Of a stretch of DNA of 51,673 bases, positions 1-51,673 are shown in pieces. A program made the translations under genes and the position numbers. The stretch is from Candidatus Planktophila lacus (lineage in GTDB: Bacteria; Pseudomonadota; Gammaproteobacteria; Steroidobacterales; Steroidobacteraceae), in assembly GCA_943331345.2 (NCBI GenBank), contig CALQLF020000012.1, forward strand, positions 1 to 51,673, read 5' to 3'. The notes under the pieces are model-generated. The model saw only the letters and a program-made list of their open reading frames with translations, did no database searches and was not told the DNA's origin. Each line of letters begins with the position of its first letter. Within the stretch, counting starts at the first letter, position 1.

Positions 1-609
1 CTGAAGCAGGCCGGGCCGAAGGGCGTGGACCTGGTGGCCGTGGGCTTGAAGAACGGCACGGTGGTGACCATCGACCCCGACCATCCGGCGCAGGAAGTAT
101 GGCGGCGCAAGTTGGGCCGCGGCAGCATCCAGGGCGGCGTGCAGTTCGGCATGGCTTACGACGGCAAGCGCCTCTATGTGCCTATTTCCGACATGTCGAA
201 TTCGCCGGACGGCAAGACGTACGACGGGCCCATTCAGCCGGGCTTGAACGCGTTGATGCCTGCCACGGGCGAGATTGCCTGGCGTACCCCGGCGGATGAC
301 ATCTGCCATGGCCGCCCTCTGTGCGACAGCGGCATTCTGGCTTCCATTGCGGCCATCGACGGTGTGGTGTTCGGCGGCCACATGGACGGCCGGCTGCGTG
401 GCTACGACGCGGCCACCGGCAAGGTGGTGTGGGAGCAGGACACCACGGCAGAAGTGACCGGTGTGAACGGCGTGAAGGGCAGTGGCGGTTCCATGGGCGG
501 CGGTGGCCCCGTGGTCTACAACGGCATGGTCTACGTGAACTCCGGCTACGGTCTGTACTTCCACCTGCCGGGTAACGTACTGCTGGCCTACTCGGTAGAC
601 GGCAAGTAG
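1..609 (+). CDS. PQQ beta-propeller dehydrogenase, C-terminal part (partial)
   Basis: C-terminal 202 residues of a quinoprotein-type beta-propeller enzyme. The frame is already open at base 1, so the start lies outside the window. Propeller blade signatures are visible, for example ATGEIAWR and YDAATGKVVWEQD (the A-x-T-G-K-x-x-W tryptophan-docking pattern), then a glycine-rich GSMGGGG turn. Members of this family (polyvinyl alcohol dehydrogenase (cytochrome) type) oxidise alcohols in the periplasm with PQQ and pass electrons to a c-type haem. Codons are strongly GC-ending, as in the rest of the left flank. A haem-bearing N-terminus of the same general protein type lies at the right window edge (51507-51673), in the same orientation. 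The stop is followed at once by a REP hairpin that could end transcription. The exact substrate cannot be read from this part. Confidence 0.85.
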   Translation: MKQAGPKGVDLVAVGLKNGTVVTIDPDHPAQEVWRRKLGRGSIQGGVQFGMAYDGKRLYVPISDMSNSPDGKTYDGPIQPGLNALMPATGEIAWRTPADDICHGRPLCDSGILASIAAIDGVVFGGHMDGRLRGYDAATGKVVWEQDTTAEVTGVNGVKGSGGSMGGGGPVVYNGMVYVNSGYGLYFHLPGNVLLAYSVDGK

Positions 610-624
610 CGCAGTGGATGGCGG

Positions 625-657
625 CCCGCTCCTTGTAGGAGCGGGCTTGCCCGCGAC
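625..657 (+). repeat. REP element / hairpin after the PQQ gene
   Basis: CCCGCTCC (625-632) pairs with GGAGCGGG (638-645), and the overlapping GCGGGC-TT-GCCCGC (641-654) forms a second hairpin. This is the classic REP type, GTAGGAGCGGGCTTGCCCGCGAC. It sits between two co-directional genes and could stop or stabilise the upstream mRNA. Confidence 0.8.
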
Positions 658-672
658 CGCTCAGGAGGTGCC

Positions 673-1749
673 ATGAACGCTTCATTCAATCCGGAATTCG
701 ATCCCACCGGCATTGAAGGCGGCGTGGACACCAACCGCCTGCCCTGGCTGGCGGTGCCGCAGGCCCCTGGCCTGCTGCTGAAGCCGCTGCGCGCCAGCCG
801 CGAGTCAGGCATGTTCTCCTTCATCGCGCGCCTGCCGCGCGGCACCGCGCTTGCCGGCCTGGTGCACCTGGGCGCGATGGACCTGATGGTGCTCTCCGGC
901 GCGCTCACCTATCCCGAGGGCCCGATGCAGGGCCGCCTGGGCCCCGGCACCTGGGGCTATGTGCCGGCGAATGCGCGCATCGCGCGCCTGATGGCGGAGG
1001 AGGACACGGAGTTCCTCGCCAACTGCTATGGCCCGCTCGCGTTCCTGGCAGACGACGGCCACCGCGTGCAGCACGTGCTCACCGCGCTCGACGTCGCGGC
1101 GGCCGCGCAGGCGGCCGGCATCACGCTGGTGCCCAACACGCTCGCCGAGTGCATGCAACCGCGGCCTGCGGCGTATCGCGGCGCGGCGGAGCCGCTCGCC
1201 ATCGCCAACACCCAGTCGAAGGCGCTGGTGGTGCAGGCCGAAGGGCTGACGAAGGATGTGGGCCGCCGGGTGCACCCGCACTTCATCGACACGCGCGCCG
1301 TGCCGTGGATCGTCAACCCGGGCCTGCCCGACATCGCGCTCAAGATCCTGCGCGTGAGCGAGGAGACGGGCACCACTTCGCTCATTGTCCGCCACAACGG
1401 CGTGGCCGGGCCGCACTACCACCTGGGCGCGGCGGACTTCCTGATCCTCAGCGGCCGCATCGGCTACCGTGCGGGCCCGCCCGAGGGTTACGGCCCCGGC
1501 GTGTGGTTCTTCGAGCCGGCCGGTGCGCGGCATGACGCCACGCAGCGCATCGGTGCCGACGACCTCATCTACACGGCCAACGTCTACGGCCCCATCCAGT
1601 TCGACACCGGCCGCGGCACGCCCGTGGCGGCCGTGCTGTCATGGATCCAGTACAAGGAACTCGCGCTGGCTGCCGGCGTGGACCTGGTGCACAACACCTT
1701 TGCCGGCGATGCCTCCCTGCTCGCTTGGGCCCCGCTCGGCCAGGCCTGA
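673..1749 (+). CDS. Double-cupin protein, 2,4'-dihydroxyacetophenone dioxygenase-like
   Basis: 358 residues built from two related cupin modules. The second shows HYHLGAADFLILSGRI followed by GPGVWFFEPAGARHDATQ; the first shows the parallel LVHLGAMDLMVLSGAL and GPGTWGYVPANARIARLM. The second keeps the histidines that usually bind a metal (HYH plus a later H), while the first has lost most of them, so one active and one structural domain is likely. The closest recognisable family is the cupin 2,4'-dihydroxyacetophenone dioxygenase type, which cleaves a C-C bond next to a ketone; the real substrate is unknown. The start is supported by an AGGAGGTGCC ribosome site directly upstream of the ATG. 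It lies 47 bases before the amidohydrolase gene and may be co-transcribed with it. Backbone-type codon use. Confidence 0.7.
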   Translation: MNASFNPEFDPTGIEGGVDTNRLPWLAVPQAPGLLLKPLRASRESGMFSFIARLPRGTALAGLVHLGAMDLMVLSGALTYPEGPMQGRLGPGTWGYVPANARIARLMAEEDTEFLANCYGPLAFLADDGHRVQHVLTALDVAAAAQAAGITLVPNTLAECMQPRPAAYRGAAEPLAIANTQSKALVVQAEGLTKDVGRRVHPHFIDTRAVPWIVNPGLPDIALKILRVSEETGTTSLIVRHNGVAGPHYHLGAADFLILSGRIGYRAGPPEGYGPGVWFFEPAGARHDATQRIGADDLIYTANVYGPIQFDTGRGTPVAAVLSWIQYKELALAAGVDLVHNTFAGDASLLAWAPLGQA

Positions 1750-1796
1750 CCGCCGCGCCTATACTCCCGCATCAATCTGTCCCCCGGAGGGGAACC

Positions 1797-3089
1797 ATGT
1801 CGCGTCACACCTTCCTCCGCCGCGCCCGCGTGGCCGCTGCCACCCTGTTGTTGGCTTTCGCCGGCGCCGCCTCGGCTGCTGGGCAGGTCACCGTCATCAC
1901 CGCCGCGCGCATGGTCGACGTGCTCACCGGGAAGGTGGTGGAGTACCCGGCGGTGTTCGTCGAGGACGGACGCATCACGCAGGTGGCGGACTCGCGCGTC
2001 ATCCGCTGGGGCGCCAACGTCAAGCATATCGACCTCGGCGCGCGCACGCTGCTGCCCGGCCTGATCGACATGCACGTGCACCTGACCTCGCTCGCCGAGA
2101 TCGGCGGCTACCAGACCTTCAAGCACACGGACAGCTTCTGGTCCGCGGTCGGCGTGGCCAACGCCGCCAAGACGCTCAACGCCGGCTTCACCACCGTGCG
2201 CAACGTCGGTGCCGCGGACTTCCAGGACGTGGGCCTGAAGGAAGCCGTTGACGGCGGCTGGATCCCCGGCCCGCGCATCGTGCCGGCCACCTGGGCGATC
2301 GGCGCCACCGGCGGCCACTGTGACGACAACAGCCTGCCGCCCTCGTACGACAAGAAGGGCCCGTCCACGGTCGACAGCCCCGCCGAGGCGCGCGCCCGCG
2401 TGCGCTGGCTGCACAAGTACGGCGCCGAGGTCATCAAGATCTGCGCCACCGGCGGCGTGTTCTCGCTCGGCGACTCCGTCGGCGGCCAGCAGCTGACGCT
2501 GGAGGAGATGAAGGCGATCGCCGATGAGGCGCACATGCTCCACATCAAGGTCGCGGCGCACGCGCACGGTGACGAAGGCATCCGCACGGCCATCCTCGCC
2601 GGCATCGACACCATCGAGCACTGCAGCCTCGCCTCCGACGAGACGATCAAGCTCGCCGCGCAGCGCGGCACCTGGTTCTCGATGGACATCTACAACGACG
2701 ACTACATCCTGGCCACCGGCACGGCCAACGGCACCGAGCAGGAGAGCCTGGACAAGGAAAAGATGATCGGCCTGAAGCAGCGCCAGACCTTCCAGCGCGC
2801 GGTGAAGGCCGGCGTGCCGATGGTGTTTGGCTCCGACGCCGGCGTCTATCCGCACGGCGACAACGGCCGCCAGTTCGCCAAGATGACGGAGTGGGGCATG
2901 ACGCCGCTGCAGGCCATCCAGGCCGCCACCGCCAACGCCGCCAAGGCGCTCGGCCGCGAGGGCGACGTCGGCGCGATTGCCGTGGGCCGCTATGCGGACC
3001 TCATCGCTGTCGATGGCGACCCGCTCGCCAACATCCGCGAGCTCGAGTCCGTGGACGCCGTGATCAAGGGCGGCGTGCAGGTCAAGTAG
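1797..3089 (+). CDS. Exported metal-dependent amidohydrolase (imidazolonepropionase/prolidase-like)
   Basis: 430 residues with a Sec signal peptide (RRARVAAATLLLAFAGAASA, residues 9-28), so a periplasmic or secreted enzyme. The amidohydrolase-superfamily metal motif HxH is at residues 93-95 (LIDMHVHLTS). Further conserved histidines occur in AAHAHGDEG and DTIEHCS, and the late catalytic aspartate in FGSDAGVYPHGDN. Relatives hydrolyse Xaa-Pro dipeptides or cyclic amides; the substrate cannot be assigned here. The start was chosen at 1797 because of GGAGGGG seven bases upstream and because the signal peptide begins there; an earlier in-frame ATG would overlap the cupin gene and place the signal inside the protein. 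It is followed by a REP cluster. Confidence 0.8.
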   Translation: MSRHTFLRRARVAAATLLLAFAGAASAAGQVTVITAARMVDVLTGKVVEYPAVFVEDGRITQVADSRVIRWGANVKHIDLGARTLLPGLIDMHVHLTSLAEIGGYQTFKHTDSFWSAVGVANAAKTLNAGFTTVRNVGAADFQDVGLKEAVDGGWIPGPRIVPATWAIGATGGHCDDNSLPPSYDKKGPSTVDSPAEARARVRWLHKYGAEVIKICATGGVFSLGDSVGGQQLTLEEMKAIADEAHMLHIKVAAHAHGDEGIRTAILAGIDTIEHCSLASDETIKLAAQRGTWFSMDIYNDDYILATGTANGTEQESLDKEKMIGLKQRQTFQRAVKAGVPMVFGSDAGVYPHGDNGRQFAKMTEWGMTPLQAIQAATANAAKALGREGDVGAIAVGRYADLIAVDGDPLANIRELESVDAVIKGGVQVK

Positions 3090-3100
3090 GGATCGGTCTG

Positions 3101-3184
3101 CCCGCTCCTTGTGGGAGCGGGCCCATCTGTGTAGGAGCGGGCTTGCCCGCGACCCGTGCCCTGTGGGAGCGAGCTTGCTCGCGA
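3101..3184 (+). repeat. Cluster of three REP units
   Basis: Three hairpins in 84 bases: CCCGCTCC-TTGTG-GGAGCGGG (3101-3121), GTAGGAGCGGGCTTGCCCGCGAC (3131-3153), and a variant GTGGGAGCGAGCTTGCTCGCGAT (3163-3185). In the variant both stem arms changed together (GCGGGC/GCCCGC to GCGAGC/GCTCGC), so pairing is kept. They lie just after the amidohydrolase stop and can act as its transcription end. Confidence 0.85.
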
Positions 3185-3191
3185 TCCTCAC

Positions 3192-3294
3192 GAAACCGGC
3201 CAAACAACCGGCCATTCGTCACGCGCGATCACGCTCAACTCGCTGATTCTAAAAGCACTTCTTGTGCCCTGAAACCGGCCATTTAACCGGCCAT
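3192..3294. repeat. Pair of 23-24 bp direct repeats with AACCGGCCA motifs
   Basis: GAAACCGGCCA-(4)-ACCGGCCAT occurs at 3192-3215 and again at 3271-3294, so the core AACCGGCCA appears four times. The two copies differ mainly in the central AT bases and lie 79 bases apart. The stretch between them and up to 3337 holds no gene. It lies downstream of the orphan antitoxin-like gene on the minus strand. Function unknown. Confidence 0.6.
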
Positions 3295-3337
3295 CCCGCC
3301 TAATGCGAGCGACTCCGATGGCCGTATCCACCCCGCG

Positions 3338-3538
3338 TCAGAGCCGGTCGTAAGCGGCGTCCTGATCGTTGTCCCAGACGGCCTGCAGTGACGGCTCGTT
3401 GACCTTCGCGGCGGCCAGCACCAGACGGCCGTCGCTTTCGCGACTCTGCAGGAAGTCCACGAAGTCTTCGACCTCCGCGCGTCGCTCAGGCGGCAGCGCG
3501 TTGAACTTCTCGATCAAGCGTTCGGATTGGGAGTGCAT
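3338..3538 (-). CDS. DUF2281-type antitoxin-like protein (orphan)
   Basis: 66 residues. It begins MHSQSERLIEKFNALPPERR, the helix typical of small DUF2281/VapB-like antitoxins (LPPERRAEVEDFVDFLQSR), and ends with VWDNDQDAAYDRL, the usual C-terminal tail of this family. An AGGAG site precedes the ATG. Relatives normally sit directly upstream of a toxin gene (PIN nuclease or MazF type). Here the 250 bases downstream in its direction of transcription hold only the AACCGGCCA repeats and REPs, so no partner is visible. It could serve a distant toxin or be a remnant. Confidence 0.7.
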   Translation of the reverse strand: MHSQSERLIEKFNALPPERRAEVEDFVDFLQSRESDGRLVLAAAKVNEPSLQAVWDNDQDAAYDRL

Positions 3539-3591
3539 GGGCGGCTCCTATCGCTGCGGTCTAGTGCCAAGAAATCCGAGGTCAATGTCCG

Positions 3592-3903
3592 CTATACAGC
3601 TAGGCGCAGTTCCGGCTTCAGCCCGGCACGGGCTGCCAACGTGAGCAGCATGTCGAGGCTGAAGTCCTGCCAGCGGCCCTTCGTCAGCCGTGAGACGCGA
3701 GGCTGCGTGATCTTCAGCCGCTTGGCGGCCTCGGCCTGGGTCCAACCCTGCGCCTTCAGGTGCTGTTCCACGCGGATCATCACTTCGGCGCGCAGCGCCA
3801 TGATTTCCGCCTCGGCCGGATCGAAGCCAAGGTCCAGGAATACGTTGCCGCTGCCCTTGATGCGGCGGGTGTCGGAGACGCGGGGATCGGCTTTCTTCTT
3901 CAC
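3592..3903 (-). CDS. XRE-family antitoxin (HigA-like)
   Basis: 103 residues with a helix-turn-helix of the Cro/C1 (XRE) type at about residues 50-80: GWTQAEAAKRLKITQPRVSR followed by LTKGRWQDFSLDMLLTLA. In type II toxin-antitoxin systems of the HigBA kind this protein binds the toxin and represses the shared promoter. Its start overlaps the stop of the toxin gene by four bases (ATGA), so the two are translationally coupled, toxin first, the usual HigBA order. An AT-rich dyad upstream of the pair (4245-4264) is the likely operator. It is a typical mobile stability module in backbone sequence. Confidence 0.85.
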   Translation of the reverse strand: MKKKADPRVSDTRRIKGSGNVFLDLGFDPAEAEIMALRAEVMIRVEQHLKAQGWTQAEAAKRLKITQPRVSRLTKGRWQDFSLDMLLTLAARAGLKPELRLAV

Positions 3904-4223
3904 GGCTTGCCTCCAATCATCTTGTAGCGAACTTTGGCCAAGTCGATGTCAGTCTTTGCTGTCTGCTGTGTCTTCTTCTGAAAGGCATGCAGGACATACA
4001 CCGCCGCCTCGAATTTGGCCACGTAGATGGCTCGCCAGGCGCCCGAGGCGTCGCGGACGCGGATCTCATACGCGCCAGCGCCGACGGCTGGTATCGGCTT
4101 GAAGTCAGTCGGCGTTCCACCGAACTGCACGCGCATCAACTCAAGGCCGATGTTGTGCCGGACCCCGGCCGGCATGGCCGCCAGTTCGTCCCGACTGGAG
4201 CCGAGGAACTCCAGCGGCTTCAT
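3900..4223 (-). CDS. RelE/HigB-like toxin (phage Gp49-like family)
   Basis: 107 residues. The sequence KPLEFLGSSRDELAAMPAGV, then AYEIRVRDASGAWRAIYVAK and YVLHAFQKKTQQTAKTDIDL matches the compact RelE/ParE-like fold of phage-derived Gp49/HigB toxins, ribosome-dependent mRNA endonucleases. The late HAFQKKTQ(Q)T with basic residues is the family hallmark. The ATG at 4223 is preferred over a frame-open start farther upstream, because the family begins here and an AT-rich promoter-like stretch lies just in front. Coupled to the XRE antitoxin by ATGA. Confidence 0.85.
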   Translation of the reverse strand: MKPLEFLGSSRDELAAMPAGVRHNIGLELMRVQFGGTPTDFKPIPAVGAGAYEIRVRDASGAWRAIYVAKFEAAVYVLHAFQKKTQQTAKTDIDLAKVRYKMIGGKP

Positions 4224-4244
4224 GGCGAAGGATATGCCAGTAGT

Positions 4245-4264
4245 TGAATATATGCAAATATTGA
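4245..4264 (-). promoter_or_regulatory. Candidate operator/promoter of the HigBA-like pair
   Basis: TGAATAT-ATGCAA-ATATTGA is an inverted repeat with six of seven arm positions matching, in an AT-rich island 22 bases upstream of the toxin ATG. XRE antitoxins usually bind such dyads to autoregulate. On the minus strand it offers TATATT as a -10-like box. Confidence 0.45.
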
Positions 4265-4547
4265 CATCGGCACTCCCTCCCTTGCTGAACCGGTCACGTT
4301 TTGTGACCGGTGACGGCCAGCACAATGAGCCATCGGTGCGGCGAAAGAAGGCCCCCGAGGCATTACTTGAGGAAGAGCCCCGAAAGGCCACGGTGGTCGC
4401 AGGTGTCCGCGTCTACGCTGTAGGGCAGCAGAACTTCTCGCTGGGGTTTCCATGGGGGCTCCCGGGGGATATCTTGAAGGCCGAAGATGCCGGCCCGCTC
4501 CCCGCATGAGCGATCGGTCCCTCCCACAAGCCGAACAAGGAACGCCC
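4265..4547. other. Gene-free stretch between toxin operon and CMD-family gene, with perfect inverted repeat
   Basis: No convincing gene. It holds a perfect 9-bp inverted repeat ACCGGTCAC-GTTTT-GTGACCGGT at 4289-4311, without a T-tract after it, so more likely a protein-binding dyad than a terminator. An AAGGA ribosome site for the gene at 4548 ends the stretch. Confidence 0.6.
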
Positions 4548-5141
4548 ATGAGCAGACTCAGCAAGATCGAGGCCAAGGACTGGGACGCCGAGCTGCAGGC
4601 CATGACGCAGCCGGACACGGCCACGGCGCTGGAGCAGGGCCTGATGCGCTTCTTTGCGCACGTGCCGCCGCTGGCGAAGGGCCTGGTCGGCTTTGCCGGT
4701 GCGTTGAAGATGCACCGCGCGCTGCCGGACCGCCTGGTGGAGCTGGTGCGCCTGCGCGTCGCCTTCCACAACCAGTGCCGCAGCTGCATGGCTATCCGCT
4801 ACAAGGACGGCGTCAAGGCCGGTGTCACCGAGGACCTGGTCTGCTCACTCGAGAAGCCGATGGAGGCGGACAACCTGACGCCGGCGGAGAAGTCGGCGCT
4901 GGCGTATGCGGACCTGTTCGCCACGGACCACCTGGCCATCGGTGACGCGCACTACGCTGACCTGAAGCGGCACTTCACCGAGGCGGAGGTGATGGAGCTC
5001 GGGATGACGGTGGCGTTCTTCGTCGGCTTCGGCCGGCTGGCGGCCACGCTGAGCATGCTCGAGGAGCTGCCGGAGCGCTTCCAGGACAAGAGCATCCCGC
5101 GGCTGTCGCCGTGGGGCGAGGCGGCGATCCAGGTGCGCTGA
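4548..5141 (+). CDS. Carboxymuconolactone decarboxylase / AhpD-like family protein
   Basis: 197 residues. The AhpD/CMD signature is clear: LVELVRLRVAFHNQCRSCMAIR, with a CxxC pair at residues 77 and 80, followed by KAGVTEDLV and a second helical repeat with LTPAEKSALAYADLFATD. CxxC members are usually peroxidases or thiol-disulfide enzymes rather than true decarboxylases. The ATG at 4548 is chosen because AACAAGGA lies in front and the family homology starts there. Strongly GC-ending codons mark it as the last backbone gene before the compositional change at about 5.2 kb. It faces the first island gene tail to tail. Confidence 0.85.
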   Translation: MSRLSKIEAKDWDAELQAMTQPDTATALEQGLMRFFAHVPPLAKGLVGFAGALKMHRALPDRLVELVRLRVAFHNQCRSCMAIRYKDGVKAGVTEDLVCSLEKPMEADNLTPAEKSALAYADLFATDHLAIGDAHYADLKRHFTEAEVMELGMTVAFFVGFGRLAATLSMLEELPERFQDKSIPRLSPWGEAAIQVR

Positions 5142-5269
5142 GGTCGGTCGCGGGCGGCCCCGGGTCCACTAGTGGCGCAGGTCGCAGCAGCCAAAGGACT
5201 CGCCCGTGGCACCAGGGCGTGCCCTGCTCACCAAGGCACGTGTTCTCTCACGTCGCCAAGTCCAGCGGA
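5142..5269. other. Left boundary zone of the island
   Basis: 128 gene-free bases between convergent genes. GTCGCGGGC at 5147-5155 looks like one half of a REP unit that stops abruptly (the full form GTCGCGGGCAAGCCCGCTCC is at 51332-51351). To the right, codon use becomes less GC-biased. No integrase, tRNA end or clear target duplication is visible. Confidence 0.5.
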
Positions 5270-6913
5270 CTACCTGCTTGAAGCCATGGCAATCTGCTTC
5301 AGCACGAACCGCTGTACCTTCCCGCTCGGTGTTCTGGGCAGGGCATCGATGAAGTGCACCATTCGTGGATATGCGTGGGCGGCGTAGCGACTTTTAACCC
5401 AGTCCTGCAGATCCTTCGCCAACGCAGGCGTCGCGTTGAAACCAGAATGTAGAACGACCGAGGTCTGCAACGCCTCGCCGCGAATTTCATCGGGAATTGC
5501 ATAAACCGCGCAGTCGGCAACAGCCGGATGGGCGAGCAATACCGCCTCCACTTCCTGTGGACTGATGCGATAGCCCGCCATGATGATGAGGTCATCCTCG
5601 CGCGACGCAAAGAAACAGTAGCCGTCCGCGTCCATATGGGCGAGATCGCCGGTCAAATACCAGCGCCCATCCTGACTGAACTTCTCCGCGGTTCGGACCT
5701 CGTCGCCTGCATATCCGTTGAACCAAGCAAAGGGACTACTGGCGATCTGAACGGCGACCCGGCCACGCGTGCCAACGGGCGCTGGCACATCCGAATTCTG
5801 CTCGAGTACAGCCACCGACCACCCGGGAGCTGCCCGTCCCATCGAGCCGGCCCGCAGCTCCGAGGCAACGGCGGGATCATGATGGTTGTTGATCAACATC
5901 CCAGTTTCGGTCTGGCCATAGTGGTCATGAACTGGGACGCCCAGCGCTGTCACCGCCCAGTGGTTGATGTCGGCGTTCAAGGGTTCGCCTGCACTCGACG
6001 CCGCTCGCAATCGCAGCGATTCTCGCGGCGGCGGCACAGATTTTCGCAGCGCGCGGTAGACGGTGGGCGCGGCGGCAAAGACCGTAACGCGCCCTTCGGT
6101 CAGTGTGCGCCAGGTCGATTCCGGCGTGAAGCCTCCCGATAGCAGGATGCCGCGAACCCCGGTACTCAAGGCGGCGATGATGCCGAAGTACAACCCGTAC
6201 GCCCAGCCCGGATCAGCCGCACACCAGAACACGTCGCCTGCACGCAGTCCGTGGCCGAACTCCGCATATGCCTGGAACCCTGCAATGGCACGCACGGGAA
6301 CGATGACCCCCTTGGGCCGTCCCGTCGTTCCCGATGTGTAGATCTGGATGCAGGGCGCCTCGCCGCCTCGCGGCGCAGCAGCCAAACCGGGCTGCGCGGC
6401 GGCTAGCAGAGTTGCATACGCAGGGGCGCCGGCATCGGCGGCTCCCGTGGTGATCACTCGCACACTATTCGCCGACTCGGCGACGCACGCGGCTTCAAGT
6501 TTGTCGCGGTACACTGGATCACAGATCACCGCCTTCGACTTGCTGCCCTCCAGCCGGAGTGCGATTGCGGCCGGCGCGAATGCGGTGAACAGCGGCACGT
6601 GAACGGCGCCGAGACGCCAAATGGCCAGCAGCGTGACGACGTACATGCGACTCTTGCCCATCAGTGTCGCGACGCGGTCGCCTGTGCCGACTCCCAGCGT
6701 AGCTAGCGCCGCTGCAAAGCGCTCGGACTCTTCCCGTAGTTGCGCATACGTCAAGTCGATGACACTGCCATCCTCGCTGACGATGCTGTATGCGACCGAG
6801 CCGGGTTCGTGTCGATCGCACAAGAGGTGCGCAAGGCAGGCGTTCGGATCGCTATAGAGTGAAACGAGCGCCTGTACGCGCTCCGAGATTCGACTGGCGG
6901 CGTCGTCGATCAT
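5270..6913 (-). CDS. Acyl-CoA synthetase (AMP-forming), copy 1
   Basis: 547 residues, full length for the ANL superfamily. P-loop-like motif YTSGTTGRPKG at 192-202, adenine-binding YGQTETG at 332-338, TGDL at 421-424, hinge/CoA-domain REDDLIIMAGYRISPQEVE and the C-terminal lysine motif PRTPSGKVQR. It activates a carboxylic acid to its CoA thioester with ATP in the cytoplasm. The pattern is close to medium-chain or acetyl/propionyl-type ligases (AAPTVYRAL, GQTETG), so the acid is probably small or medium; this is inference. Last gene of the minus-strand run cytochrome b - Mo-enzyme - GST - ligase. It ends tail to tail with the backbone gene. Confidence 0.9.
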   Translation of the reverse strand: MIDDAASRISERVQALVSLYSDPNACLAHLLCDRHEPGSVAYSIVSEDGSVIDLTYAQLREESERFAAALATLGVGTGDRVATLMGKSRMYVVTLLAIWRLGAVHVPLFTAFAPAAIALRLEGSKSKAVICDPVYRDKLEAACVAESANSVRVITTGAADAGAPAYATLLAAAQPGLAAAPRGGEAPCIQIYTSGTTGRPKGVIVPVRAIAGFQAYAEFGHGLRAGDVFWCAADPGWAYGLYFGIIAALSTGVRGILLSGGFTPESTWRTLTEGRVTVFAAAPTVYRALRKSVPPPRESLRLRAASSAGEPLNADINHWAVTALGVPVHDHYGQTETGMLINNHHDPAVASELRAGSMGRAAPGWSVAVLEQNSDVPAPVGTRGRVAVQIASSPFAWFNGYAGDEVRTAEKFSQDGRWYLTGDLAHMDADGYCFFASREDDLIIMAGYRISPQEVEAVLLAHPAVADCAVYAIPDEIRGEALQTSVVLHSGFNATPALAKDLQDWVKSRYAAHAYPRMVHFIDALPRTPSGKVQRFVLKQIAMASSR

Positions 6914-6965
6914 GAATGTTGACCACCGTAGGAAGACGCGGCGAGATTGAGCCTGGTCAGACAGC

Positions 6966-7619
6966 TCAAGCGGTGATGACAGGCTCTGGCAGCCACGCCA
7001 GTGGCCTATCCCAGCCGGCCGGCAGGGACTGCTTGAACGCCGTGCGCAACTTCAGCCGCTCATAGTAGGCCCGGACGCCAGGGAGCTTGTCGAGATCAGC
7101 AAAGCGCGAGGCCAAGTGGATGCTATAGCCGACGGAGATGTCTGCGGCGCTGAACCCGCTTGCCAGGAGATGGTCTTGGTTGCGGACCTGTGTGTCGATG
7201 AGCGCAAGCGCCTTTGCCAAGCGCGCACTCTCCAGTTTGATCACCGCCGAAGAGCGCTCCTCCGGCTGAATGAACAGGCGCTGCTGGACCAGAGCAGCTG
7301 CATGCGTTGCGATGGTTTCGCTGTAGTGCACCCACTGCAGCCACTCAAAGCGTTCGACGTCCAATCTCAACCGTCCGAGGCACTTGTGCGGGAAGCGCTC
7401 ACACAAGTACTGCGTGATGGCGCCGGACTCAAACAGCCGAAAACCCTCGTCTACCAGACAGGGAACCCGTCCAAGCGGGTGTACCTCCAGATAGTTCGGC
7501 GAACGTGTATAGCAAAGATCAAAAGGCATCTCGACAAGCTCGAACGGTACGTCGAGCTCGTGCAACAGCCAGAGCGAACGCATGGAGCGCGTTTCCGGGC
7601 AGTGATACAGCGTCAGCAC
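6966..7619 (-). CDS. Glutathione S-transferase family protein
   Basis: 217 residues with an N-terminal thioredoxin-fold domain (LTLYHCPETRSMRSLWLLHE), the cis-proline and ES motif region (GRVPCLVDEGFRLFESGAI) and an all-helical C-terminal domain with FSAADISVGYSIH. These are standard GST features; the S-R pair after HCPET may serve as catalytic Ser/Arg of a beta- or zeta-like enzyme. It could conjugate or isomerise an electrophilic intermediate using glutathione. The start codon is GTG. It sits inside the cytochrome b - Mo-oxidoreductase - ligase operon, 33 bases after the Mo-enzyme gene. Confidence 0.9.
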   Translation of the reverse strand: MLTLYHCPETRSMRSLWLLHELDVPFELVEMPFDLCYTRSPNYLEVHPLGRVPCLVDEGFRLFESGAITQYLCERFPHKCLGRLRLDVERFEWLQWVHYSETIATHAAALVQQRLFIQPEERSSAVIKLESARLAKALALIDTQVRNQDHLLASGFSAADISVGYSIHLASRFADLDKLPGVRAYYERLKLRTAFKQSLPAGWDRPLAWLPEPVITA

Positions 7620-7652
7620 AAATCAACTGGCCGGGCATTCGCAATGCGGGAG

Positions 7653-8495
7653 CTACTGTCCGGCATACCACTGGTATCCATACTGCTGGAAGAGACCGCC
7701 CCGGCCTCCGCCGACATTCGCAAGGCTATCGACCGCTTCGATTCGCCACAGGTGCTTCAGATTCTTGTAGCCGATCTGCAATTCAACACGAAGGCGCAAG
7801 GGTGCTCCGTGCCTCACTGGCAATGTTTCGCCGTTGAATCCATGCGCGAGCAAGGTCTGCGGGTGGAATGCGTCAAACAGATCGATGCTGTCAAAGACGT
7901 TTACTCCCCCGATGGTGTCGAGTGCGTGAAAAACGATGTACTTCGCACGGGCAAGGATACCTACATGGCCGAGCAACCAGCCCAGTGGTACTCCCGTCCA
8001 TTCCCCGATGGCGCTCCACCCCTCGTCGCAGCAGTGCATCGTGATCTGTGATCGCGACGGCATCGCACGTAGCTCGTTGAGCGAGAACTTCGATGGATTT
8101 GCAACGAGTCCACCCACCTCGAGTTGCCAGTCCCGGAATTGCCGTGCAGCGAGCCGCTCGTAGGCCGGGTTGGCGTCAACGTAGCTTGCACCTATCCCGC
8201 CATTGGTTGGGTGATTTGCGGAGAGCTGGTCGCGGCGGTACTCGGGCGCGAGCGTTCCGCGCCGCATCAAGCTTCGCTGCACCACCTGGCCGAGCCGGTC
8301 CCCAACGTCGAGTAGCGGCTGGTAGCCGCTTTCAGTGCTCAAGGTTGGCCAATTCTTGGCCAGAACAATTCCAGCTGCTGATGCGCCTGCCCCAAGAAGC
8401 AGCGCCCGCCGCATCAATGCAATCTTGCCTGGATGACCCGTCGGGCGGGTGGTTTGAGCTACCGACTCTATGTCACTTGGCTCAGTCTCATTCAT
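7653..8495 (-). CDS. Exported molybdopterin oxidoreductase (sulfite oxidase / MsrP-like)
   Basis: 280 residues of the sulfite-oxidase-fold molybdopterin family. The motif HCCDEGWSAIGEWTGVPL holds the cysteine that binds molybdenum (Cys156, in the C-x-E-G-W context). A twin-arginine-like segment MRRALLLGAGASAAG at 28-42 predicts Tat export of the folded cofactor-loaded enzyme. A long region before the core (about 45-120) is unusual for MsrP. The gene overlaps the preceding cytochrome b gene by eight bases, so the two are almost surely a unit: a periplasmic Mo catalytic subunit with a membrane haem b subunit. The substrate is unknown; family members reduce or oxidise S-oxides, sulfite or related groups. 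Confidence 0.85.
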   Translation of the reverse strand: MNETEPSDIESVAQTTRPTGHPGKIALMRRALLLGAGASAAGIVLAKNWPTLSTESGYQPLLDVGDRLGQVVQRSLMRRGTLAPEYRRDQLSANHPTNGGIGASYVDANPAYERLAARQFRDWQLEVGGLVANPSKFSLNELRAMPSRSQITMHCCDEGWSAIGEWTGVPLGWLLGHVGILARAKYIVFHALDTIGGVNVFDSIDLFDAFHPQTLLAHGFNGETLPVRHGAPLRLRVELQIGYKNLKHLWRIEAVDSLANVGGGRGGLFQQYGYQWYAGQ

Positions 8496-9330
8496 GATTT
8501 GGCTTCTCGGGTAGGTGAAAATAGCCAGTGATCATTGACCGCATCTCGTTGACTATGCCGGCGACAAATGCCTGAAACACATGGACGAGCAGGAACAAGA
8601 GCAGGAGCGCGGCGGCTACGAAGTGGATGGTGCGTGCGCTCTGGCGGCCTCCGAAGATATCCAGGAGCCACGGAAACAATGCAAGAGCGCTATTGGACAT
8701 CACCATGCCGCTCAAGATCTGCGTGGGTAGCAGGACGGCTACGACCAGCAGGTAGCTGAGCTTTTGCAGAAGATTGTACGTACCTAGCGCATGTGCCGCG
8801 GGAACCCGGAAGCGCAGGTGGTCAGCGAGGTCGCGAAGTACGGCCCTCGGCCTCAGTTCCGAGCGCGAAGGCAGCAACAAGCGTCGGAATCTTCCAGTGA
8901 AAAGCCCATAGGCTGCGTATGCGGCGAAATTGGCGACGAATATCCAGAAAACGAGAAAGTGCCAACCGCGCCCGCGACCCAATGACATTGTTCCGGAGGG
9001 TAGCGTCATCCAGCCCGGAAAAGCGTAGTTGATGCGTCCGAACGAAGGTACATCCGTCGGCGCGCCTAACACCCCGGTCGTGGGTATCCGAAGGCTACCG
9101 ATCTGAATCCAACTGTCATGGCCGCCGCTGGCGGCATCCCCGGCAATCTCGAAGACCGCCGGCATGCCGACATACCCGGTAGCGCCCCAGTAAAGTCGCG
9201 GGTGCACATTGAATATCTGCAAGCCGCTCATCAGCAGCATCACGAAGCAGGCGGCGTTGATCCAATGGAACAGCCTGACGGGCAGGGTGTGTCGGTACAC
9301 TCGGGAAATAGTAGTGGTGGACATGGGCAT
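8488..9330 (-). CDS. Cytochrome b561/thiosulfate-reductase-type membrane subunit
   Basis: 280 residues with about four to five membrane segments. RHTLPVRLFHWINAACFVMLLMSG is the typical first helix with a haem-ligand histidine. Later helices carry GWHFLVFWIFVANFAAYAAYG, LSYLLVVAVLLPTQILSGM and TIHFVAAALLLLFLLVHVFQAF, again with histidines for haem b. It moves electrons between the quinone pool and the partner Mo-enzyme encoded next. The frame stays open far upstream (to 9621) but the start at 9330 is preferred: a GAGG site lies just ahead, the family begins at this point, and a longer form would overlap the divergent aldehyde dehydrogenase gene. First gene of its operon. Confidence 0.85.
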   Translation of the reverse strand: MPMSTTTISRVYRHTLPVRLFHWINAACFVMLLMSGLQIFNVHPRLYWGATGYVGMPAVFEIAGDAASGGHDSWIQIGSLRIPTTGVLGAPTDVPSFGRINYAFPGWMTLPSGTMSLGRGRGWHFLVFWIFVANFAAYAAYGLFTGRFRRLLLPSRSELRPRAVLRDLADHLRFRVPAAHALGTYNLLQKLSYLLVVAVLLPTQILSGMVMSNSALALFPWLLDIFGGRQSARTIHFVAAALLLLFLLVHVFQAFVAGIVNEMRSMITGYFHLPEKPNHE

Positions 9331-9470
9331 TCTTGCCTCGCAACCCGGTGTTCGATAGCCGAAAACGGAAGGGTGACCCTTCCTATGGGTGCTCCCCGCT
9401 GCCTCCGGATGCTTGAAGGCTAGGTGAAATCGCCAGCTGAGTATAGCAAAACCACAGAGAACGTAAATTA

Positions 9471-9482
9471 GACTAAGTAGAC
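9471..9482 (+). promoter_or_regulatory. Candidate shared operator, divergent cyt b / ALDH region
   Basis: GACT-AAGT-AGAC matches the island dyad GACY-N4-RGTC with one mismatch and is preceded by TTA as in the sites at 29515 and 49117. It lies in the 240-base divergent region between the cytochrome b operon and the aldehyde dehydrogenase operon, the AT-richest part of it, so it could control both. Confidence 0.45.
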
Positions 9483-9570
9483 AAATTGCTGGTATGGTTG
9501 GGGCCGCGATCGCGCACAACGTGCCGCCCATGCGCGGCGGGGATTTTCGAGCGGCGAAGCGGAGTGAAGG

Positions 9571-10995
9571 ATGGAACGCTACAGCAAGTTTTATATCGAC
9601 GGTCGCTGGGTGGGCCCGCATGTACCGTCCTTCATGAATGTGGTCAATCCAGCAACTGAGCTCCCGTTCGAGCAGATCTCGCTGGGCTCTGCGGACGACG
9701 TGGATCTTGCCGTCGACGCAGCCAGGAGAGCCTTTCCGCGCTATTCAGAGACTTCAGTCGACGAACGGATAAAACTGCTCACACGCGCGTATGAGATATT
9801 CAAGCGCCGGCAGGCGGACTTCGCGGCGGTGATCACCCAGGAAATTGGCGCCCCGATCAGTTTCAGCATGGAGGCGCAGACCACGATCTGCTTTGGGCAC
9901 TTTGAGGCAACGATAGAGGCGTTGCGTCAATTTTCCTGGCACGAGGAATTTGGAACGTCGCGCGTCGTCAAGGAACCGATTGGCGTCGTAGGACTGATTA
10001 CCCCCTGGAATTGGCCAATCAACCAGATCGTTTGCAAGGTCCTCCCGGCACTCGCGGTGGGGTGTACGGTCGTACTGAAGCCGAGCGAGATTGCGCCGCT
10101 GGACGCCACCTTGTTTGCCGAGGTGCTGGAGGAGGCCGGCTTTGCGCCTGGGGTCTTCAACCTGATCAATGGTGAGGGGTCCACAGTCGGCGAAGCGATC
10201 GCCGCGCATCCGGGGATTGACGCGGTGTCATTCACCGGATCGACGCGGGCCGGGCTTCGAGTCGCGAAAATTGCGGCCGACACGGTGAAGCGCGTGACGC
10301 AAGAGCTGGGCGGAAAGTCGCCGAACATCATTCTAGATGACGCGGATCTGCATGTGGCAGTACGCGACGGTGTGCTGGGGTGCTTTGCCAACACCGGGCA
10401 GAACTGCGATGCGCCGACGCGAATGCTCGTGTCCGAGAAGCGCTATGAAGAGGCCGTCAGGATTGCGGCAGAGACCGCATTGGCAGTGCAGGTGGGGGAT
10501 CCGGGCGTATCGACTACCACGATGGGCCCCGTAGTGAGCGCGGTGCAGTATCGCCGCATCCAAGAATACATCCAGAAGGGGATTGATGAGGGCGCAAAGC
10601 TGGTGGTCGGTGGGACAGGAAAGCCCTTGGGATTGGAAACAGGCTACTTTGTGAAGCCAACGGTGTTTGCGTCGGTTTCCAACTCGATGACGATTGCGCG
10701 CGAGGAGATATTCGGGCCGGTGTTGTGCATCTTGTCCTATCGGGATGAAGAGGATGCGATCAGCATTGCCAACGACAGCGTCTATGGTTTAGCGGCCTAC
10801 GTTGAGTCTGGTGACATCGAACATGCGCGACGAGTGGCTGCTCGCTTACGCGCAGGTTCGGTCTTCATCAACTACCCCGCGTGGGATGCCAAGGTCCCCT
10901 TTGGCGGATACAAGCAATCCGGCAACGGGCGCGAATCAGGACTCCATGGAATGAATGAGTACCTGGAATTGAAGTCCATTGTCGGGTACGGCTAG
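9571..10995 (+). CDS. NAD(P)-dependent aldehyde dehydrogenase
   Basis: 474 residues, full length. Catalytic set visible: Asn147 in TPWNWP, Glu245 in ELGGKS, nucleophile Cys279 in NTGQNCDAPTR; nucleotide-binding FTGST at 221-225. The family oxidises aldehydes to acids. The GQNCDAPTR context is like the aldehyde dehydrogenases found beside GMC oxidoreductases. The downstream genes are a permease and a GMC alcohol oxidoreductase, so an alcohol-aldehyde-acid chain is a natural reading: the GMC enzyme makes the aldehyde, this one the acid, and one of the island CoA ligases takes it further. GAAGG precedes the ATG. Confidence 0.93.
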   Translation: MERYSKFYIDGRWVGPHVPSFMNVVNPATELPFEQISLGSADDVDLAVDAARRAFPRYSETSVDERIKLLTRAYEIFKRRQADFAAVITQEIGAPISFSMEAQTTICFGHFEATIEALRQFSWHEEFGTSRVVKEPIGVVGLITPWNWPINQIVCKVLPALAVGCTVVLKPSEIAPLDATLFAEVLEEAGFAPGVFNLINGEGSTVGEAIAAHPGIDAVSFTGSTRAGLRVAKIAADTVKRVTQELGGKSPNIILDDADLHVAVRDGVLGCFANTGQNCDAPTRMLVSEKRYEEAVRIAAETALAVQVGDPGVSTTTMGPVVSAVQYRRIQEYIQKGIDEGAKLVVGGTGKPLGLETGYFVKPTVFASVSNSMTIAREEIFGPVLCILSYRDEEDAISIANDSVYGLAAYVESGDIEHARRVAARLRAGSVFINYPAWDAKVPFGGYKQSGNGRESGLHGMNEYLELKSIVGYG

Positions 10996-11018
10996 CGATG
11001 TTGCAGACAGGAGAACGG

Positions 11019-11048
11019 GACCACGCTTGCGACCTCCGGGGCGTGGTC
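11019..11048 (+). promoter_or_regulatory. Stem-loop between ALDH and permease genes
   Basis: GACCACGC (11019-11026) and GCGTGGTC (11041-11048) are perfect 8-bp complements around a 14-base loop. There is no following T-tract, so an mRNA processing or attenuation element is as likely as a terminator. Confidence 0.4.
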
Positions 11049-11081
11049 GGGATGGATATTCCTAGCGTGGCGGAAGAGTAG

Positions 11082-12542
11082 ATGAACGGTCATGTGCCGG
11101 CCTCTTCTATCGAGGGGCGTTCATCCGTGCCCAAACCCGAAACGCTGTCGGGGAATCTGGGTACATTCGATATTGTATTCACGGTCCTTGCGTACAACGC
11201 GCCATTGACCGTCGTGATGGGATTTCTCGCGCTCATCGTCTCCCTAGGGAATGGGCTGGGTGCCCCGATTACCTTTCTGATTGCAGGTGGCTTGATGCTG
11301 CTGTTTGCAGTCGGATTCACTACCATGTCCAAGCACGTGCCCAATGCCGGTGCGTTCTACGCCTACGTCACGGCAGGGCTCGGAAAGGAGCTCGGCTTTG
11401 GAAGTGCGTTGATGGCCATACTGGCTTACGCCTTCATGATGGTCGGCATCTATCTGTACGCCGGGATGATCTACTCGAACTTGGTAATGCAGATTTTCAA
11501 CAGTGCTCCATACGTCTGGTGGGCGTACTCGTTGGCATTGCTGGCAATTGTCTCGATGCTGGGCTACCTCCGCATCACGCTGTCGGCAAAGCTGCTCACG
11601 ATTGCGCTCGTGTGTGAAGTTGTAATGGTGCTCTGCTGGCAGGTTGCAGTGGTCAGCGCGAAGGGGCCGGTGGGCATGTCTCCGTCGTGGATGACACTGG
11701 ATGCCGTAACTTCCGGATCATTGGGAATCGGCCTGCTGCTGGGGGTCACCAGCTTTGCGGGATTCGAGGCCACGGCGGTCTTTCGGGAAGAAGCCAGAAA
11801 CCCGTCGGTAACGATTCCGCGAGCCACATACTCTGCGGTGATCCTGCTTTCGATGCTGTTCGCATCTTCTGCCTACGCCTACATTTGTGGATTTGGTCCC
11901 GAGGTCGCGCTGTCAAGGTCATCGGCGGATCCGTCGACGGCCGCGCTGGAGTCTATTGGCCTATTTCTAGGCAACACCGGGAAGCAGGCCGTCAGCTTCC
12001 TGCTGTGTTCGAGCATCTTCGCGTGTGCCCTGGCATTGCACAATATCGTCGCGCGGTACATCTATTGCCTAGGCATTGACGGCGCGATTCCACGAGGATT
12101 GGCTGCAGTCCACGTCCGTCATGGGTCGCCTCATCGCGCATCCATGCTCGTCAGTATTGTGATGCTCGTAGTCCTGATCGCGCTGGTCATCGCCGATATC
12201 GAGCCCTACGCCGGGTATGGCGCGTTGACCGGCACCGGTGGCTACGTGTTGCTCATTCTGCTCGTGCTTACGTCATTGTCGGTCGTAACCTTCTTTGCTG
12301 GGAAGTCAGTGACGAGCAGTCGATGGAAGACGCTGTACGCCCCGTTTCTTAGCTTTCTCGCCCTGGCAGTGGTGGGCGTCTTGGCAACAATCAACATGGA
12401 CGTCCTCACGGGCAACCTGCAGGCCGCCGTGCTGCTGCTCTTGTCCATCGCCTCGACGTTGATCGGCGGCTGCTTGTATGCCAGATGGCTGAAAGCGGAG
12501 CGCCCTGAGATATATCAAGGCATCGGGCGGCAAAAACTATAG
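11082..12542 (+). CDS. APC-superfamily amino acid/amine permease
   Basis: 486 residues with about twelve hydrophobic segments. Starts with the APC-type entry LGTFDIVFTVLAYNAPLTVVMGFLAL, has a SFAGFEATAVFREEARNPSVTIPRA loop (the conserved F-E-x-x-x-x-x-E-E-x-x-P segment after helix 6), and a long C-terminal helix series. APC carriers of this branch import amino acids, polyamines or similar nitrogen compounds by proton symport. Position between aldehyde dehydrogenase and GMC oxidoreductase suggests it supplies their amine or alcohol substrate. No unusual features. Confidence 0.92.
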   Translation: MNGHVPASSIEGRSSVPKPETLSGNLGTFDIVFTVLAYNAPLTVVMGFLALIVSLGNGLGAPITFLIAGGLMLLFAVGFTTMSKHVPNAGAFYAYVTAGLGKELGFGSALMAILAYAFMMVGIYLYAGMIYSNLVMQIFNSAPYVWWAYSLALLAIVSMLGYLRITLSAKLLTIALVCEVVMVLCWQVAVVSAKGPVGMSPSWMTLDAVTSGSLGIGLLLGVTSFAGFEATAVFREEARNPSVTIPRATYSAVILLSMLFASSAYAYICGFGPEVALSRSSADPSTAALESIGLFLGNTGKQAVSFLLCSSIFACALALHNIVARYIYCLGIDGAIPRGLAAVHVRHGSPHRASMLVSIVMLVVLIALVIADIEPYAGYGALTGTGGYVLLILLVLTSLSVVTFFAGKSVTSSRWKTLYAPFLSFLALAVVGVLATINMDVLTGNLQAAVLLLLSIASTLIGGCLYARWLKAERPEIYQGIGRQKL

Positions 12543-12585
12543 TGCGCGCCGCCGGGAAAGCGATGCACCATGGCAAGGGCAGGGC

Positions 12586-14259
12586 ATGTCGTACGATAGG
12601 GTGAGCGATTTCATTGTCGTTGGCGCCGGTTCGGCAGGATGCGCATTGGCTTCCAGGCTAAGCGAAGATTCTCGTGTATCGGTGACGTTGCTTGAGGCCG
12701 GCCCGGACAACAGGTCATGGCAACTCGATATGCCCGCTGCGGTGGATCGTTTGCTTACTGGACGGCGATTCAATTGGGCGTACCAATCGGTACCCGAACC
12801 CCGCCTCAACGGACGCTCCATTGAGCATCCACGCGGAAAGGTGCTTGGAGGATCCTCCTCGATCAATGGAATGGTATACACGCGTGGCCATGCACTCGAC
12901 TTTGAGCGCTGGGAACATGAGTTTGGCTGCACGGGCTGGGGCTACGCGGATGTATTGCCCTACTTCAAGCGGTGCGAGTCGTCGGATCGGGGCACCAATC
13001 AGTACAGAGGCGGCTCCGGTCCATTGAAGGTCACGACTCCCTCACTGGAGTCCAGCTCCCTCAACAAGGCCTTCATTGAAGCCGGCGGCGAAGTGGGCTA
13101 TCCGCGAACTGATGACTCCAACGCCTATCAGCACGAAGGATTCTCGGTCAGCGAGCAAACGATTCATCAGGGTCGACGGTGTAGCTCCGCTAACGCCTAC
13201 CTCACTCATGAAGTCCGCCGGCGCGCGAATCTACGCATCCTGACTGGGGCCCATGCGCAGAAGATTCTACTCAAGGGCCGTAGGGCGGTGGGAGTTGAAG
13301 TCAGCTTCCAGGGGCAGCGTGTCGAGTTGGCTTGCCGCCGCGAGGTCATCCTTTGCGCCGGAGCAATCGGCTCCCCGGTTCTTCTGCAATTGTCAGGCGT
13401 AGGTTCGCCCGATGCACTGGCCGCAGCTGGCGTGACACCCTTGCACGATCTTCCTGGGGTTGGCCAGAACTTGCAGGATCACCCGGATTGGACATTGCAG
13501 GTGGAGTGCAAGCAGCCCGTCACCCTGTTGAGCGCCACGCGCCTTCCTGGCCGGATCGCTGCGGGTTTGCAGTGGTTCATGCGCAAGCGCGGGGTTGCCG
13601 CGAGCAACCAATTCGAGGCTGCGGCGTACATTCGCACCAGGGCGGGAATACGCTATCCGAATCTCAAGCTTGAGTTCCTGCCACTCGCTTTTCAACCTGG
13701 CACGTTTACGCCCTATCAGATGCCGGCGTTCCAGATTCACATGACGATGATGGCTGCCGAGAGCCGCGGGGAAGTCGGTGTGGTAGGGCCGGACCCGGCA
13801 ACTGCGCCGCGAATACAGTTCAACTACCTCGAGTCTGCGCAAGATCTGGCGACCATGCGTGATGCGATACGACTGACGCGGCAGATCGTTGCCAGCCGAG
13901 CGCTTGCGCCCTATAGCGGAAGTGAATTGCAGCCCGGCGACGCCGTGCAGACTGATGACGCCATGGACGAGTGGATTCGTGCGAATCTCAACACCGCTTA
14001 CCATCCTTCCTGCAGTTGCAAGATGGGACAACCGGGACGTGAGAATTCAGTCGTCGGCGTCGACCTGCGCGTGCACGGACTAGAGGGCTTGCGCGTAGCC
14101 GACGCCTCGATCATGCCCAGCGTGGTTGCGGCAAACATCAATGCGGCGTCGATCATGATCGGAGACCGTGCGGGCGACCTGGTGTTGGGGCGATCGCCGC
14201 TCGCGCCGGAGGTGGCTCCTTTCTGGGTAAATCCTGCATGGGAATCCAGCCAGCGCTAG
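12586..14259 (+). CDS. GMC-family FAD oxidoreductase (choline dehydrogenase-like)
   Basis: 557 residues. FAD-binding Rossmann motif DFIVVGAGSAGCALASRL at 8-25, GMC signature 1 region HPRGKVLGGSSSINGMVYTRG, signature 2 region CAGAIGSPVLLQLSGVG, and the catalytic histidine segment NTAYHPSCSCKMG near the C-terminus followed by LRVADASIMP. These enzymes oxidise primary or secondary alcohols, passing electrons to quinones or oxygen. No signal peptide, so cytoplasmic or membrane-attached. Third gene of the ALDH - permease - GMC operon, which looks like a transport-and-oxidise unit for an alcohol. The 335 bases after it hold no gene and lead to the regulator. Confidence 0.93.
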   Translation: MSYDRVSDFIVVGAGSAGCALASRLSEDSRVSVTLLEAGPDNRSWQLDMPAAVDRLLTGRRFNWAYQSVPEPRLNGRSIEHPRGKVLGGSSSINGMVYTRGHALDFERWEHEFGCTGWGYADVLPYFKRCESSDRGTNQYRGGSGPLKVTTPSLESSSLNKAFIEAGGEVGYPRTDDSNAYQHEGFSVSEQTIHQGRRCSSANAYLTHEVRRRANLRILTGAHAQKILLKGRRAVGVEVSFQGQRVELACRREVILCAGAIGSPVLLQLSGVGSPDALAAAGVTPLHDLPGVGQNLQDHPDWTLQVECKQPVTLLSATRLPGRIAAGLQWFMRKRGVAASNQFEAAAYIRTRAGIRYPNLKLEFLPLAFQPGTFTPYQMPAFQIHMTMMAAESRGEVGVVGPDPATAPRIQFNYLESAQDLATMRDAIRLTRQIVASRALAPYSGSELQPGDAVQTDDAMDEWIRANLNTAYHPSCSCKMGQPGRENSVVGVDLRVHGLEGLRVADASIMPSVVAANINAASIMIGDRAGDLVLGRSPLAPEVAPFWVNPAWESSQR

Positions 14260-14594
14260 CGGTCCGCGGCGAAGGGCGACGGAAGTGCACGATCCCGACG
14301 CTCTTGATCGCCCTGCCCGCATCAACGGATGCCGTTCCGATACCGGGCATTCCTGCCCCGCCGAAACCGGAGCTGCAGCGCCTCGAGCCCGAGACGCCCC
14401 CGCTTGTCGCTACCCCCGAGCTACGCCTGCACTGTCGCGGTTCTCGCATCGTCCGAATTGATGACTAGCCAGTCCGAAAAATAGACGGAATACCGGTCGC
14501 GCTGATATGATCGCTCTCCTGGCTGTCCACGGCAGACCTGCCGAGCCGCAAAAGCTCGACGCCAGGGAGAGAATCGACTGTAGGAGCAAGCATC
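14260..14594. other. Gene-free stretch upstream of the TetR regulator
   Basis: 335 bases without a convincing gene. It holds the TetR promoter/operator candidate (14458-14486) and, after it, a second imperfect dyad GACGG-AATA-CCGGTC at 14484-14498. A ribosome site (AGGAG, 14582-14586) lies just before the regulator. Confidence 0.6.
14458..14486 (+). promoter_or_regulatory. Candidate promoter with shared operator, TetR gene
   Basis: TTGATG (14458-14463) is a -35-like box and AATAGA (14480-14485) a weak -10 at 16-base spacing. The perfect dyad GACT-AGCC-AGTC (14463-14474) lies between them, a layout in which a bound repressor would block RNA polymerase. It suggests autoregulation of the TetR gene. 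The same core, GACC-AGCC-AGTC, recurs 35 kb away at 49117. Confidence 0.6.
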
Positions 14595-15215
14595 ATGGCA
14601 AATGGAACCAGGACGACTGCGCGCGCGCAGCTGGCGGAACGCAAGCATACGTTGGTGCGGGACGAAATCCTTCTTTCGGCGACACGCTTGTTTGCCGAGC
14701 GCGGCTTTAGAGCCGTTTCAATGGACGACATTGCTGCGACGCTGGAATACACCAAGTCTGTCATTTACTACTACTTCAAGAGCAAGGGCCAGATCCTCTG
14801 GCAGATCGTCTGCCGTACGCTGGAGCAGTACCAAAGCGACATCGAAGAGATTCGAGCGCGAAAGGAGGATCCGGCAAAGACATTGCGGGACATGCTGCAC
14901 CAACATGCATTGCTCGTGATGAACCATTCGGAATGGTCGGCAATCTTCAACCGGGAAATGTCGGAACTTGCGCCTGCCCAGCAACAGCAGGTCAGCCGGA
15001 TGAAGCGCGTCTACGATGCGATGTTCTGGGAAACCTATCAAAGCGGGGTAGCGGCCGGAGCGTTTCGCGACCTCCCGGTGCACATTGTCATTGGCGGCAT
15101 GCTCGGCATGTGCAACTGGTTGTACACCTGGTACAACCCGAAGGGTCCGATGTCGGCGGAGGAAATTGCCAATCATTTCGTCGAGCTCGTCGTCGATGGC
15201 TGTCGTCAACACTAG
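14595..15215 (+). CDS. TetR-family transcriptional regulator
   Basis: 206 residues. N-terminal TetR helix-turn-helix at about 22-65: RDEILLSATRLFAERGFRAV, SMDDIAATLEYTKSVIYYYF, followed by KSKGQILWQIV. The C-terminal helical domain (EQYQSDIEEIRARKEDPAKT and onwards) would bind a small effector, often an acyl-CoA or the pathway substrate in catabolic members. AGGAG lies eight bases before the ATG. It is the only dedicated transcription factor seen in the 46-kb island. A dyad of the form GACY-N4-RGTC lies in its own upstream region and in front of most other transcription units, so it is the natural candidate for the island-wide repressor (inference). Followed 40 bases later by a thioesterase gene. 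Confidence 0.92.
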   Translation: MANGTRTTARAQLAERKHTLVRDEILLSATRLFAERGFRAVSMDDIAATLEYTKSVIYYYFKSKGQILWQIVCRTLEQYQSDIEEIRARKEDPAKTLRDMLHQHALLVMNHSEWSAIFNREMSELAPAQQQQVSRMKRVYDAMFWETYQSGVAAGAFRDLPVHIVIGGMLGMCNWLYTWYNPKGPMSAEEIANHFVELVVDGCRQH

Positions 15216-15255
15216 GCGGGGCGGCCAAGCTCGTGCGTTCGCCGGGATATAGACC

Positions 15256-15711
15256 GTGAACCAGCACAAGACCACAACCTATCGAGGGGTCGTGTTTCCG
15301 GGGCAGTGCGATGCGATGGGGCACATGAATGTGCAGCACTACATCGCCGCCTTCGACCAGGCGATGTGGCACCTCGTTGCCGAACTCGGATACAGGGCTT
15401 CCTGGGCTGCCGATCGGCAGCAGGGATGGGCAGACGTCCGTTACTTGGTGAATTACCGGCGCGAATTGCGGGCTGGCGTACTCTTCCACGTCAGCAGCGC
15501 GGCGCAGAACGTCGGACGGACGTCGCTGACGACCTTTCATGAACTTGTCAATTCCGAGTCCGGCGAGATTGCGGCCGACTTGGAAATGAAATCGGTGTAC
15601 TTCGACTTGGGATCTCGAACAGCGATTGCGATTCCGGAGCAAATTCGCTCGGCGGTCGTCGCGCGAGGGGGCATCTCCGCGACTTCGTCAGCATCCGCAC
15701 AGAGCGGCTAG
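15256..15711 (+). CDS. Acyl-CoA thioesterase (hot-dog fold, 4HBT type)
   Basis: 151 residues. The 4-hydroxybenzoyl-CoA thioesterase signature is present near the start: VVFPGQCDAMGHMNVQHYIA, with the catalytic aspartate in the C-D-A-M-G-H-M-N pattern (usually W-x-D-x-D-x-x-G-H-x-N). The rest has the hot-dog beta pattern VRYLVNYRRELRAGVLFHV. It hydrolyses acyl-CoA thioesters, perhaps relieving CoA trapping by a dead-end intermediate. GTG is the likely start codon with only a weak ribosome site. Co-transcribed with the TetR regulator and ending tail to tail with the amidase. Confidence 0.88.
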   Translation: MNQHKTTTYRGVVFPGQCDAMGHMNVQHYIAAFDQAMWHLVAELGYRASWAADRQQGWADVRYLVNYRRELRAGVLFHVSSAAQNVGRTSLTTFHELVNSESGEIAADLEMKSVYFDLGSRTAIAIPEQIRSAVVARGGISATSSASAQSG

Positions 15712-15729
15712 GGCTCCGATTGGATCGGA

Positions 15730-17157
15730 TCAAAAGCTGGGATGGCGCATCTTCCACGGCAGATCTGTCTCAAGTTGCGCGGCGATCCGAAGGATCAAAT
15801 CCTCTCGCCCGTGCTGTCCGATCAATTGCACACCGATTGGCAGCCCGCCGTCCCAGTGTACCGGCACGTTGGCGGCCGGCTGTCCGGATGCGTTGCAGAT
15901 GGGCAGAAATGGGGTGTACCTTGAGATGGCTCGCCGAAATGACCGGAAGTCGGTGTCCGTACGCACGGTTCCCAGCGCAACTGGGGGCTGCGACAAAGTC
16001 GGTGTGAGCGCGAGGTCAAAGCCGGACAAATGTCGCGCACTCCGCCGGCCCACACTGTGAAAAGTGTTGATCGCCGAAACGTATCGTGCAGCGCTGATTG
16101 ACCGTCCAATTTCACACGCATCATACAGCGCAGGCTCCAGCGAAGCCCGCCACATGTCAGGCGCTTGGTCGCCAGTGATAGCCTGCGCCGTTGCAAACGC
16201 GTTCGTCGCCAACACATCGATCAATGCTTCAATGAGCAGCGCATAGTCGATTGGCGGGGGCGGTGTATCGATGACTTCGTGTCCTCGCGCTCTCATGGCT
16301 CCAACCGCGAGATCAACAGCCGAGACGCACGCTGGATGCAACTCGATGTCGTTCCACGCATGAGTCCAGCGCGCGATCCGCAGTGGGCGCTCGAAGGGTT
16401 GCGTCAGCAGTGCACAGTAGGATGCTGGCTGCGGGGGGGCGGCGTACGGCGCTCCGCTTTCATACCCGGCCATCGCATCCAGGGCCGCGGCGCTATCGCG
16501 AACGGACCGACTGATGACGCCTTCCGCGGCGAGTCCTCCCCATCCTTCGCCGCGGGCGGGCCCCATCGGTGTGAGGCCGCGCGAGGGCTTGAGTCCGAAC
16601 ACGCCACAGCAGGCAGCCGGTATGCGAATCGAGCCGCTGCCGTCGTTCGCGTGGGCCAGCGCGACGATCCCCGCGGCGACAGCGACGGCGGCGCCGCCGC
16701 TGGAGCCACCTGCCGAGCGCGAGCGATCCCAAGGATTGAGCGTAGGGCCACCATTGGCGACCGCTTCGGTGGTGGGCGCCATGCAGAATTCCGGCACGGT
16801 GGTTCGCGCAAAGGGGATGAGGCCGGCTGCCTCAAACCGCTCAAGAAGCGTTGCGTCAAACTTGAACTTCATGCCTTTGAGAAGGCGGGATCCTAGAGAA
16901 GCAGCAAACCGCTTGGAAGGGAGCGCGGAATCCTTGAGCAAGAAGGGCAGCGCGCCGAAGATTCCGCGAGGGTGCGCGCTGGCAGCCAACACTCGCGATT
17001 CCTCAAATTGCTCGTAGCACAGCGCGTTGAGCGGCACCCCCCGCTCTGCTGCAAGCTCTATCGCGCAGTCCATGAGTTCAAGAGCTGTGACCTGGCGATT
17101 GCGCAGGAGCGCCGAAAGATCAAGCGCGTCCATCCACTGGTATTCTTGTGCGTCCAT
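15730..17157 (-). CDS. Amidase (amidase-signature family)
   Basis: 475 residues. The Ser-cisSer-Lys triad can be placed: Lys75 in PFLLKDSALP, Ser152 in AGGSSGGAAV and Ser176 in NDGSGSIRIPAACCGVFGLK. This family hydrolyses amides to acid and ammonia or amine in the cytoplasm. Substrate range is wide and cannot be predicted from motifs. Last gene of the minus-strand operon RidA - dehydrogenase - amidase, 25 bases after the dehydrogenase. Together with RidA, which removes reactive imines, it points to nitrogen-containing intermediates in the pathway. Confidence 0.93.
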   Translation of the reverse strand: MDAQEYQWMDALDLSALLRNRQVTALELMDCAIELAAERGVPLNALCYEQFEESRVLAASAHPRGIFGALPFLLKDSALPSKRFAASLGSRLLKGMKFKFDATLLERFEAAGLIPFARTTVPEFCMAPTTEAVANGGPTLNPWDRSRSAGGSSGGAAVAVAAGIVALAHANDGSGSIRIPAACCGVFGLKPSRGLTPMGPARGEGWGGLAAEGVISRSVRDSAAALDAMAGYESGAPYAAPPQPASYCALLTQPFERPLRIARWTHAWNDIELHPACVSAVDLAVGAMRARGHEVIDTPPPPIDYALLIEALIDVLATNAFATAQAITGDQAPDMWRASLEPALYDACEIGRSISAARYVSAINTFHSVGRRSARHLSGFDLALTPTLSQPPVALGTVRTDTDFRSFRRAISRYTPFLPICNASGQPAANVPVHWDGGLPIGVQLIGQHGREDLILRIAAQLETDLPWKMRHPSF

Positions 17158-17182
17158 GATTGTTGGGGTGTTCCCTGGAATG

Positions 17183-18235
17183 TCAGCGTAGGGCGTCGAC
17201 CACGGCGCTGCCTACTTCTGCCGTCGAGGAGGATCCGCCCTGGTCTGGCGTAAGAAGGCGTCTTTCAGCGGTCACCGACTCGATGGCGCGCAAGATCGAA
17301 TCGGCGGCCGCGGTCTCTCCCAAGTGCGAAAGCATCATCGAGCCTGCCCAGATGGCAGCAAGCGGGTTGGCGATGCCCTGGCCAGCGATGTCGGGTGCAG
17401 ACCCATGAACAGGCTCGAACATCGACGGCACGTCTGACGATGGGTTCAGATTCGCGGAGGCCGCGAAGCCGAGGCCACCTTGAATTGCTGCTCCGAGGTC
17501 GGAAAGGATGTCACCGAACAAGTTGGAGGCAACGACGACATCCAGGGACTCCGGGTGCGTGACAAAGCGCGCGGCAATCGCATCGACGTGGTAGCGCGTG
17601 GCGCGGACGTCAGGAAACTCTGCCGCGACCTCCTCTGTAATTTCGTCCCACAACACCATCGAGTGGCGTTGCGCATTGGATTTTGTGACCGACGCCAGCC
17701 GGCCAGAACGCTGGCGCGCCCGCTCAAATCCATATCGCAGAATATTGGTGATGGCGCGGCGAGTGAATACCGAAGTTTCTACAGCCACTTCGCTCGACGT
17801 GCCCACGTGCACCCTGCCACCCGCCCCTGCATACTCGCCTTCGGTGTTCTCGCGAATGCAGAGGATGTCGAACTTGTCTTTGCGAAGTGGGCTTTGCGTG
17901 CCTGGCAGCAGCCGATGCGGGCGCTCGTTCACGAACAAGTCAAACTTCTTGCGAATCGGCAACAGCAATCCGTGCAATGACACGCTGTCAGGGACCGTTT
18001 GCGGCCAGCCGACCGCGCCGAGGAAGATCGCATCGAACTGCGACAGTTGCGACAGCCCGTCTTCCGGCATCATTCGTCCGTGCTGCTCAAAGTAGCGGCA
18101 CGACCAGGGAAACAACTCGCCTTCCAGCGTGAAATGCTGTCGCGATGCGGCTGCCTTCAACACGGTCCATGCGGTGTCCAGCACTTCGGTGCCAACGCCG
18201 TCACCTGGAATCAGCGCGATGCGATGCGCCCTCAT
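17183..18235 (-). CDS. Tartrate/D-malate-type dehydrogenase (isopropylmalate dehydrogenase family)
   Basis: 350 residues of the NAD-dependent beta-decarboxylating dehydrogenase family. Entry motif RIALIPGDGVGTEVLD, substrate-loop region RENTEGEYAG, and the signature SNLFGDILSDLGAAIQGGLG followed by ANLNPSSDVPSMFEPVHGSAPDIAGQ. The combination fits tartrate dehydrogenase/decarboxylase and D-malate dehydrogenase better than leucine biosynthetic enzymes. It would oxidise a 2-hydroxyacid with a 3-carboxyl group and release CO2. In this context it may handle a hydroxy-diacid released by the neighbouring amidase or lyase (inference). Middle gene of its operon. Confidence 0.88.
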   Translation of the reverse strand: MRAHRIALIPGDGVGTEVLDTAWTVLKAAASRQHFTLEGELFPWSCRYFEQHGRMMPEDGLSQLSQFDAIFLGAVGWPQTVPDSVSLHGLLLPIRKKFDLFVNERPHRLLPGTQSPLRKDKFDILCIRENTEGEYAGAGGRVHVGTSSEVAVETSVFTRRAITNILRYGFERARQRSGRLASVTKSNAQRHSMVLWDEITEEVAAEFPDVRATRYHVDAIAARFVTHPESLDVVVASNLFGDILSDLGAAIQGGLGFAASANLNPSSDVPSMFEPVHGSAPDIAGQGIANPLAAIWAGSMMLSHLGETAAADSILRAIESVTAERRLLTPDQGGSSSTAEVGSAVVDALR

Positions 18236-18259
18236 GGTTGCACTACGGGCCTGCGGGGG

Positions 18260-18649
18260 TCAGGGGACAACGGCGACTACCTCTACCTCGATGCGCATGC
18301 GCGGGTCATACAGCGCCGCTACACCCAAGATGACGCTCGCGGGAGGGGTTGTTTGCGAAAGATAACGCGATCGGACCCGCCTGATGATCTCCATCAGGGC
18401 CGGCTCATAGTGGGTGACATAAGTGGTGACCCGGATGATGTGTTCGAAGCCCAAACCGGCAGCGCGGAGCGTCCTGTCGATGTTTTCATACACCGCGATG
18501 GTTTGCGCTTCAAAGTCGTCACTGACGACTTCCCCGTCCTCGCCGGTTGGCATCTGACCAGAGGTGACCAGAATGCCGGTACCGCTCGCCACTACCGCCT
18601 GGGAGACGCCCGGCCACGCCATCCCTGGAGGATTAACAGGTTTGAGCAT
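18260..18649 (-). CDS. RidA-family protein (reactive imine/enamine deaminase)
   Basis: 129 residues. Typical RidA pattern: GILVTSGQMPTGEDGEV, EAQTIAVYENIDRTLRAAGL, IIRVTTYVTHYEPALMEIIR and the ending TTPPASVILGVAALYDPRMRIEVEVVAV. In classic RidA the arginine and glutamate near the C-terminus (PxRxxxE) bind the substrate; here PRMRIEVE is present. The protein releases ammonia from imines or enamines in the cytoplasm. The ATG at 18649 is chosen because AGAGGA lies about eight bases upstream; the open frame farther up reads through the AT-rich promoter region. First gene of the RidA - dehydrogenase - amidase operon. Confidence 0.88.
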   Translation of the reverse strand: MLKPVNPPGMAWPGVSQAVVASGTGILVTSGQMPTGEDGEVVSDDFEAQTIAVYENIDRTLRAAGLGFEHIIRVTTYVTHYEPALMEIIRRVRSRYLSQTTPPASVILGVAALYDPRMRIEVEVVAVVP

Positions 18650-18889
18650 CTTGAATCCTCTTGAAAGACGTATAAGACAGAAAAACGTACTATACAGGAT
18701 AATCGGGTATTCAGCCGCTCTCGCGCGCACCGGCTTGCATCCGCGAGGGACCGGTGCCGCAATGGTTCAAGGGACTTGACTGGCGAGTCGAAATTGTAAA
18801 ACATGCGGTGTGAGAGAGTGTTGTCACAACGCCGCGACCCCAAGTGATGCTGCACTGCATGGGGGCGAGGCACTACGCGTAGCGCCACC
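18650..18889. promoter_or_regulatory. Divergent regulatory region with shared operator (18778-18789)
   Basis: 240 bases between RidA (minus) and the deacetylase gene (plus). The perfect dyad GACT-GGCG-AGTC lies at 18778-18789 and overlaps TTGACT (18776-18781), a good -35 for the plus strand, with TAAAAC at 18797-18802 as a weak -10. The AT-rich part near RidA (TATAGT on the minus strand) may be its own promoter. Confidence 0.6.
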
Positions 18890-19732
18890 ATGACACATGT
18901 ATGTCTGACCTTCGATTTTGATGCTCTCGCCATTTGGGTGAGTACGTTCAAGCAAACTACGGCTTCTCCGCTGTCGCGCGGCGAGTTCGGGGCGCAGGTG
19001 GGACTGCCCCGTGTACTGGAGCTGCTACGCCGCAAGTCCATACGCGCCACGTTCTTTGTTCCTGCACATACCGCCGTGAGCTTTCCGGAGCGTGTCCAGA
19101 AAATTCTCGAGGATGGCCATGAAATCGGTTCGCATGGCTATTGTCATGAGTCTCCGGTGACGTTGGTTGACGGGGAAGAGGTTCGGCTGCTTACGGCAAG
19201 TATTGAAAAGATGCAGAAAGTATTGGGTAGCGCGTTTCGTCCCGTGGGCTACCGGTCGCCGGCCTGGGATCTCTCCAGCCAGTCGATCGCCATCCTTCAA
19301 GAGCAGGGCTATCTCTATGACAGCAGTCTCATGGGCGGCGATTTCGAGCCCTATCGCCCACGGCGAGGGGATCGCATCGACGAGCATGGATTCGAATTGG
19401 GAGCTGAGAGTTCGCTCGTTGAACTACCGGTCTCATGGGAACTGGACGACTACCCGTACTTTCATTTCTCCAGCCGGCCGCTGAACCAAGGATTGCGCTC
19501 GACGGATGAGGTGCGAGCACTGTGGCAGGCAGAGTTTGACTATTGTCATCAGCATGTGCGCAACGGCGTATTCACGCTGACCAATCATCCCGAGATCATT
19601 GGCCGTGGTCCGCGCATCGCGATGCTTGAAGAACTGATCGACCATCTCGGGAGCAAGCCTGGCGTCACCTTCAGTACATGCAGCGACGCTGCGCAAACGT
19701 GGCGCGAGGCGCATCCGGAGTCGCGCCAATGA
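18890..19732 (+). CDS. Polysaccharide-deacetylase-fold hydrolase (PuuE/NodB-like)
   Basis: 280 residues with a NodB-homology domain. Motif 1 is TFDFDA (aspartates 9 and 11; the classic form is TFDDG), motif 2 HEIGSHGYCHE with the metal histidines 82 and 86, motif 3 YRSPAW at 121-126. No signal peptide, so it works in the cytoplasm and is unlikely to act on cell-wall sugar. Cytoplasmic relatives of this type (the metal-independent allantoinase PuuE group and related cyclic-amide or N-acyl hydrolases) open ureide or amide bonds. The stop overlaps the next start (ATGA), so it is coupled to a CoA ligase and a citrate-synthase-fold lyase. Confidence 0.85.
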   Translation: MTHVCLTFDFDALAIWVSTFKQTTASPLSRGEFGAQVGLPRVLELLRRKSIRATFFVPAHTAVSFPERVQKILEDGHEIGSHGYCHESPVTLVDGEEVRLLTASIEKMQKVLGSAFRPVGYRSPAWDLSSQSIAILQEQGYLYDSSLMGGDFEPYRPRRGDRIDEHGFELGAESSLVELPVSWELDDYPYFHFSSRPLNQGLRSTDEVRALWQAEFDYCHQHVRNGVFTLTNHPEIIGRGPRIAMLEELIDHLGSKPGVTFSTCSDAAQTWREAHPESRQ

Positions 19733-21294
19733 CGCATCCGGCACTTCCGGCAGTCACCGTCTATGATCGATTGCGCCATGTCGCTGCTGCGCGGCCCGAT
19801 GCCTGTGCGCTGGAGTTTCAAGACCAATCCTTTACCTACGCGGACATTCTTGAGTTGGTTGAGCGGGCGGCCGCGCTGCTGCGCTCGGCCAGCATTGGCT
19901 TTGGCGACGCGGTGGTCTCGTACGCGACGAACTCGCCAGATCTTCTATTCGTCTATTTTGCCGCGGCAAAGCTCGGCGCAGTCTACGTGCCGGTAAACCC
20001 GAACATGTCTGCCGCGGAGGTGGGCTACATCTACGGTCACAGCGATGCCAAGCTGCTTCTGCATGACTCGCTGGCGGCCGGCGTTGCCGAGAGACTCGTC
20101 CCGACTCAGTGCCGCCAATTGCTATCCAACGTAACAGCGACGACGGTGCCCGAAGAGGCCAACCTGCCACCTTGTGGTGCGGTCAGCAGAAAGACGGACT
20201 TTCTCATCTGCTACACCTCGGGATCAACGGGCGCGCCGAAAGCAGTGGTGCTCGATCATGGATCGCAAGTGGATGTTTGCGCGAGCTTGAGTGAATTCTG
20301 GGGTTTGACGGAATCGGATGTCACGTTGGTGGCTCTTCCCCTGGGCTATCTGTTTGGCCTGACGACCGCCTCGGCCGCCGGACTACTGTCAGGAGGTAGT
20401 GTCGTTCTATTGCCCAAGTACCGGCCTAGTGATGTGCTTGAGGCGATGATCGCGAGGCACGCAACGATATTTCACGGGGTCCCGACGATGTTTACGATGA
20501 TGCTCGAGTATGTTGAGCAGAATCGTGCCTCATTCGACTTGTCGGCCGTGCGGCAATTGATTTGTGCCGGCGCGCCGCTCCCCGAGGAGATTGCTCAGCG
20601 GTTCGCAAGGACATTTGGCAAGCCCTTGCGGAACTACTACGCTGCCACCGAGTGCTCGCCAGTCATTGGTCATCCCGATGCTCATTCACGAGCGCTTCCG
20701 CCTGGCAGTATTGGTTGCTTGGCACCCGGAGCCGAGGTGCGCATCGTATCTGCGGAGGGGCATGATTGCCCGGTCGGGGTGGAAGGCGAATTCTACGTGC
20801 GTGGCGCCGCCACGATGAATCGATACCTCAAGAATCCGGAGCTGACCGCCACAGCGCTCAGCGGGGGTTGGTTTCGCACGGGAGATCTGGGCCAGGTTGA
20901 TGCCGCGGGGTATTACTTCATCACCGGACGGATCAAGGACACCATCTTTCGTGGCGGCGCCAATATCGCACCGGCAGAAGTGGAGGCGGTTCTTAGCACT
21001 CACCCGGACGTGGCCAACGTTGCGGTCGTGGGGGCGCCCGACAAGATCTATGGGGAAGTGCCAGTCGCGTACATCGTTCCGCGCGGTGATTCACGGCCGG
21101 GGGAGCAGGCGTTGATCAGCCACGCTCAGGCCTCTCTCGCGGATTTCAAGATTCCGCGACATTACGTGCTCGTCGGTGGCCTGCCACTTGGAAAAACGGG
21201 GAAGATCGATAAATCGGCGCTCAAGGCCGCGTGGGCGCTACCTGACCATGGTGCCTGCTCATTCTCCAGCAATGTGGAAGATCGCCAGAAATGA
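19729..21294 (+). CDS. Acyl-CoA synthetase (AMP-forming), copy 2
   Basis: 521 residues. ANL motifs: CYTSGSTGAPKAVVL at 161-175, YAATECS at 304-310, RTGDLGQVDAAGYYFITGR and IFRGGANIAPAEVEAVL, ending with LPLGKTGKIDKSALK. It makes a CoA thioester from a free acid. The ATG at 19729 is chosen over one farther upstream in frame, because it overlaps the deacetylase stop as ATGA, while the upstream one lies well inside that gene. The next start also overlaps (21291), so deacetylase, ligase and lyase are translationally coupled, which suggests equal amounts and consecutive steps. Confidence 0.92.
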   Translation: MTHPALPAVTVYDRLRHVAAARPDACALEFQDQSFTYADILELVERAAALLRSASIGFGDAVVSYATNSPDLLFVYFAAAKLGAVYVPVNPNMSAAEVGYIYGHSDAKLLLHDSLAAGVAERLVPTQCRQLLSNVTATTVPEEANLPPCGAVSRKTDFLICYTSGSTGAPKAVVLDHGSQVDVCASLSEFWGLTESDVTLVALPLGYLFGLTTASAAGLLSGGSVVLLPKYRPSDVLEAMIARHATIFHGVPTMFTMMLEYVEQNRASFDLSAVRQLICAGAPLPEEIAQRFARTFGKPLRNYYAATECSPVIGHPDAHSRALPPGSIGCLAPGAEVRIVSAEGHDCPVGVEGEFYVRGAATMNRYLKNPELTATALSGGWFRTGDLGQVDAAGYYFITGRIKDTIFRGGANIAPAEVEAVLSTHPDVANVAVVGAPDKIYGEVPVAYIVPRGDSRPGEQALISHAQASLADFKIPRHYVLVGGLPLGKTGKIDKSALKAAWALPDHGACSFSSNVEDRQK

Positions 21295-22106
21295 CCGCGA
21301 AAGATACGCCTGCCTTCTGGACCAGCCAGATCAGCGACATCGCCGCCGAGGATGTGTACATCCGCGGCTATCCGCTTCAGCTGTTGATGGGCCGATTGTC
21401 CTTTTCTGCCACGACATTCCTCATGATCCGCGGCCGGCTGCCGACGCCCGGCGAAGTACGCATGATGGATGTGGTGCTGTGTTCGATTCTCGATTACGCG
21501 TTGCACAAGTCCGGAACGGCGGCCGCCAGGTTCGTCGTCTCGGTCAATCCGCAGATGGCTCCCGGTGTCGCGGCGGGCATGCTGGGCTCGGGTGCCTATG
21601 CGATGTCGCCGGAAGACACCGGCCGCTTCATCATCGATAGCTATGCGCAGTGGTCCCGGTCCGGACTGTCGATGGATGATTGCGCGACCCAGTTGGTTTC
21701 CGAACTAAGGCGCCAGAAGGCCCGGGTGCCAGGCTTTGGCCATCCCGTATTCCGCACGGTGGACCCGCGTGCGCAGAAGCTCCGCGACGTTGCAGTTGCC
21801 GAAGGTGTATGGGGGCGCTTCGGGGAATGGTACGAGGCTGTACACCGTGCATTTTGCACTGCAGTAAACAAGCCTGATCTGGTCATCAATGACATGGGGA
21901 TGTTGGCGGCCCTTCTGGCGCAGATGGAGTTTACGCCGGAGGAAATGACCGGCCTGGCGCTCCTGTCGACCTTGCCGGGTCTGATTGCGCACGTTTCCGA
22001 AGAGCTCAGGAGCGGGGTGCGCAATCGGATCGTTCCGGATGCAATCGTCGAATACGCGAAGTCCCGAAGGGATTTGGACGCCGACTTGGCTGAGGCCGGC
22101 TGGTAG
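21291..22106 (+). CDS. Citryl-CoA-lyase-like protein (citrate synthase superfamily)
   Basis: 271 residues, much shorter than citrate synthase (about 370-430) and in the size range of stand-alone citryl-CoA-lyase-like proteins. PGFGHPVFRTVDPRAQKL holds the conserved active-site histidine (His151) of the GxGH motif. The other citrate-synthase histidine (HGG motif) is not visible: MLGSGAYAMSPEDTG stands in the expected region. It likely cleaves or condenses an acyl-CoA at a carbon next to a carboxylated hydroxyl centre, releasing acetyl-CoA or a like unit. Coupled by ATGA to the preceding CoA ligase, which would feed it. The exact reaction is open. Confidence 0.8.
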   Translation: MTAKDTPAFWTSQISDIAAEDVYIRGYPLQLLMGRLSFSATTFLMIRGRLPTPGEVRMMDVVLCSILDYALHKSGTAAARFVVSVNPQMAPGVAAGMLGSGAYAMSPEDTGRFIIDSYAQWSRSGLSMDDCATQLVSELRRQKARVPGFGHPVFRTVDPRAQKLRDVAVAEGVWGRFGEWYEAVHRAFCTAVNKPDLVINDMGMLAALLAQMEFTPEEMTGLALLSTLPGLIAHVSEELRSGVRNRIVPDAIVEYAKSRRDLDADLAEAGW

Positions 22107-22394
22107 GTGCGGGCCCCGCGTTCGGCATCGCCCCGGGGCACGTTGACCCAGGTTCGCACCACTCCAGCTGCAACTTCATGCGCCAGACCGGGGCAAGCCA
22201 CCCTCCGCAGCAGCGCGCATGGGTACTAGCAGATCGCGAATCGCAGGCATGCCCATCGGCGTGCAAGCCCCACGAAAACCGCATAGGCCGGAAGTTTGAC
22301 GTTGTAGTATCCCATGCTGTCCAACTGGTATAAAATTGCATGCGGGTTGGGGACAACTTGATCCCAGCGACACGGTGCAGGTCTTGGGGACGCC
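22107..22394. other. Gene-free stretch before SDR-MaoC, weak operator-like site
   Basis: 288 bases without a gene. TATAAA near 22331 is a possible -10. GACG-TTGT-AGTA at 22298-22309 resembles the island dyad with two mismatches and shares the AGTATC flank with the site at 29515. No terminator is obvious after the lyase gene. Confidence 0.4.
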
Positions 22395-23189
22395 ATGAAA
22401 ATTGATCTGACAGGTCGATCAGCTGCAGTGACAGGCGGCGAGACCGGTATTGGGCTGGGCATTGCCCGATCATTGGCACTGGCCGGAGCCCACGTCCTCA
22501 TCGGCGGGATTCTCGAGGACGAGGGCGCCCGCGCCGTCGCAGAGATCCACGCCCTTGGAGGGCGGGCGGAGTTCCTGAAGACTGATGTGCGGCATGCTGC
22601 CCAGGTAGAAGCGCTGGTGGACGCAGCGGCAGCCGCGACCGGCAAAGTAGACATCGTGGTCAACAACGCAGGCGTCTTTGACGGGTTCGCCAGCTGCCTC
22701 GAGACATCGGAGCGGCTCTGGGATCAGGTGATTGATATCAACCTGCGGGGCGTGTTCTTTGGCTGCCAGGCTGCCCTGCGCCGGATGGTGCCACAGGGCT
22801 ACGGCCGCATCATCAATACCTCCTCGGTCGGCGGCCTGCGGGGTTCGGCTGATGGGCTCGCCTACACCGCCTCTAAATGGGGAATCATCGGGTTGACGAA
22901 GCAGGCAGCCTGCGTCTATGCCGAGAACGGAATCACGATCAACGCCATTTGCCCTGGCGTGATCGCGACTGAGATCCGCAAGAACTCTGGAATAGTGTTG
23001 GGCGCTGACGCACCGAACATGCAGCGCGGTGTCGGCGTGGACCCCGAATCTTTCAAGAAGAACGTGCCCGCGAAACGTCGCGGGTCCCCTCAAGAAGTCG
23101 GGGACGCGGTGGTCTTTCTCGCATCCGAGCAGGCCGGTTACATCAATGGGCAGGCCCTGGCCATTGATGGTGGCTGGACGGCGACCTGA
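22395..23189 (+). CDS. Short-chain dehydrogenase/reductase (SDR), copy 1
   Basis: 264 residues, classical SDR. Cofactor motif TGGETGIGLGIA from residue 13, NNAG at 90-93, catalytic Ser in NTSSVGG and Tyr157/Lys161 in YTASK. NAD(P)H-dependent oxidation or reduction of a hydroxy/keto group; with the MaoC hydratase 54 bases downstream it would fit the 3-hydroxyacyl-CoA dehydrogenase step. It has its own upstream region and is the only island unit in front of which no good copy of the shared dyad was found. Confidence 0.92.
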   Translation: MKIDLTGRSAAVTGGETGIGLGIARSLALAGAHVLIGGILEDEGARAVAEIHALGGRAEFLKTDVRHAAQVEALVDAAAAATGKVDIVVNNAGVFDGFASCLETSERLWDQVIDINLRGVFFGCQAALRRMVPQGYGRIINTSSVGGLRGSADGLAYTASKWGIIGLTKQAACVYAENGITINAICPGVIATEIRKNSGIVLGADAPNMQRGVGVDPESFKKNVPAKRRGSPQEVGDAVVFLASEQAGYINGQALAIDGGWTAT

Positions 23190-23243
23190 GCCGAAGCCCT
23201 ATGCCTGGCTTGTATCGAATGCACCAGAAATCAAGGAAATTCC

Positions 23244-23732
23244 ATGTCTGCTTCCGTTAGCATCCGCAGCCCAAGTTCTGTGGGCCCAAATGCACGCTAT
23301 TTTGACGATTTCGCGGTGGGTGACGAGTGGACCTCACCCCGTCGTACGATCTGTGAAGCAGATGTCGCGACTTTCGCCGGCTTCTCTGGCGACTACAATC
23401 CGATTCATACGGATGAAGAGTATGCCAAGACCACGATTTTCGGCGGACGCATCCTGCATGGTCCTGCGGGGTTCGCCATCGCGTGCGGTCTCGAGTTTCG
23501 ACTCGGCATCAAGGACGGGACGGCCACGGCCTTCCTGGGCATGACGTGGGATCTAAAGGGCCCGATCCGGATTGGCGACACGATCCACGTGTACCAGCGT
23601 GTCACCTCGAAGCGCGAGACCAAGAAGGCCGATCAAGGGATCGTGAACTTCCATGTCGTGCTTCGAAACCAACGCAATGAGACCTTGCAGGAAGGCGAGT
23701 GGAAGATCATGTTCTTGCGCAGGACTACTTGA
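23244..23732 (+). CDS. MaoC-family dehydratase (enoyl-CoA hydratase-like)
   Basis: 162 residues, single hot-dog domain. The hydratase-2 signature is clear: FAGFSGDYNPIHTDEEYA at 45-62, holding the catalytic Asp50 and His55, followed by KTTIFGGRILHGPAG. It adds water to a 2-enoyl-CoA or removes it from a 3-hydroxyacyl-CoA (R-type). Downstream of the SDR with an AAGGAA ribosome site. No acyl-CoA dehydrogenase is encoded anywhere in the island, so the enoyl-CoA would come from another route. Confidence 0.92.
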   Translation: MSASVSIRSPSSVGPNARYFDDFAVGDEWTSPRRTICEADVATFAGFSGDYNPIHTDEEYAKTTIFGGRILHGPAGFAIACGLEFRLGIKDGTATAFLGMTWDLKGPIRIGDTIHVYQRVTSKRETKKADQGIVNFHVVLRNQRNETLQEGEWKIMFLRRTT

Positions 23733-23779
23733 GGTAGAAGCGGCCTCCCGCTGAGCGCACCAGGGCGCGAATGGTTCTC

Positions 23780-23799
23780 AGCGACTGTCGCCGGTCGCT
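23780..23799. terminator. Possible terminator hairpin between convergent genes
   Basis: AGCGAC (23780-23785) pairs with GTCGCT (23794-23799) in the 65-base gap between MaoC (plus) and the quinone-oxidoreductase-like gene (minus). It overlaps the stop codon of the latter and has no T-tract, so support is weak. Confidence 0.3.
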
Positions 23800-24892
23800 A
23801 GGGCTCAATCTCGATAACAAACTTGCCGACATGACGGCGTTTGCCGAATTCCTCCTGCGCGGCTGCAACCTCGGCCAGCGGAAAGACCCGATCGACGACG
23901 GTCTTGAGTTGGCCATTGGCCACATAGTTCAACAGGTTCTCCATGGCTTCGGCCTCCGGAAACGTGACGCCGTACATTTCGACGTCCTTATAGATCAGCG
24001 CCCGCAGGTCGATGGTGGCCTTTGGGCCGCCGATCGCGCCGGCAGTGACATAGCGCCCAGCTCGGTCCAGCAATTGCCAAAGTACATTGGTCAGCGCCCC
24101 TCCGACCACATCCATGACGACATCCGCGCCGCGTTCGCCGACGTTGCGGGCAAGATCGTCCGCAAACGAAGCCGCATCGCGCGCCACCACCACATCGGCG
24201 CCGTGCTGCATCACCGCTGCCGCCTTGTCCTGCGCCGCGATCGCCACGACATGGGCACCGCGCAGCTTCGCGAGCTGGACGTTTGCCAGGCCGACGCCCC
24301 CTGAGGCTCCCGTGACGACCACCCGATCACCGCGCGCAACACGCGCACGGATCTGCATCTCCTCGGCGGTCTGGTAGGCGCAAGGCAGGCAGGCAAGTTC
24401 GGTGAAGGAGACCGACGCGGGGGCGTCCAACGCATTCACGGCCGGCACTGAGACGAAGTCGGCAAATCCGCCGTCCCGTTCGCTACCGACGTAGGCGATG
24501 GCACGTGCCCAGCGCCGGATGGCGGGATCGCGAATCACGGGATCGACGACCACACGCATGCCCATCCGCGACGCAGGAACGCTTTCGCCGACGCGGACGA
24601 TTCGTCCAGCGATTGCCGCGCCCTGGATGCGGGGGAAGTGCATGGTGTCGCGATTCCAGGAAGAGGGTTCGCTCCCTCCTTGCGCGATGCCTTGAAGAAC
24701 GATCGACTCGGTCAACCCCGCCTCGACACTGGCGCCATACCAACCGACTCGCAGGTTGATGTCCGTGTTGTTCACCGCGCAGGCGTGCACGCGTACCAAT
24801 ACGTCCTCTGCTCCGACGGATGGAATCGGAACATCATCGCGGTACTCAAGCCTGTCCAGCCCGCCATGCCCGGTGAGCGCCACGGCGCGCAT
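23798..24892 (-). CDS. MDR-superfamily NAD(P)H oxidoreductase (quinone oxidoreductase-like)
   Basis: 364 residues of the medium-chain dehydrogenase/reductase fold. VHACAVNNTDINLRVGWYG is the N-terminal pattern of zinc-free quinone oxidoreductases (N-N-T-D instead of the zinc cysteine), and VVVTGASGGVGLANVQLAK the cofactor-binding loop at about 185. It probably reduces an enoyl or quinone group or oxidises an alcohol. The start is uncertain: ATG 24892 begins the family homology but has only a poor ribosome site; the frame is open to 25060, overlapping the next gene. Last gene of the Etf-flavoprotein operon. Confidence 0.8.
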   Translation of the reverse strand: MRAVALTGHGGLDRLEYRDDVPIPSVGAEDVLVRVHACAVNNTDINLRVGWYGASVEAGLTESIVLQGIAQGGSEPSSWNRDTMHFPRIQGAAIAGRIVRVGESVPASRMGMRVVVDPVIRDPAIRRWARAIAYVGSERDGGFADFVSVPAVNALDAPASVSFTELACLPCAYQTAEEMQIRARVARGDRVVVTGASGGVGLANVQLAKLRGAHVVAIAAQDKAAAVMQHGADVVVARDAASFADDLARNVGERGADVVMDVVGGALTNVLWQLLDRAGRYVTAGAIGGPKATIDLRALIYKDVEMYGVTFPEAEAMENLLNYVANGQLKTVVDRVFPLAEVAAAQEEFGKRRHVGKFVIEIEP

Positions 24893-24971
24893 GTGCCCGG
24901 AAGTGGGCGATGTATCGATGCTCAAGTGCGCCCCCGCTTTGAATCGATGTGAAGATGCGTGCCGAGCCAGG

Positions 24972-26132
24972 TCATGTGTTGTACTCGCCGGCCACCCAGC
25001 GGCGCTCCGACGCCCAGTCAGACGAGAGGCTGGCAAATCGGTCGAGCGACAAACTCTCAACCGGAATGGAGGGGGCTGCCCCCAGTGCCAATTCGCCGAT
25101 CACCCTGCCCAGCGCAGGTGCCAGGCCAATTCCGTGGCCCGATGCGCTGGCGATAATCAGCCCCTCGGGGGCCTTGGCGCGCTCTAGAATGCAGGCGTGA
25201 TCGGGGGAAACCTCGACGATGCCCGCCCACGTTCTCAGCAGGGGAACGCTCTTCAGGTTCGGGAGCAACTCCAGCAATCGGCGCGCCTCGCCCTGAACGA
25301 TGGCCGAGGTAGGCTTTGCCGGCTCGGAAGTCAGGTCCACATCGACCCATTCATGCGGGCCACCGCAGAACAAGATGTTGCCGCGGCCTGTCTGCCTGAC
25401 GGAAAGCCCATTGGCGACCATCGCCGTGCTGAAAAGCGGCGGGACCGGCGCGGTAATGCAGGCCTCGAGGCGAGCTGCAACGAGCGGAACATCGATGCCG
25501 ATCGATTTGGCCAAAAGTGGGGTCTGGGGTCCTGCACAAATAACCACCGACTTCGCGCCAACGATGCCGGCGGTGGTTCGGACACCCACCACGCGATCCT
25601 GTCTGACCTCGATGCCCAGCGCCGGGGTCAGCTCCCGGATGATCCCCCCTCGATCGCGACAGGCCCAGCCGAAGGCCTGGGTCGTGCGCTGCGGATTGGC
25701 ATGACCACCGCGCTCGGTGAACAAGCCGCCGACTACGCGATCGGTCAGCGCTGGCACGAGTTCTCGCACTTCGGCGGCGTCAATCATGCGCACCGGCAGC
25801 TGATGCGACTGCCAGAGTGCCGCCGTGCGTCGAAAATCGGCGAGTTCTTCGTCATTGAGCGCCACCCACAATCGACCGCTCGGGGTCCATTCGGTCGGGT
25901 AGCCCAGTTCTTCATCCAATGTGTGCCACAGATCGTTCGCGACCGCTGCCAGCGGGATCTCCGGGGGATTCTCTCCGCGCAGACTCTGGAAGCCCATGGC
26001 ACGCGAGGAGGCTTCGTAGCCGACCCGACCCTTGTCAAGGATCAGCACGCGCGCGCCCTGCCGCGCGATCGAATAGCCAGCAGATAGTCCCAGGACACCC
26101 GCGCCGATAACCACTACATCATAATTTTCCAC
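24972..26132 (-). CDS. FAD-dependent amine oxidase/dehydrogenase, DAO family (HcnC/SoxB-like)
   Basis: 386 residues. N-terminal FAD motif YDVVVIGAGVLGLSAGYSIA and the DAO-family C-terminal block TWAGIVEVSPDHACILER and IIASASGHGIGLAPALGRVI, the segment that closes over FAD. Relatives oxidise secondary or N-methylated amines and amino acids (sarcosine, glycine, opines). GTG start with a GGGGAAA site. It follows by 27 bases a second flavoprotein carrying a [2Fe-2S] motif, the partner arrangement of opine oxidase, hydrogen cyanide synthase (HcnB-HcnC) and proline dehydrogenase complexes. A small third subunit (HcnA/SoxX type) is not seen. Electrons most likely go to the EtfAB pair of the same operon (inference). 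Confidence 0.88.
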   Translation of the reverse strand: MENYDVVVIGAGVLGLSAGYSIARQGARVLILDKGRVGYEASSRAMGFQSLRGENPPEIPLAAVANDLWHTLDEELGYPTEWTPSGRLWVALNDEELADFRRTAALWQSHQLPVRMIDAAEVRELVPALTDRVVGGLFTERGGHANPQRTTQAFGWACRDRGGIIRELTPALGIEVRQDRVVGVRTTAGIVGAKSVVICAGPQTPLLAKSIGIDVPLVAARLEACITAPVPPLFSTAMVANGLSVRQTGRGNILFCGGPHEWVDVDLTSEPAKPTSAIVQGEARRLLELLPNLKSVPLLRTWAGIVEVSPDHACILERAKAPEGLIIASASGHGIGLAPALGRVIGELALGAAPSIPVESLSLDRFASLSSDWASERRWVAGEYNT

Positions 26133-26159
26133 GATTTCCCCGCTGGATCCGGTGAACCC

Positions 26160-27647
26160 TTAGCCCATTTCGCCTTCATTGAGAGGCTGAAACCAAATGG
26201 GCCACGTGCGAGATACCGCCTCTGATTCGTCCGGTCCGGCGATCGCGCTCAGCGGAAGCGGGCGAACCGGGGCGCGGAAACTCCCCGGCACAATCGACCC
26301 AACAGGCTGCCCGTTTGCGTGGGCCAGGAGCAGGGCCGCGTGGTCTCGGCACCTCCTACCTTGGCAGTGTCCCATGCCGCACCGCGTCATCCGCTTCACG
26401 AAGTCCTGGCTTGCGCGGTTGGATGCATCGATGGGCCCGGCGCGGCGCCGCTCACTCGGCTGCAGATAGCGAGGCGCTTCAAGGGCAATGTACTCGCCGC
26501 GCGTGACTTCCTCGCATTGGCAAAGGACCACCGAAAGGCCGCCTTGAGCCAGCAGCGCACGCAGCCACTCGTTCGGTGCATCGGCCGCCAAGGGTGCCGC
26601 GGCGCTCGCCGTCGTCGGCTTCCATTCCGCTCCCTGGGGCGTGCCGATGGCCACGGCAGCACGACGAGCCCGCTCGAGATGCTGGACGGAATCCAGCACA
26701 CCTTTGTCACACACCCCAGCGGCTTCACCCACGACATAGATGTGCTCCAGGCTGGAGCGTCCACAGTCGTCCGTTTCGGGAACCCAGCCGCCGCGAGCAG
26801 CGTCGTAGGTAGCCTTGCAGCCACTTTGCGCCGCGAGTTCAAGGTTGGGGACCACACCAATTGCAATGCAGACGGTGTCGCAATCAATGCACTCCTCGGA
26901 CCCCGGTACGGGCAGGCCTTGTTGATCGAGGGCACAAACGCGCACGGCACGGACTTGCTGCTCGCCGATCGCCGAATCGATGACGGACGAGGTATGAAAG
27001 GCCACACCGGCGGCGACCAGCCCGGCTTGCAACGCGGGATCGCCGCGCACGCTGGCAGCCACCTCCACCACGGCCGCCACTTCGATCCCTGCATCGAGGA
27101 GTTGGCGGGCGAGCCGAAGGCCCACATTTCCGGAGCCCAGCACCACAGCCTTGGTGCCACCCAAGGCCTGATAGCGGGTCAATAGTGCGCCGGCGGCCTG
27201 TGCACCAAGGACTCCTGGCAGCTGCCATCCGGGAAACGACAGGACCAGGTCCCGCGCTCCGGTTGCAATGATCAAGTCGTCGTAGGGCAGGAACCAGGAT
27301 CGTTCCCCATCTGCCAAGCCCAGCCGCTTCTCATCGGTGTACAGCAGATTCGGACCTGGCATCAGGTTCGCCCACACGCAGGTGTTGGTGAGGACTTCCA
27401 CGCCGGCGTCCAGGCAGTCCAGCAGCAACGCATTGGCGCCCAGCACCCGGTCGGCGACCGCGCCTGCATCCGAGAGCGTTGCGGGCAGGCGCGCGCCATA
27501 AAAGTATGGTGCGTCAAGGCTCATGCTCGACGGCGCCTGGGGATGCTCGTCAATGAGGGTGACGTTGAAGTCTCTCTTCGCCGCTTCCAAGGCGGCACAA
27601 CATCCGGCCAGTCCGGCGCCGATGACCACGACTCGATGCGAATTCAT
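26160..27647 (-). CDS. FAD/NAD-binding oxidoreductase with [2Fe-2S] domain (HcnB/SoxA-like)
   Basis: 495 residues. Two dinucleotide-binding folds: RVVVIGAGLAGCCAALEAA at the start and KAVVLGSGNVGLRLARQLL near 180. The C-terminal part carries an iron-sulfur motif, CQCEEVTRG then CGMGHCQGRRC, the pattern of the BFD-like [2Fe-2S] domain of opine oxidase A and HcnB. The ATG at 27647 is used because FAD-fold homology starts exactly there; the frame stays open farther upstream into etfA with unrelated sequence. With the following DAO protein it forms a heteromeric amine dehydrogenase. Stands directly behind etfA (10 bases). Confidence 0.88.
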   Translation of the reverse strand: MNSHRVVVIGAGLAGCCAALEAAKRDFNVTLIDEHPQAPSSMSLDAPYFYGARLPATLSDAGAVADRVLGANALLLDCLDAGVEVLTNTCVWANLMPGPNLLYTDEKRLGLADGERSWFLPYDDLIIATGARDLVLSFPGWQLPGVLGAQAAGALLTRYQALGGTKAVVLGSGNVGLRLARQLLDAGIEVAAVVEVAASVRGDPALQAGLVAAGVAFHTSSVIDSAIGEQQVRAVRVCALDQQGLPVPGSEECIDCDTVCIAIGVVPNLELAAQSGCKATYDAARGGWVPETDDCGRSSLEHIYVVGEAAGVCDKGVLDSVQHLERARRAAVAIGTPQGAEWKPTTASAAAPLAADAPNEWLRALLAQGGLSVVLCQCEEVTRGEYIALEAPRYLQPSERRRAGPIDASNRASQDFVKRMTRCGMGHCQGRRCRDHAALLLAHANGQPVGSIVPGSFRAPVRPLPLSAIAGPDESEAVSRTWPIWFQPLNEGEMG

Positions 27648-27657
27648 TCTGCGGGCC

Positions 27658-28641
27658 TCAAGTGTCGATCTGGGACTTCCGGATCTCGCGCAACCGCTGG
27701 GTGAGGGCGGGAACGACCATCGCGGCGTCCCCGATGACCCCCAGCTGAGCCACCTTGAAGATCTCGGCTTTTGGGTCGATGTTGATGGCGACGATCGCCT
27801 TGGCCTGGGAGATACCTGCCAAGTGGTGCAGGGCACCCGAGATGCCGATGGCGATGTAAAGCTGCGGCGCAACCTTGACACCGCTGTATCCGACTTGCTG
27901 GCTGTAAGGGGCCCAGCCGGACTCGACGACGGCTCGGCTCGCACCGACGGCAGCATCGAGGGTCTGCGCAAGCTCCGTGATCAGACCCCAGTTGCCACGA
28001 TTGCCGACGCCCAACCCGCCCGAGACGACGATGCTGGCTTGCTTCAGCGGCGGGCCCTCGCTTGTAGTGGCGAGCACCTCCTCAATCAAGGAAAGCGCGG
28101 GCGCTGGGAGGTTGGCCTCAATACGCCGTATTGGCGCGGCAGGCGCTGGCGCGCAGGCCTTATGTACGCCCGTCGTCAAGCTGAGGACCGCCGTGTCCTT
28201 CGCAACCTCATACTCAGCGCCAATCGCGCCGCCGCAGATCATCTTGGTCGCCACGACGGCACCATCGAAAGCCACCGCCTGACAATCCATGACGATTCCA
28301 GCGTCGAGCTGCGACGCAACGAGCGGCAGCCATTCCGGAGTGTCCGAGGTATGCGGGACGAGGACGACCCTGGCCTCGCACGCCACTGCAACTGCGATGA
28401 CTTGAGCTGCGATGCGGTCGGGGGTGAGCATCGGCGCGGATTGCTCCGCTACGACGAGAACCTCCTCTACCCCCAACTGGCCCATCTGGGCCAGAAATGA
28501 CGCCTCGGCGGGGCCCGCGACGGTCCCAACGACTGGCAGTTGCATCGCAGCGCCCAACTCGGCCGCAAGGGCGGCGACTTCGCGGGTGCCGGGGTGAACG
28601 GCACCTTGCTCGATCGGGCCCACGATGAGAATGCGAGCCAT
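27658..28641 (-). CDS. etfA: Electron transfer flavoprotein alpha subunit
   Basis: 327 residues. The C-terminal FAD domain is clear: VVSGGLGVGNRGNWGLITEL, AVGASRAVVESGWAPYSQQV, GYSGVKVAPQLYIAIGISGA and AIVAINIDPKAEIFKVAQLG. Family role: carries electrons from flavin dehydrogenases to the quinone pool by way of ETF-quinone oxidoreductase, which is not encoded here. Starts inside the etfB stop (TGATG overlap), so the two subunits are coupled. No acyl-CoA dehydrogenase is nearby; the adjacent amine-dehydrogenase-type flavoproteins are the likely electron donors, as known for sarcosine and dimethylglycine systems. Confidence 0.93.
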   Translation of the reverse strand: MARILIVGPIEQGAVHPGTREVAALAAELGAAMQLPVVGTVAGPAEASFLAQMGQLGVEEVLVVAEQSAPMLTPDRIAAQVIAVAVACEARVVLVPHTSDTPEWLPLVASQLDAGIVMDCQAVAFDGAVVATKMICGGAIGAEYEVAKDTAVLSLTTGVHKACAPAPAAPIRRIEANLPAPALSLIEEVLATTSEGPPLKQASIVVSGGLGVGNRGNWGLITELAQTLDAAVGASRAVVESGWAPYSQQVGYSGVKVAPQLYIAIGISGALHHLAGISQAKAIVAINIDPKAEIFKVAQLGVIGDAAMVVPALTQRLREIRKSQIDT

Positions 28642-29432
28642 CAGACGAGCGCGTCAGCGCGCAGCCGATCCGCCAGCAGCCGACCGGCGTCGGCGGCCGA
28701 TCCCGCAGCAATGAACTCGGTGGTCGAAACCGCCATTGGAGGCACGAAAAGACGCCGTATCCGCAGCGCGGCAGGTGACAAGCCAATGCCGAGGTCCGCC
28801 AACGTCAGCGTAGGAATGAACGCGCGCTTGGCCATTGCGACGCCTTTGAGTTGCGGCGTGCGGGGCTTGTTGGCCTCGTTTGATACGCCGAGAACCACGG
28901 GCCCGCTGACCCGGAATCGTCGGAAGCCCGCATCCGTGATCCGCTCCACTACCAGCGAGCCATCCTCTTCCCTTGCTACGGAGCGCACCGGCGTGAGCAT
29001 CGGCAAGCCCAGGTTGGCGGCGATGAGAGCGGCAACGACGCCCGCGTCGGTGTCGGATGCCGATCGGCCCGCGAGCACCAGTCTGACCGCCGCAAGGGTC
29101 TTGATCGCAGCCGCAAGGATATGCGCGGTAAGCACCGCATCGCCGGAAACGCCGGAATCTCCGGGTACCAACACCGCCTTGTCTGCCCCCATCGCCAAGG
29201 CGCGGCGCAGCACGTCCGTGGACTGTTCCGCACCCAGGCACAACGCCGTCACAACCGCGCCGTGCTTCTCCTTCAGGCGCAGCGCCTCTTCGAGTGCGTT
29301 GGCGTCGTAACCGTTGAGAATGGGATTTGAACCGGCCATCAACGCCAAGGAACGGCCATCCGCGCCAATTCGCAGTGCACTGCGTGGAAGATTGGGGTCG
29401 TGGACTTGCTTCAGCAGTACGACAATGTTCAT
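28641..29432 (-). CDS. etfB: Electron transfer flavoprotein beta subunit
   Basis: 263 residues. Typical start MNIVVLLKQVHDPNLPRSAL, then NGYDANALEEALRLKEKHGA and LAGRSASDTDAGVVAALIAA, the AMP-binding and recognition loops of EtfB/FixA. The ATG at 29432 is chosen because the family starts there; the open frame upstream reads through the promoter region. First gene of the five-gene operon etfB - etfA - HcnB-like - HcnC-like - oxidoreductase. Two operator-like dyads lie in the divergent region in front. Confidence 0.93.
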   Translation of the reverse strand: MNIVVLLKQVHDPNLPRSALRIGADGRSLALMAGSNPILNGYDANALEEALRLKEKHGAVVTALCLGAEQSTDVLRRALAMGADKAVLVPGDSGVSGDAVLTAHILAAAIKTLAAVRLVLAGRSASDTDAGVVAALIAANLGLPMLTPVRSVAREEDGSLVVERITDAGFRRFRVSGPVVLGVSNEANKPRTPQLKGVAMAKRAFIPTLTLADLGIGLSPAALRIRRLFVPPMAVSTTEFIAAGSAADAGRLLADRLRADALV

Positions 29433-29514
29433 AGCTGTAGGCCGTCGAGCAGGAGGAGGAATCGGCGCCACCGAGAGCATCTTATCCTTGAAAAACCTTA
29501 AGGTCCAGCAATTA

Positions 29515-29526
29515 GACCGATGAGTA
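29515..29526 (+). promoter_or_regulatory. Candidate shared operator, etfB side
   Basis: GACC-GATG-AGTA, one mismatch from GACY-N4-RGTC, preceded by AATTA exactly as at 49112-49116. It lies 83 bases upstream of the etfB start and could repress the Etf operon. Confidence 0.45.
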
Positions 29527-29572
29527 TCGAATTTGCGCGTGGTCATGGGGCACCGCAGCGGCACTCGCACGC

Positions 29573-29601
29573 TTGACAAAATAGACTGACCGGTCGAATC
29601 T
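29573..29601 (+). promoter_or_regulatory. Candidate promoter with shared operator in the spacer
   Basis: A consensus -35 box TTGACA (29573-29578) is followed after 17 bases by GAATCT (weak -10, 29596-29601). The perfect dyad GACT-GACC-GGTC (29584-29595) fills the spacer. It points to the nitronate-monooxygenase-family gene at 29651 and is the clearest repressor-type layout in the window. Confidence 0.65.
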
Positions 29602-29650
29602 ACGGACGCACTGGAACATCAGCCGCTCTCCATCGGAAGTCTGGACCTCT

Positions 29651-30763
29651 ATGCGTACGCCCATTGCCAGAGAATTCGGAATCGAGCTGCCACTCTTCGC
29701 CTTCTCCCACTGTCGCGACGTCGTGGCCGCCGTGACCAAGGCGGGGGGAATGGGCGTGCTGGGAGCGGCATGGATGACCCCCGAGGAACTCGAGATGTCC
29801 ATCGACTGGATTCGGGCGCGTGTCGATGGCAAGCCCTTTGGCGTCGATCTCGTCTTCCCGGGCACGCATGGGGATGAAAAAGACCCGGCTGACTATCTGA
29901 AGGCGATCCCGGCGGAGCACTTTGCATTCGTCAAGACGCTACTTGATGGCGCGGGTATCGAGGACCTCCCGCCCGGTGATCGCGACGACTTCATGGCCGA
30001 ATATGCCACGAAGATGGCCATGACCAATCAGAAGAGCAAACGCCAGCTGGAGGTTGCGCTGGACAACCGGCTGAACTTCATCGTCGGTGCGCTCGGGGTC
30101 ACGCCCAAATGGGTGATTGACGCAGCGCATGCACGGAGTATCAAGGTCGGAGCGCTCGTTGGCAGCGCACGGCACGCGGCAAAGCAGCGTGACGCTGGCG
30201 TCGATGTTCTCGTGGCGCAGGGGACGGAGGCGGGCGGCAGCGTCGGCGACGTAGCGTCGATGGTGCTGTGGCCGCAGGTCGTTGACGAAGCGAGGGGCCT
30301 TCCCGTCCTGGCGGCCGGCGGGGTGGGGCGCGGTTCGCAGATCCTCGCTGCCCTGGCACTGGGATGCCAAGGCGTCTGGCTGGGGTCGCTTTGGCTCGGT
30401 ACCGCGGAAAGCGAACTGGACATCGACATGCGCGAGCGCCTGTTTCGGGCCGGCTCGGAGGATGCGGCGCTATCCAAGGCGATGACGGGAAAGCAGGGTC
30501 GCATGCTTCGAACCAAGTACGTGGATTCTTGGGAAGCGCCGGGTGCTCCGCAGTTCCTGTCGTGGCCGATGCAGTCAATCCTCGGTGGGTACCCGTTTCG
30601 ACGCGCCGCACGCGGCCACAATCTGGACTACTGGACTTACAGTTGCGGGCAGATCGTCGGCGACATGCGCGAACACACGACGGTCAAGGGCGAGATCGAG
30701 CGGCTGTTGAACGAGTACGTGGAGTCGCTCGAGCGCCTCAACGCCACATCGAGTTGGGAGTAA
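29651..30763 (+). CDS. Nitronate-monooxygenase-family flavoprotein lacking the catalytic His
   Basis: 370 residues of the FMN-dependent 2-nitropropane dioxygenase/nitronate monooxygenase fold. VAAVTKAGGMGVLGAAWMTP near the start and VAAGGVG-type phosphate loop LPVLAAGGVGRGSQILAALA and GCQGVWLGSLWL are standard. The motif that normally reads E-A-G-G-H-x-G is EAGGSVG here: Ser197 replaces the histidine that is the base in nitronate oxidation. Nitronate oxidation is therefore doubtful; a reductase or a different flavin reaction is possible. Similar proteins are frequent in steroid and aromatic breakdown clusters. Divergent from the Etf operon with an operator-bearing promoter, and single-gene before the convergent TRAP operon. 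Confidence 0.85.
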   Translation: MRTPIAREFGIELPLFAFSHCRDVVAAVTKAGGMGVLGAAWMTPEELEMSIDWIRARVDGKPFGVDLVFPGTHGDEKDPADYLKAIPAEHFAFVKTLLDGAGIEDLPPGDRDDFMAEYATKMAMTNQKSKRQLEVALDNRLNFIVGALGVTPKWVIDAAHARSIKVGALVGSARHAAKQRDAGVDVLVAQGTEAGGSVGDVASMVLWPQVVDEARGLPVLAAGGVGRGSQILAALALGCQGVWLGSLWLGTAESELDIDMRERLFRAGSEDAALSKAMTGKQGRMLRTKYVDSWEAPGAPQFLSWPMQSILGGYPFRRAARGHNLDYWTYSCGQIVGDMREHTTVKGEIERLLNEYVESLERLNATSSWE

Positions 30764-30793
30764 GGCGGTCGTCGATGCAGCACGCCCCGCCTT
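30762..30793. terminator. Possible bidirectional terminator
   Basis: AAGGCGG (30762-30768) and CCGCCTT (30787-30793) are perfect complements around an 18-base loop, lying in the 35-base gap between two convergent genes. AA/TT ends on both sides fit a bidirectional hairpin, though there is no long T-tract. Confidence 0.45.
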
Positions 30794-30798
30794 CCTGC

Positions 30799-32700
30799 CT
30801 ACTTCAAGAACACGAGTGAAATCCACGGCACGTACGCGATCACCAACAGTCCGATGACCAGCGTGGCCATATAGGGCCAGATGGTGCGAAGGCCCGCGCC
30901 AGGGTCGACTCGCCCGATCACACAGGCCGTATAGTAGCCAACGCCCAAGGGTGGGGAAAACAGGCCGATGCCCATCGACAGCACGGCCACGATCGCGTAG
31001 TGAACTTGATGGATGCCGAGGTGCTGGGCAATGGGGAACAGCAACGGACCCAGCAAGACGATCGCTGGAATTCCTTCCAGGATGCTGCCAAAAACCAGAA
31101 ACACCAGCACGGAGGCTGCCATGAACCCCGCCGCGCCGCCGGGCACGGCACTCATCAGCGAGGTGATCTCGCGCGTGAAGCCGGACACCGTGAGCGCCCA
31201 CGACATGCCGCTGGCGGCTCCCACGATGAGCAATATCATCCCCGACAGTGCCACCGTGTCGGCGAGGGCGGTCCAGAGTTTCAACGGCGGAAATGTTCGA
31301 TAGACCAGCGGCCCGATCGCCAACGCATATGCGATGGCAAGAGTGGCCACCTCCGTAGCGGTTGCGATGCCCTCGCCGATGGCGACCCTGATCAAGATCG
31401 GCAGGAGCAGCGCAGGGATGGAAAGCACCATCAGGTTCAACGCGAAGCGGCGCGTGGTATCGGTCGCCGCGGGGCCTGCCACAGCCGAAACGCGCAGCCG
31501 AGAGACCAGCGCCAAACCGAAGGCCAAAACCAAGGCTGGAAGAATGCCGGCCGTGAACAGCTTGGCAATCGACACGCCGGCAATGGATCCGATGGCGATC
31601 AGGACGATGGAGGGCGGAATCGTTTCACTCATTGCCGCCGAGGCAGCCAGCAGCGACACCATCTCGCCTTCGCTTTCCCCGCGTCGCTTCATTTCCGGAA
31701 ACAAGACGGGAGCGACTGCTGCCATGTCGGCAGCCTTGGCGCCTGAAATGCCCGACACGAACAGCATCGCGCCAAGCAGGGCATAGTTCAGGCCGCCCTT
31801 GAGCCGACCGAGGGCGGCCACCAGCAGCTCCACCATGGCTGCGGCCATGCCGGTGACCTCGATGATGGCACCCAAGAGAATGAACAAGGGCACGGCAAGA
31901 AGAATGATCCCGCTCATTCCCTCATCCATTCGCCCAGCCACCACTTCGAGGGGAATATCCGCTACCAAGGCAAGGTAGCTGACCGTGATGCCGGCAAAGG
32001 CAAAGGCGATGGGTATGCCGGCCAGGATCAGGAAGAACAACAACCCGATGAACACCACGACCGCAGCCGAATCACCCATGCCATGAACCGCGGACTGGCC
32101 CAGCGCCAGAAACCCGGCAACGAAGGCCGCGCCGACAACTGCGATGATGGCGACCAAGCGCAACTGGTGGCGCAACTGCAGGACACTGACCAGCGCCATG
32201 AGCGCAAAGCCAGTCGGAAGCGCCGATGCACGTATCGCCCCGGGCCAGCCGAGTGCGGGCGTGGTAATGGATGCTTCCCCGATCGCGTAGCGGACGGCCG
32301 CAGGAAGCGCTGCCACCATGACGACTGCCGGAATCACGATTGCCAGGGCATTCAGCACGCGCTGGCTGCGCTGCGACGTGCGCGCGACGAATGTCGTGAG
32401 GCGCATGTGACTGCTGCGCAGCAACGCGGAAAGTGAACCGATCATTCCAAGCCATACAAAAATCAGCGAGGCGAGCTCGTCAGACCACACGAGCGGCGCA
32501 TCGAAGACGTACCTGCAGGCGATCCCCGCCAACAGCAATAGCACCTCGGCGCACAGAAGCACCACGCCGACGGTGTCCACCGCGCGGCGCAGCGCCCGTT
32601 CGATTGCAGACGGAGGGGCCAAAGGCGCGCCCGGTTCTGGCAGGGAGAGTTCGCGTGGGGTCACGCCAGGGGGCCCACTGCGCTCTCCAGCACGGTCCAT
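30799..32700 (-). CDS. Fused TRAP transporter membrane protein (DctQ-DctM)
   Basis: 633 residues. The first third (about 45-200) is the small DctQ subunit, with CRYVFDAPLVWSDELASLIF, the typical Q-subunit motif. The rest is the 12-segment DctM subunit: FLILAGIPIAFAFAGITVSY, FVSGISGAKAADMAAVAPVL, GIPAIVLLGPLLFPIAQHLG and FSPPLGVGYYTACVIG. Such fused proteins import organic acids using the sodium or proton gradient and a periplasmic binding protein. The start at 32700 overlaps the binding-protein gene by 40 bases; one 28 codons farther upstream is also open. Confidence 0.92.
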   Translation of the reverse strand: MDRAGERSGPPGVTPRELSLPEPGAPLAPPSAIERALRRAVDTVGVVLLCAEVLLLLAGIACRYVFDAPLVWSDELASLIFVWLGMIGSLSALLRSSHMRLTTFVARTSQRSQRVLNALAIVIPAVVMVAALPAAVRYAIGEASITTPALGWPGAIRASALPTGFALMALVSVLQLRHQLRLVAIIAVVGAAFVAGFLALGQSAVHGMGDSAAVVVFIGLLFFLILAGIPIAFAFAGITVSYLALVADIPLEVVAGRMDEGMSGIILLAVPLFILLGAIIEVTGMAAAMVELLVAALGRLKGGLNYALLGAMLFVSGISGAKAADMAAVAPVLFPEMKRRGESEGEMVSLLAASAAMSETIPPSIVLIAIGSIAGVSIAKLFTAGILPALVLAFGLALVSRLRVSAVAGPAATDTTRRFALNLMVLSIPALLLPILIRVAIGEGIATATEVATLAIAYALAIGPLVYRTFPPLKLWTALADTVALSGMILLIVGAASGMSWALTVSGFTREITSLMSAVPGGAAGFMAASVLVFLVFGSILEGIPAIVLLGPLLFPIAQHLGIHQVHYAIVAVLSMGIGLFSPPLGVGYYTACVIGRVDPGAGLRTIWPYMATLVIGLLVIAYVPWISLVFLK

Positions 32701-33791
32701 GTTGATTCGCCAAACGTGTTGCGCCAGTGCCGATAGAAGCCATCTCGCCGTAGTGCCGCCTTGAACGGCGCTCGATCTGGCCAACTCAAGTGCATACCAG
32801 CCCGCTTCAGTTGATCTGGGAGTCGTGCATTCAACGCCGCGACGTCCCGGCGGCTTTCCATGGCCACCCGCTCAAACTCCTCGTGCAGCGACTGGGCCAA
32901 CCACGGCGGGAACCGGGCAAATGCGTCACTGTTGGCGAGCAGCCAGCAGCCATCCCACATATGACTGGTCATGCAGCAATAGTGTTGGACTTCTTGCAGA
33001 TTGGCGGAAGAGATGACGGCAAGTGGATTCTCCTGGCCATCCACTACCCGCGTTTGCAGGGCAGTGTAGGTCTCGGCGAAACTCAATGTCGTCGGGATGG
33101 CCTCCATGGCGCGAAACATGGTGGTCCACATGGTGCCGGGCGGCACGCGGATCTTCAGTCCCTCCATGTCGGCAGGGACGTTCACTACCCTGTCTGTGGT
33201 TGTGATCTGACGAAAGCCGTTCTCTAGAATCTTTGGAAAGGCAAACAAGTTGTGCGCCTGCAAAGATCTGCGTATCAGCTGCCCTAACGCCCCATCCATC
33301 GCAGAGAACACGTGCGCACTATCGCGAAACGCAAAGCCGACCCCGCTTACCGCGGCCACAGGCGAGAGCATTGAGGCGGTCAGCCCCGACAATGTCATGA
33401 AATGCACGGCGCCACTGCGAAGCTGCGAGAGCACGTCGGCGTCCGAACCCAAGGCACCGGCCGGGAAGATTTGTAGGTGGACCCGTCCGCCCGAGGCCGC
33501 GTGCAGCCGCGCTGCACAATCCGCCAGGCAGCGAATGATCGGGTGATGCGGCGGGAAGACCGTACTGAGACGCAGAGTGAAGGACTTTGTCGCCTTGTCC
33601 GGCGGTGTGCAGCCCCACAGTGCTGCTGGGGAGGCGATAAACGCCTTGAGAAGCCGCCGACGAATCAGGCGAGATCGCGCCGCGGACGCTACCGCGGCGC
33701 GCGAGGACACCGTTGCCGTTGGTCGCTCGGTCACTGGCCGTTGGCCGGCAGGTGGACACCATGTTGCGGTTTCACGCTTGCGTCCCCCCAT
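32661..33791 (-). CDS. TRAP transporter solute-binding protein (DctP family)
   Basis: 376 residues if started at 33791. RRRLLKAFIASPAALWGC looks like a Tat-type or lipoprotein signal ending in a lipobox-like cysteine, so the protein is anchored or periplasmic. The DctP core follows: SADCAARL-type helix, LQIFPAGALGSDADVLSQLR, GVGFAFRDSAHVFSAMDGAL, and the signature MEGLKIRVPPGTMWTTMFRAMEAIPTTL with an arginine that salt-bridges the carboxylate of the ligand. The exact start is unclear; GTG codons a little downstream are alternatives. It binds an organic acid for the fused membrane protein encoded next. Confidence 0.9.
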   Translation of the reverse strand: MGGRKRETATWCPPAGQRPVTERPTATVSSRAAVASAARSRLIRRRLLKAFIASPAALWGCTPPDKATKSFTLRLSTVFPPHHPIIRCLADCAARLHAASGGRVHLQIFPAGALGSDADVLSQLRSGAVHFMTLSGLTASMLSPVAAVSGVGFAFRDSAHVFSAMDGALGQLIRRSLQAHNLFAFPKILENGFRQITTTDRVVNVPADMEGLKIRVPPGTMWTTMFRAMEAIPTTLSFAETYTALQTRVVDGQENPLAVISSANLQEVQHYCCMTSHMWDGCWLLANSDAFARFPPWLAQSLHEEFERVAMESRRDVAALNARLPDQLKRAGMHLSWPDRAPFKAALRRDGFYRHWRNTFGESTWTVLESAVGPLA

Positions 33792-33848
33792 CGTCAGTGG
33801 CCAATCCCGGAATCCAAAAATCCGCTATACTGAAGAGTGCCTTTTCCA

Positions 33849-33860
33849 GACTTATTAGTC
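33849..33860. promoter_or_regulatory. Candidate shared operator, TRAP / thiolase divergent region
   Basis: Perfect dyad GACT-TATT-AGTC in the 155-base AT-rich region between the TRAP operon (minus) and the thiolase operon (plus). TTGACT on the minus strand overlaps it. It is placed to control import and breakdown together. Confidence 0.55.
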
Positions 33861-33946
33861 AATTATGCGTTGAATGGCATTTGGGCGACGACGTGGGAAT
33901 TCCGATTGATCGACGGCTCTCAACAAAATTGAATGAGGACTTATCG

Positions 33947-35116
33947 ATGTCAAATGCCGCTACCATTGTCGGGTGGGCGCATTCGCCCTTCGGCAAGCTG
34001 CCAGACCTTGACCTGGAATCGCTGATCACCGGGGTTGTCCGCGATGCCTTGGCACACGCCGAGATCGGCGCCGCGGACGTCGACTTCATGACGGTCGGCG
34101 TCTTCAACAATGGGCTGTCCCCGCAAGGATTTGAGGCGGGGCTCGCATCCCTTGCGGATCCGTTGCTTCGGTTTACTCCATCACTTCACGTGGAGAATGC
34201 CTGCGCCACTGGCACCGCCGCCATCTACAGCGCGGCTGATTTCATCGAAAGCGGTCGCGGGCGAATCGCCTTGGCCATTGGGGCGGAGAAAATGACCGCC
34301 GTCCACGCCAGCGAACTCCCCCGCATCCTGCTCAGCGGCTGCTATCGCAAGGAGGAAGAGAACCCCTTGGGCTTTGCCGGCATCTTTGGTGCAATTGCCC
34401 AAGCATACTTTGACAAGTATGGAGATCGCAGCGAGGAGTTGGCCATGATAGCCGCGAAGAACCACGCCAACGCGGTGTGCAATCCCTTCGCGCACGTCCG
34501 CAAAGACCTGGGCTACGAATTCTGCAATCAAGTGTCGAACCAGAATCCCCTGGTGGCGGGTCCCCTGCGCCGCACCGACTGCTCGATGGTTTCGGATGGC
34601 GCGGCGGCCGTCGTACTTGCCGATGGAGTGACTGCTGCCACGTTGCGCAGGGCGATTCGATTCCGCGCCCGGACCCAGGTGAATGACTTCCTGCCGTTGT
34701 CCCGCCGCGATCCGACCGCATTCGAGGGGGCTCGCCAAGCATGGTCGAGGGCGATGGCTCAAGCGGGCGTGGACCTCAAGCACCTGAGCCTGGTGGAGAC
34801 CCACGACTGCTTCACCATCGCGGAACTCATCGAGTACGAGGCAATGGGATTGGTGCCGCCCGGTCAAGGAGGGCGTGCTATCAGGGAAGGATTGACGGCC
34901 AAAGACGGACAGTTGCCTGTGAACGTCTCCGGTGGGCTGAAGGCACGTGGCCACCCATTGGGCGCTACCGGCGTTTCCCAGCACGTGATGGCGGCTATGC
35001 AACTCATGGGTGAGGCGGGGCAGATGCAGGTCAACAATGCCAACCTGGCAGGCGTATTCAACATGGGGGGTGCCGCCGTCGCCAACTATGTGTCAATCCT
35101 GGAGAGGAGCCGGTGA
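33947..35116 (+). CDS. Thiolase (SCP2/SCPx-like type, atypical C-terminal motif)
   Basis: 389 residues. Nucleophile Cys86 in HVENACATGTAA, second active-site stretch LVETHDCFTIAELIEYEAMG and GGLKARGHPLGATG with the catalytic histidine. The third classical motif (C-x-G near the C-terminus) is replaced by AGVFNMGGAAVANYV, with no cysteine, as in SCP2-thiolase and lipid-transfer-type thiolases. It probably cleaves a beta-ketoacyl-CoA of unusual shape rather than acetoacetyl-CoA. Start at 33947, matching the family N-terminus (AATIVGWAHSPFGKL); an open frame upstream reads through the operator. First gene of the plus-strand operon and coupled by GTGA overlap to the next CoA ligase. Confidence 0.9.
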   Translation: MSNAATIVGWAHSPFGKLPDLDLESLITGVVRDALAHAEIGAADVDFMTVGVFNNGLSPQGFEAGLASLADPLLRFTPSLHVENACATGTAAIYSAADFIESGRGRIALAIGAEKMTAVHASELPRILLSGCYRKEEENPLGFAGIFGAIAQAYFDKYGDRSEELAMIAAKNHANAVCNPFAHVRKDLGYEFCNQVSNQNPLVAGPLRRTDCSMVSDGAAAVVLADGVTAATLRRAIRFRARTQVNDFLPLSRRDPTAFEGARQAWSRAMAQAGVDLKHLSLVETHDCFTIAELIEYEAMGLVPPGQGGRAIREGLTAKDGQLPVNVSGGLKARGHPLGATGVSQHVMAAMQLMGEAGQMQVNNANLAGVFNMGGAAVANYVSILERSR

Positions 35117-36744
35117 GCGTTCCGATCCAGGCCCCGGCGTCCTCGCGTGCCATGAACCTGGCCTACTGGAGCACCCACAATGCGCGACGGCTCGGCGATC
35201 AGACTGCCCTGGTCTGGTTGGACAAGAGCTGGACTTGGGCCCAGTTCGATGCGCGCGTCAGCGCGCTCGCTGCGGGACTCCGCGCACTAGGCGTGAACGC
35301 CGGGAGCACGATTGTCGTTCATTCGAAGAACAGCAATGAGATGTTCGAGTCGATGTTCGCCGCATTTCGGCTCGGTGCGGTTTGGGTGCCCACCAATTTC
35401 CGATTGATGCCAGACGAGGTCGTCTACATCGCCGAAAAGTCAAAGAGCCACACATTGTTGTGTCAGACCGACTTTCCGGAGTACGCCGAGGCGGTTTGTG
35501 CAGCACGACCGGGAACACAGGTGCTGTGGATGGTCGGCTCTAGAGCTCCTGCTGATGATCGACCGCAAATCAGCGAGTTGGTGAAATCGAATCTCGGGTG
35601 TTTCGTCGCCAATGCAGCAGTCGACCGCGACACGGCCTGCTGGTTCTTGTTCACCAGCGGCACGACGGGTAAGCCGAAGGCCGCGGTGCTGACGCATGGG
35701 CAGATGAACTTCGTGGTGAACAACCACTTGGCCGACCTGATGCCGGAAGTGGATCAGGCCGATGGGGCATTGGTTCTCGCTCCGCTTTCGCATGGCGCTG
35801 GCGTGCACCAACTGGTGTTGGTGGCACGAGGAGCAAAAGCCGTGTTGTTGCCCTCCGACAAATTCTCCGCCGACTTGGCGTGGGAACTGATCGAACAGCA
35901 TCGACTCACGACGATGTTCACGGTGCCGACCATCCTGAAAATGCTGGTCGAGCACCCGAGCGTGGATCAACGGGATCACTCGAGTCTGCGATTCGTCGTG
36001 TATGCAGGCGCTCCCATGTACGAGGTGGACAAGCGCCATGCACTGGAGAAGTTAGGTCCCGTTCTGGTCCAGTATTACGGATTGGGCGAGGTGACCGGCG
36101 CCATCAGTGTACTGCCCGCGCGTGACCACACGCAGGACGATCGCTGTCGACCAGGAACTTGTGGCTTCGAGCGCACTGGGATTGAACTCTCGGTCCAGGA
36201 CGAGCAGGGCCGGGAGCTGGATCTGGGCGAAACGGGCGAGATCTGTGTGATCGGGCCGGCCGTTTTCGTCGGCTATTTTGACGATCCGGCCGCGAATGCA
36301 AAAGCCTTCCGGAATGGGTGGTTTCGTACCGGGGATCTGGGCTACATGGACAGGGATGGATACGCGTACCTGACGGGTCGCTCGTCGGACATGTACATTT
36401 CCGGCGGGTCAAACATCTATCCACGTGAGCTGGAAGAGAAAATCCTGACACACGAAGGCATTGCGGAGGTCGCCGTGGTGGGGCTGCCGGACCCGCAATG
36501 GGGCGAGGTGGGCGTTGCCGTGTGCGTATTGAAGCCGGGTGCAAGCCTGGACGAAGCGCAGTTGCTAGGATGGATGTCGACGCGCATCGCGCGCTACAAG
36601 GTTCCGAAGCGCGTGCTGTTCTGGGACCAGCTACCCAAGTCGGGCTATGGCAAGGTCCCCAAGCGGCTCGTGAAAGATGAAATCCTTCGCCGCGGTGTGG
36701 GGTGGGAGCGAAACAGCGAGATACCGACCGATGCGTCACGTTAG
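35113..36744 (+). CDS. Acyl-CoA synthetase (AMP-forming), copy 3
   Basis: 543 residues. FTSGTTGKPKAAVLTH from 180, YYGLGEVTGAISVLP, the acyl-site block GWFRTGDLGYMDRDGYAYLTG, SDMYISGGSNIYPRELEE and the C-terminal LPKSGYGKVPKRLV. It resembles long-chain/aromatic FadD-type ligases of catabolic clusters (DMYISGGSNIYP). GTG start overlapping the thiolase stop, so tightly coupled. It likely activates the acid whose CoA ester is later cut by that thiolase. Slightly overlaps the next gene as well. Confidence 0.92.
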   Translation: MSVPIQAPASSRAMNLAYWSTHNARRLGDQTALVWLDKSWTWAQFDARVSALAAGLRALGVNAGSTIVVHSKNSNEMFESMFAAFRLGAVWVPTNFRLMPDEVVYIAEKSKSHTLLCQTDFPEYAEAVCAARPGTQVLWMVGSRAPADDRPQISELVKSNLGCFVANAAVDRDTACWFLFTSGTTGKPKAAVLTHGQMNFVVNNHLADLMPEVDQADGALVLAPLSHGAGVHQLVLVARGAKAVLLPSDKFSADLAWELIEQHRLTTMFTVPTILKMLVEHPSVDQRDHSSLRFVVYAGAPMYEVDKRHALEKLGPVLVQYYGLGEVTGAISVLPARDHTQDDRCRPGTCGFERTGIELSVQDEQGRELDLGETGEICVIGPAVFVGYFDDPAANAKAFRNGWFRTGDLGYMDRDGYAYLTGRSSDMYISGGSNIYPRELEEKILTHEGIAEVAVVGLPDPQWGEVGVAVCVLKPGASLDEAQLLGWMSTRIARYKVPKRVLFWDQLPKSGYGKVPKRLVKDEILRRGVGWERNSEIPTDASR

Positions 36745-37606
36745 GCATCCCGGACCGGTTGCGGCAATCCGTCGTCGGACGGAAGGCTGCCGTATACGCC
36801 ACGAGCAGGTCCAACTGCCTGTTGGCCGGGCCCTGTTGCCCACGCTGGCCACTGTGCTCGACGAGCACGACGCTGAAGGCGCGGTCCTGCGACTCGTAGG
36901 CGGACAGTTCGACCCGTTCGCATTCTGCATGCCCGCACTGTCACCCACCCCCGAACACGCCGTCTATTTCAGTGACCGTCACCAGCCGTCCGGGCCTGTG
37001 AGGCTGGAGATGGCCGCTGTCACGCTGGGGCAGCGGGAGTCCGGGCCCTGGTTGCATTGCCATGGAATCTGGCATGACTCCAGCGGCCGCCGTCTTGGGG
37101 GGCATGTACTGCCAGATGACGCAGTGATTCACGAGCCAATCAAGGCCGAGATCACCTTCATGAACGGCGCACGATTCCAGGTGGTTCCCAGCCCCGAGAC
37201 AGGCTTTTCGCTGTTCGAACCCGTTTCATCGCCCGGGTCCGCAACCACCGGCACTGGGCCGTTTGCGATGTCCGTCAGGCCCAACGAGGATTTCTGCCTT
37301 GCATTGGAGGAGGAATGCCGAGAGCGAGGAATCTCCCGCGCGTCGGTATTCGGCGGTGTCGGCAGTCTGGTGGGCGCGAGTTTTGATGACGGCCGTGACG
37401 TGGTTCCCTTCGTCACGGAGGTGTTCATCAAGACAGGGCATGTCGCGCGCGGCGCCGACGGAAGCCTCGTCGCCAGTATCGAGGTGGGGCTGGTTGATCA
37501 CCTTGGTGGGCTGCACGAGGGGCGGCTCCGACGGGGTCACAATCCGGTGCTGGTGACCTTCGAATTGCTGATCGAGCCGCTGGAACTGGCGCGATCTGCG
37601 CCATGA
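36731..37606 (+). CDS. Protein with two PCC/DUF296 domains
   Basis: 291 residues. Two copies of the PCC (plants and prokaryotes conserved)/DUF296 fold: the first with PWLHCHGIWHDSSGRRLGGH near 107-125, the second with ASVFGGVGSLVGASFDDG, then HVARGADGSLVASIEVGLVD and LHEGRLRRGHNPVLVTFELL. The single-domain form is widespread as a hexameric DNA-binding-like protein or a small-molecule enzyme; two-domain versions in catabolic operons have no settled role that I know of. The conserved histidine of domain 1 (HCHG) suggests metal binding. Overlaps the ligase stop by 14 bases (ATG 36731). Placement between a CoA ligase and two SDRs argues for a role in the pathway rather than in DNA binding. Confidence 0.72.
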   Translation: MRHVRHPGPVAAIRRRTEGCRIRHEQVQLPVGRALLPTLATVLDEHDAEGAVLRLVGGQFDPFAFCMPALSPTPEHAVYFSDRHQPSGPVRLEMAAVTLGQRESGPWLHCHGIWHDSSGRRLGGHVLPDDAVIHEPIKAEITFMNGARFQVVPSPETGFSLFEPVSSPGSATTGTGPFAMSVRPNEDFCLALEEECRERGISRASVFGGVGSLVGASFDDGRDVVPFVTEVFIKTGHVARGADGSLVASIEVGLVDHLGGLHEGRLRRGHNPVLVTFELLIEPLELARSAP

Positions 37607-37656
37607 CCGGTCGCCGTCGCTGGTGGCCGCTTGAATCGCCATATTGGGGATACTGA

Positions 37657-38427
37657 ATGACCTCACCAGATACCGCGGAGACACGCATTGCGGTCGTGAC
37701 CGGCGCCGCTGGCTCAATCGGAAAGGCGGTCGCTACGCGGCTGGCGCGCGCTGGAACGCACGTCGTGCTGGCTGACGTCGATCTGGATGGCGCGATGGCG
37801 GCCGCGGCCGCGATGAGTGAACTGGGCCTGAAAGCTACCGCCATGACGATGGACGTTGGCAACGCCGAGAGCGTGGCGCAGTTCTTCCGCGAACTCGACA
37901 CGCGCCTTGGCCGTTGCGATGTCATCGTCAACAACGCCGGTATTGCAAGTCTCATTCCCTTTGAGGAGCTGCCCCTCGAGCGTTGGCAACGCTTCCTTGA
38001 TGTGAATGTAACTGGTCCGTTCGCCATTACGCAGCACGCCGTCAAGCGCATGAAGCAGCGTCGCTGGGGCCGGATCATCAATATCGCATCCACCAGCGGC
38101 ATCCGGGCGGGCACCCTACGAACCGGCTATGGAACATCCAAGGCGGCCCTGATCGGATTGACGCGCCAGATGGCGGTGGAATTGGCGGTCCATGGAATCA
38201 CCGCCAATGCGGTCGCGCCCGGCCCAATTGAGACCCCGCTGGCGCGAAATCATTCCCCTGCTGCCCGAGAAGCCTATCTGCGACAGGTGCCGATGAAGCG
38301 CTATGGATCGCCGGAAGAGGTTGCCTCGGCGGTCGCCTACTTTGCCAGTGAAGAGGCAGCGTATGTAACGGGGCAGACGCTTGCCGTGGACGGCGGGTTC
38401 GTGGTGGCAGGAATGTTGGAGGCATAG
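37657..38427 (+). CDS. Short-chain dehydrogenase/reductase (SDR), copy 2
   Basis: 256 residues. Cofactor motif VVTGAAGSIGKAVATRLA, aspartate LADVDLDG (favours NAD), NNAGIAS, and catalytic Ser...Tyr-x-x-x-Lys with GYGTSKAALIGLTRQ; ends with YVTGQTLAVDGGF, the usual SDR finish. Classical 3-oxoacyl-reductase-like shape; acts on a hydroxy or keto intermediate of the thiolase/ligase branch. Fourth gene of that operon, 50 bases after the DUF296 protein. Confidence 0.92.
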   Translation: MTSPDTAETRIAVVTGAAGSIGKAVATRLARAGTHVVLADVDLDGAMAAAAAMSELGLKATAMTMDVGNAESVAQFFRELDTRLGRCDVIVNNAGIASLIPFEELPLERWQRFLDVNVTGPFAITQHAVKRMKQRRWGRIINIASTSGIRAGTLRTGYGTSKAALIGLTRQMAVELAVHGITANAVAPGPIETPLARNHSPAAREAYLRQVPMKRYGSPEEVASAVAYFASEEAAYVTGQTLAVDGGFVVAGMLEA

Positions 38428-38491
38428 AGCCCATCGCCGCCATGCAGGGGTTATGGAATTCCCGATTTCGTCAAGACCGAGGAGTGCTTTG

Positions 38492-39295
38492 GTGACGGAG
38501 CGATTGAAGGACAAGGTTGCCATCGTTTTCGGGGCAGGAGGGCCGCCCAACGAATGGAGCAATGGAAAGGCAACGGCCGTTGCATTCGCGCGGCAGGGCG
38601 CAGTTGTGGTCTGTGTCGATCGGATCGCCGCCGCGGCCGAGGAGGCTGCGCAGATCATTTGCGACGAGGGCCTGCAGGCAATTGCCGTGGTCGCAGATGT
38701 CACCCGCACGGCGGAGGTCGAGCGCGCGATTGAAACCGCAATCGAGCGCTATTCGCGTCTCGATATCCTGCACAACAACGTCGGTATCGCGCCACCGGGT
38801 GGACCGATGGAGTTGGACGATGCCGCGTTCCAGCGCACCATGGATATCAACGTGGGCTCGGTTCATCGTACCGTTCGGGCCGCGCTGCCTCACTTCCTGA
38901 AGCAACGTAGCGGCACAATCGTCAACGTGTCCTCGTTGGCAGCGATTCGCTGGACGGGATACTCCTACTTCGCGTACTACGCGTCAAAAGCGGCTGTCAA
39001 CCAGGCCACGGTTGCAATCGCCCTGCAGTATGCGGACCAGGGCGTCCGTGCCAATGCCATCATGCCGGGTGTGATCGACACGCCGATGGTCTATCGGCAG
39101 ATATCGGCGCAGTATTCCTCGGTTGAGGAAATGGTCGCGGCCCGCAAGGCGGCTGTGCCAATGAAAACGACTGGTTCGCCTTGGGATATTGCCAATGCGG
39201 CAGTGTTCCTGGCCTCCGACGAGGCACGCTTCATCACCGGCGTGTGCTTGCCCGTTGATGGCGGGCATTCCTGCGTTCTGCCGGGTCTTGTGTAG
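38492..39295 (+). CDS. Short-chain dehydrogenase/reductase (SDR), copy 3
   Basis: 267 residues. The glycine motif is unusual: VFGAGGPPNEWSNGKATA, with an insertion compared with TGxxxGxG, as in a subgroup of SDRs. NNVGIAPPGG, serine in NVSSLAAIRW and YYASKAAVNQ give the catalytic set; end FITGVCLPVDGGHS. The GTG at 38492 is chosen because GAGGAG lies eight bases ahead and the family begins with DKVAIVFGAGG; ATG 38453 is the alternative. Fifth gene of the thiolase operon; paired with copy 2 it could catalyse two successive redox steps. Confidence 0.88.
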   Translation: MTERLKDKVAIVFGAGGPPNEWSNGKATAVAFARQGAVVVCVDRIAAAAEEAAQIICDEGLQAIAVVADVTRTAEVERAIETAIERYSRLDILHNNVGIAPPGGPMELDDAAFQRTMDINVGSVHRTVRAALPHFLKQRSGTIVNVSSLAAIRWTGYSYFAYYASKAAVNQATVAIALQYADQGVRANAIMPGVIDTPMVYRQISAQYSSVEEMVAARKAAVPMKTTGSPWDIANAAVFLASDEARFITGVCLPVDGGHSCVLPGLV

Positions 39296-39425
39296 TGGGC
39301 GGCGGCCTGAGGCCCGCGCACCATGAGGTCACTCCTGCTGCCACCGTTTAAGGGCCCCTGGGGACTAGCGCGGGCGGAATCGTGGGTGACGTCGGGCATT
39401 TTTCACGCGGTCGCAGGAGATCTCC

Positions 39426-41111
39426 ATGGACGATTCTCGGGACGAGAGTGGGGGAATCTGCGCAGGCCCGCAGCTTCTCCGTAGGCGGCTGTTGAAGGGA
39501 ACGCTTGCTGGGGCCGCGTCAGGCGTGCTGACAGCGGCGAACTCGAGCTACGGCGCCGAAGGTGCGGGGCCCATCGTTGCGACAGCAGGGGGGCGCGTCC
39601 GGGGGCTCAAGCAAGGTCCTGTGACCTCCTTTCTGGGTTTGGAGTATGGCGCGCCGACTGGCGGAACCAGGCGCTTCCTGCCTGCTCAGCCACCTCCCCC
39701 GCGATCGGGCGTGCGCGATGCATTCAGCCTGGGTCCGCAGTGCCCGCAGACGCCACTCGATTTCCCCGCTTGGGTTGATCCCTCACCTGCGGGCGAGAAC
39801 TGCCTCGCGCTGAATGTATTCACGCCGGCACAGGATTTCTATCGGGAGCGGCTGCCGGTCATGGTTTGGATCCATGGCGGCGCGTATGTGTTTGGTTCTG
39901 CATATTCCAAGCTCTATGACTGCGCCAGCCTGGCCAGGTCCGGCAACGTGGTCGTGGTCGGCATCAATCATCGGCTGAACTTGTTCGGGTACACGCAGCT
40001 TGCAGATAGGGGTGATGAGCGCTTTTGGGCATCTGGCAACACAGGACAGCTGGATCTTGTAGCCGCGCTCCAGTGGATTCGGACCAATATCGCAGAGTTC
40101 GGTGGCAATCCTCGCAACGTGACGCTGTTCGGGGAATCGGGTGGCGGCGGGAAAATCACGGCGTTGATGGCAATGCCCTCGGCCCGCGGACTGTTCAACA
40201 AGGCGATCATTCAGAGCGGATCGATTCTGCGGCTGCGGACACGCGATGAGGCGAGCGCACAGACGGATCGCCTATTCCACGCCCTTGGCCTCAAGAATGG
40301 CGATATCGAAAAACTGCAGGCGGCTCCGGTAGACAAGCTCCTGGCCTTCGCACAGCAGGCCCTGAATGACCAGAGCGCTCCAGTGCATCCCATTCTTTCG
40401 ATCGGACCCGTGGCGGACGGCACCGTCATCCCCATAGATGCGTGGCAAACCAAAGCACCGGACACTGCCCGGGATATACCCACCATCATCGGCACCACCC
40501 GTCACGAGTCGGTGGGCTTCTTCTCCACCCCCGCCCACTCCCCAGTGAAAGACGATGCCGACCTGATCGAACGCATTCAACAAGGCGTGGTCCTTGGCAG
40601 GTTTTCCGGCGCGCAGGTTGATGCCGTCCTGCACGCATACCGAAAAGCGCTGCCGGCGTACTCATCACAGGAACTGATGGTACGGGTGGCGACAGATCTG
40701 GGGTTTTGGCGCAATGCGCTGCGGCAAGCCGACATGGTTCATGCATTGGGTTCCTCGAGCGTCTACATGTACGAGTGCGCGTGGACTCTGCCGTGCCATC
40801 AAGGCGTCTGGGCGCCTCACGGCGTCGACATTCCGCTCATCTTCAACGTGGAGTCGTACGGGGTTGCGTGGGATGGCAATGATTCTGACGCCCAACGACG
40901 CGCTGCCGACCCGCGCGCACGTTGGAAAGGCGTCTCGCGACAAATGATTGCCGCGTGGACACAGTTTGCGCGCACCGGAGATCCCTCGACTCGGCAGTTG
41001 AAGTGGCCGGCATTCGATGCGGCTGAGCGCTCAACGATGGTGTTCGGGAGGAAATCTTCAGTGATTCTCGATCCACGAGGTGGGGTTCGTGGGGCGATTG
41101 AATCGGCATGA
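39426..41111 (+). CDS. Exported type-B carboxylesterase, copy 1
   Basis: 561 residues. Tat-type signal LLRRRLLKGTLAGAASGVL near 18-36, so likely exported folded. Alpha/beta hydrolase motifs: oxyanion region HGGAYVFGS at 150-158, nucleophile Ser238 in FGESGGGGK, and the histidine in WAPHGVDIPLIF. The paired cysteines of the family (QCPQTP ... ENCLALNVF) are present. It hydrolyses carboxylic esters or carbamates. It closely resembles, in layout, the esterase at 47389-49065 (both have xxDFPxWxDPxP before the second Cys), so the two are paralogues. Follows the SDR by 130 bases and may end the thiolase operon. Confidence 0.93.
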   Translation: MDDSRDESGGICAGPQLLRRRLLKGTLAGAASGVLTAANSSYGAEGAGPIVATAGGRVRGLKQGPVTSFLGLEYGAPTGGTRRFLPAQPPPPRSGVRDAFSLGPQCPQTPLDFPAWVDPSPAGENCLALNVFTPAQDFYRERLPVMVWIHGGAYVFGSAYSKLYDCASLARSGNVVVVGINHRLNLFGYTQLADRGDERFWASGNTGQLDLVAALQWIRTNIAEFGGNPRNVTLFGESGGGGKITALMAMPSARGLFNKAIIQSGSILRLRTRDEASAQTDRLFHALGLKNGDIEKLQAAPVDKLLAFAQQALNDQSAPVHPILSIGPVADGTVIPIDAWQTKAPDTARDIPTIIGTTRHESVGFFSTPAHSPVKDDADLIERIQQGVVLGRFSGAQVDAVLHAYRKALPAYSSQELMVRVATDLGFWRNALRQADMVHALGSSSVYMYECAWTLPCHQGVWAPHGVDIPLIFNVESYGVAWDGNDSDAQRRAADPRARWKGVSRQMIAAWTQFARTGDPSTRQLKWPAFDAAERSTMVFGRKSSVILDPRGGVRGAIESA

Positions 41112-41493
41112 ATGCTGGTCCAGGCGCCATGGACGGGGAAGGATTGCTGGCGGCGCAGCAACGTGTCCGGTTTTCCCATTTGACCGGCAGCCGCAGTTTG
41201 GTGCCTTCACGGAAGAGTCGCTGACCCTCTGAATGCCTCTCGGTCGGGGCGTGGAGCGGGTGGGGCGCTCCAATTCGGTGCGTACATCCGTACGCCCGCC
41301 ATACAAAAACCCGATGACTTGTTTTTTAGTCCGATTGGTCTATACTCCAGACTGACGGGGTTTTATTCGATGTTGCCGCGCAAAAATGAGCGCAGGCAAC
41401 CACTGCTGGGTCGTCGAGGCCGAACCATGCGCATCGGATTGACGCCTGCATGCCGAGATTCCCAGGGGGACCAGAATGATTCAGGAGAACCAC
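41112..41493. other. Gene-free region upstream of the TonB receptor
   Basis: 382 bases without a gene. Holds a small hairpin GCGTAC-ATCC-GTACGC (41280-41295) and, just after, the candidate TonB-receptor promoter (41319-41346). The transcript would carry a leader of roughly 140 bases. Confidence 0.6.
41319..41346 (+). promoter_or_regulatory. Candidate promoter with shared operator, TonB receptor
   Basis: TTGTTT (41319-41324), a 16-base spacer and TATACT (41341-41346), a good -10. The spacer contains GTCC-GATT-GGTC (41329-41340), which on the minus strand reads GACC-AATC-GGAC, one mismatch from the island dyad; the wider TAGTCC-GATT-GGTCTA is an inverted repeat with one mismatch. Confidence 0.6.
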
Positions 41494-44064
41494 ATGATCC
41501 TAAAAGCCAATCGCGCTCTTCAGACCGGCCGGGAGTACTTGCCACTGCAGCGATCCATGCTCGCTGCAGCGGTTGCCTTGGCGCTGGCCAACCTCGCAAG
41601 TGCGGCACCCGCATTGGCTCAGGACGCCGCCAAGAGTCCCACGGACAACGCAGCTTCGTCTTCCGCGGCGACGGCCAAAGGAGGGGACACCCTCGACGAA
41701 GTTCTCGTGACCGCACAGCGGCGCACTGAGCGCCTGATCGACGTCCCCTACAACATTTCGGCAGTAAGCGGCTCCGACCTTGCCAGCGCCGGCGTAGCGA
41801 ACGCCAGCGACCTGACCAAGGTTGTCGTCGGCCTGGGGAACTTCTCGGACGGCCCGTCGGACCGTTATGGGCAGAACAACTTCACGATGCGCGGCTTGAG
41901 CACGGACTCGCTCAACCTGTCCAACAAATATACTGCCGCCTCCGTTGCCACCTACTACGGCGACACGCCGGTCTTCTATCCAATCCTGTTCAAGGATCTG
42001 GAGCGCGTCGAAGTTCTGCGCGGCCCGCAGGGCACACTGTATGGATCGAGCGCGCAGAGCGGCGCAATCCGCTTCATTCCCAAGCGTCCGTCCTTCGACC
42101 GGCTCAGCAGTGAAGTCAATGTCTCAGCCGGGATGACCCAGAACGCAAACCGGGCGAACGGCAGCGCCGATGCTGTCATCAACGTTCCGCTGTCGGAGAC
42201 CTTGGCTGTGCGCCTGTCTGCGGCCTATGTGAGCCAGGCGGGGTTCATTGACCAGGTCAATCTCTTCGAGCTGGGCACCAATGGCGTGCCGGTGCCCCGG
42301 ATCTCGGGTGATCTCACCAGCGGCCCGGTGATTGCGCCCATCCGGAAGGGTACGAACAACACGAGTCAGTTGATGGTGCGCGGTGCGGTGCGCTACCAGC
42401 CCACCGATTGGCTCGATCTCGACGTGAGCTATCTGCACCAGGAAACCAATGCGGACGATACCCAGTTCACAAACGCCGGCTATGTGGGCGGGGTTGAAGA
42501 CCTGTCGGGCGGCACATACGAAAACGGCTCCTACACCACGCGGTCCGGCAGCCGGTATGCAAACACCCAGTCGATCCTGCAGCCTCTGAATTCCAATCTG
42601 GACATCGTCTCGGGGACGGCGGCTTTCGACCTCGGCTTTGCCGAACTCAGCTCCATTTCGAGCTACTACGAGAACCAGACCAATTCGACGCAGGCTGCGG
42701 AAGACGGCTATATCGTCCCTGCATACAATCTGCTGCCCTACTACAATTACTATCCTCGCTTCGTTGCGGATCGCAGCTTCCGCGGCCAGGTGAAGGGCTT
42801 CACGCAGGAAATCCGGCTCGTTTCACAGGGACAATCCGCATTGTCCTATGTGCTCGGCGCGTACTATGCACGCCAGAACAAGCGAAACGTGTTTGACTAC
42901 CAGATTCGCGGGCTCCAGGCCCTGTCGAATTCGCCTGACTGCGTGGGCGCGTTTGGGAACTTCTTCTGCGGCCCCCAGCCAGCCGGCGACAACACTTACT
43001 ACGCCGAACAGGGTTTCGTAGACAAGGAGCGCGCGGTCTTCGGTGAGCTGACCTATCACATCACGCCTGAATGGCAGGTCACGGGCGGCGCACGCGTCTT
43101 CAAGGTATCGCAAGATTTCGATCAGAGGCTGATCGGCTACTGGTTTGGCTCAGATGATCCTTACCTGGGTTCCATCAGTGCCTCGGGCAAGGTGTATAAG
43201 GCAAACACATCCTATCAGCTCAATGCTGACAACATGGTTTACTTCACCTACTCTGAAGGCTATCGGAGAGGCGGTGCGAATGCGGTTCCGACCGCGGGAA
43301 ACGCGGCGTCGCTTCCGGAATTCCTCGCCTTTCAGCCGGACTTCACCGCCAACTATGAGATCGGAATCAAGGGTAGGACGCTGGGTCGCCGACTCACCTA
43401 CTCGATCGCTGCATTCCAGATCACGCTGGACAACTTCCAGTTCAACGGCACCACCCCCGGTGGCTTCAGTGCCGTGTTCAACGGCGCCAAGGCCCGGTCA
43501 CGTGGTCTCGAGTTGGAAGGTAGCTTCGCGGTATCTCCGTACCTGACCTTGTCGGGCAGCTATGCCCATACGGACACAAAGGTGCCCGAGACCACGGTGA
43601 TCAGGGACCTGGCGGCGGGCTCGCTCATTACCAATCCTCCGAACGGCACCGTCATCGTCAGCACCGGCGCGACTGTCCTGGCAGGTGCGGTACTGCCTGG
43701 CGTCTCGAAGGATGCCTTGACGGCAGCCGTCGACTATGAGGTTCCGCTTAGTGGCGAAGCCCGGTTGATCATTCACACGAACGGCAACTATCGCAGTTCG
43801 CAAACCAGCACGATTGCCGCGGGATCATTTGAATACCGGGTGCTGCCGTCTGTCTTCACGGCTGACGCCCGGGTCACTTACGACAGCGGCAAGGGCTGGT
43901 CGGGAGACCTGTTCGTGACAAACCTGACCAACGCCTTTAACTCCAACGGGAATAGAGGCGTGCAGAGCACGAACCCGGCCTTCGCGTCGTTGCCTCGAAT
44001 CTATGCCGGCCAGTCGATCGGAGTGCCGCGTACTTTCGGCGTGAGCTTGCACTACGAGTTCTGA
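41494..44064 (+). CDS. TonB-dependent outer membrane receptor
   Basis: 856 residues. Signal-like start (RSMLAAAVALALANLASAAP), TonB-box-like DEVLVTAQRR near 70, then the plug domain (VPYNISAVSGSDLA, RVEVLRGPQGTLYGSSAQSG, the highly conserved plug motif) and a long 22-strand barrel ending in a terminal aromatic residue (LHYEF). Such receptors pull rare or bulky molecules through the outer membrane with TonB energy. Start set at ATG 41494 because AGGAG lies right in front; six residues more are possible. Its own promoter carries the island dyad. First gene of the receptor - NTF2 - sulfotransferase run; it is a good marker that the island substrate is outside the cell and too large for porins. 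Confidence 0.93.
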   Translation: MILKANRALQTGREYLPLQRSMLAAAVALALANLASAAPALAQDAAKSPTDNAASSSAATAKGGDTLDEVLVTAQRRTERLIDVPYNISAVSGSDLASAGVANASDLTKVVVGLGNFSDGPSDRYGQNNFTMRGLSTDSLNLSNKYTAASVATYYGDTPVFYPILFKDLERVEVLRGPQGTLYGSSAQSGAIRFIPKRPSFDRLSSEVNVSAGMTQNANRANGSADAVINVPLSETLAVRLSAAYVSQAGFIDQVNLFELGTNGVPVPRISGDLTSGPVIAPIRKGTNNTSQLMVRGAVRYQPTDWLDLDVSYLHQETNADDTQFTNAGYVGGVEDLSGGTYENGSYTTRSGSRYANTQSILQPLNSNLDIVSGTAAFDLGFAELSSISSYYENQTNSTQAAEDGYIVPAYNLLPYYNYYPRFVADRSFRGQVKGFTQEIRLVSQGQSALSYVLGAYYARQNKRNVFDYQIRGLQALSNSPDCVGAFGNFFCGPQPAGDNTYYAEQGFVDKERAVFGELTYHITPEWQVTGGARVFKVSQDFDQRLIGYWFGSDDPYLGSISASGKVYKANTSYQLNADNMVYFTYSEGYRRGGANAVPTAGNAASLPEFLAFQPDFTANYEIGIKGRTLGRRLTYSIAAFQITLDNFQFNGTTPGGFSAVFNGAKARSRGLELEGSFAVSPYLTLSGSYAHTDTKVPETTVIRDLAAGSLITNPPNGTVIVSTGATVLAGAVLPGVSKDALTAAVDYEVPLSGEARLIIHTNGNYRSSQTSTIAAGSFEYRVLPSVFTADARVTYDSGKGWSGDLFVTNLTNAFNSNGNRGVQSTNPAFASLPRIYAGQSIGVPRTFGVSLHYEF

Positions 44065-44094
44065 AGGGAAGCGACGTCAAGACGCTTGTGAATG

Positions 44095-44128
44095 CCAGGG
44101 TGGAAGCGCGTGAGCGCCTCCACCCTGG
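44095..44128 (+). promoter_or_regulatory. Strong stem-loop after the TonB receptor
   Basis: CCAGGGTGGA-A-GCGC-GTGA-GCGC-C-TCCACCCTGG: a 10-bp stem, one mismatch, a 4-bp stem and a GTGA loop. No T-tract follows, so it may protect or process the receptor mRNA and lower expression of the two genes downstream. Confidence 0.6.
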
Positions 44129-44175
44129 ACTGCTCCGCCCACGGGCGATGCTTGGGCATCGCTGGAACGTACAGC

Positions 44176-44634
44176 ATGTCAAAAGATTTGCCTCTCTACG
44201 AACAAAGCCGCACCGACAAAGAGATCGGGTTGGCGGGCCATGTCATCGCTCTGGAAAAGTCAGCTCTTGATAAATTCTTCAAAGGCGACACGTCAGGATA
44301 CGCAACCATCTGGTCAAGACGGAGCTTCACATACTTCGATGCGCTGGTTACTGAGCGTACGGATGATCATGAGACTGTAGCCAAGTTCCTGAAATCCATC
44401 GAAGGCAAGGTCTTCGCCGACAGCTACGAGTTTCGCAACCCCAGGGTGCAGGCCGTCAAAGACATGGCGGTCCTGACCTACCAGCTGTTCGCAAAGACAA
44501 ACGTGATTGACATGGAATACAATGTCGTTGAAGTCTTCCAAAACGAGGGAGATGAATGGCGCGTAGTTCACTCTACCTGGTCATTCATTCGCCCTTTTGA
44601 AAAGAAGTTCCCGAAGATGGAGGACATCATCTGA
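44176..44634 (+). CDS. NTF2-like / SnoaL-like protein (DUF4440 type)
   Basis: 152 residues with the NTF2-like alpha-beta cone shape: an N-terminal helix followed by FKGDTSGYATIWSRRSFTYF, a middle RNPRVQAVKDMAVLTYQLFA and the closing strand GDEWRVVHSTWSFIRPF. The DEWRVVHSTWS ending is the usual DUF4440/SnoaL last strand. Members are small-molecule isomerases, hydrolases or binding proteins; the activity cannot be told. Start at 44176, since upstream frame runs through the stem-loop. Lies between the TonB receptor and the sulfotransferase. Confidence 0.72.
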   Translation: MSKDLPLYEQSRTDKEIGLAGHVIALEKSALDKFFKGDTSGYATIWSRRSFTYFDALVTERTDDHETVAKFLKSIEGKVFADSYEFRNPRVQAVKDMAVLTYQLFAKTNVIDMEYNVVEVFQNEGDEWRVVHSTWSFIRPFEKKFPKMEDII

Positions 44635-44676
44635 TGTTCTGAAGGCGATAGCCTTCCTCTTCCCAAGGGATATCCA

Positions 44677-46242
44677 ATGCAGGCCAGCACTGCCAATCTT
44701 GCGGCCATCATTGAACTCAGCAAGCAGGGTGCGCTTGTTGAAGCGCGTGACATGCTTGCGCCGTATCTGGAGGATCATCCAGGTGACATTGCGGCCCACA
44801 AGCTCTGCGCTGAAATCCATTTCAAGCTCGGCCGCCGCGACGATGGATTTCGTTGCGCGATGCGTGCCTTTGAATTGGATCAGTCCGACATCGACTATGG
44901 TCTGGACTGTGCCTTCAACCTCGTCCGCGCCGGTCGGCGCAACGACGCCTTGCGAGTCGCCCAGCTGATTGCCGAGCTTTCCCCCGAGAGCCCCTATCAT
45001 TGCGATACGCTCGGCACCGTCTTAACCCATTGCGAGGTGCCTGAGAAGGCGATACCTCATTTCAAGCACGCCTGTGCGTTGATCAGCGATTCCCCCCAGT
45101 TTCTCTTCAATCTCGCGAGTGCGCAACGCATGGTCGGCGCCGTGAAGGAAGCCGAGGTCAGCCTTGACCGTGCTCTTCTGCTGGATCCCTCCGATGGTGC
45201 TGCCCATCTGGCCCGCTCCGCGCTCCGGCGCCAAACCCCCGAAGAAAATCACGTTAAAGAACTGACAGCGGCGCTCGCCTGCGCCGCAAGTGCGAATGAG
45301 AAAGTGTCGATTGGCTATGCTCTCGCCAAGGAACTGGAGGATCTCGCACAGTACCCCCAATCCTTCGCCCACCTTGCGGCGGCGTCTCGGTTGCACCGGT
45401 CCCAAAGTGCCTACGATGCCGGCCGGGAACTCGGCTTGCTTCGGGCACTGCGCCAGCTTGACTACGGCAGCCTTCTGCAGGGCGGGATCGAATCTGATCC
45501 GGGTGCCATGAGGCCGATTTTCGTCGTGGGCTTGCCGCGTTCGGGGACGACCCTTGTGGAGAGGATCATCGGAAGTGTTCCTGGCGTGCGCAGCGCAGGC
45601 GAATCAAACGTGCTGGCCGCCGAAGTGTGGCGCGTTGCGACGCGAGATGGGCGCCCCGCCGATCCGCAAGCTGCGCTCGTCGGCGCTGTTCGCAAAGCCG
45701 CCGGGGAAATCGGGTCGAACTATGTCAGTTCCTTCGCCGGACGCTTTGACGGTGCTTTCATAGACAAGACGCCGGGCAACTCGATATTCGCTGGCCTGAT
45801 CAATGCAGCGGTGCCGGGTGCGCGCATTGTCTGTCTGCGGAGAAACGCCATGGACAGCTGCTATGCGATGTACAAGATGCTGTTCTGGGGCGCCTACCCG
45901 TTCTCCAACGACCTTGCAGAGCTGGCGGACTACTACGTGGAATGGGATCGCCTGATCCGGAAGTGGGAGGAGGACCTGGGCGATGCCTGGTTGACGGTCA
46001 ACTACGAAGATATCGTTCGTAATCCCGAGCCGTCGATGCGGCGCATCATCGCGCATTGTTGCCTGCCATGGGACGACGCCTGCCTGCGCTTCCATGAGTT
46101 GGACGCTCCAGTCACGAGCGCCAGCGCAGGGCAGGTTACTCGCCCGCTGCATCGCGAATCGGTCGGGTTGTGGCGCAACTACACCACCGAGCTGGGCGAG
46201 TTGGCCGATCGCCTCCGCAGCGCGGGAATCGCTGTGGACTAG
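44677..46242 (+). CDS. TPR-repeat sulfotransferase family protein
   Basis: 521 residues. The first half has tetratricopeptide-type helix pairs (ALVEARDMLAPYLEDHPGDI, DAFNLVRAG-like units), the second half a sulfotransferase fold: the 5'-phosphosulfate loop VGLPRSGTTLVERI from residue 284 and the 3'-phosphate segment PGARIVCLRRNAMDSCYAMY. The family moves a sulfuryl group from PAPS. Proteins of this make-up very often follow TonB-dependent receptors in catabolic clusters of proteobacteria, with no clear role known to me. The TPR half suggests a protein partner or acceptor. Ends tail to tail with the HSL-type hydrolase, only six bases apart. Confidence 0.9.
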   Translation: MQASTANLAAIIELSKQGALVEARDMLAPYLEDHPGDIAAHKLCAEIHFKLGRRDDGFRCAMRAFELDQSDIDYGLDCAFNLVRAGRRNDALRVAQLIAELSPESPYHCDTLGTVLTHCEVPEKAIPHFKHACALISDSPQFLFNLASAQRMVGAVKEAEVSLDRALLLDPSDGAAHLARSALRRQTPEENHVKELTAALACAASANEKVSIGYALAKELEDLAQYPQSFAHLAAASRLHRSQSAYDAGRELGLLRALRQLDYGSLLQGGIESDPGAMRPIFVVGLPRSGTTLVERIIGSVPGVRSAGESNVLAAEVWRVATRDGRPADPQAALVGAVRKAAGEIGSNYVSSFAGRFDGAFIDKTPGNSIFAGLINAAVPGARIVCLRRNAMDSCYAMYKMLFWGAYPFSNDLAELADYYVEWDRLIRKWEEDLGDAWLTVNYEDIVRNPEPSMRRIIAHCCLPWDDACLRFHELDAPVTSASAGQVTRPLHRESVGLWRNYTTELGELADRLRSAGIAVD

Positions 46243-46248
46243 CTTGAA

Positions 46249-47301
46249 CTATGCAATCCCCAGGCCCCGTCGCAGCGCGATCAGTCGTGCCGCGTTGAAG
46301 TTCTTCGCAATGCGGTTCGCCCCCGGAAAGAGGTCGAACCCATGGAATGCGCCCGGAATGACAAGAAGCTCGGTGCTGACACCGGCATTGTTGAGGCGCT
46401 GGGCGAAGTCGATATCCTCGTTTGCGAACAGGTCGATCGAACCTACGGCGATGAACGCCGGCGGAAGGCCCCGGAGGTCGGTAACCCTCGCGGGAACTGC
46501 CGCAGTAGGGGTCTTTGTCGTGCCCGGGGTCATTCCGAGGAACGATGCCCAGCCCAGCTGATTGTTCGCCGCGGTCCAGACGAGCCGGCCCATCGAGGGC
46601 GGGACGGCTCGAGAAGACCCGGTACGGTCGTCGAGCATCGGATAGGTCAGACACTGGAAGGCGATTGGCACTTCTGCGCGGTTCCGCGCGAGAATGGCGA
46701 GCAACGCCGCGTGGCCCCCGCCCGCGCTCTCGCCCATGACGCCGATCCGAGTGCTGTCTACCCCCAAGGAGGCCGCATTCCTGTGAAGCCAGCGCAGGCC
46801 CGCATAGTTGTCTGCAATTGAACCTTTGTAGGTCGTCTCCGGTGCAAGACGGTACTCGACCGTCACGACGACGCAATCCAGTTCGCGGGCGAGTTCCTGC
46901 AGGGACGGGACAGCGGAGCGAGCGGTTCCGAGAATGAATCCTCCTCCGTGAGTGTGGAGGATTGCCGGCCTCCCGCTCCTTCCGGCGGCATTGATGACAT
47001 ACAGGGTGACGGCAGGCTGGCCCGCCAAGCCGGCGACGACCTTCATTTCGGAAGGGATGTCCGCCGCGGGTGCAGACTCATAGGTAGCATAAAGGCGCCT
47101 GACCTCCGCAAGCGTCTTCAGCGAGAGGCGCGGCGTGGAGCGCATTTCCTGTAGGGCAGCCGCCGCCGCACCGTGCAGCTCCTCATTCACATTCGCAAGC
47201 AGGTCGGCGTCGTCGACTTCGCTGGCCAACGCCTCGAGGGAAAAGGTGCACTGCGCGGCGGCGAGCGAGATGGCTCCCTTGATCAGGGCTCTTCTATCCA
47301 T
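46249..47301 (-). CDS. Exported alpha/beta hydrolase, hormone-sensitive-lipase type
   Basis: 350 residues. Signal-like start MDRRALIKGAISLAAA (twin-arginine resembling). HSL signature HTHGGGFILG at 116-125 and nucleophile Ser192 in GESAGGG; the acid is likely in SIDLFANEDIDFA and the histidine in GAFHGFDLF. Hydrolyses short or medium esters, sometimes lactones. Start at 47301 is chosen over one nine codons upstream because the signal begins here. Lies 87 bases after the carboxylesterase gene, same strand, probably one operon. Confidence 0.92.
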   Translation of the reverse strand: MDRRALIKGAISLAAAQCTFSLEALASEVDDADLLANVNEELHGAAAAALQEMRSTPRLSLKTLAEVRRLYATYESAPAADIPSEMKVVAGLAGQPAVTLYVINAAGRSGRPAILHTHGGGFILGTARSAVPSLQELARELDCVVVTVEYRLAPETTYKGSIADNYAGLRWLHRNAASLGVDSTRIGVMGESAGGGHAALLAILARNRAEVPIAFQCLTYPMLDDRTGSSRAVPPSMGRLVWTAANNQLGWASFLGMTPGTTKTPTAAVPARVTDLRGLPPAFIAVGSIDLFANEDIDFAQRLNNAGVSTELLVIPGAFHGFDLFPGANRIAKNFNAARLIALRRGLGIA

Positions 47302-47388
47302 CGGTGATCGCCTCGTTCGATTGCGCACGGGTGGTCAAATCGGCTCTTCGGTTCCCCCAAACTCGACCGCTGGCATCGCGGCACAGCC

Positions 47389-49065
47389 CTACACCGAACG
47401 CAGCAATGTCCGAATGTCGGAGCGTGGATTGTCGAGGACTTTCGATTCCCGATCGAAGATCATCGTCGACCGGGACTTTTTCGCATATGCGGGCCACGCG
47501 AGATCGGGCAGCGAAGGATTGCCACTTCTCGCGAAATTGACCCAGGCGGCCAGCATCCGGTTGCCCAGCTTGAAGCGGGCGCCACCCGGATCCGCCTCCG
47601 CGCGCGCCTGGTCGGTATCCTTCCCATCCCAAGCAGAACCGTAGTACTCGTGCCCCAGCACAAACGGGATCTCAAGGGCATGAGGCGCCCACTTTGCTCC
47701 GAAGCACGGGGTTCTCCAGTCGCATCGGTACATGAAGACTGGCGCCCCCGCGCCTGATTGCAGTTCCGCTTGGTGGACTGCTCCTTTCCAATAAGAAAGA
47801 TCTGTGGACATCTGGACAGCCAAATCGAAGTTGGTCGAATCGGGCGCCGCCTTGCGGTAGAAGGGGATCAGCTCGGCCACGCGTTCCTTGTCGGGTTCGA
47901 AAGCCGGGGTGCCATCGACCACCGCGCGCGCGAGGGCTTCATCATCGGCGATGCCCTTTCTAGCCTCGTCGCTCATGTAGATGATGGTCTCATCGCGAGT
48001 GCTGCCAAGCAGCAGCGGAATGCTGCGCGTGCCTTCTGGCGCGGTCGTGTGCCAGATTTCCTTGGGGAAATCATCGCAGTCGATGACAGGGGCGTACTTG
48101 AGAGACGGGTCGCCTATCCCCGCAGCCTCGTTCATGATTTGCACGCCGCACCCGACCAATACATCCGCGGGAACGGCCTGCAGGGCGTCCATGTCATTGC
48201 GTCGGAGGCCAAGGATCGAGAACATGCGGTTCGATGTCGCTTCGGCTTCTTCCCTGCTGCGATATCGAAACACGGAGCCGCTTTGCACGATCGCCCGATG
48301 AAACAGGCCCGTGGATGCCGGCATCCCCATGAGCGTGCTGATCTTGGCGCCGCCTCCGGACTGCCCGAACAGTGTGACGTTGTCCGGATCACCCCCAAAT
48401 GCCGCGATGTTGGTTCGCACCCAATCAAGCGCCGCGATGATATCGAGTTGCCCGGCGTTGCCTGACGCAGCGAACCGCGGGCCTCCATGGGCGCTGACGT
48501 CGCTATAGCCGAGGGCCTGGAGCCGGTGATTGATGCCAACTGCGACGATATTCCCGATCCTTGCCAGGTTTCCACAATCATAGAGAGGCGCGCCCGCCGA
48601 GCCGAACGTATAGCCGCCACCGTGCAGCCAGACCATGACGGGAAGCTTTGACGTTGGTTGCGCGCTCGCGGGCGACCAGACGTTGAGGGCAAGGCAATCC
48701 TCGCTTCCCGGCATGGGATCCAGCCACACCGGAAAGTCGGGATTTGTTTGAAGGCAAGGATGGCCCAGACGCGTCGCGTCACGGACACCTGCCCAGGGCG
48801 CCAGTCGTTGGGGCGGCAGGAAGCGATTGCTGCCTGCGGTCGACTGCCCATAGGGGATGCCTTTGAATGCGGTGACGCCCTTGTCAGCGAGGCCCCGCAG
48901 CTTTCCGTGTGCCGATTCCACCACAACGCTTCGAGCCCGTACTGCAGCATTGGAGGCTCCAGGGATCGAAATCATGGCCGTCGCTCCGACGCAGTAGCGA
49001 AGGACGTCACGCCGGGTCGGTCGGGTACGTTCGACGAGCGGGTCCACGATTCGATGATCGGCCAC
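47389..49065 (-). CDS. Exported type-B carboxylesterase, copy 2
   Basis: 558 residues. Tat-like signal TRRDVLRYCVGATAMISIPG at 17-36. Oxyanion hole HGGGYTFGS at 148-156, nucleophile Ser236 in FGQSGGGAK (Gln in place of the usual Glu before Ser), histidine in WAPHALEIPFV. Same general plan as the copy at 39426, so a paralogue with a slightly changed nucleophile elbow; the two could handle different ester bonds of one compound. Divergent from the CocE-type hydrolase; the gap between them holds the operator-like site at 49117. Confidence 0.92.
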   Translation of the reverse strand: MADHRIVDPLVERTRPTRRDVLRYCVGATAMISIPGASNAAVRARSVVVESAHGKLRGLADKGVTAFKGIPYGQSTAGSNRFLPPQRLAPWAGVRDATRLGHPCLQTNPDFPVWLDPMPGSEDCLALNVWSPASAQPTSKLPVMVWLHGGGYTFGSAGAPLYDCGNLARIGNIVAVGINHRLQALGYSDVSAHGGPRFAASGNAGQLDIIAALDWVRTNIAAFGGDPDNVTLFGQSGGGAKISTLMGMPASTGLFHRAIVQSGSVFRYRSREEAEATSNRMFSILGLRRNDMDALQAVPADVLVGCGVQIMNEAAGIGDPSLKYAPVIDCDDFPKEIWHTTAPEGTRSIPLLLGSTRDETIIYMSDEARKGIADDEALARAVVDGTPAFEPDKERVAELIPFYRKAAPDSTNFDLAVQMSTDLSYWKGAVHQAELQSGAGAPVFMYRCDWRTPCFGAKWAPHALEIPFVLGHEYYGSAWDGKDTDQARAEADPGGARFKLGNRMLAAWVNFARSGNPSLPDLAWPAYAKKSRSTMIFDRESKVLDNPRSDIRTLLRSV

Positions 49066-49116
49066 TGTGATCTTCCTTCTGCCGGGTGCAAGGATATCGT
49101 ATGATTTAGGTAATTA

Positions 49117-49128
49117 GACCAGCCAGTC
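49117..49128. promoter_or_regulatory. Candidate shared operator, esterase / CocE divergent region
   Basis: Perfect dyad GACC-AGCC-AGTC in the 211-base gap between divergent esterase and CocE genes. Almost identical to the TetR-gene site GACT-AGCC-AGTC (11 of 12) and preceded by AATTA like the site at 29515. Confidence 0.6.
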
Positions 49129-49276
49129 GGTATTTTATCGTAGCGAGTATGCTGCCCGGTCGCAACGTGCCTGACTTGAACGGCAAGCAAGCACACTGGC
49201 GCCTGCTCGATCCAGCTGAGCCGCCCTTGGTCGTTAGGTTGTCTGTCGGGAATCGCTCAAGCAGGAAACCATAGCC

Positions 49277-51208
49277 ATGCACATCATCAGCAGATTGGGG
49301 CTCCCGGTCGCACGTTGGCTCACGGCGCGCTCTTCCCCGTTGATACTGGCAATAGCCGTTGCCATTGCGGCGCCGGCACTTGGCAGCGAGCCCCCTCAAA
49401 GTACGTATTCGACGTCAGTCGTCGCGCGCGGTGTCATGGTTCCGATGCGGGATGGCGTGACTCTCGCAACAGACATCTACACCCCTAGCAACGACGGCGT
49501 GAACTCGAGTCCAGGCCGATTCCCGACCCTCTTGCTACGAACGCCATATGGCAAGGCGGATTGGGCCGCTCGCCCGAGCACGACACCCGTGGCATCGATC
49601 GCCACGCTTCATCCGGATACGGCGAATCGCCACGGCTATGTCATCGTCTTTCAGGACGTTCGGGGAACCCATGAATCAGGAGGAGTGTTCGAACCGATGC
49701 TGAATGAGGGTGCAGACGGTCATGACACCCTTGAATGGATACGAGCGCAGCCTTGGTCCGACGGGCGCATCGCGACGTTCGGCCCCTCTTACATGGGGGG
49801 TGTGCAGATGCTGCTGGCGGCTGATCAGTCGAATGGTTTGGTCACCGCTTTCTCTGAGGTTGCCGCAACGGACCAGTACCGGAACGAGTGGGTCTATATG
49901 GACGGCGTGTTCGCCTTGTCGACGGGCGCCGCGTGGACATTCGAAATGGCTAAGGGCGCCGTTTCGCGCCAGTCGCCAGCGCAGCAGAGTCTTCTCAACG
50001 GCGATTACGCGGACCTGGGAGTCGCGGATTCCAATGCGATGAGCGGCGCAGACTTTGACAAGCTCTTTCGCCGACTGCCCCTGCTGGAAATGCCAGGAGC
50101 GCGCCGCGCGCCATGGTGGACCCATTGGCTGGACAACTGGAGCAACCCCGCATACTTCGAGAACAACCAAATGAGTCAGCGCTTTGAACAAGTCACCATA
50201 CCGATCCTTCATCTCGGCGGCTGGTATGACCTGTTCCTGCGCAACACCTACGAGCACTACCAAGGCATCTCTACGCAAGCGAAGGATCCGGCAGCCCGCG
50301 CCAACCAGCGACTGATAATCGGTCCCTGGTCGCATGGAACTTGCGATGGGTGCGAGCAGGGCTCCGAAGTCGACTCAGAGGCGATGCAACTGGCGTGGAT
50401 GAATCAGTGGTTCAAGGAAAAAAAACATCAATTCTTCGAACACCCGGTCGTACTATACGTGATGGGTGCAAACCGCTGGCGCTCCGAAAGCAGTTGGCCA
50501 CTTGCAGGAACGAAGCGGACCCGCTACTACCTTCACAGCGAGGGAGGCGCGAATACTGCGAGCGGAAACGGCACTCTCTCCGTCGTAAAGCCGGGCATCG
50601 AGCCGCCTGACGAGTTCCTCTACGATCCACGAAATCCTGCACCCACGCTCGGGGGCATTGGCCTCACTGGCAGCCGGGCTGTCCAGAATGACGCCGAGCG
50701 CAGGGCAGATATGCTGGTGTTTACTTCACCGGTTCTGTCCGACGACCTTGAAGTGACTGGCGAAGTGAATGCCACGCTGTACGCGGCATCCTCTGCAAGA
50801 GACACCGATTGGTGGATCAAGCTTGTTGACGTCGATGAGGACGGAAACGCATTCATCTTGAATCAGGGAGTTGCACGAGCCCGATTTCGCCATTCGCGAA
50901 CCAAACCAGAACCGTTGACTCCCGGCAAGATCGAGCAGTACAGCATCGACATGTGGGCGACCAGCAATGTGTTCAAGAAAGGTCACCGCATACGTTTGGA
51001 AGTGACCAGCAGCAACTTTCCATATGCGGACCGGAACCCTAACGCATTCGTAGACTTGTCAAAGTCTACCGAGCGGGACTTTGTGGCGGCCAATCAAACG
51101 GTCTATCACGACCGCGCGCGTTCATCCTATGTAGAGCTTCCGATCATTCCTCGGTCACGGTCCCGCAATTGGATCGAAACGCCATTTCCGAATGCTGCGG
51201 CGCCCTGA
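49277..51208 (+). CDS. Exported CocE/NonD family hydrolase (X-Pro dipeptidyl-peptidase fold)
   Basis: 643 residues. Sec signal peptide (residues 18-36, ending ALG). Alpha/beta hydrolase domain with VPMRDGVTLATDIYTP, the standard CocE opening, nucleophile Ser171 in FGPSYMGGVQ, histidine in IIGPWSHGTC and a C-terminal jelly-roll domain (SPVLSDDLEVTGEVNATLYA, RIRLEVTSSNFPYADRNPNA). Family members cut cocaine-type esters, glutaryl-cephalosporin amides or X-Pro peptides. In the periplasm it could take off an acyl group from the imported compound. Last island gene; to the right, backbone-like sequence returns. Confidence 0.93.
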   Translation: MHIISRLGLPVARWLTARSSPLILAIAVAIAAPALGSEPPQSTYSTSVVARGVMVPMRDGVTLATDIYTPSNDGVNSSPGRFPTLLLRTPYGKADWAARPSTTPVASIATLHPDTANRHGYVIVFQDVRGTHESGGVFEPMLNEGADGHDTLEWIRAQPWSDGRIATFGPSYMGGVQMLLAADQSNGLVTAFSEVAATDQYRNEWVYMDGVFALSTGAAWTFEMAKGAVSRQSPAQQSLLNGDYADLGVADSNAMSGADFDKLFRRLPLLEMPGARRAPWWTHWLDNWSNPAYFENNQMSQRFEQVTIPILHLGGWYDLFLRNTYEHYQGISTQAKDPAARANQRLIIGPWSHGTCDGCEQGSEVDSEAMQLAWMNQWFKEKKHQFFEHPVVLYVMGANRWRSESSWPLAGTKRTRYYLHSEGGANTASGNGTLSVVKPGIEPPDEFLYDPRNPAPTLGGIGLTGSRAVQNDAERRADMLVFTSPVLSDDLEVTGEVNATLYAASSARDTDWWIKLVDVDEDGNAFILNQGVARARFRHSRTKPEPLTPGKIEQYSIDMWATSNVFKKGHRIRLEVTSSNFPYADRNPNAFVDLSKSTERDFVAANQTVYHDRARSSYVELPIIPRSRSRNWIETPFPNAAAP

Positions 51209-51331
51209 GGGCCGGGCACCGTGTCGAGCAAGCGCTTGCAGCCCAGTCGGCTGCATTCGACGACGCGTGGTTGAAAGTGGGTCGTCGGCTCGCCACGCGG
51301 GACGGCAGCCAGCCCAGTTGCTGGACGGGGA
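51209..51331. other. Right boundary zone of the island
   Basis: Gene-free; GC-rich again. The last island gene ends at 51208 and a full REP unit starts at 51332, so the boundary falls between them. No attachment site or target duplication was recognised. Confidence 0.5.
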
Positions 51332-51365
51332 GTCGCGGGCAAGCCCGCTCCTGCAGGGAGCGGGC
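51332..51365 (-). repeat. REP element, right flank
   Basis: GTCGCGGGCAAGCCCGCTCC followed by TGCAG-GGAGCGGGC: the same unit as at 625-657 and 3131-3153 but in the opposite orientation. It marks return to backbone sequence and lies just after the end of the minus-strand gene remnant. Confidence 0.8.
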
Positions 51366-51374
51366 GAGCGAAGT

Positions 51375-51505
51375 TCACCCCTGCGCCAGCGCCTTGCGGT
51401 GCGCGAGCAGCGGCGGCAGCAGCAATACTAGGCTGGTGCCGAAGCAGGCGATGCACAGCACCTCGGCCGCATCCAGGCCACTCTTGGCGATGATCGGCTC
51501 GGAGA
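51375..51505 (-). pseudogene. Possible transporter C-terminal remnant
   Basis: The minus-strand frame ending at 51375 reads IIAKSGLDAAEVLCIACFG, TSLVLLLPPLLAHRKALAQG. This is one hydrophobic segment followed by a short basic tail, as at the end of major-facilitator carriers. Farther upstream the frame runs into the antisense of the cytochrome c sequence and loses meaning. It looks like the last part of a membrane protein gene cut at about 51.5 kb. Alternative: chance frame in GC-rich sequence. The family name is a guess. Confidence 0.35.
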
Positions 51506-51506
51506 C

Positions 51507-51673
51507 GATGGGGCCAAGGCCGAGGCCTTCAAGGCCAGCATGGAAGCCAAGGGCCAGGTGGACCGCGAGGCACTGCCCGGCGCGGTCATTTACCGTGAAC
51601 GTTGCATGGCTTGCCATGAAGGCAAGGTGCCCAAGGCGCCGCACAAGACGTTCGTGTCGCTCATGGCGACAGA
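51507..51673 (+). pseudogene. Cytochrome c N-terminal domain of a PQQ-type enzyme, signal peptide missing (partial)
   Basis: The frame reads DGAKAEAFKASMEAKGQ, EALPGAVIYRERCMACHEGK and runs out of the window. The haem site CMACH lies at 51603-51617. Such a domain stands at the front of PQQ alcohol dehydrogenases of the polyvinyl-alcohol-dehydrogenase type, whose propeller end is seen at 1-609. A periplasmic cytochrome needs a signal peptide, yet the frame upstream has none and is stopped by TAG at 51429-51431; the only ATG (51540) lies inside the mature part. So the gene has probably lost its start, or the sequence is a chimaera. Only the remainder beyond the window can decide. Confidence 0.55.

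Follow-up and report, generated by a model that had tools for sequence, protein, structure and literature searches.

A conserved partnership of an HP0310-like hydrolase, an acyl-CoA ligase and a citrate-synthase-fold protein that probably serves the degradation of a nitrogen-containing ring

What compound might be degraded by three overlapping genes for a polysaccharide-deacetylase-like hydrolase, an AMP-forming ligase and a short citryl-CoA-lyase-like protein? The window, which is the whole stretch of 51,673 nt analysed from contig CALQLF020000012.1 (locus L001), was confirmed by ORF analysis to contain the three genes on the plus strand (Table 1). Both joints, hydrolase/ligase and ligase/lyase-like, read ATGA as the initial annotation had reported, so that the TGA stop of one gene overlaps the ATG start of the next. 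Four-base overlaps are common in bacterial operons, and ATGA overlaps alone prove little. The families it had named were also recovered, the domains Polysacc_deac_1, AMP-binding and Citrate_synt being matched in the respective ORFs.

Table 1. Genes of the window discussed in the text. Fractions give the loci, of 33, in which the gene or family was found.
Feature	Position	Strand	Evidence and occurrence
Aldehyde dehydrogenase near GMC gene	9571..10995	+	67% identical in Rhizobium NZLR1
GMC-family alcohol-dehydrogenase-type flavoprotein	12586..14259	+	family in 8/33
TetR regulator	14595..15215	+	Pfam; 18/33
4HBT-type thioesterase	15256..15711	+	Pfam; 11/33
Amidase-signature enzyme, proposed half-amide hydrolase	15730..17157	-	PF01425 4.6e-77
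Tartrate/isopropylmalate dehydrogenase-like enzyme	17183..18235	-	TIGR02089 535.9 bits, cut-off 470.4; 5/33 including window
RidA-family protein (imine or enamine hydrolysis)	18260..18655	-	PF01042; 23/33
NodB-fold hydrolase, HP0310/PuuE type; proposed cyclic imide or lactam hydrolase	18890..19732	+	280 aa; Polysacc_deac_1, 3qbu match
AMP-forming acyl-CoA ligase	19729..21294	+	521 aa from ATG at 19729; AMP-binding and AMP-binding_C
Citrate-synthase-fold lyase-like protein, displaced-acid subfamily	21291..22106	+	271 aa; N200-D201-M202-G203 replaces N-V-D-G
SDR oxidoreductase, core member	22395..23189	+	Pfam; 29/33
MaoC-like hydratase, core member; would hydrate an enoyl-CoA	23244..23732	+	PF01575 5.5e-23; 28/33
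DAO-family amine dehydrogenase subunit	24972..26132	-	PF01266 1.2e-65; 10/33
Pyridine-nucleotide/FAD subunit beside DAO subunit	26160..27971	-	10/33
ETF alpha subunit	27658..28641	-	15/33
ETF beta subunit	28641..29579	-	14/33
Nitronate-monooxygenase/FabK-family flavoprotein	29651..30763	+	PF03060 8.8e-45; 20/33
Carboxylesterase, accessory	39426..41111	+	family in 7/33
Second carboxylesterase of that family, accessory	47389..49065	-	sequence family

The initial annotation had looked to conserved co-occurrence of the three families, with its absence as counter-evidence, and the families were found together well outside the window. A hydrolase relative (43–66% identity, window aside) was present in all 33 genomes, plasmids or loci that had the same subfamily of the lyase-like protein, in the fetched flank for 27 and elsewhere in the genome for the six others, and a ligase homologue occurred in 30 of the 33 loci. 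Hydrolase matches reached at most 41% in 35 genomes whose lyase-family proteins fall outside the subfamily, one of the searches covering 29 of the 49 other genomes with such matches. Among 369 genomes of the class, the lyase subfamily was detected in the window's own genome only (two other matches at E 1e-40 were 34% identical), and the hydrolase at E 1e-70 in that genome and three others at 44–46%. The families co-occur far beyond chance. The carriers belonged to the Alpha-, Beta- and Gammaproteobacteria and the Actinomycetota and included conjugative Rhizobium plasmids; the gene set was seen in many soil bacteria and on plasmids of plant-associated bacteria. Hydrolases as similar as the actinobacterial partners (43–46% identity) were also found without the lyase subfamily: three genomes of the class had no lyase match, and plasmid loci L035 and L036 had none within 9 kb.

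The usual partners were an amide hydrolase, a MaoC hydratase, an SDR, RidA and amine dehydrogenases, often with an acyl-CoA dehydrogenase. The amide hydrolase, present in 24 of 33 loci, came from two unrelated families (amidase in 17, CN_hydrolase in 7 others); it was absent from nine, namely five Arthrobacter loci, L048, L039, L052 and L074, the contig or flank of the last three ending early. Acyl-CoA dehydrogenase was found in 15 loci, GABA transaminase in 4 and SSADH in 4. These presence counts out of 33 come from trimmed queries with limits on identity; some queries were taken from the loci, which hence matched themselves. A looser table gave 25, 14, 7 and 8 for these four families, in which long ORFs hid neighbours (e.g., the tartrate-dehydrogenase-like gene and ETF of L060) and some paralogues were admitted. 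In nine control loci, several of them short (5.8–10.8 kb), acyl-CoA dehydrogenase and MaoC were found in 7 and 4 by the looser table and in 4 and 2 by the stricter one. The control loci do not include L068, which is from the strain of L034, or the fragment L075, and six control genomes, that of L066 excepted, were searched whole for the hydrolase.

From the gene families and their partnership, we infer that the gene set probably opens a nitrogen-containing ring, attaches CoA and splits the product for food. It is about an even call that the three genes supply ring opening, activation and carbon-carbon cleavage within a larger route for breaking down a nitrogen heterocycle, and a cyclic imide or lactam would be the best reading of the substrate class. 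In such a pathway, ETF-coupled amine dehydrogenases, aided by RidA, would convert the ring to a cyclic imide or lactam, which the HP0310/PuuE-type hydrolase would open. The amidase, or a nitrilase-family enzyme in its place (e.g., in Pseudomonas and Paraburkholderia), would remove the remaining amide nitrogen and leave a substituted succinate- or glutarate-type acid. The ligase would then form the CoA ester, an acyl-CoA dehydrogenase would yield the enoyl-CoA where needed, and the MaoC hydratase would hydrate it to a citramalyl- or citryl-type 3-hydroxyacyl-CoA. Finally, the citrate-synthase-fold protein might cleave this by means of an acid one residue ahead of the usual place, with acetyl-CoA and a 2-oxo acid as the most likely products. 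The outline of opening, activating and cleaving in the initial annotation stands, but it left out amide hydrolysis and hydration.

This reading was supported by the constant partnership with the hydrolase, the rarity of both genes, the frequency of amide hydrolase, MaoC, SDR and ligase genes, the four-base overlaps among the SDR, acyl-CoA dehydrogenase and hydrolase ORFs of L084, and the fungal HxnM/HxnN precedent. It was weakened by the missing canonical Asp of the lyase-like protein, the nine loci lacking an amide hydrolase, the 18 loci (the window and 17 others) lacking an acyl-CoA dehydrogenase, and the hydrolases found apart from the lyase subfamily. More tentatively, the set may represent a widely transferred, undescribed pathway for alkaloid-like heterocycles, running from an imide or lactam through a 2-substituted succinate to a 2-substituted malyl-CoA, which a new subfamily of citrate-synthase-fold lyases with the general acid moved by one residue would cleave. 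The larger gene set is apparently undescribed, since no description of it was found in the open-licence literature, to which this statement is confined.

A hydantoin or ureide would be a less likely substrate. Here a hydantoinase-type enzyme would open the ring, a racemase would epimerise it and a nitrilase or amidase would remove the carbamoyl group; the amine dehydrogenases, together with RidA, would oxidise the freed amino acid, and the CoA genes would degrade the carbon chain. The Asp/Glu/hydantoin-racemase family PF01177 was found in 16 of 33 loci, with hydantoin and allantoin racemases among its nearest solved relatives, and the CN_hydrolase matched N-carbamoylputrescine amidase, although weakly and far under the cut-off. 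To judge from the racemase and nitrilase families, this scheme would fit as well as an imide or lactam. DdaH of the iprodione pathway in Paenarthrobacter, present in YJN-5 and YJN-D, is reported to open a hydantoin ring hydrolytically (PMC9869045), and the plasmids of both carry a hydrolase of 42–43% identity, matched by sequence and not equated with ddaH. The copy on the YJN-D plasmid (43%) had neither the lyase subfamily nor the ligase within 9 kb. Against the hydantoin scheme, the racemase was absent from the fetched sequence of the window and 16 other loci, and the CoA part points to no particular hydantoin.

The lyase-like protein matched Citrate_synt (3.1e-21), the NCBIfam model 'citryl-CoA lyase' NF004869 (301.8 bits, cut-off 212) and the stand-alone citryl-CoA lyase 6hxp of Hydrogenobacter thermophilus (4e-34). 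Its AlphaFold model aligned with 6hxp at TM 0.77 and an rmsd of 13 Å, so the structural support is limited to the fold. The two share the short citrate-synthase fold, size, GxGH histidine and DPR arginine, but 6hxp has N-V-D-G. In all 33 distinct members of the subfamily this motif was N[DE][VM]G: the canonical catalytic Asp expected in N-x-D-G was gone and an acid was retained one position earlier. Relatives outside the subfamily did not have this form, neither the 33 aligned together with it (matches above 60 bits) nor 29 further ones. His151 of GxGH and Arg160 of DPR, which presumably bind the keto acid, were invariant. Citryl-CoA lyase is normally partnered with a citryl-CoA synthetase of succinyl-CoA-synthetase type; no Pfam hit to such a partner was listed among the 40 window ORFs scanned (30 at E 1e-8), and the adjoining activating enzyme was AMP-forming. 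This ligase (AMP-binding, 1.8e-81; a longer frame begins at 19678) reached no NCBIfam cut-off among the best 25 of 106 matched models, the top one being PRK06187 (385 bits, cut-off 476). NF004869 was rejected for tracing the gene set: among 398 genomes one other exceeded its cut-off, with an N-V-D-G protein and no hydrolase match at E 1e-30.

Because the canonical Asp is missing throughout the subfamily, the name 'citryl-CoA lyase' should not be kept without an assay, and acetyl-CoA release is unproven. The split into acetyl-CoA and a keto acid suggested by the initial annotation is weakened in this way, and these remain the most likely products in our proposal. It is less likely that the protein instead hydrolyses, isomerises or condenses the CoA ester. 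We take Asp1026 of ATP-citrate lyase to be the equivalent of the displaced Asp. The D1026A mutant accumulates citryl-CoA, as this alternative would expect, but the role of Asp1026 is debated and it has been argued to act allosterically (PMC10115795). The acid at the preceding position and the invariant His151 and Arg160 also argue against this alternative. If the proposed cleavage is correct, the subfamily would be a natural instance of an acid relocated within the citrate-synthase fold.

The hydrolase matched Polysacc_deac_1 (E 2.9e-15) and, by sequence, the HP0310 structure 3qbu (2e-52), on which its AlphaFold model aligned at TM 0.86. Its best folds were 3qbu, 3rxz and the PuuE type, with chitin, xylan and peptidoglycan deacetylases ranking lower, and the model showed the HP0310/PuuE-class NodB fold expected of an imidase of the HxnM or P. 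putida YZ-26 type. D9, D11, H82 and H86, presumably a metal-site Asp-His-His, were invariant in 22 aligned sequences including the window and aligned with identical residues of 3qbu; L039, being too short, was left out of the hydrolase tree. No signal peptide was seen by eye. A role in opening cyclic imides or lactams is proposed. HP0310 itself is described as kin to cyclic imidases rather than to sugar-acting enzymes (PMC9304392 and PMC3084791). It has no polysaccharide groove, and it was reported to be inactive on the polysaccharides tested and also on allantoin, N-acetylated amines and dipeptides (PMC3084791); the chemistry of the clade of HP0310 and the window hydrolase is therefore itself unproven. 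A main role as sugar or peptidoglycan deacetylase was rejected on the basis of the fold neighbours, the partner genes and the lack of a visible signal peptide. Quite unlikely, too, is a small-molecule N-deacetylase acting on, e.g., an N-acetylated amine while the ligase, MaoC and lyase degrade an unrelated acid: the Pfam family would allow it, but the protein is most closely related to HP0310 and PuuE-type allantoinases, the CoA genes are constant partners and amide hydrolases are usual ones. The labels 'polysaccharide deacetylase' and 'citryl-CoA lyase' are probably both wrong.

That the hydrolase, ligase and lyase alone make a complete three-step pathway is very improbable, since the genes adjoin and overlap in order in the window only and are usually accompanied by a hydratase and an amide hydrolase, which, with the SDR and acyl-CoA dehydrogenase, extend the triad. 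The fixed order assumed in the initial annotation was rejected as well: of 24 loci with all three genes on one stretch, the ligase and lyase-like genes abut only in the window and lie 1.0–17.2 kb apart (distances between tblastn segments) in the other 23. What is conserved is the association of the three genes and not their order.

For the imide or lactam pathway, the closest precedent was the fungal nicotinate route, in which HxnM of A. nidulans opens 3-hydroxypiperidine-2,6-dione and the amide hydrolase HxnN acts next, taking the ring through the half-amide to the acid. HP0310 is the closest structural relative of HxnM and likewise the nearest solved relative of the window hydrolase. In contrast, the fungal product is 2-hydroxyglutarate, and the text consulted (PMC9304392) names no later CoA ligase, hydratase or citrate-synthase-fold lyase.

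The proposed later steps would resemble itaconate degradation, in which a CoA transferase activates the acid, a MaoC-type itaconyl-CoA hydratase adds water and a citramalyl-CoA lyase of CitE fold follows. The likeness lies in the activation of an unsaturated diacid, its hydration and a cleavage that yields acetyl-CoA together with a 2-oxo acid. The window has genes of the MaoC and CoA-activating families, but its lyase candidate is of another fold. That route has no imidase, no HpcH/HpaI-family hit was listed among the 40 window ORFs scanned, and the window MaoC reached 36.1 bits with the RipB/Ich model (cut-off 340). Isonicotinate degradation in Mycobacterium INA1, via citrazinate and a 2,6-dioxopiperidine, likewise opens a cyclic imide to a tricarboxylic acid; it was considered and set aside, as no xanthine-dehydrogenase-type Mo-hydroxylase was listed for the 40 scanned ORFs and no paper was found. 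If the proposal holds, a hydrate-and-cleave route following imide or lactam opening would be new among the ways of degrading nitrogen heterocycles, and it offers a testable function for genes labelled just 'polysaccharide deacetylase' or 'citryl-CoA lyase' in bacteria such as rhizobia, pseudomonads and Arthrobacter.

Ten single genes around the module and seven more gave no clear substrate clue. The transporter binding protein of L052 had general binders of polar amino acids as its nearest relatives and a match to 'epimerase OpaE', a fungal peptide epimerase, was discarded; both were uninformative. The DAO-family subunit had relatives of sarcosine-oxidase type, and relatives of the neighbouring pyridine-nucleotide/FAD ORF matched from residue 98–107 onward, so that its true start is probably further in. 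The nitronate-monooxygenase/FabK-family protein was 72% identical to two Rhizobium copies. A 52-residue match (267–318) to the tartrate-dehydrogenase-like protein was found in L032 between the RidA and hydrolase genes. Pyrrolizidine-type ester alkaloids were considered too, because on paper the esterase, the GMC/aldehyde dehydrogenase pair, the amine dehydrogenase and the Rhizobium GABA transaminase/SSADH would suit them, but were not adopted as a reading.

The initial annotation described three consecutive genes for a hydrolase, an AMP-forming ligase and a citrate-synthase-fold lyase-like protein, and a reading of the ORFs in the window bore out their coordinates and the ATGA overlap at both joints. 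In NCBIfam, the lyase-like protein matched NF004869 'citryl-CoA lyase' at 301.8 bits (cut-off 212), and the ligase fell below the cut-off for every one of the best 25 models listed. Among solved sequences, the hydrolase came closest to HP0310 (3qbu, 2e-52), and the lyase-like protein to the citryl-CoA lyase 6hxp (4e-34). AlphaFold models of these two proteins (mean pLDDT 84.4 and 81.2) retrieved the same folds as the sequence searches; the superposition of the lyase-like model on 6hxp was loose (TM 0.77, rmsd 13 A).

Coordinates of the genes discussed in the text
Product	Locus	Position	Strand	Domains
Hydrolase	window	18890-19732	+	Polysacc_deac_1 (Pfam)
Ligase	window	19729-21294	+	AMP-binding and its C-terminal domain (Pfam)
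Lyase-like protein	window	21291-22106	+	Citrate_synt (Pfam)
Nitronate-monooxygenase-family protein	window	29651-30763		
Hydrolase near two carboxylesterases	window	49277-51208		Peptidase_S15/PepX_C type
Adenylate-kinase-like protein	L053-L057	about 2200-3100		
Dimethylglycine-dehydrogenase-type protein	L039	6449-8590		DAO/FAO_M/GCV_T

The species genome collection was scanned for the lyase-like protein only, by means of an alignment. Of the 39 loci obtained, 29 carried the subfamily of the window protein (48.6-65% identity) and, together with the window and three Rhizobium plasmids, made up 33 sources. The plasmids, all typed conjugative, were the top three records of the plasmid collection for both the hydrolase (57-59%) and the lyase-like protein (54-62%). 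Besides the triad, the genes for amidase, RidA, SDR, ETF and the nitronate-monooxygenase-family protein were common to the window and all three plasmids; two of the plasmids also had the same MaoC and two-subunit amine dehydrogenase as the window. A hydrolase relative was present in all 33 sources, at 43-66% identity when the window itself is left out: 27 had it in the fetched flank and the other six elsewhere in the genome. The fixed order that had been claimed did not hold: 24 loci carried the complete triad on a single stretch, and of these only the window had adjoining ligase and lyase-like genes; the hydrolase and ligase lay at most 60 bases apart in 12.

The association is one-directional, from the lyase subfamily to the hydrolase. 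The best hydrolase match in six genomes with canonical lyase relatives was 41%, and four of them gave none at E 0.001. A phylum sample of 398 genomes included 50 with a match to the NF004869 family at E 1e-25. The hydrolase was sought in 29 of the 49 that remain without the own genome; four yielded a hit at E 1e-30, in each case at no more than 40% identity. Among 369 genomes of the class, the lyase subfamily was found in the own genome only (two further matches at E 1e-40 were just 34% identical), and the hydrolase at E 1e-70 in the own genome and three others (44-46%). These three, and loci L035 and L036 (no subfamily member within 9 kb), carried hydrolases at 43-46% identity without the lyase subfamily, a level also seen in the hydrolases of the actinobacterial partners. 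In a tree of 42 hydrolases, the lyase-associated sequences fell into two groups, one proteobacterial (24 sequences, support 90/88) and one actinobacterial (seven, 100/100), plus a single sequence that stood alone. The relations between these lineages were unsure, so the pairing may have arisen once or twice.

The motif N-V-D is canonical in 6hxp and the aligned citrate synthases, whereas the window protein has N200-D201-M202-G203. N-[DE]-[VM]-G occurred in all 33 distinct subfamily members. It was absent from the 33 other relatives aligned with them (14 N-x-D-G, the remainder mainly Ser forms) and from another 29 taken from the phylum sample; the scan patterns used for locus finding did not contain it. 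His151 and Arg160, at keto-acid-binding positions of citrate synthase, were invariant. Asp1026 of ATP-citrate lyase presumably occupies the position of the Asp in N-V-D. It is described as essential with a debated role, and citryl-CoA accumulates in the D1026A mutant (PMC10115795). From the alignment, the acid of the subfamily appears shifted by one residue. Without an assay, the name citryl-CoA lyase should not be given to the protein. Three deltaproteobacterial loci (L064, L067, L070) had canonical N-x-D-G relatives with acyl-CoA-dehydrogenase-like genes within about 5 kb and no hydrolase; they may put a dehydrogenate-hydrate-cleave block to a different use.

Further genes recurred in the 33 sources. 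The ligase was found in 30 (misses: L048, L039 and L074, the last two with a contig or flank end near the module), SDR in 29, MaoC in 28, RidA in 23, the nitronate-monooxygenase family in 20 and TetR in 18. An amide hydrolase occurred in 24, as amidase (17) or CN_hydrolase (7), never both. Less frequent were the Asp/Glu/hydantoin racemase family (16), acyl-CoA dehydrogenase (15), the two ETF subunits (15 and 14), a CrtO-like flavoprotein (12), thioesterase (11), each amine dehydrogenase subunit, a sarcosine-oxidase-like enzyme and ETF-QO (10 each), adenylate kinase (9), GMC and polar amino acid ABC ATPase (8 each), carboxylesterase (7), a tartrate-dehydrogenase-like protein (5), and GABA transaminase and succinate-semialdehyde dehydrogenase (SSADH; 4 each). 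Locus L084 has four-base overlaps between its SDR, acyl-CoA dehydrogenase and hydrolase ORFs. Nine control loci with canonical lyase relatives gave acyl-CoA-dehydrogenase-like genes in 4 and MaoC in 2 by a strict count, and in 7 and 4 by a looser one. The initial interpretation, in which the triad opens, activates and cleaves a substrate to acetyl-CoA and a keto acid, was supported in part: the association is conserved, and the triad is only one module. It belongs to a larger pathway, apparently undescribed, of known families and one unusual enzyme subfamily; no description of the gene set was found in the open-access papers searched, though one may exist elsewhere.

HP0310 is described as lacking a polysaccharide groove, and neither allantoin nor the tested polysaccharides, acetylated amines and dipeptides served as its substrate (PMC3084791). 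It is reported as the closest structural relative of the fungal cyclic imide hydrolase HxnM, which opens 3-hydroxypiperidine-2,6-dione before HxnN hydrolyses the half-amide (PMC9304392). Judged by that account, the gene set has the same two-step logic, with either of two amide hydrolase families in the second step. Its CoA genes can be read as an activating step, an optional dehydrogenation, a hydration (MaoC) and a final cleavage. If the acid were a 2-substituted succinate, these steps would yield a 2-substituted malyl-CoA, and its cleavage would release acetyl-CoA and a 2-oxo acid. The amine dehydrogenases, RidA, esterases, the GMC/aldehyde dehydrogenase pair, and GABA transaminase with SSADH (four loci) point to an alkaloid-like substrate, perhaps plant-derived.

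The window takes in positions 1-51673 of contig C12 of its assembly, which is probably the contig's full length. This contig is foreign to the rest of the assembly. The tetranucleotide make-up of three window chunks correlated at 0.70-0.74 with eight 20-kb stretches of other contigs, versus 0.91-0.97 among those stretches. The window is thus either a plasmid or an island or has been mis-binned, and the assembly should not be used to assign its host.

Several loci had additional features. GABA transaminase and SSADH lay in the same region in the three Rhizobium plasmid copies (L031, L032, L033), and L031 and L033 also had a DMSP-lyase-family cupin and adenylate kinase there. In five Arthrobacter loci (L053-L057), the adenylate-kinase-like gene adjoined the hydrolase; its product perhaps recycles AMP from the ligase. 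The DAO/FAO_M/GCV_T protein encoded after the lyase-like gene in L039, a Fuscovulum MAG, hints at an N-methyl substrate. By alignment, the nitronate-monooxygenase-family protein of the window has Ser (EAGGS) in place of His (ESGGH) in the best solved relative, so the protein may not merit that family name; the copy in Arthrobacter locus L056 retains His. The Peptidase_S15/PepX_C layout in the window presumably represents a cocaine-esterase-like architecture.
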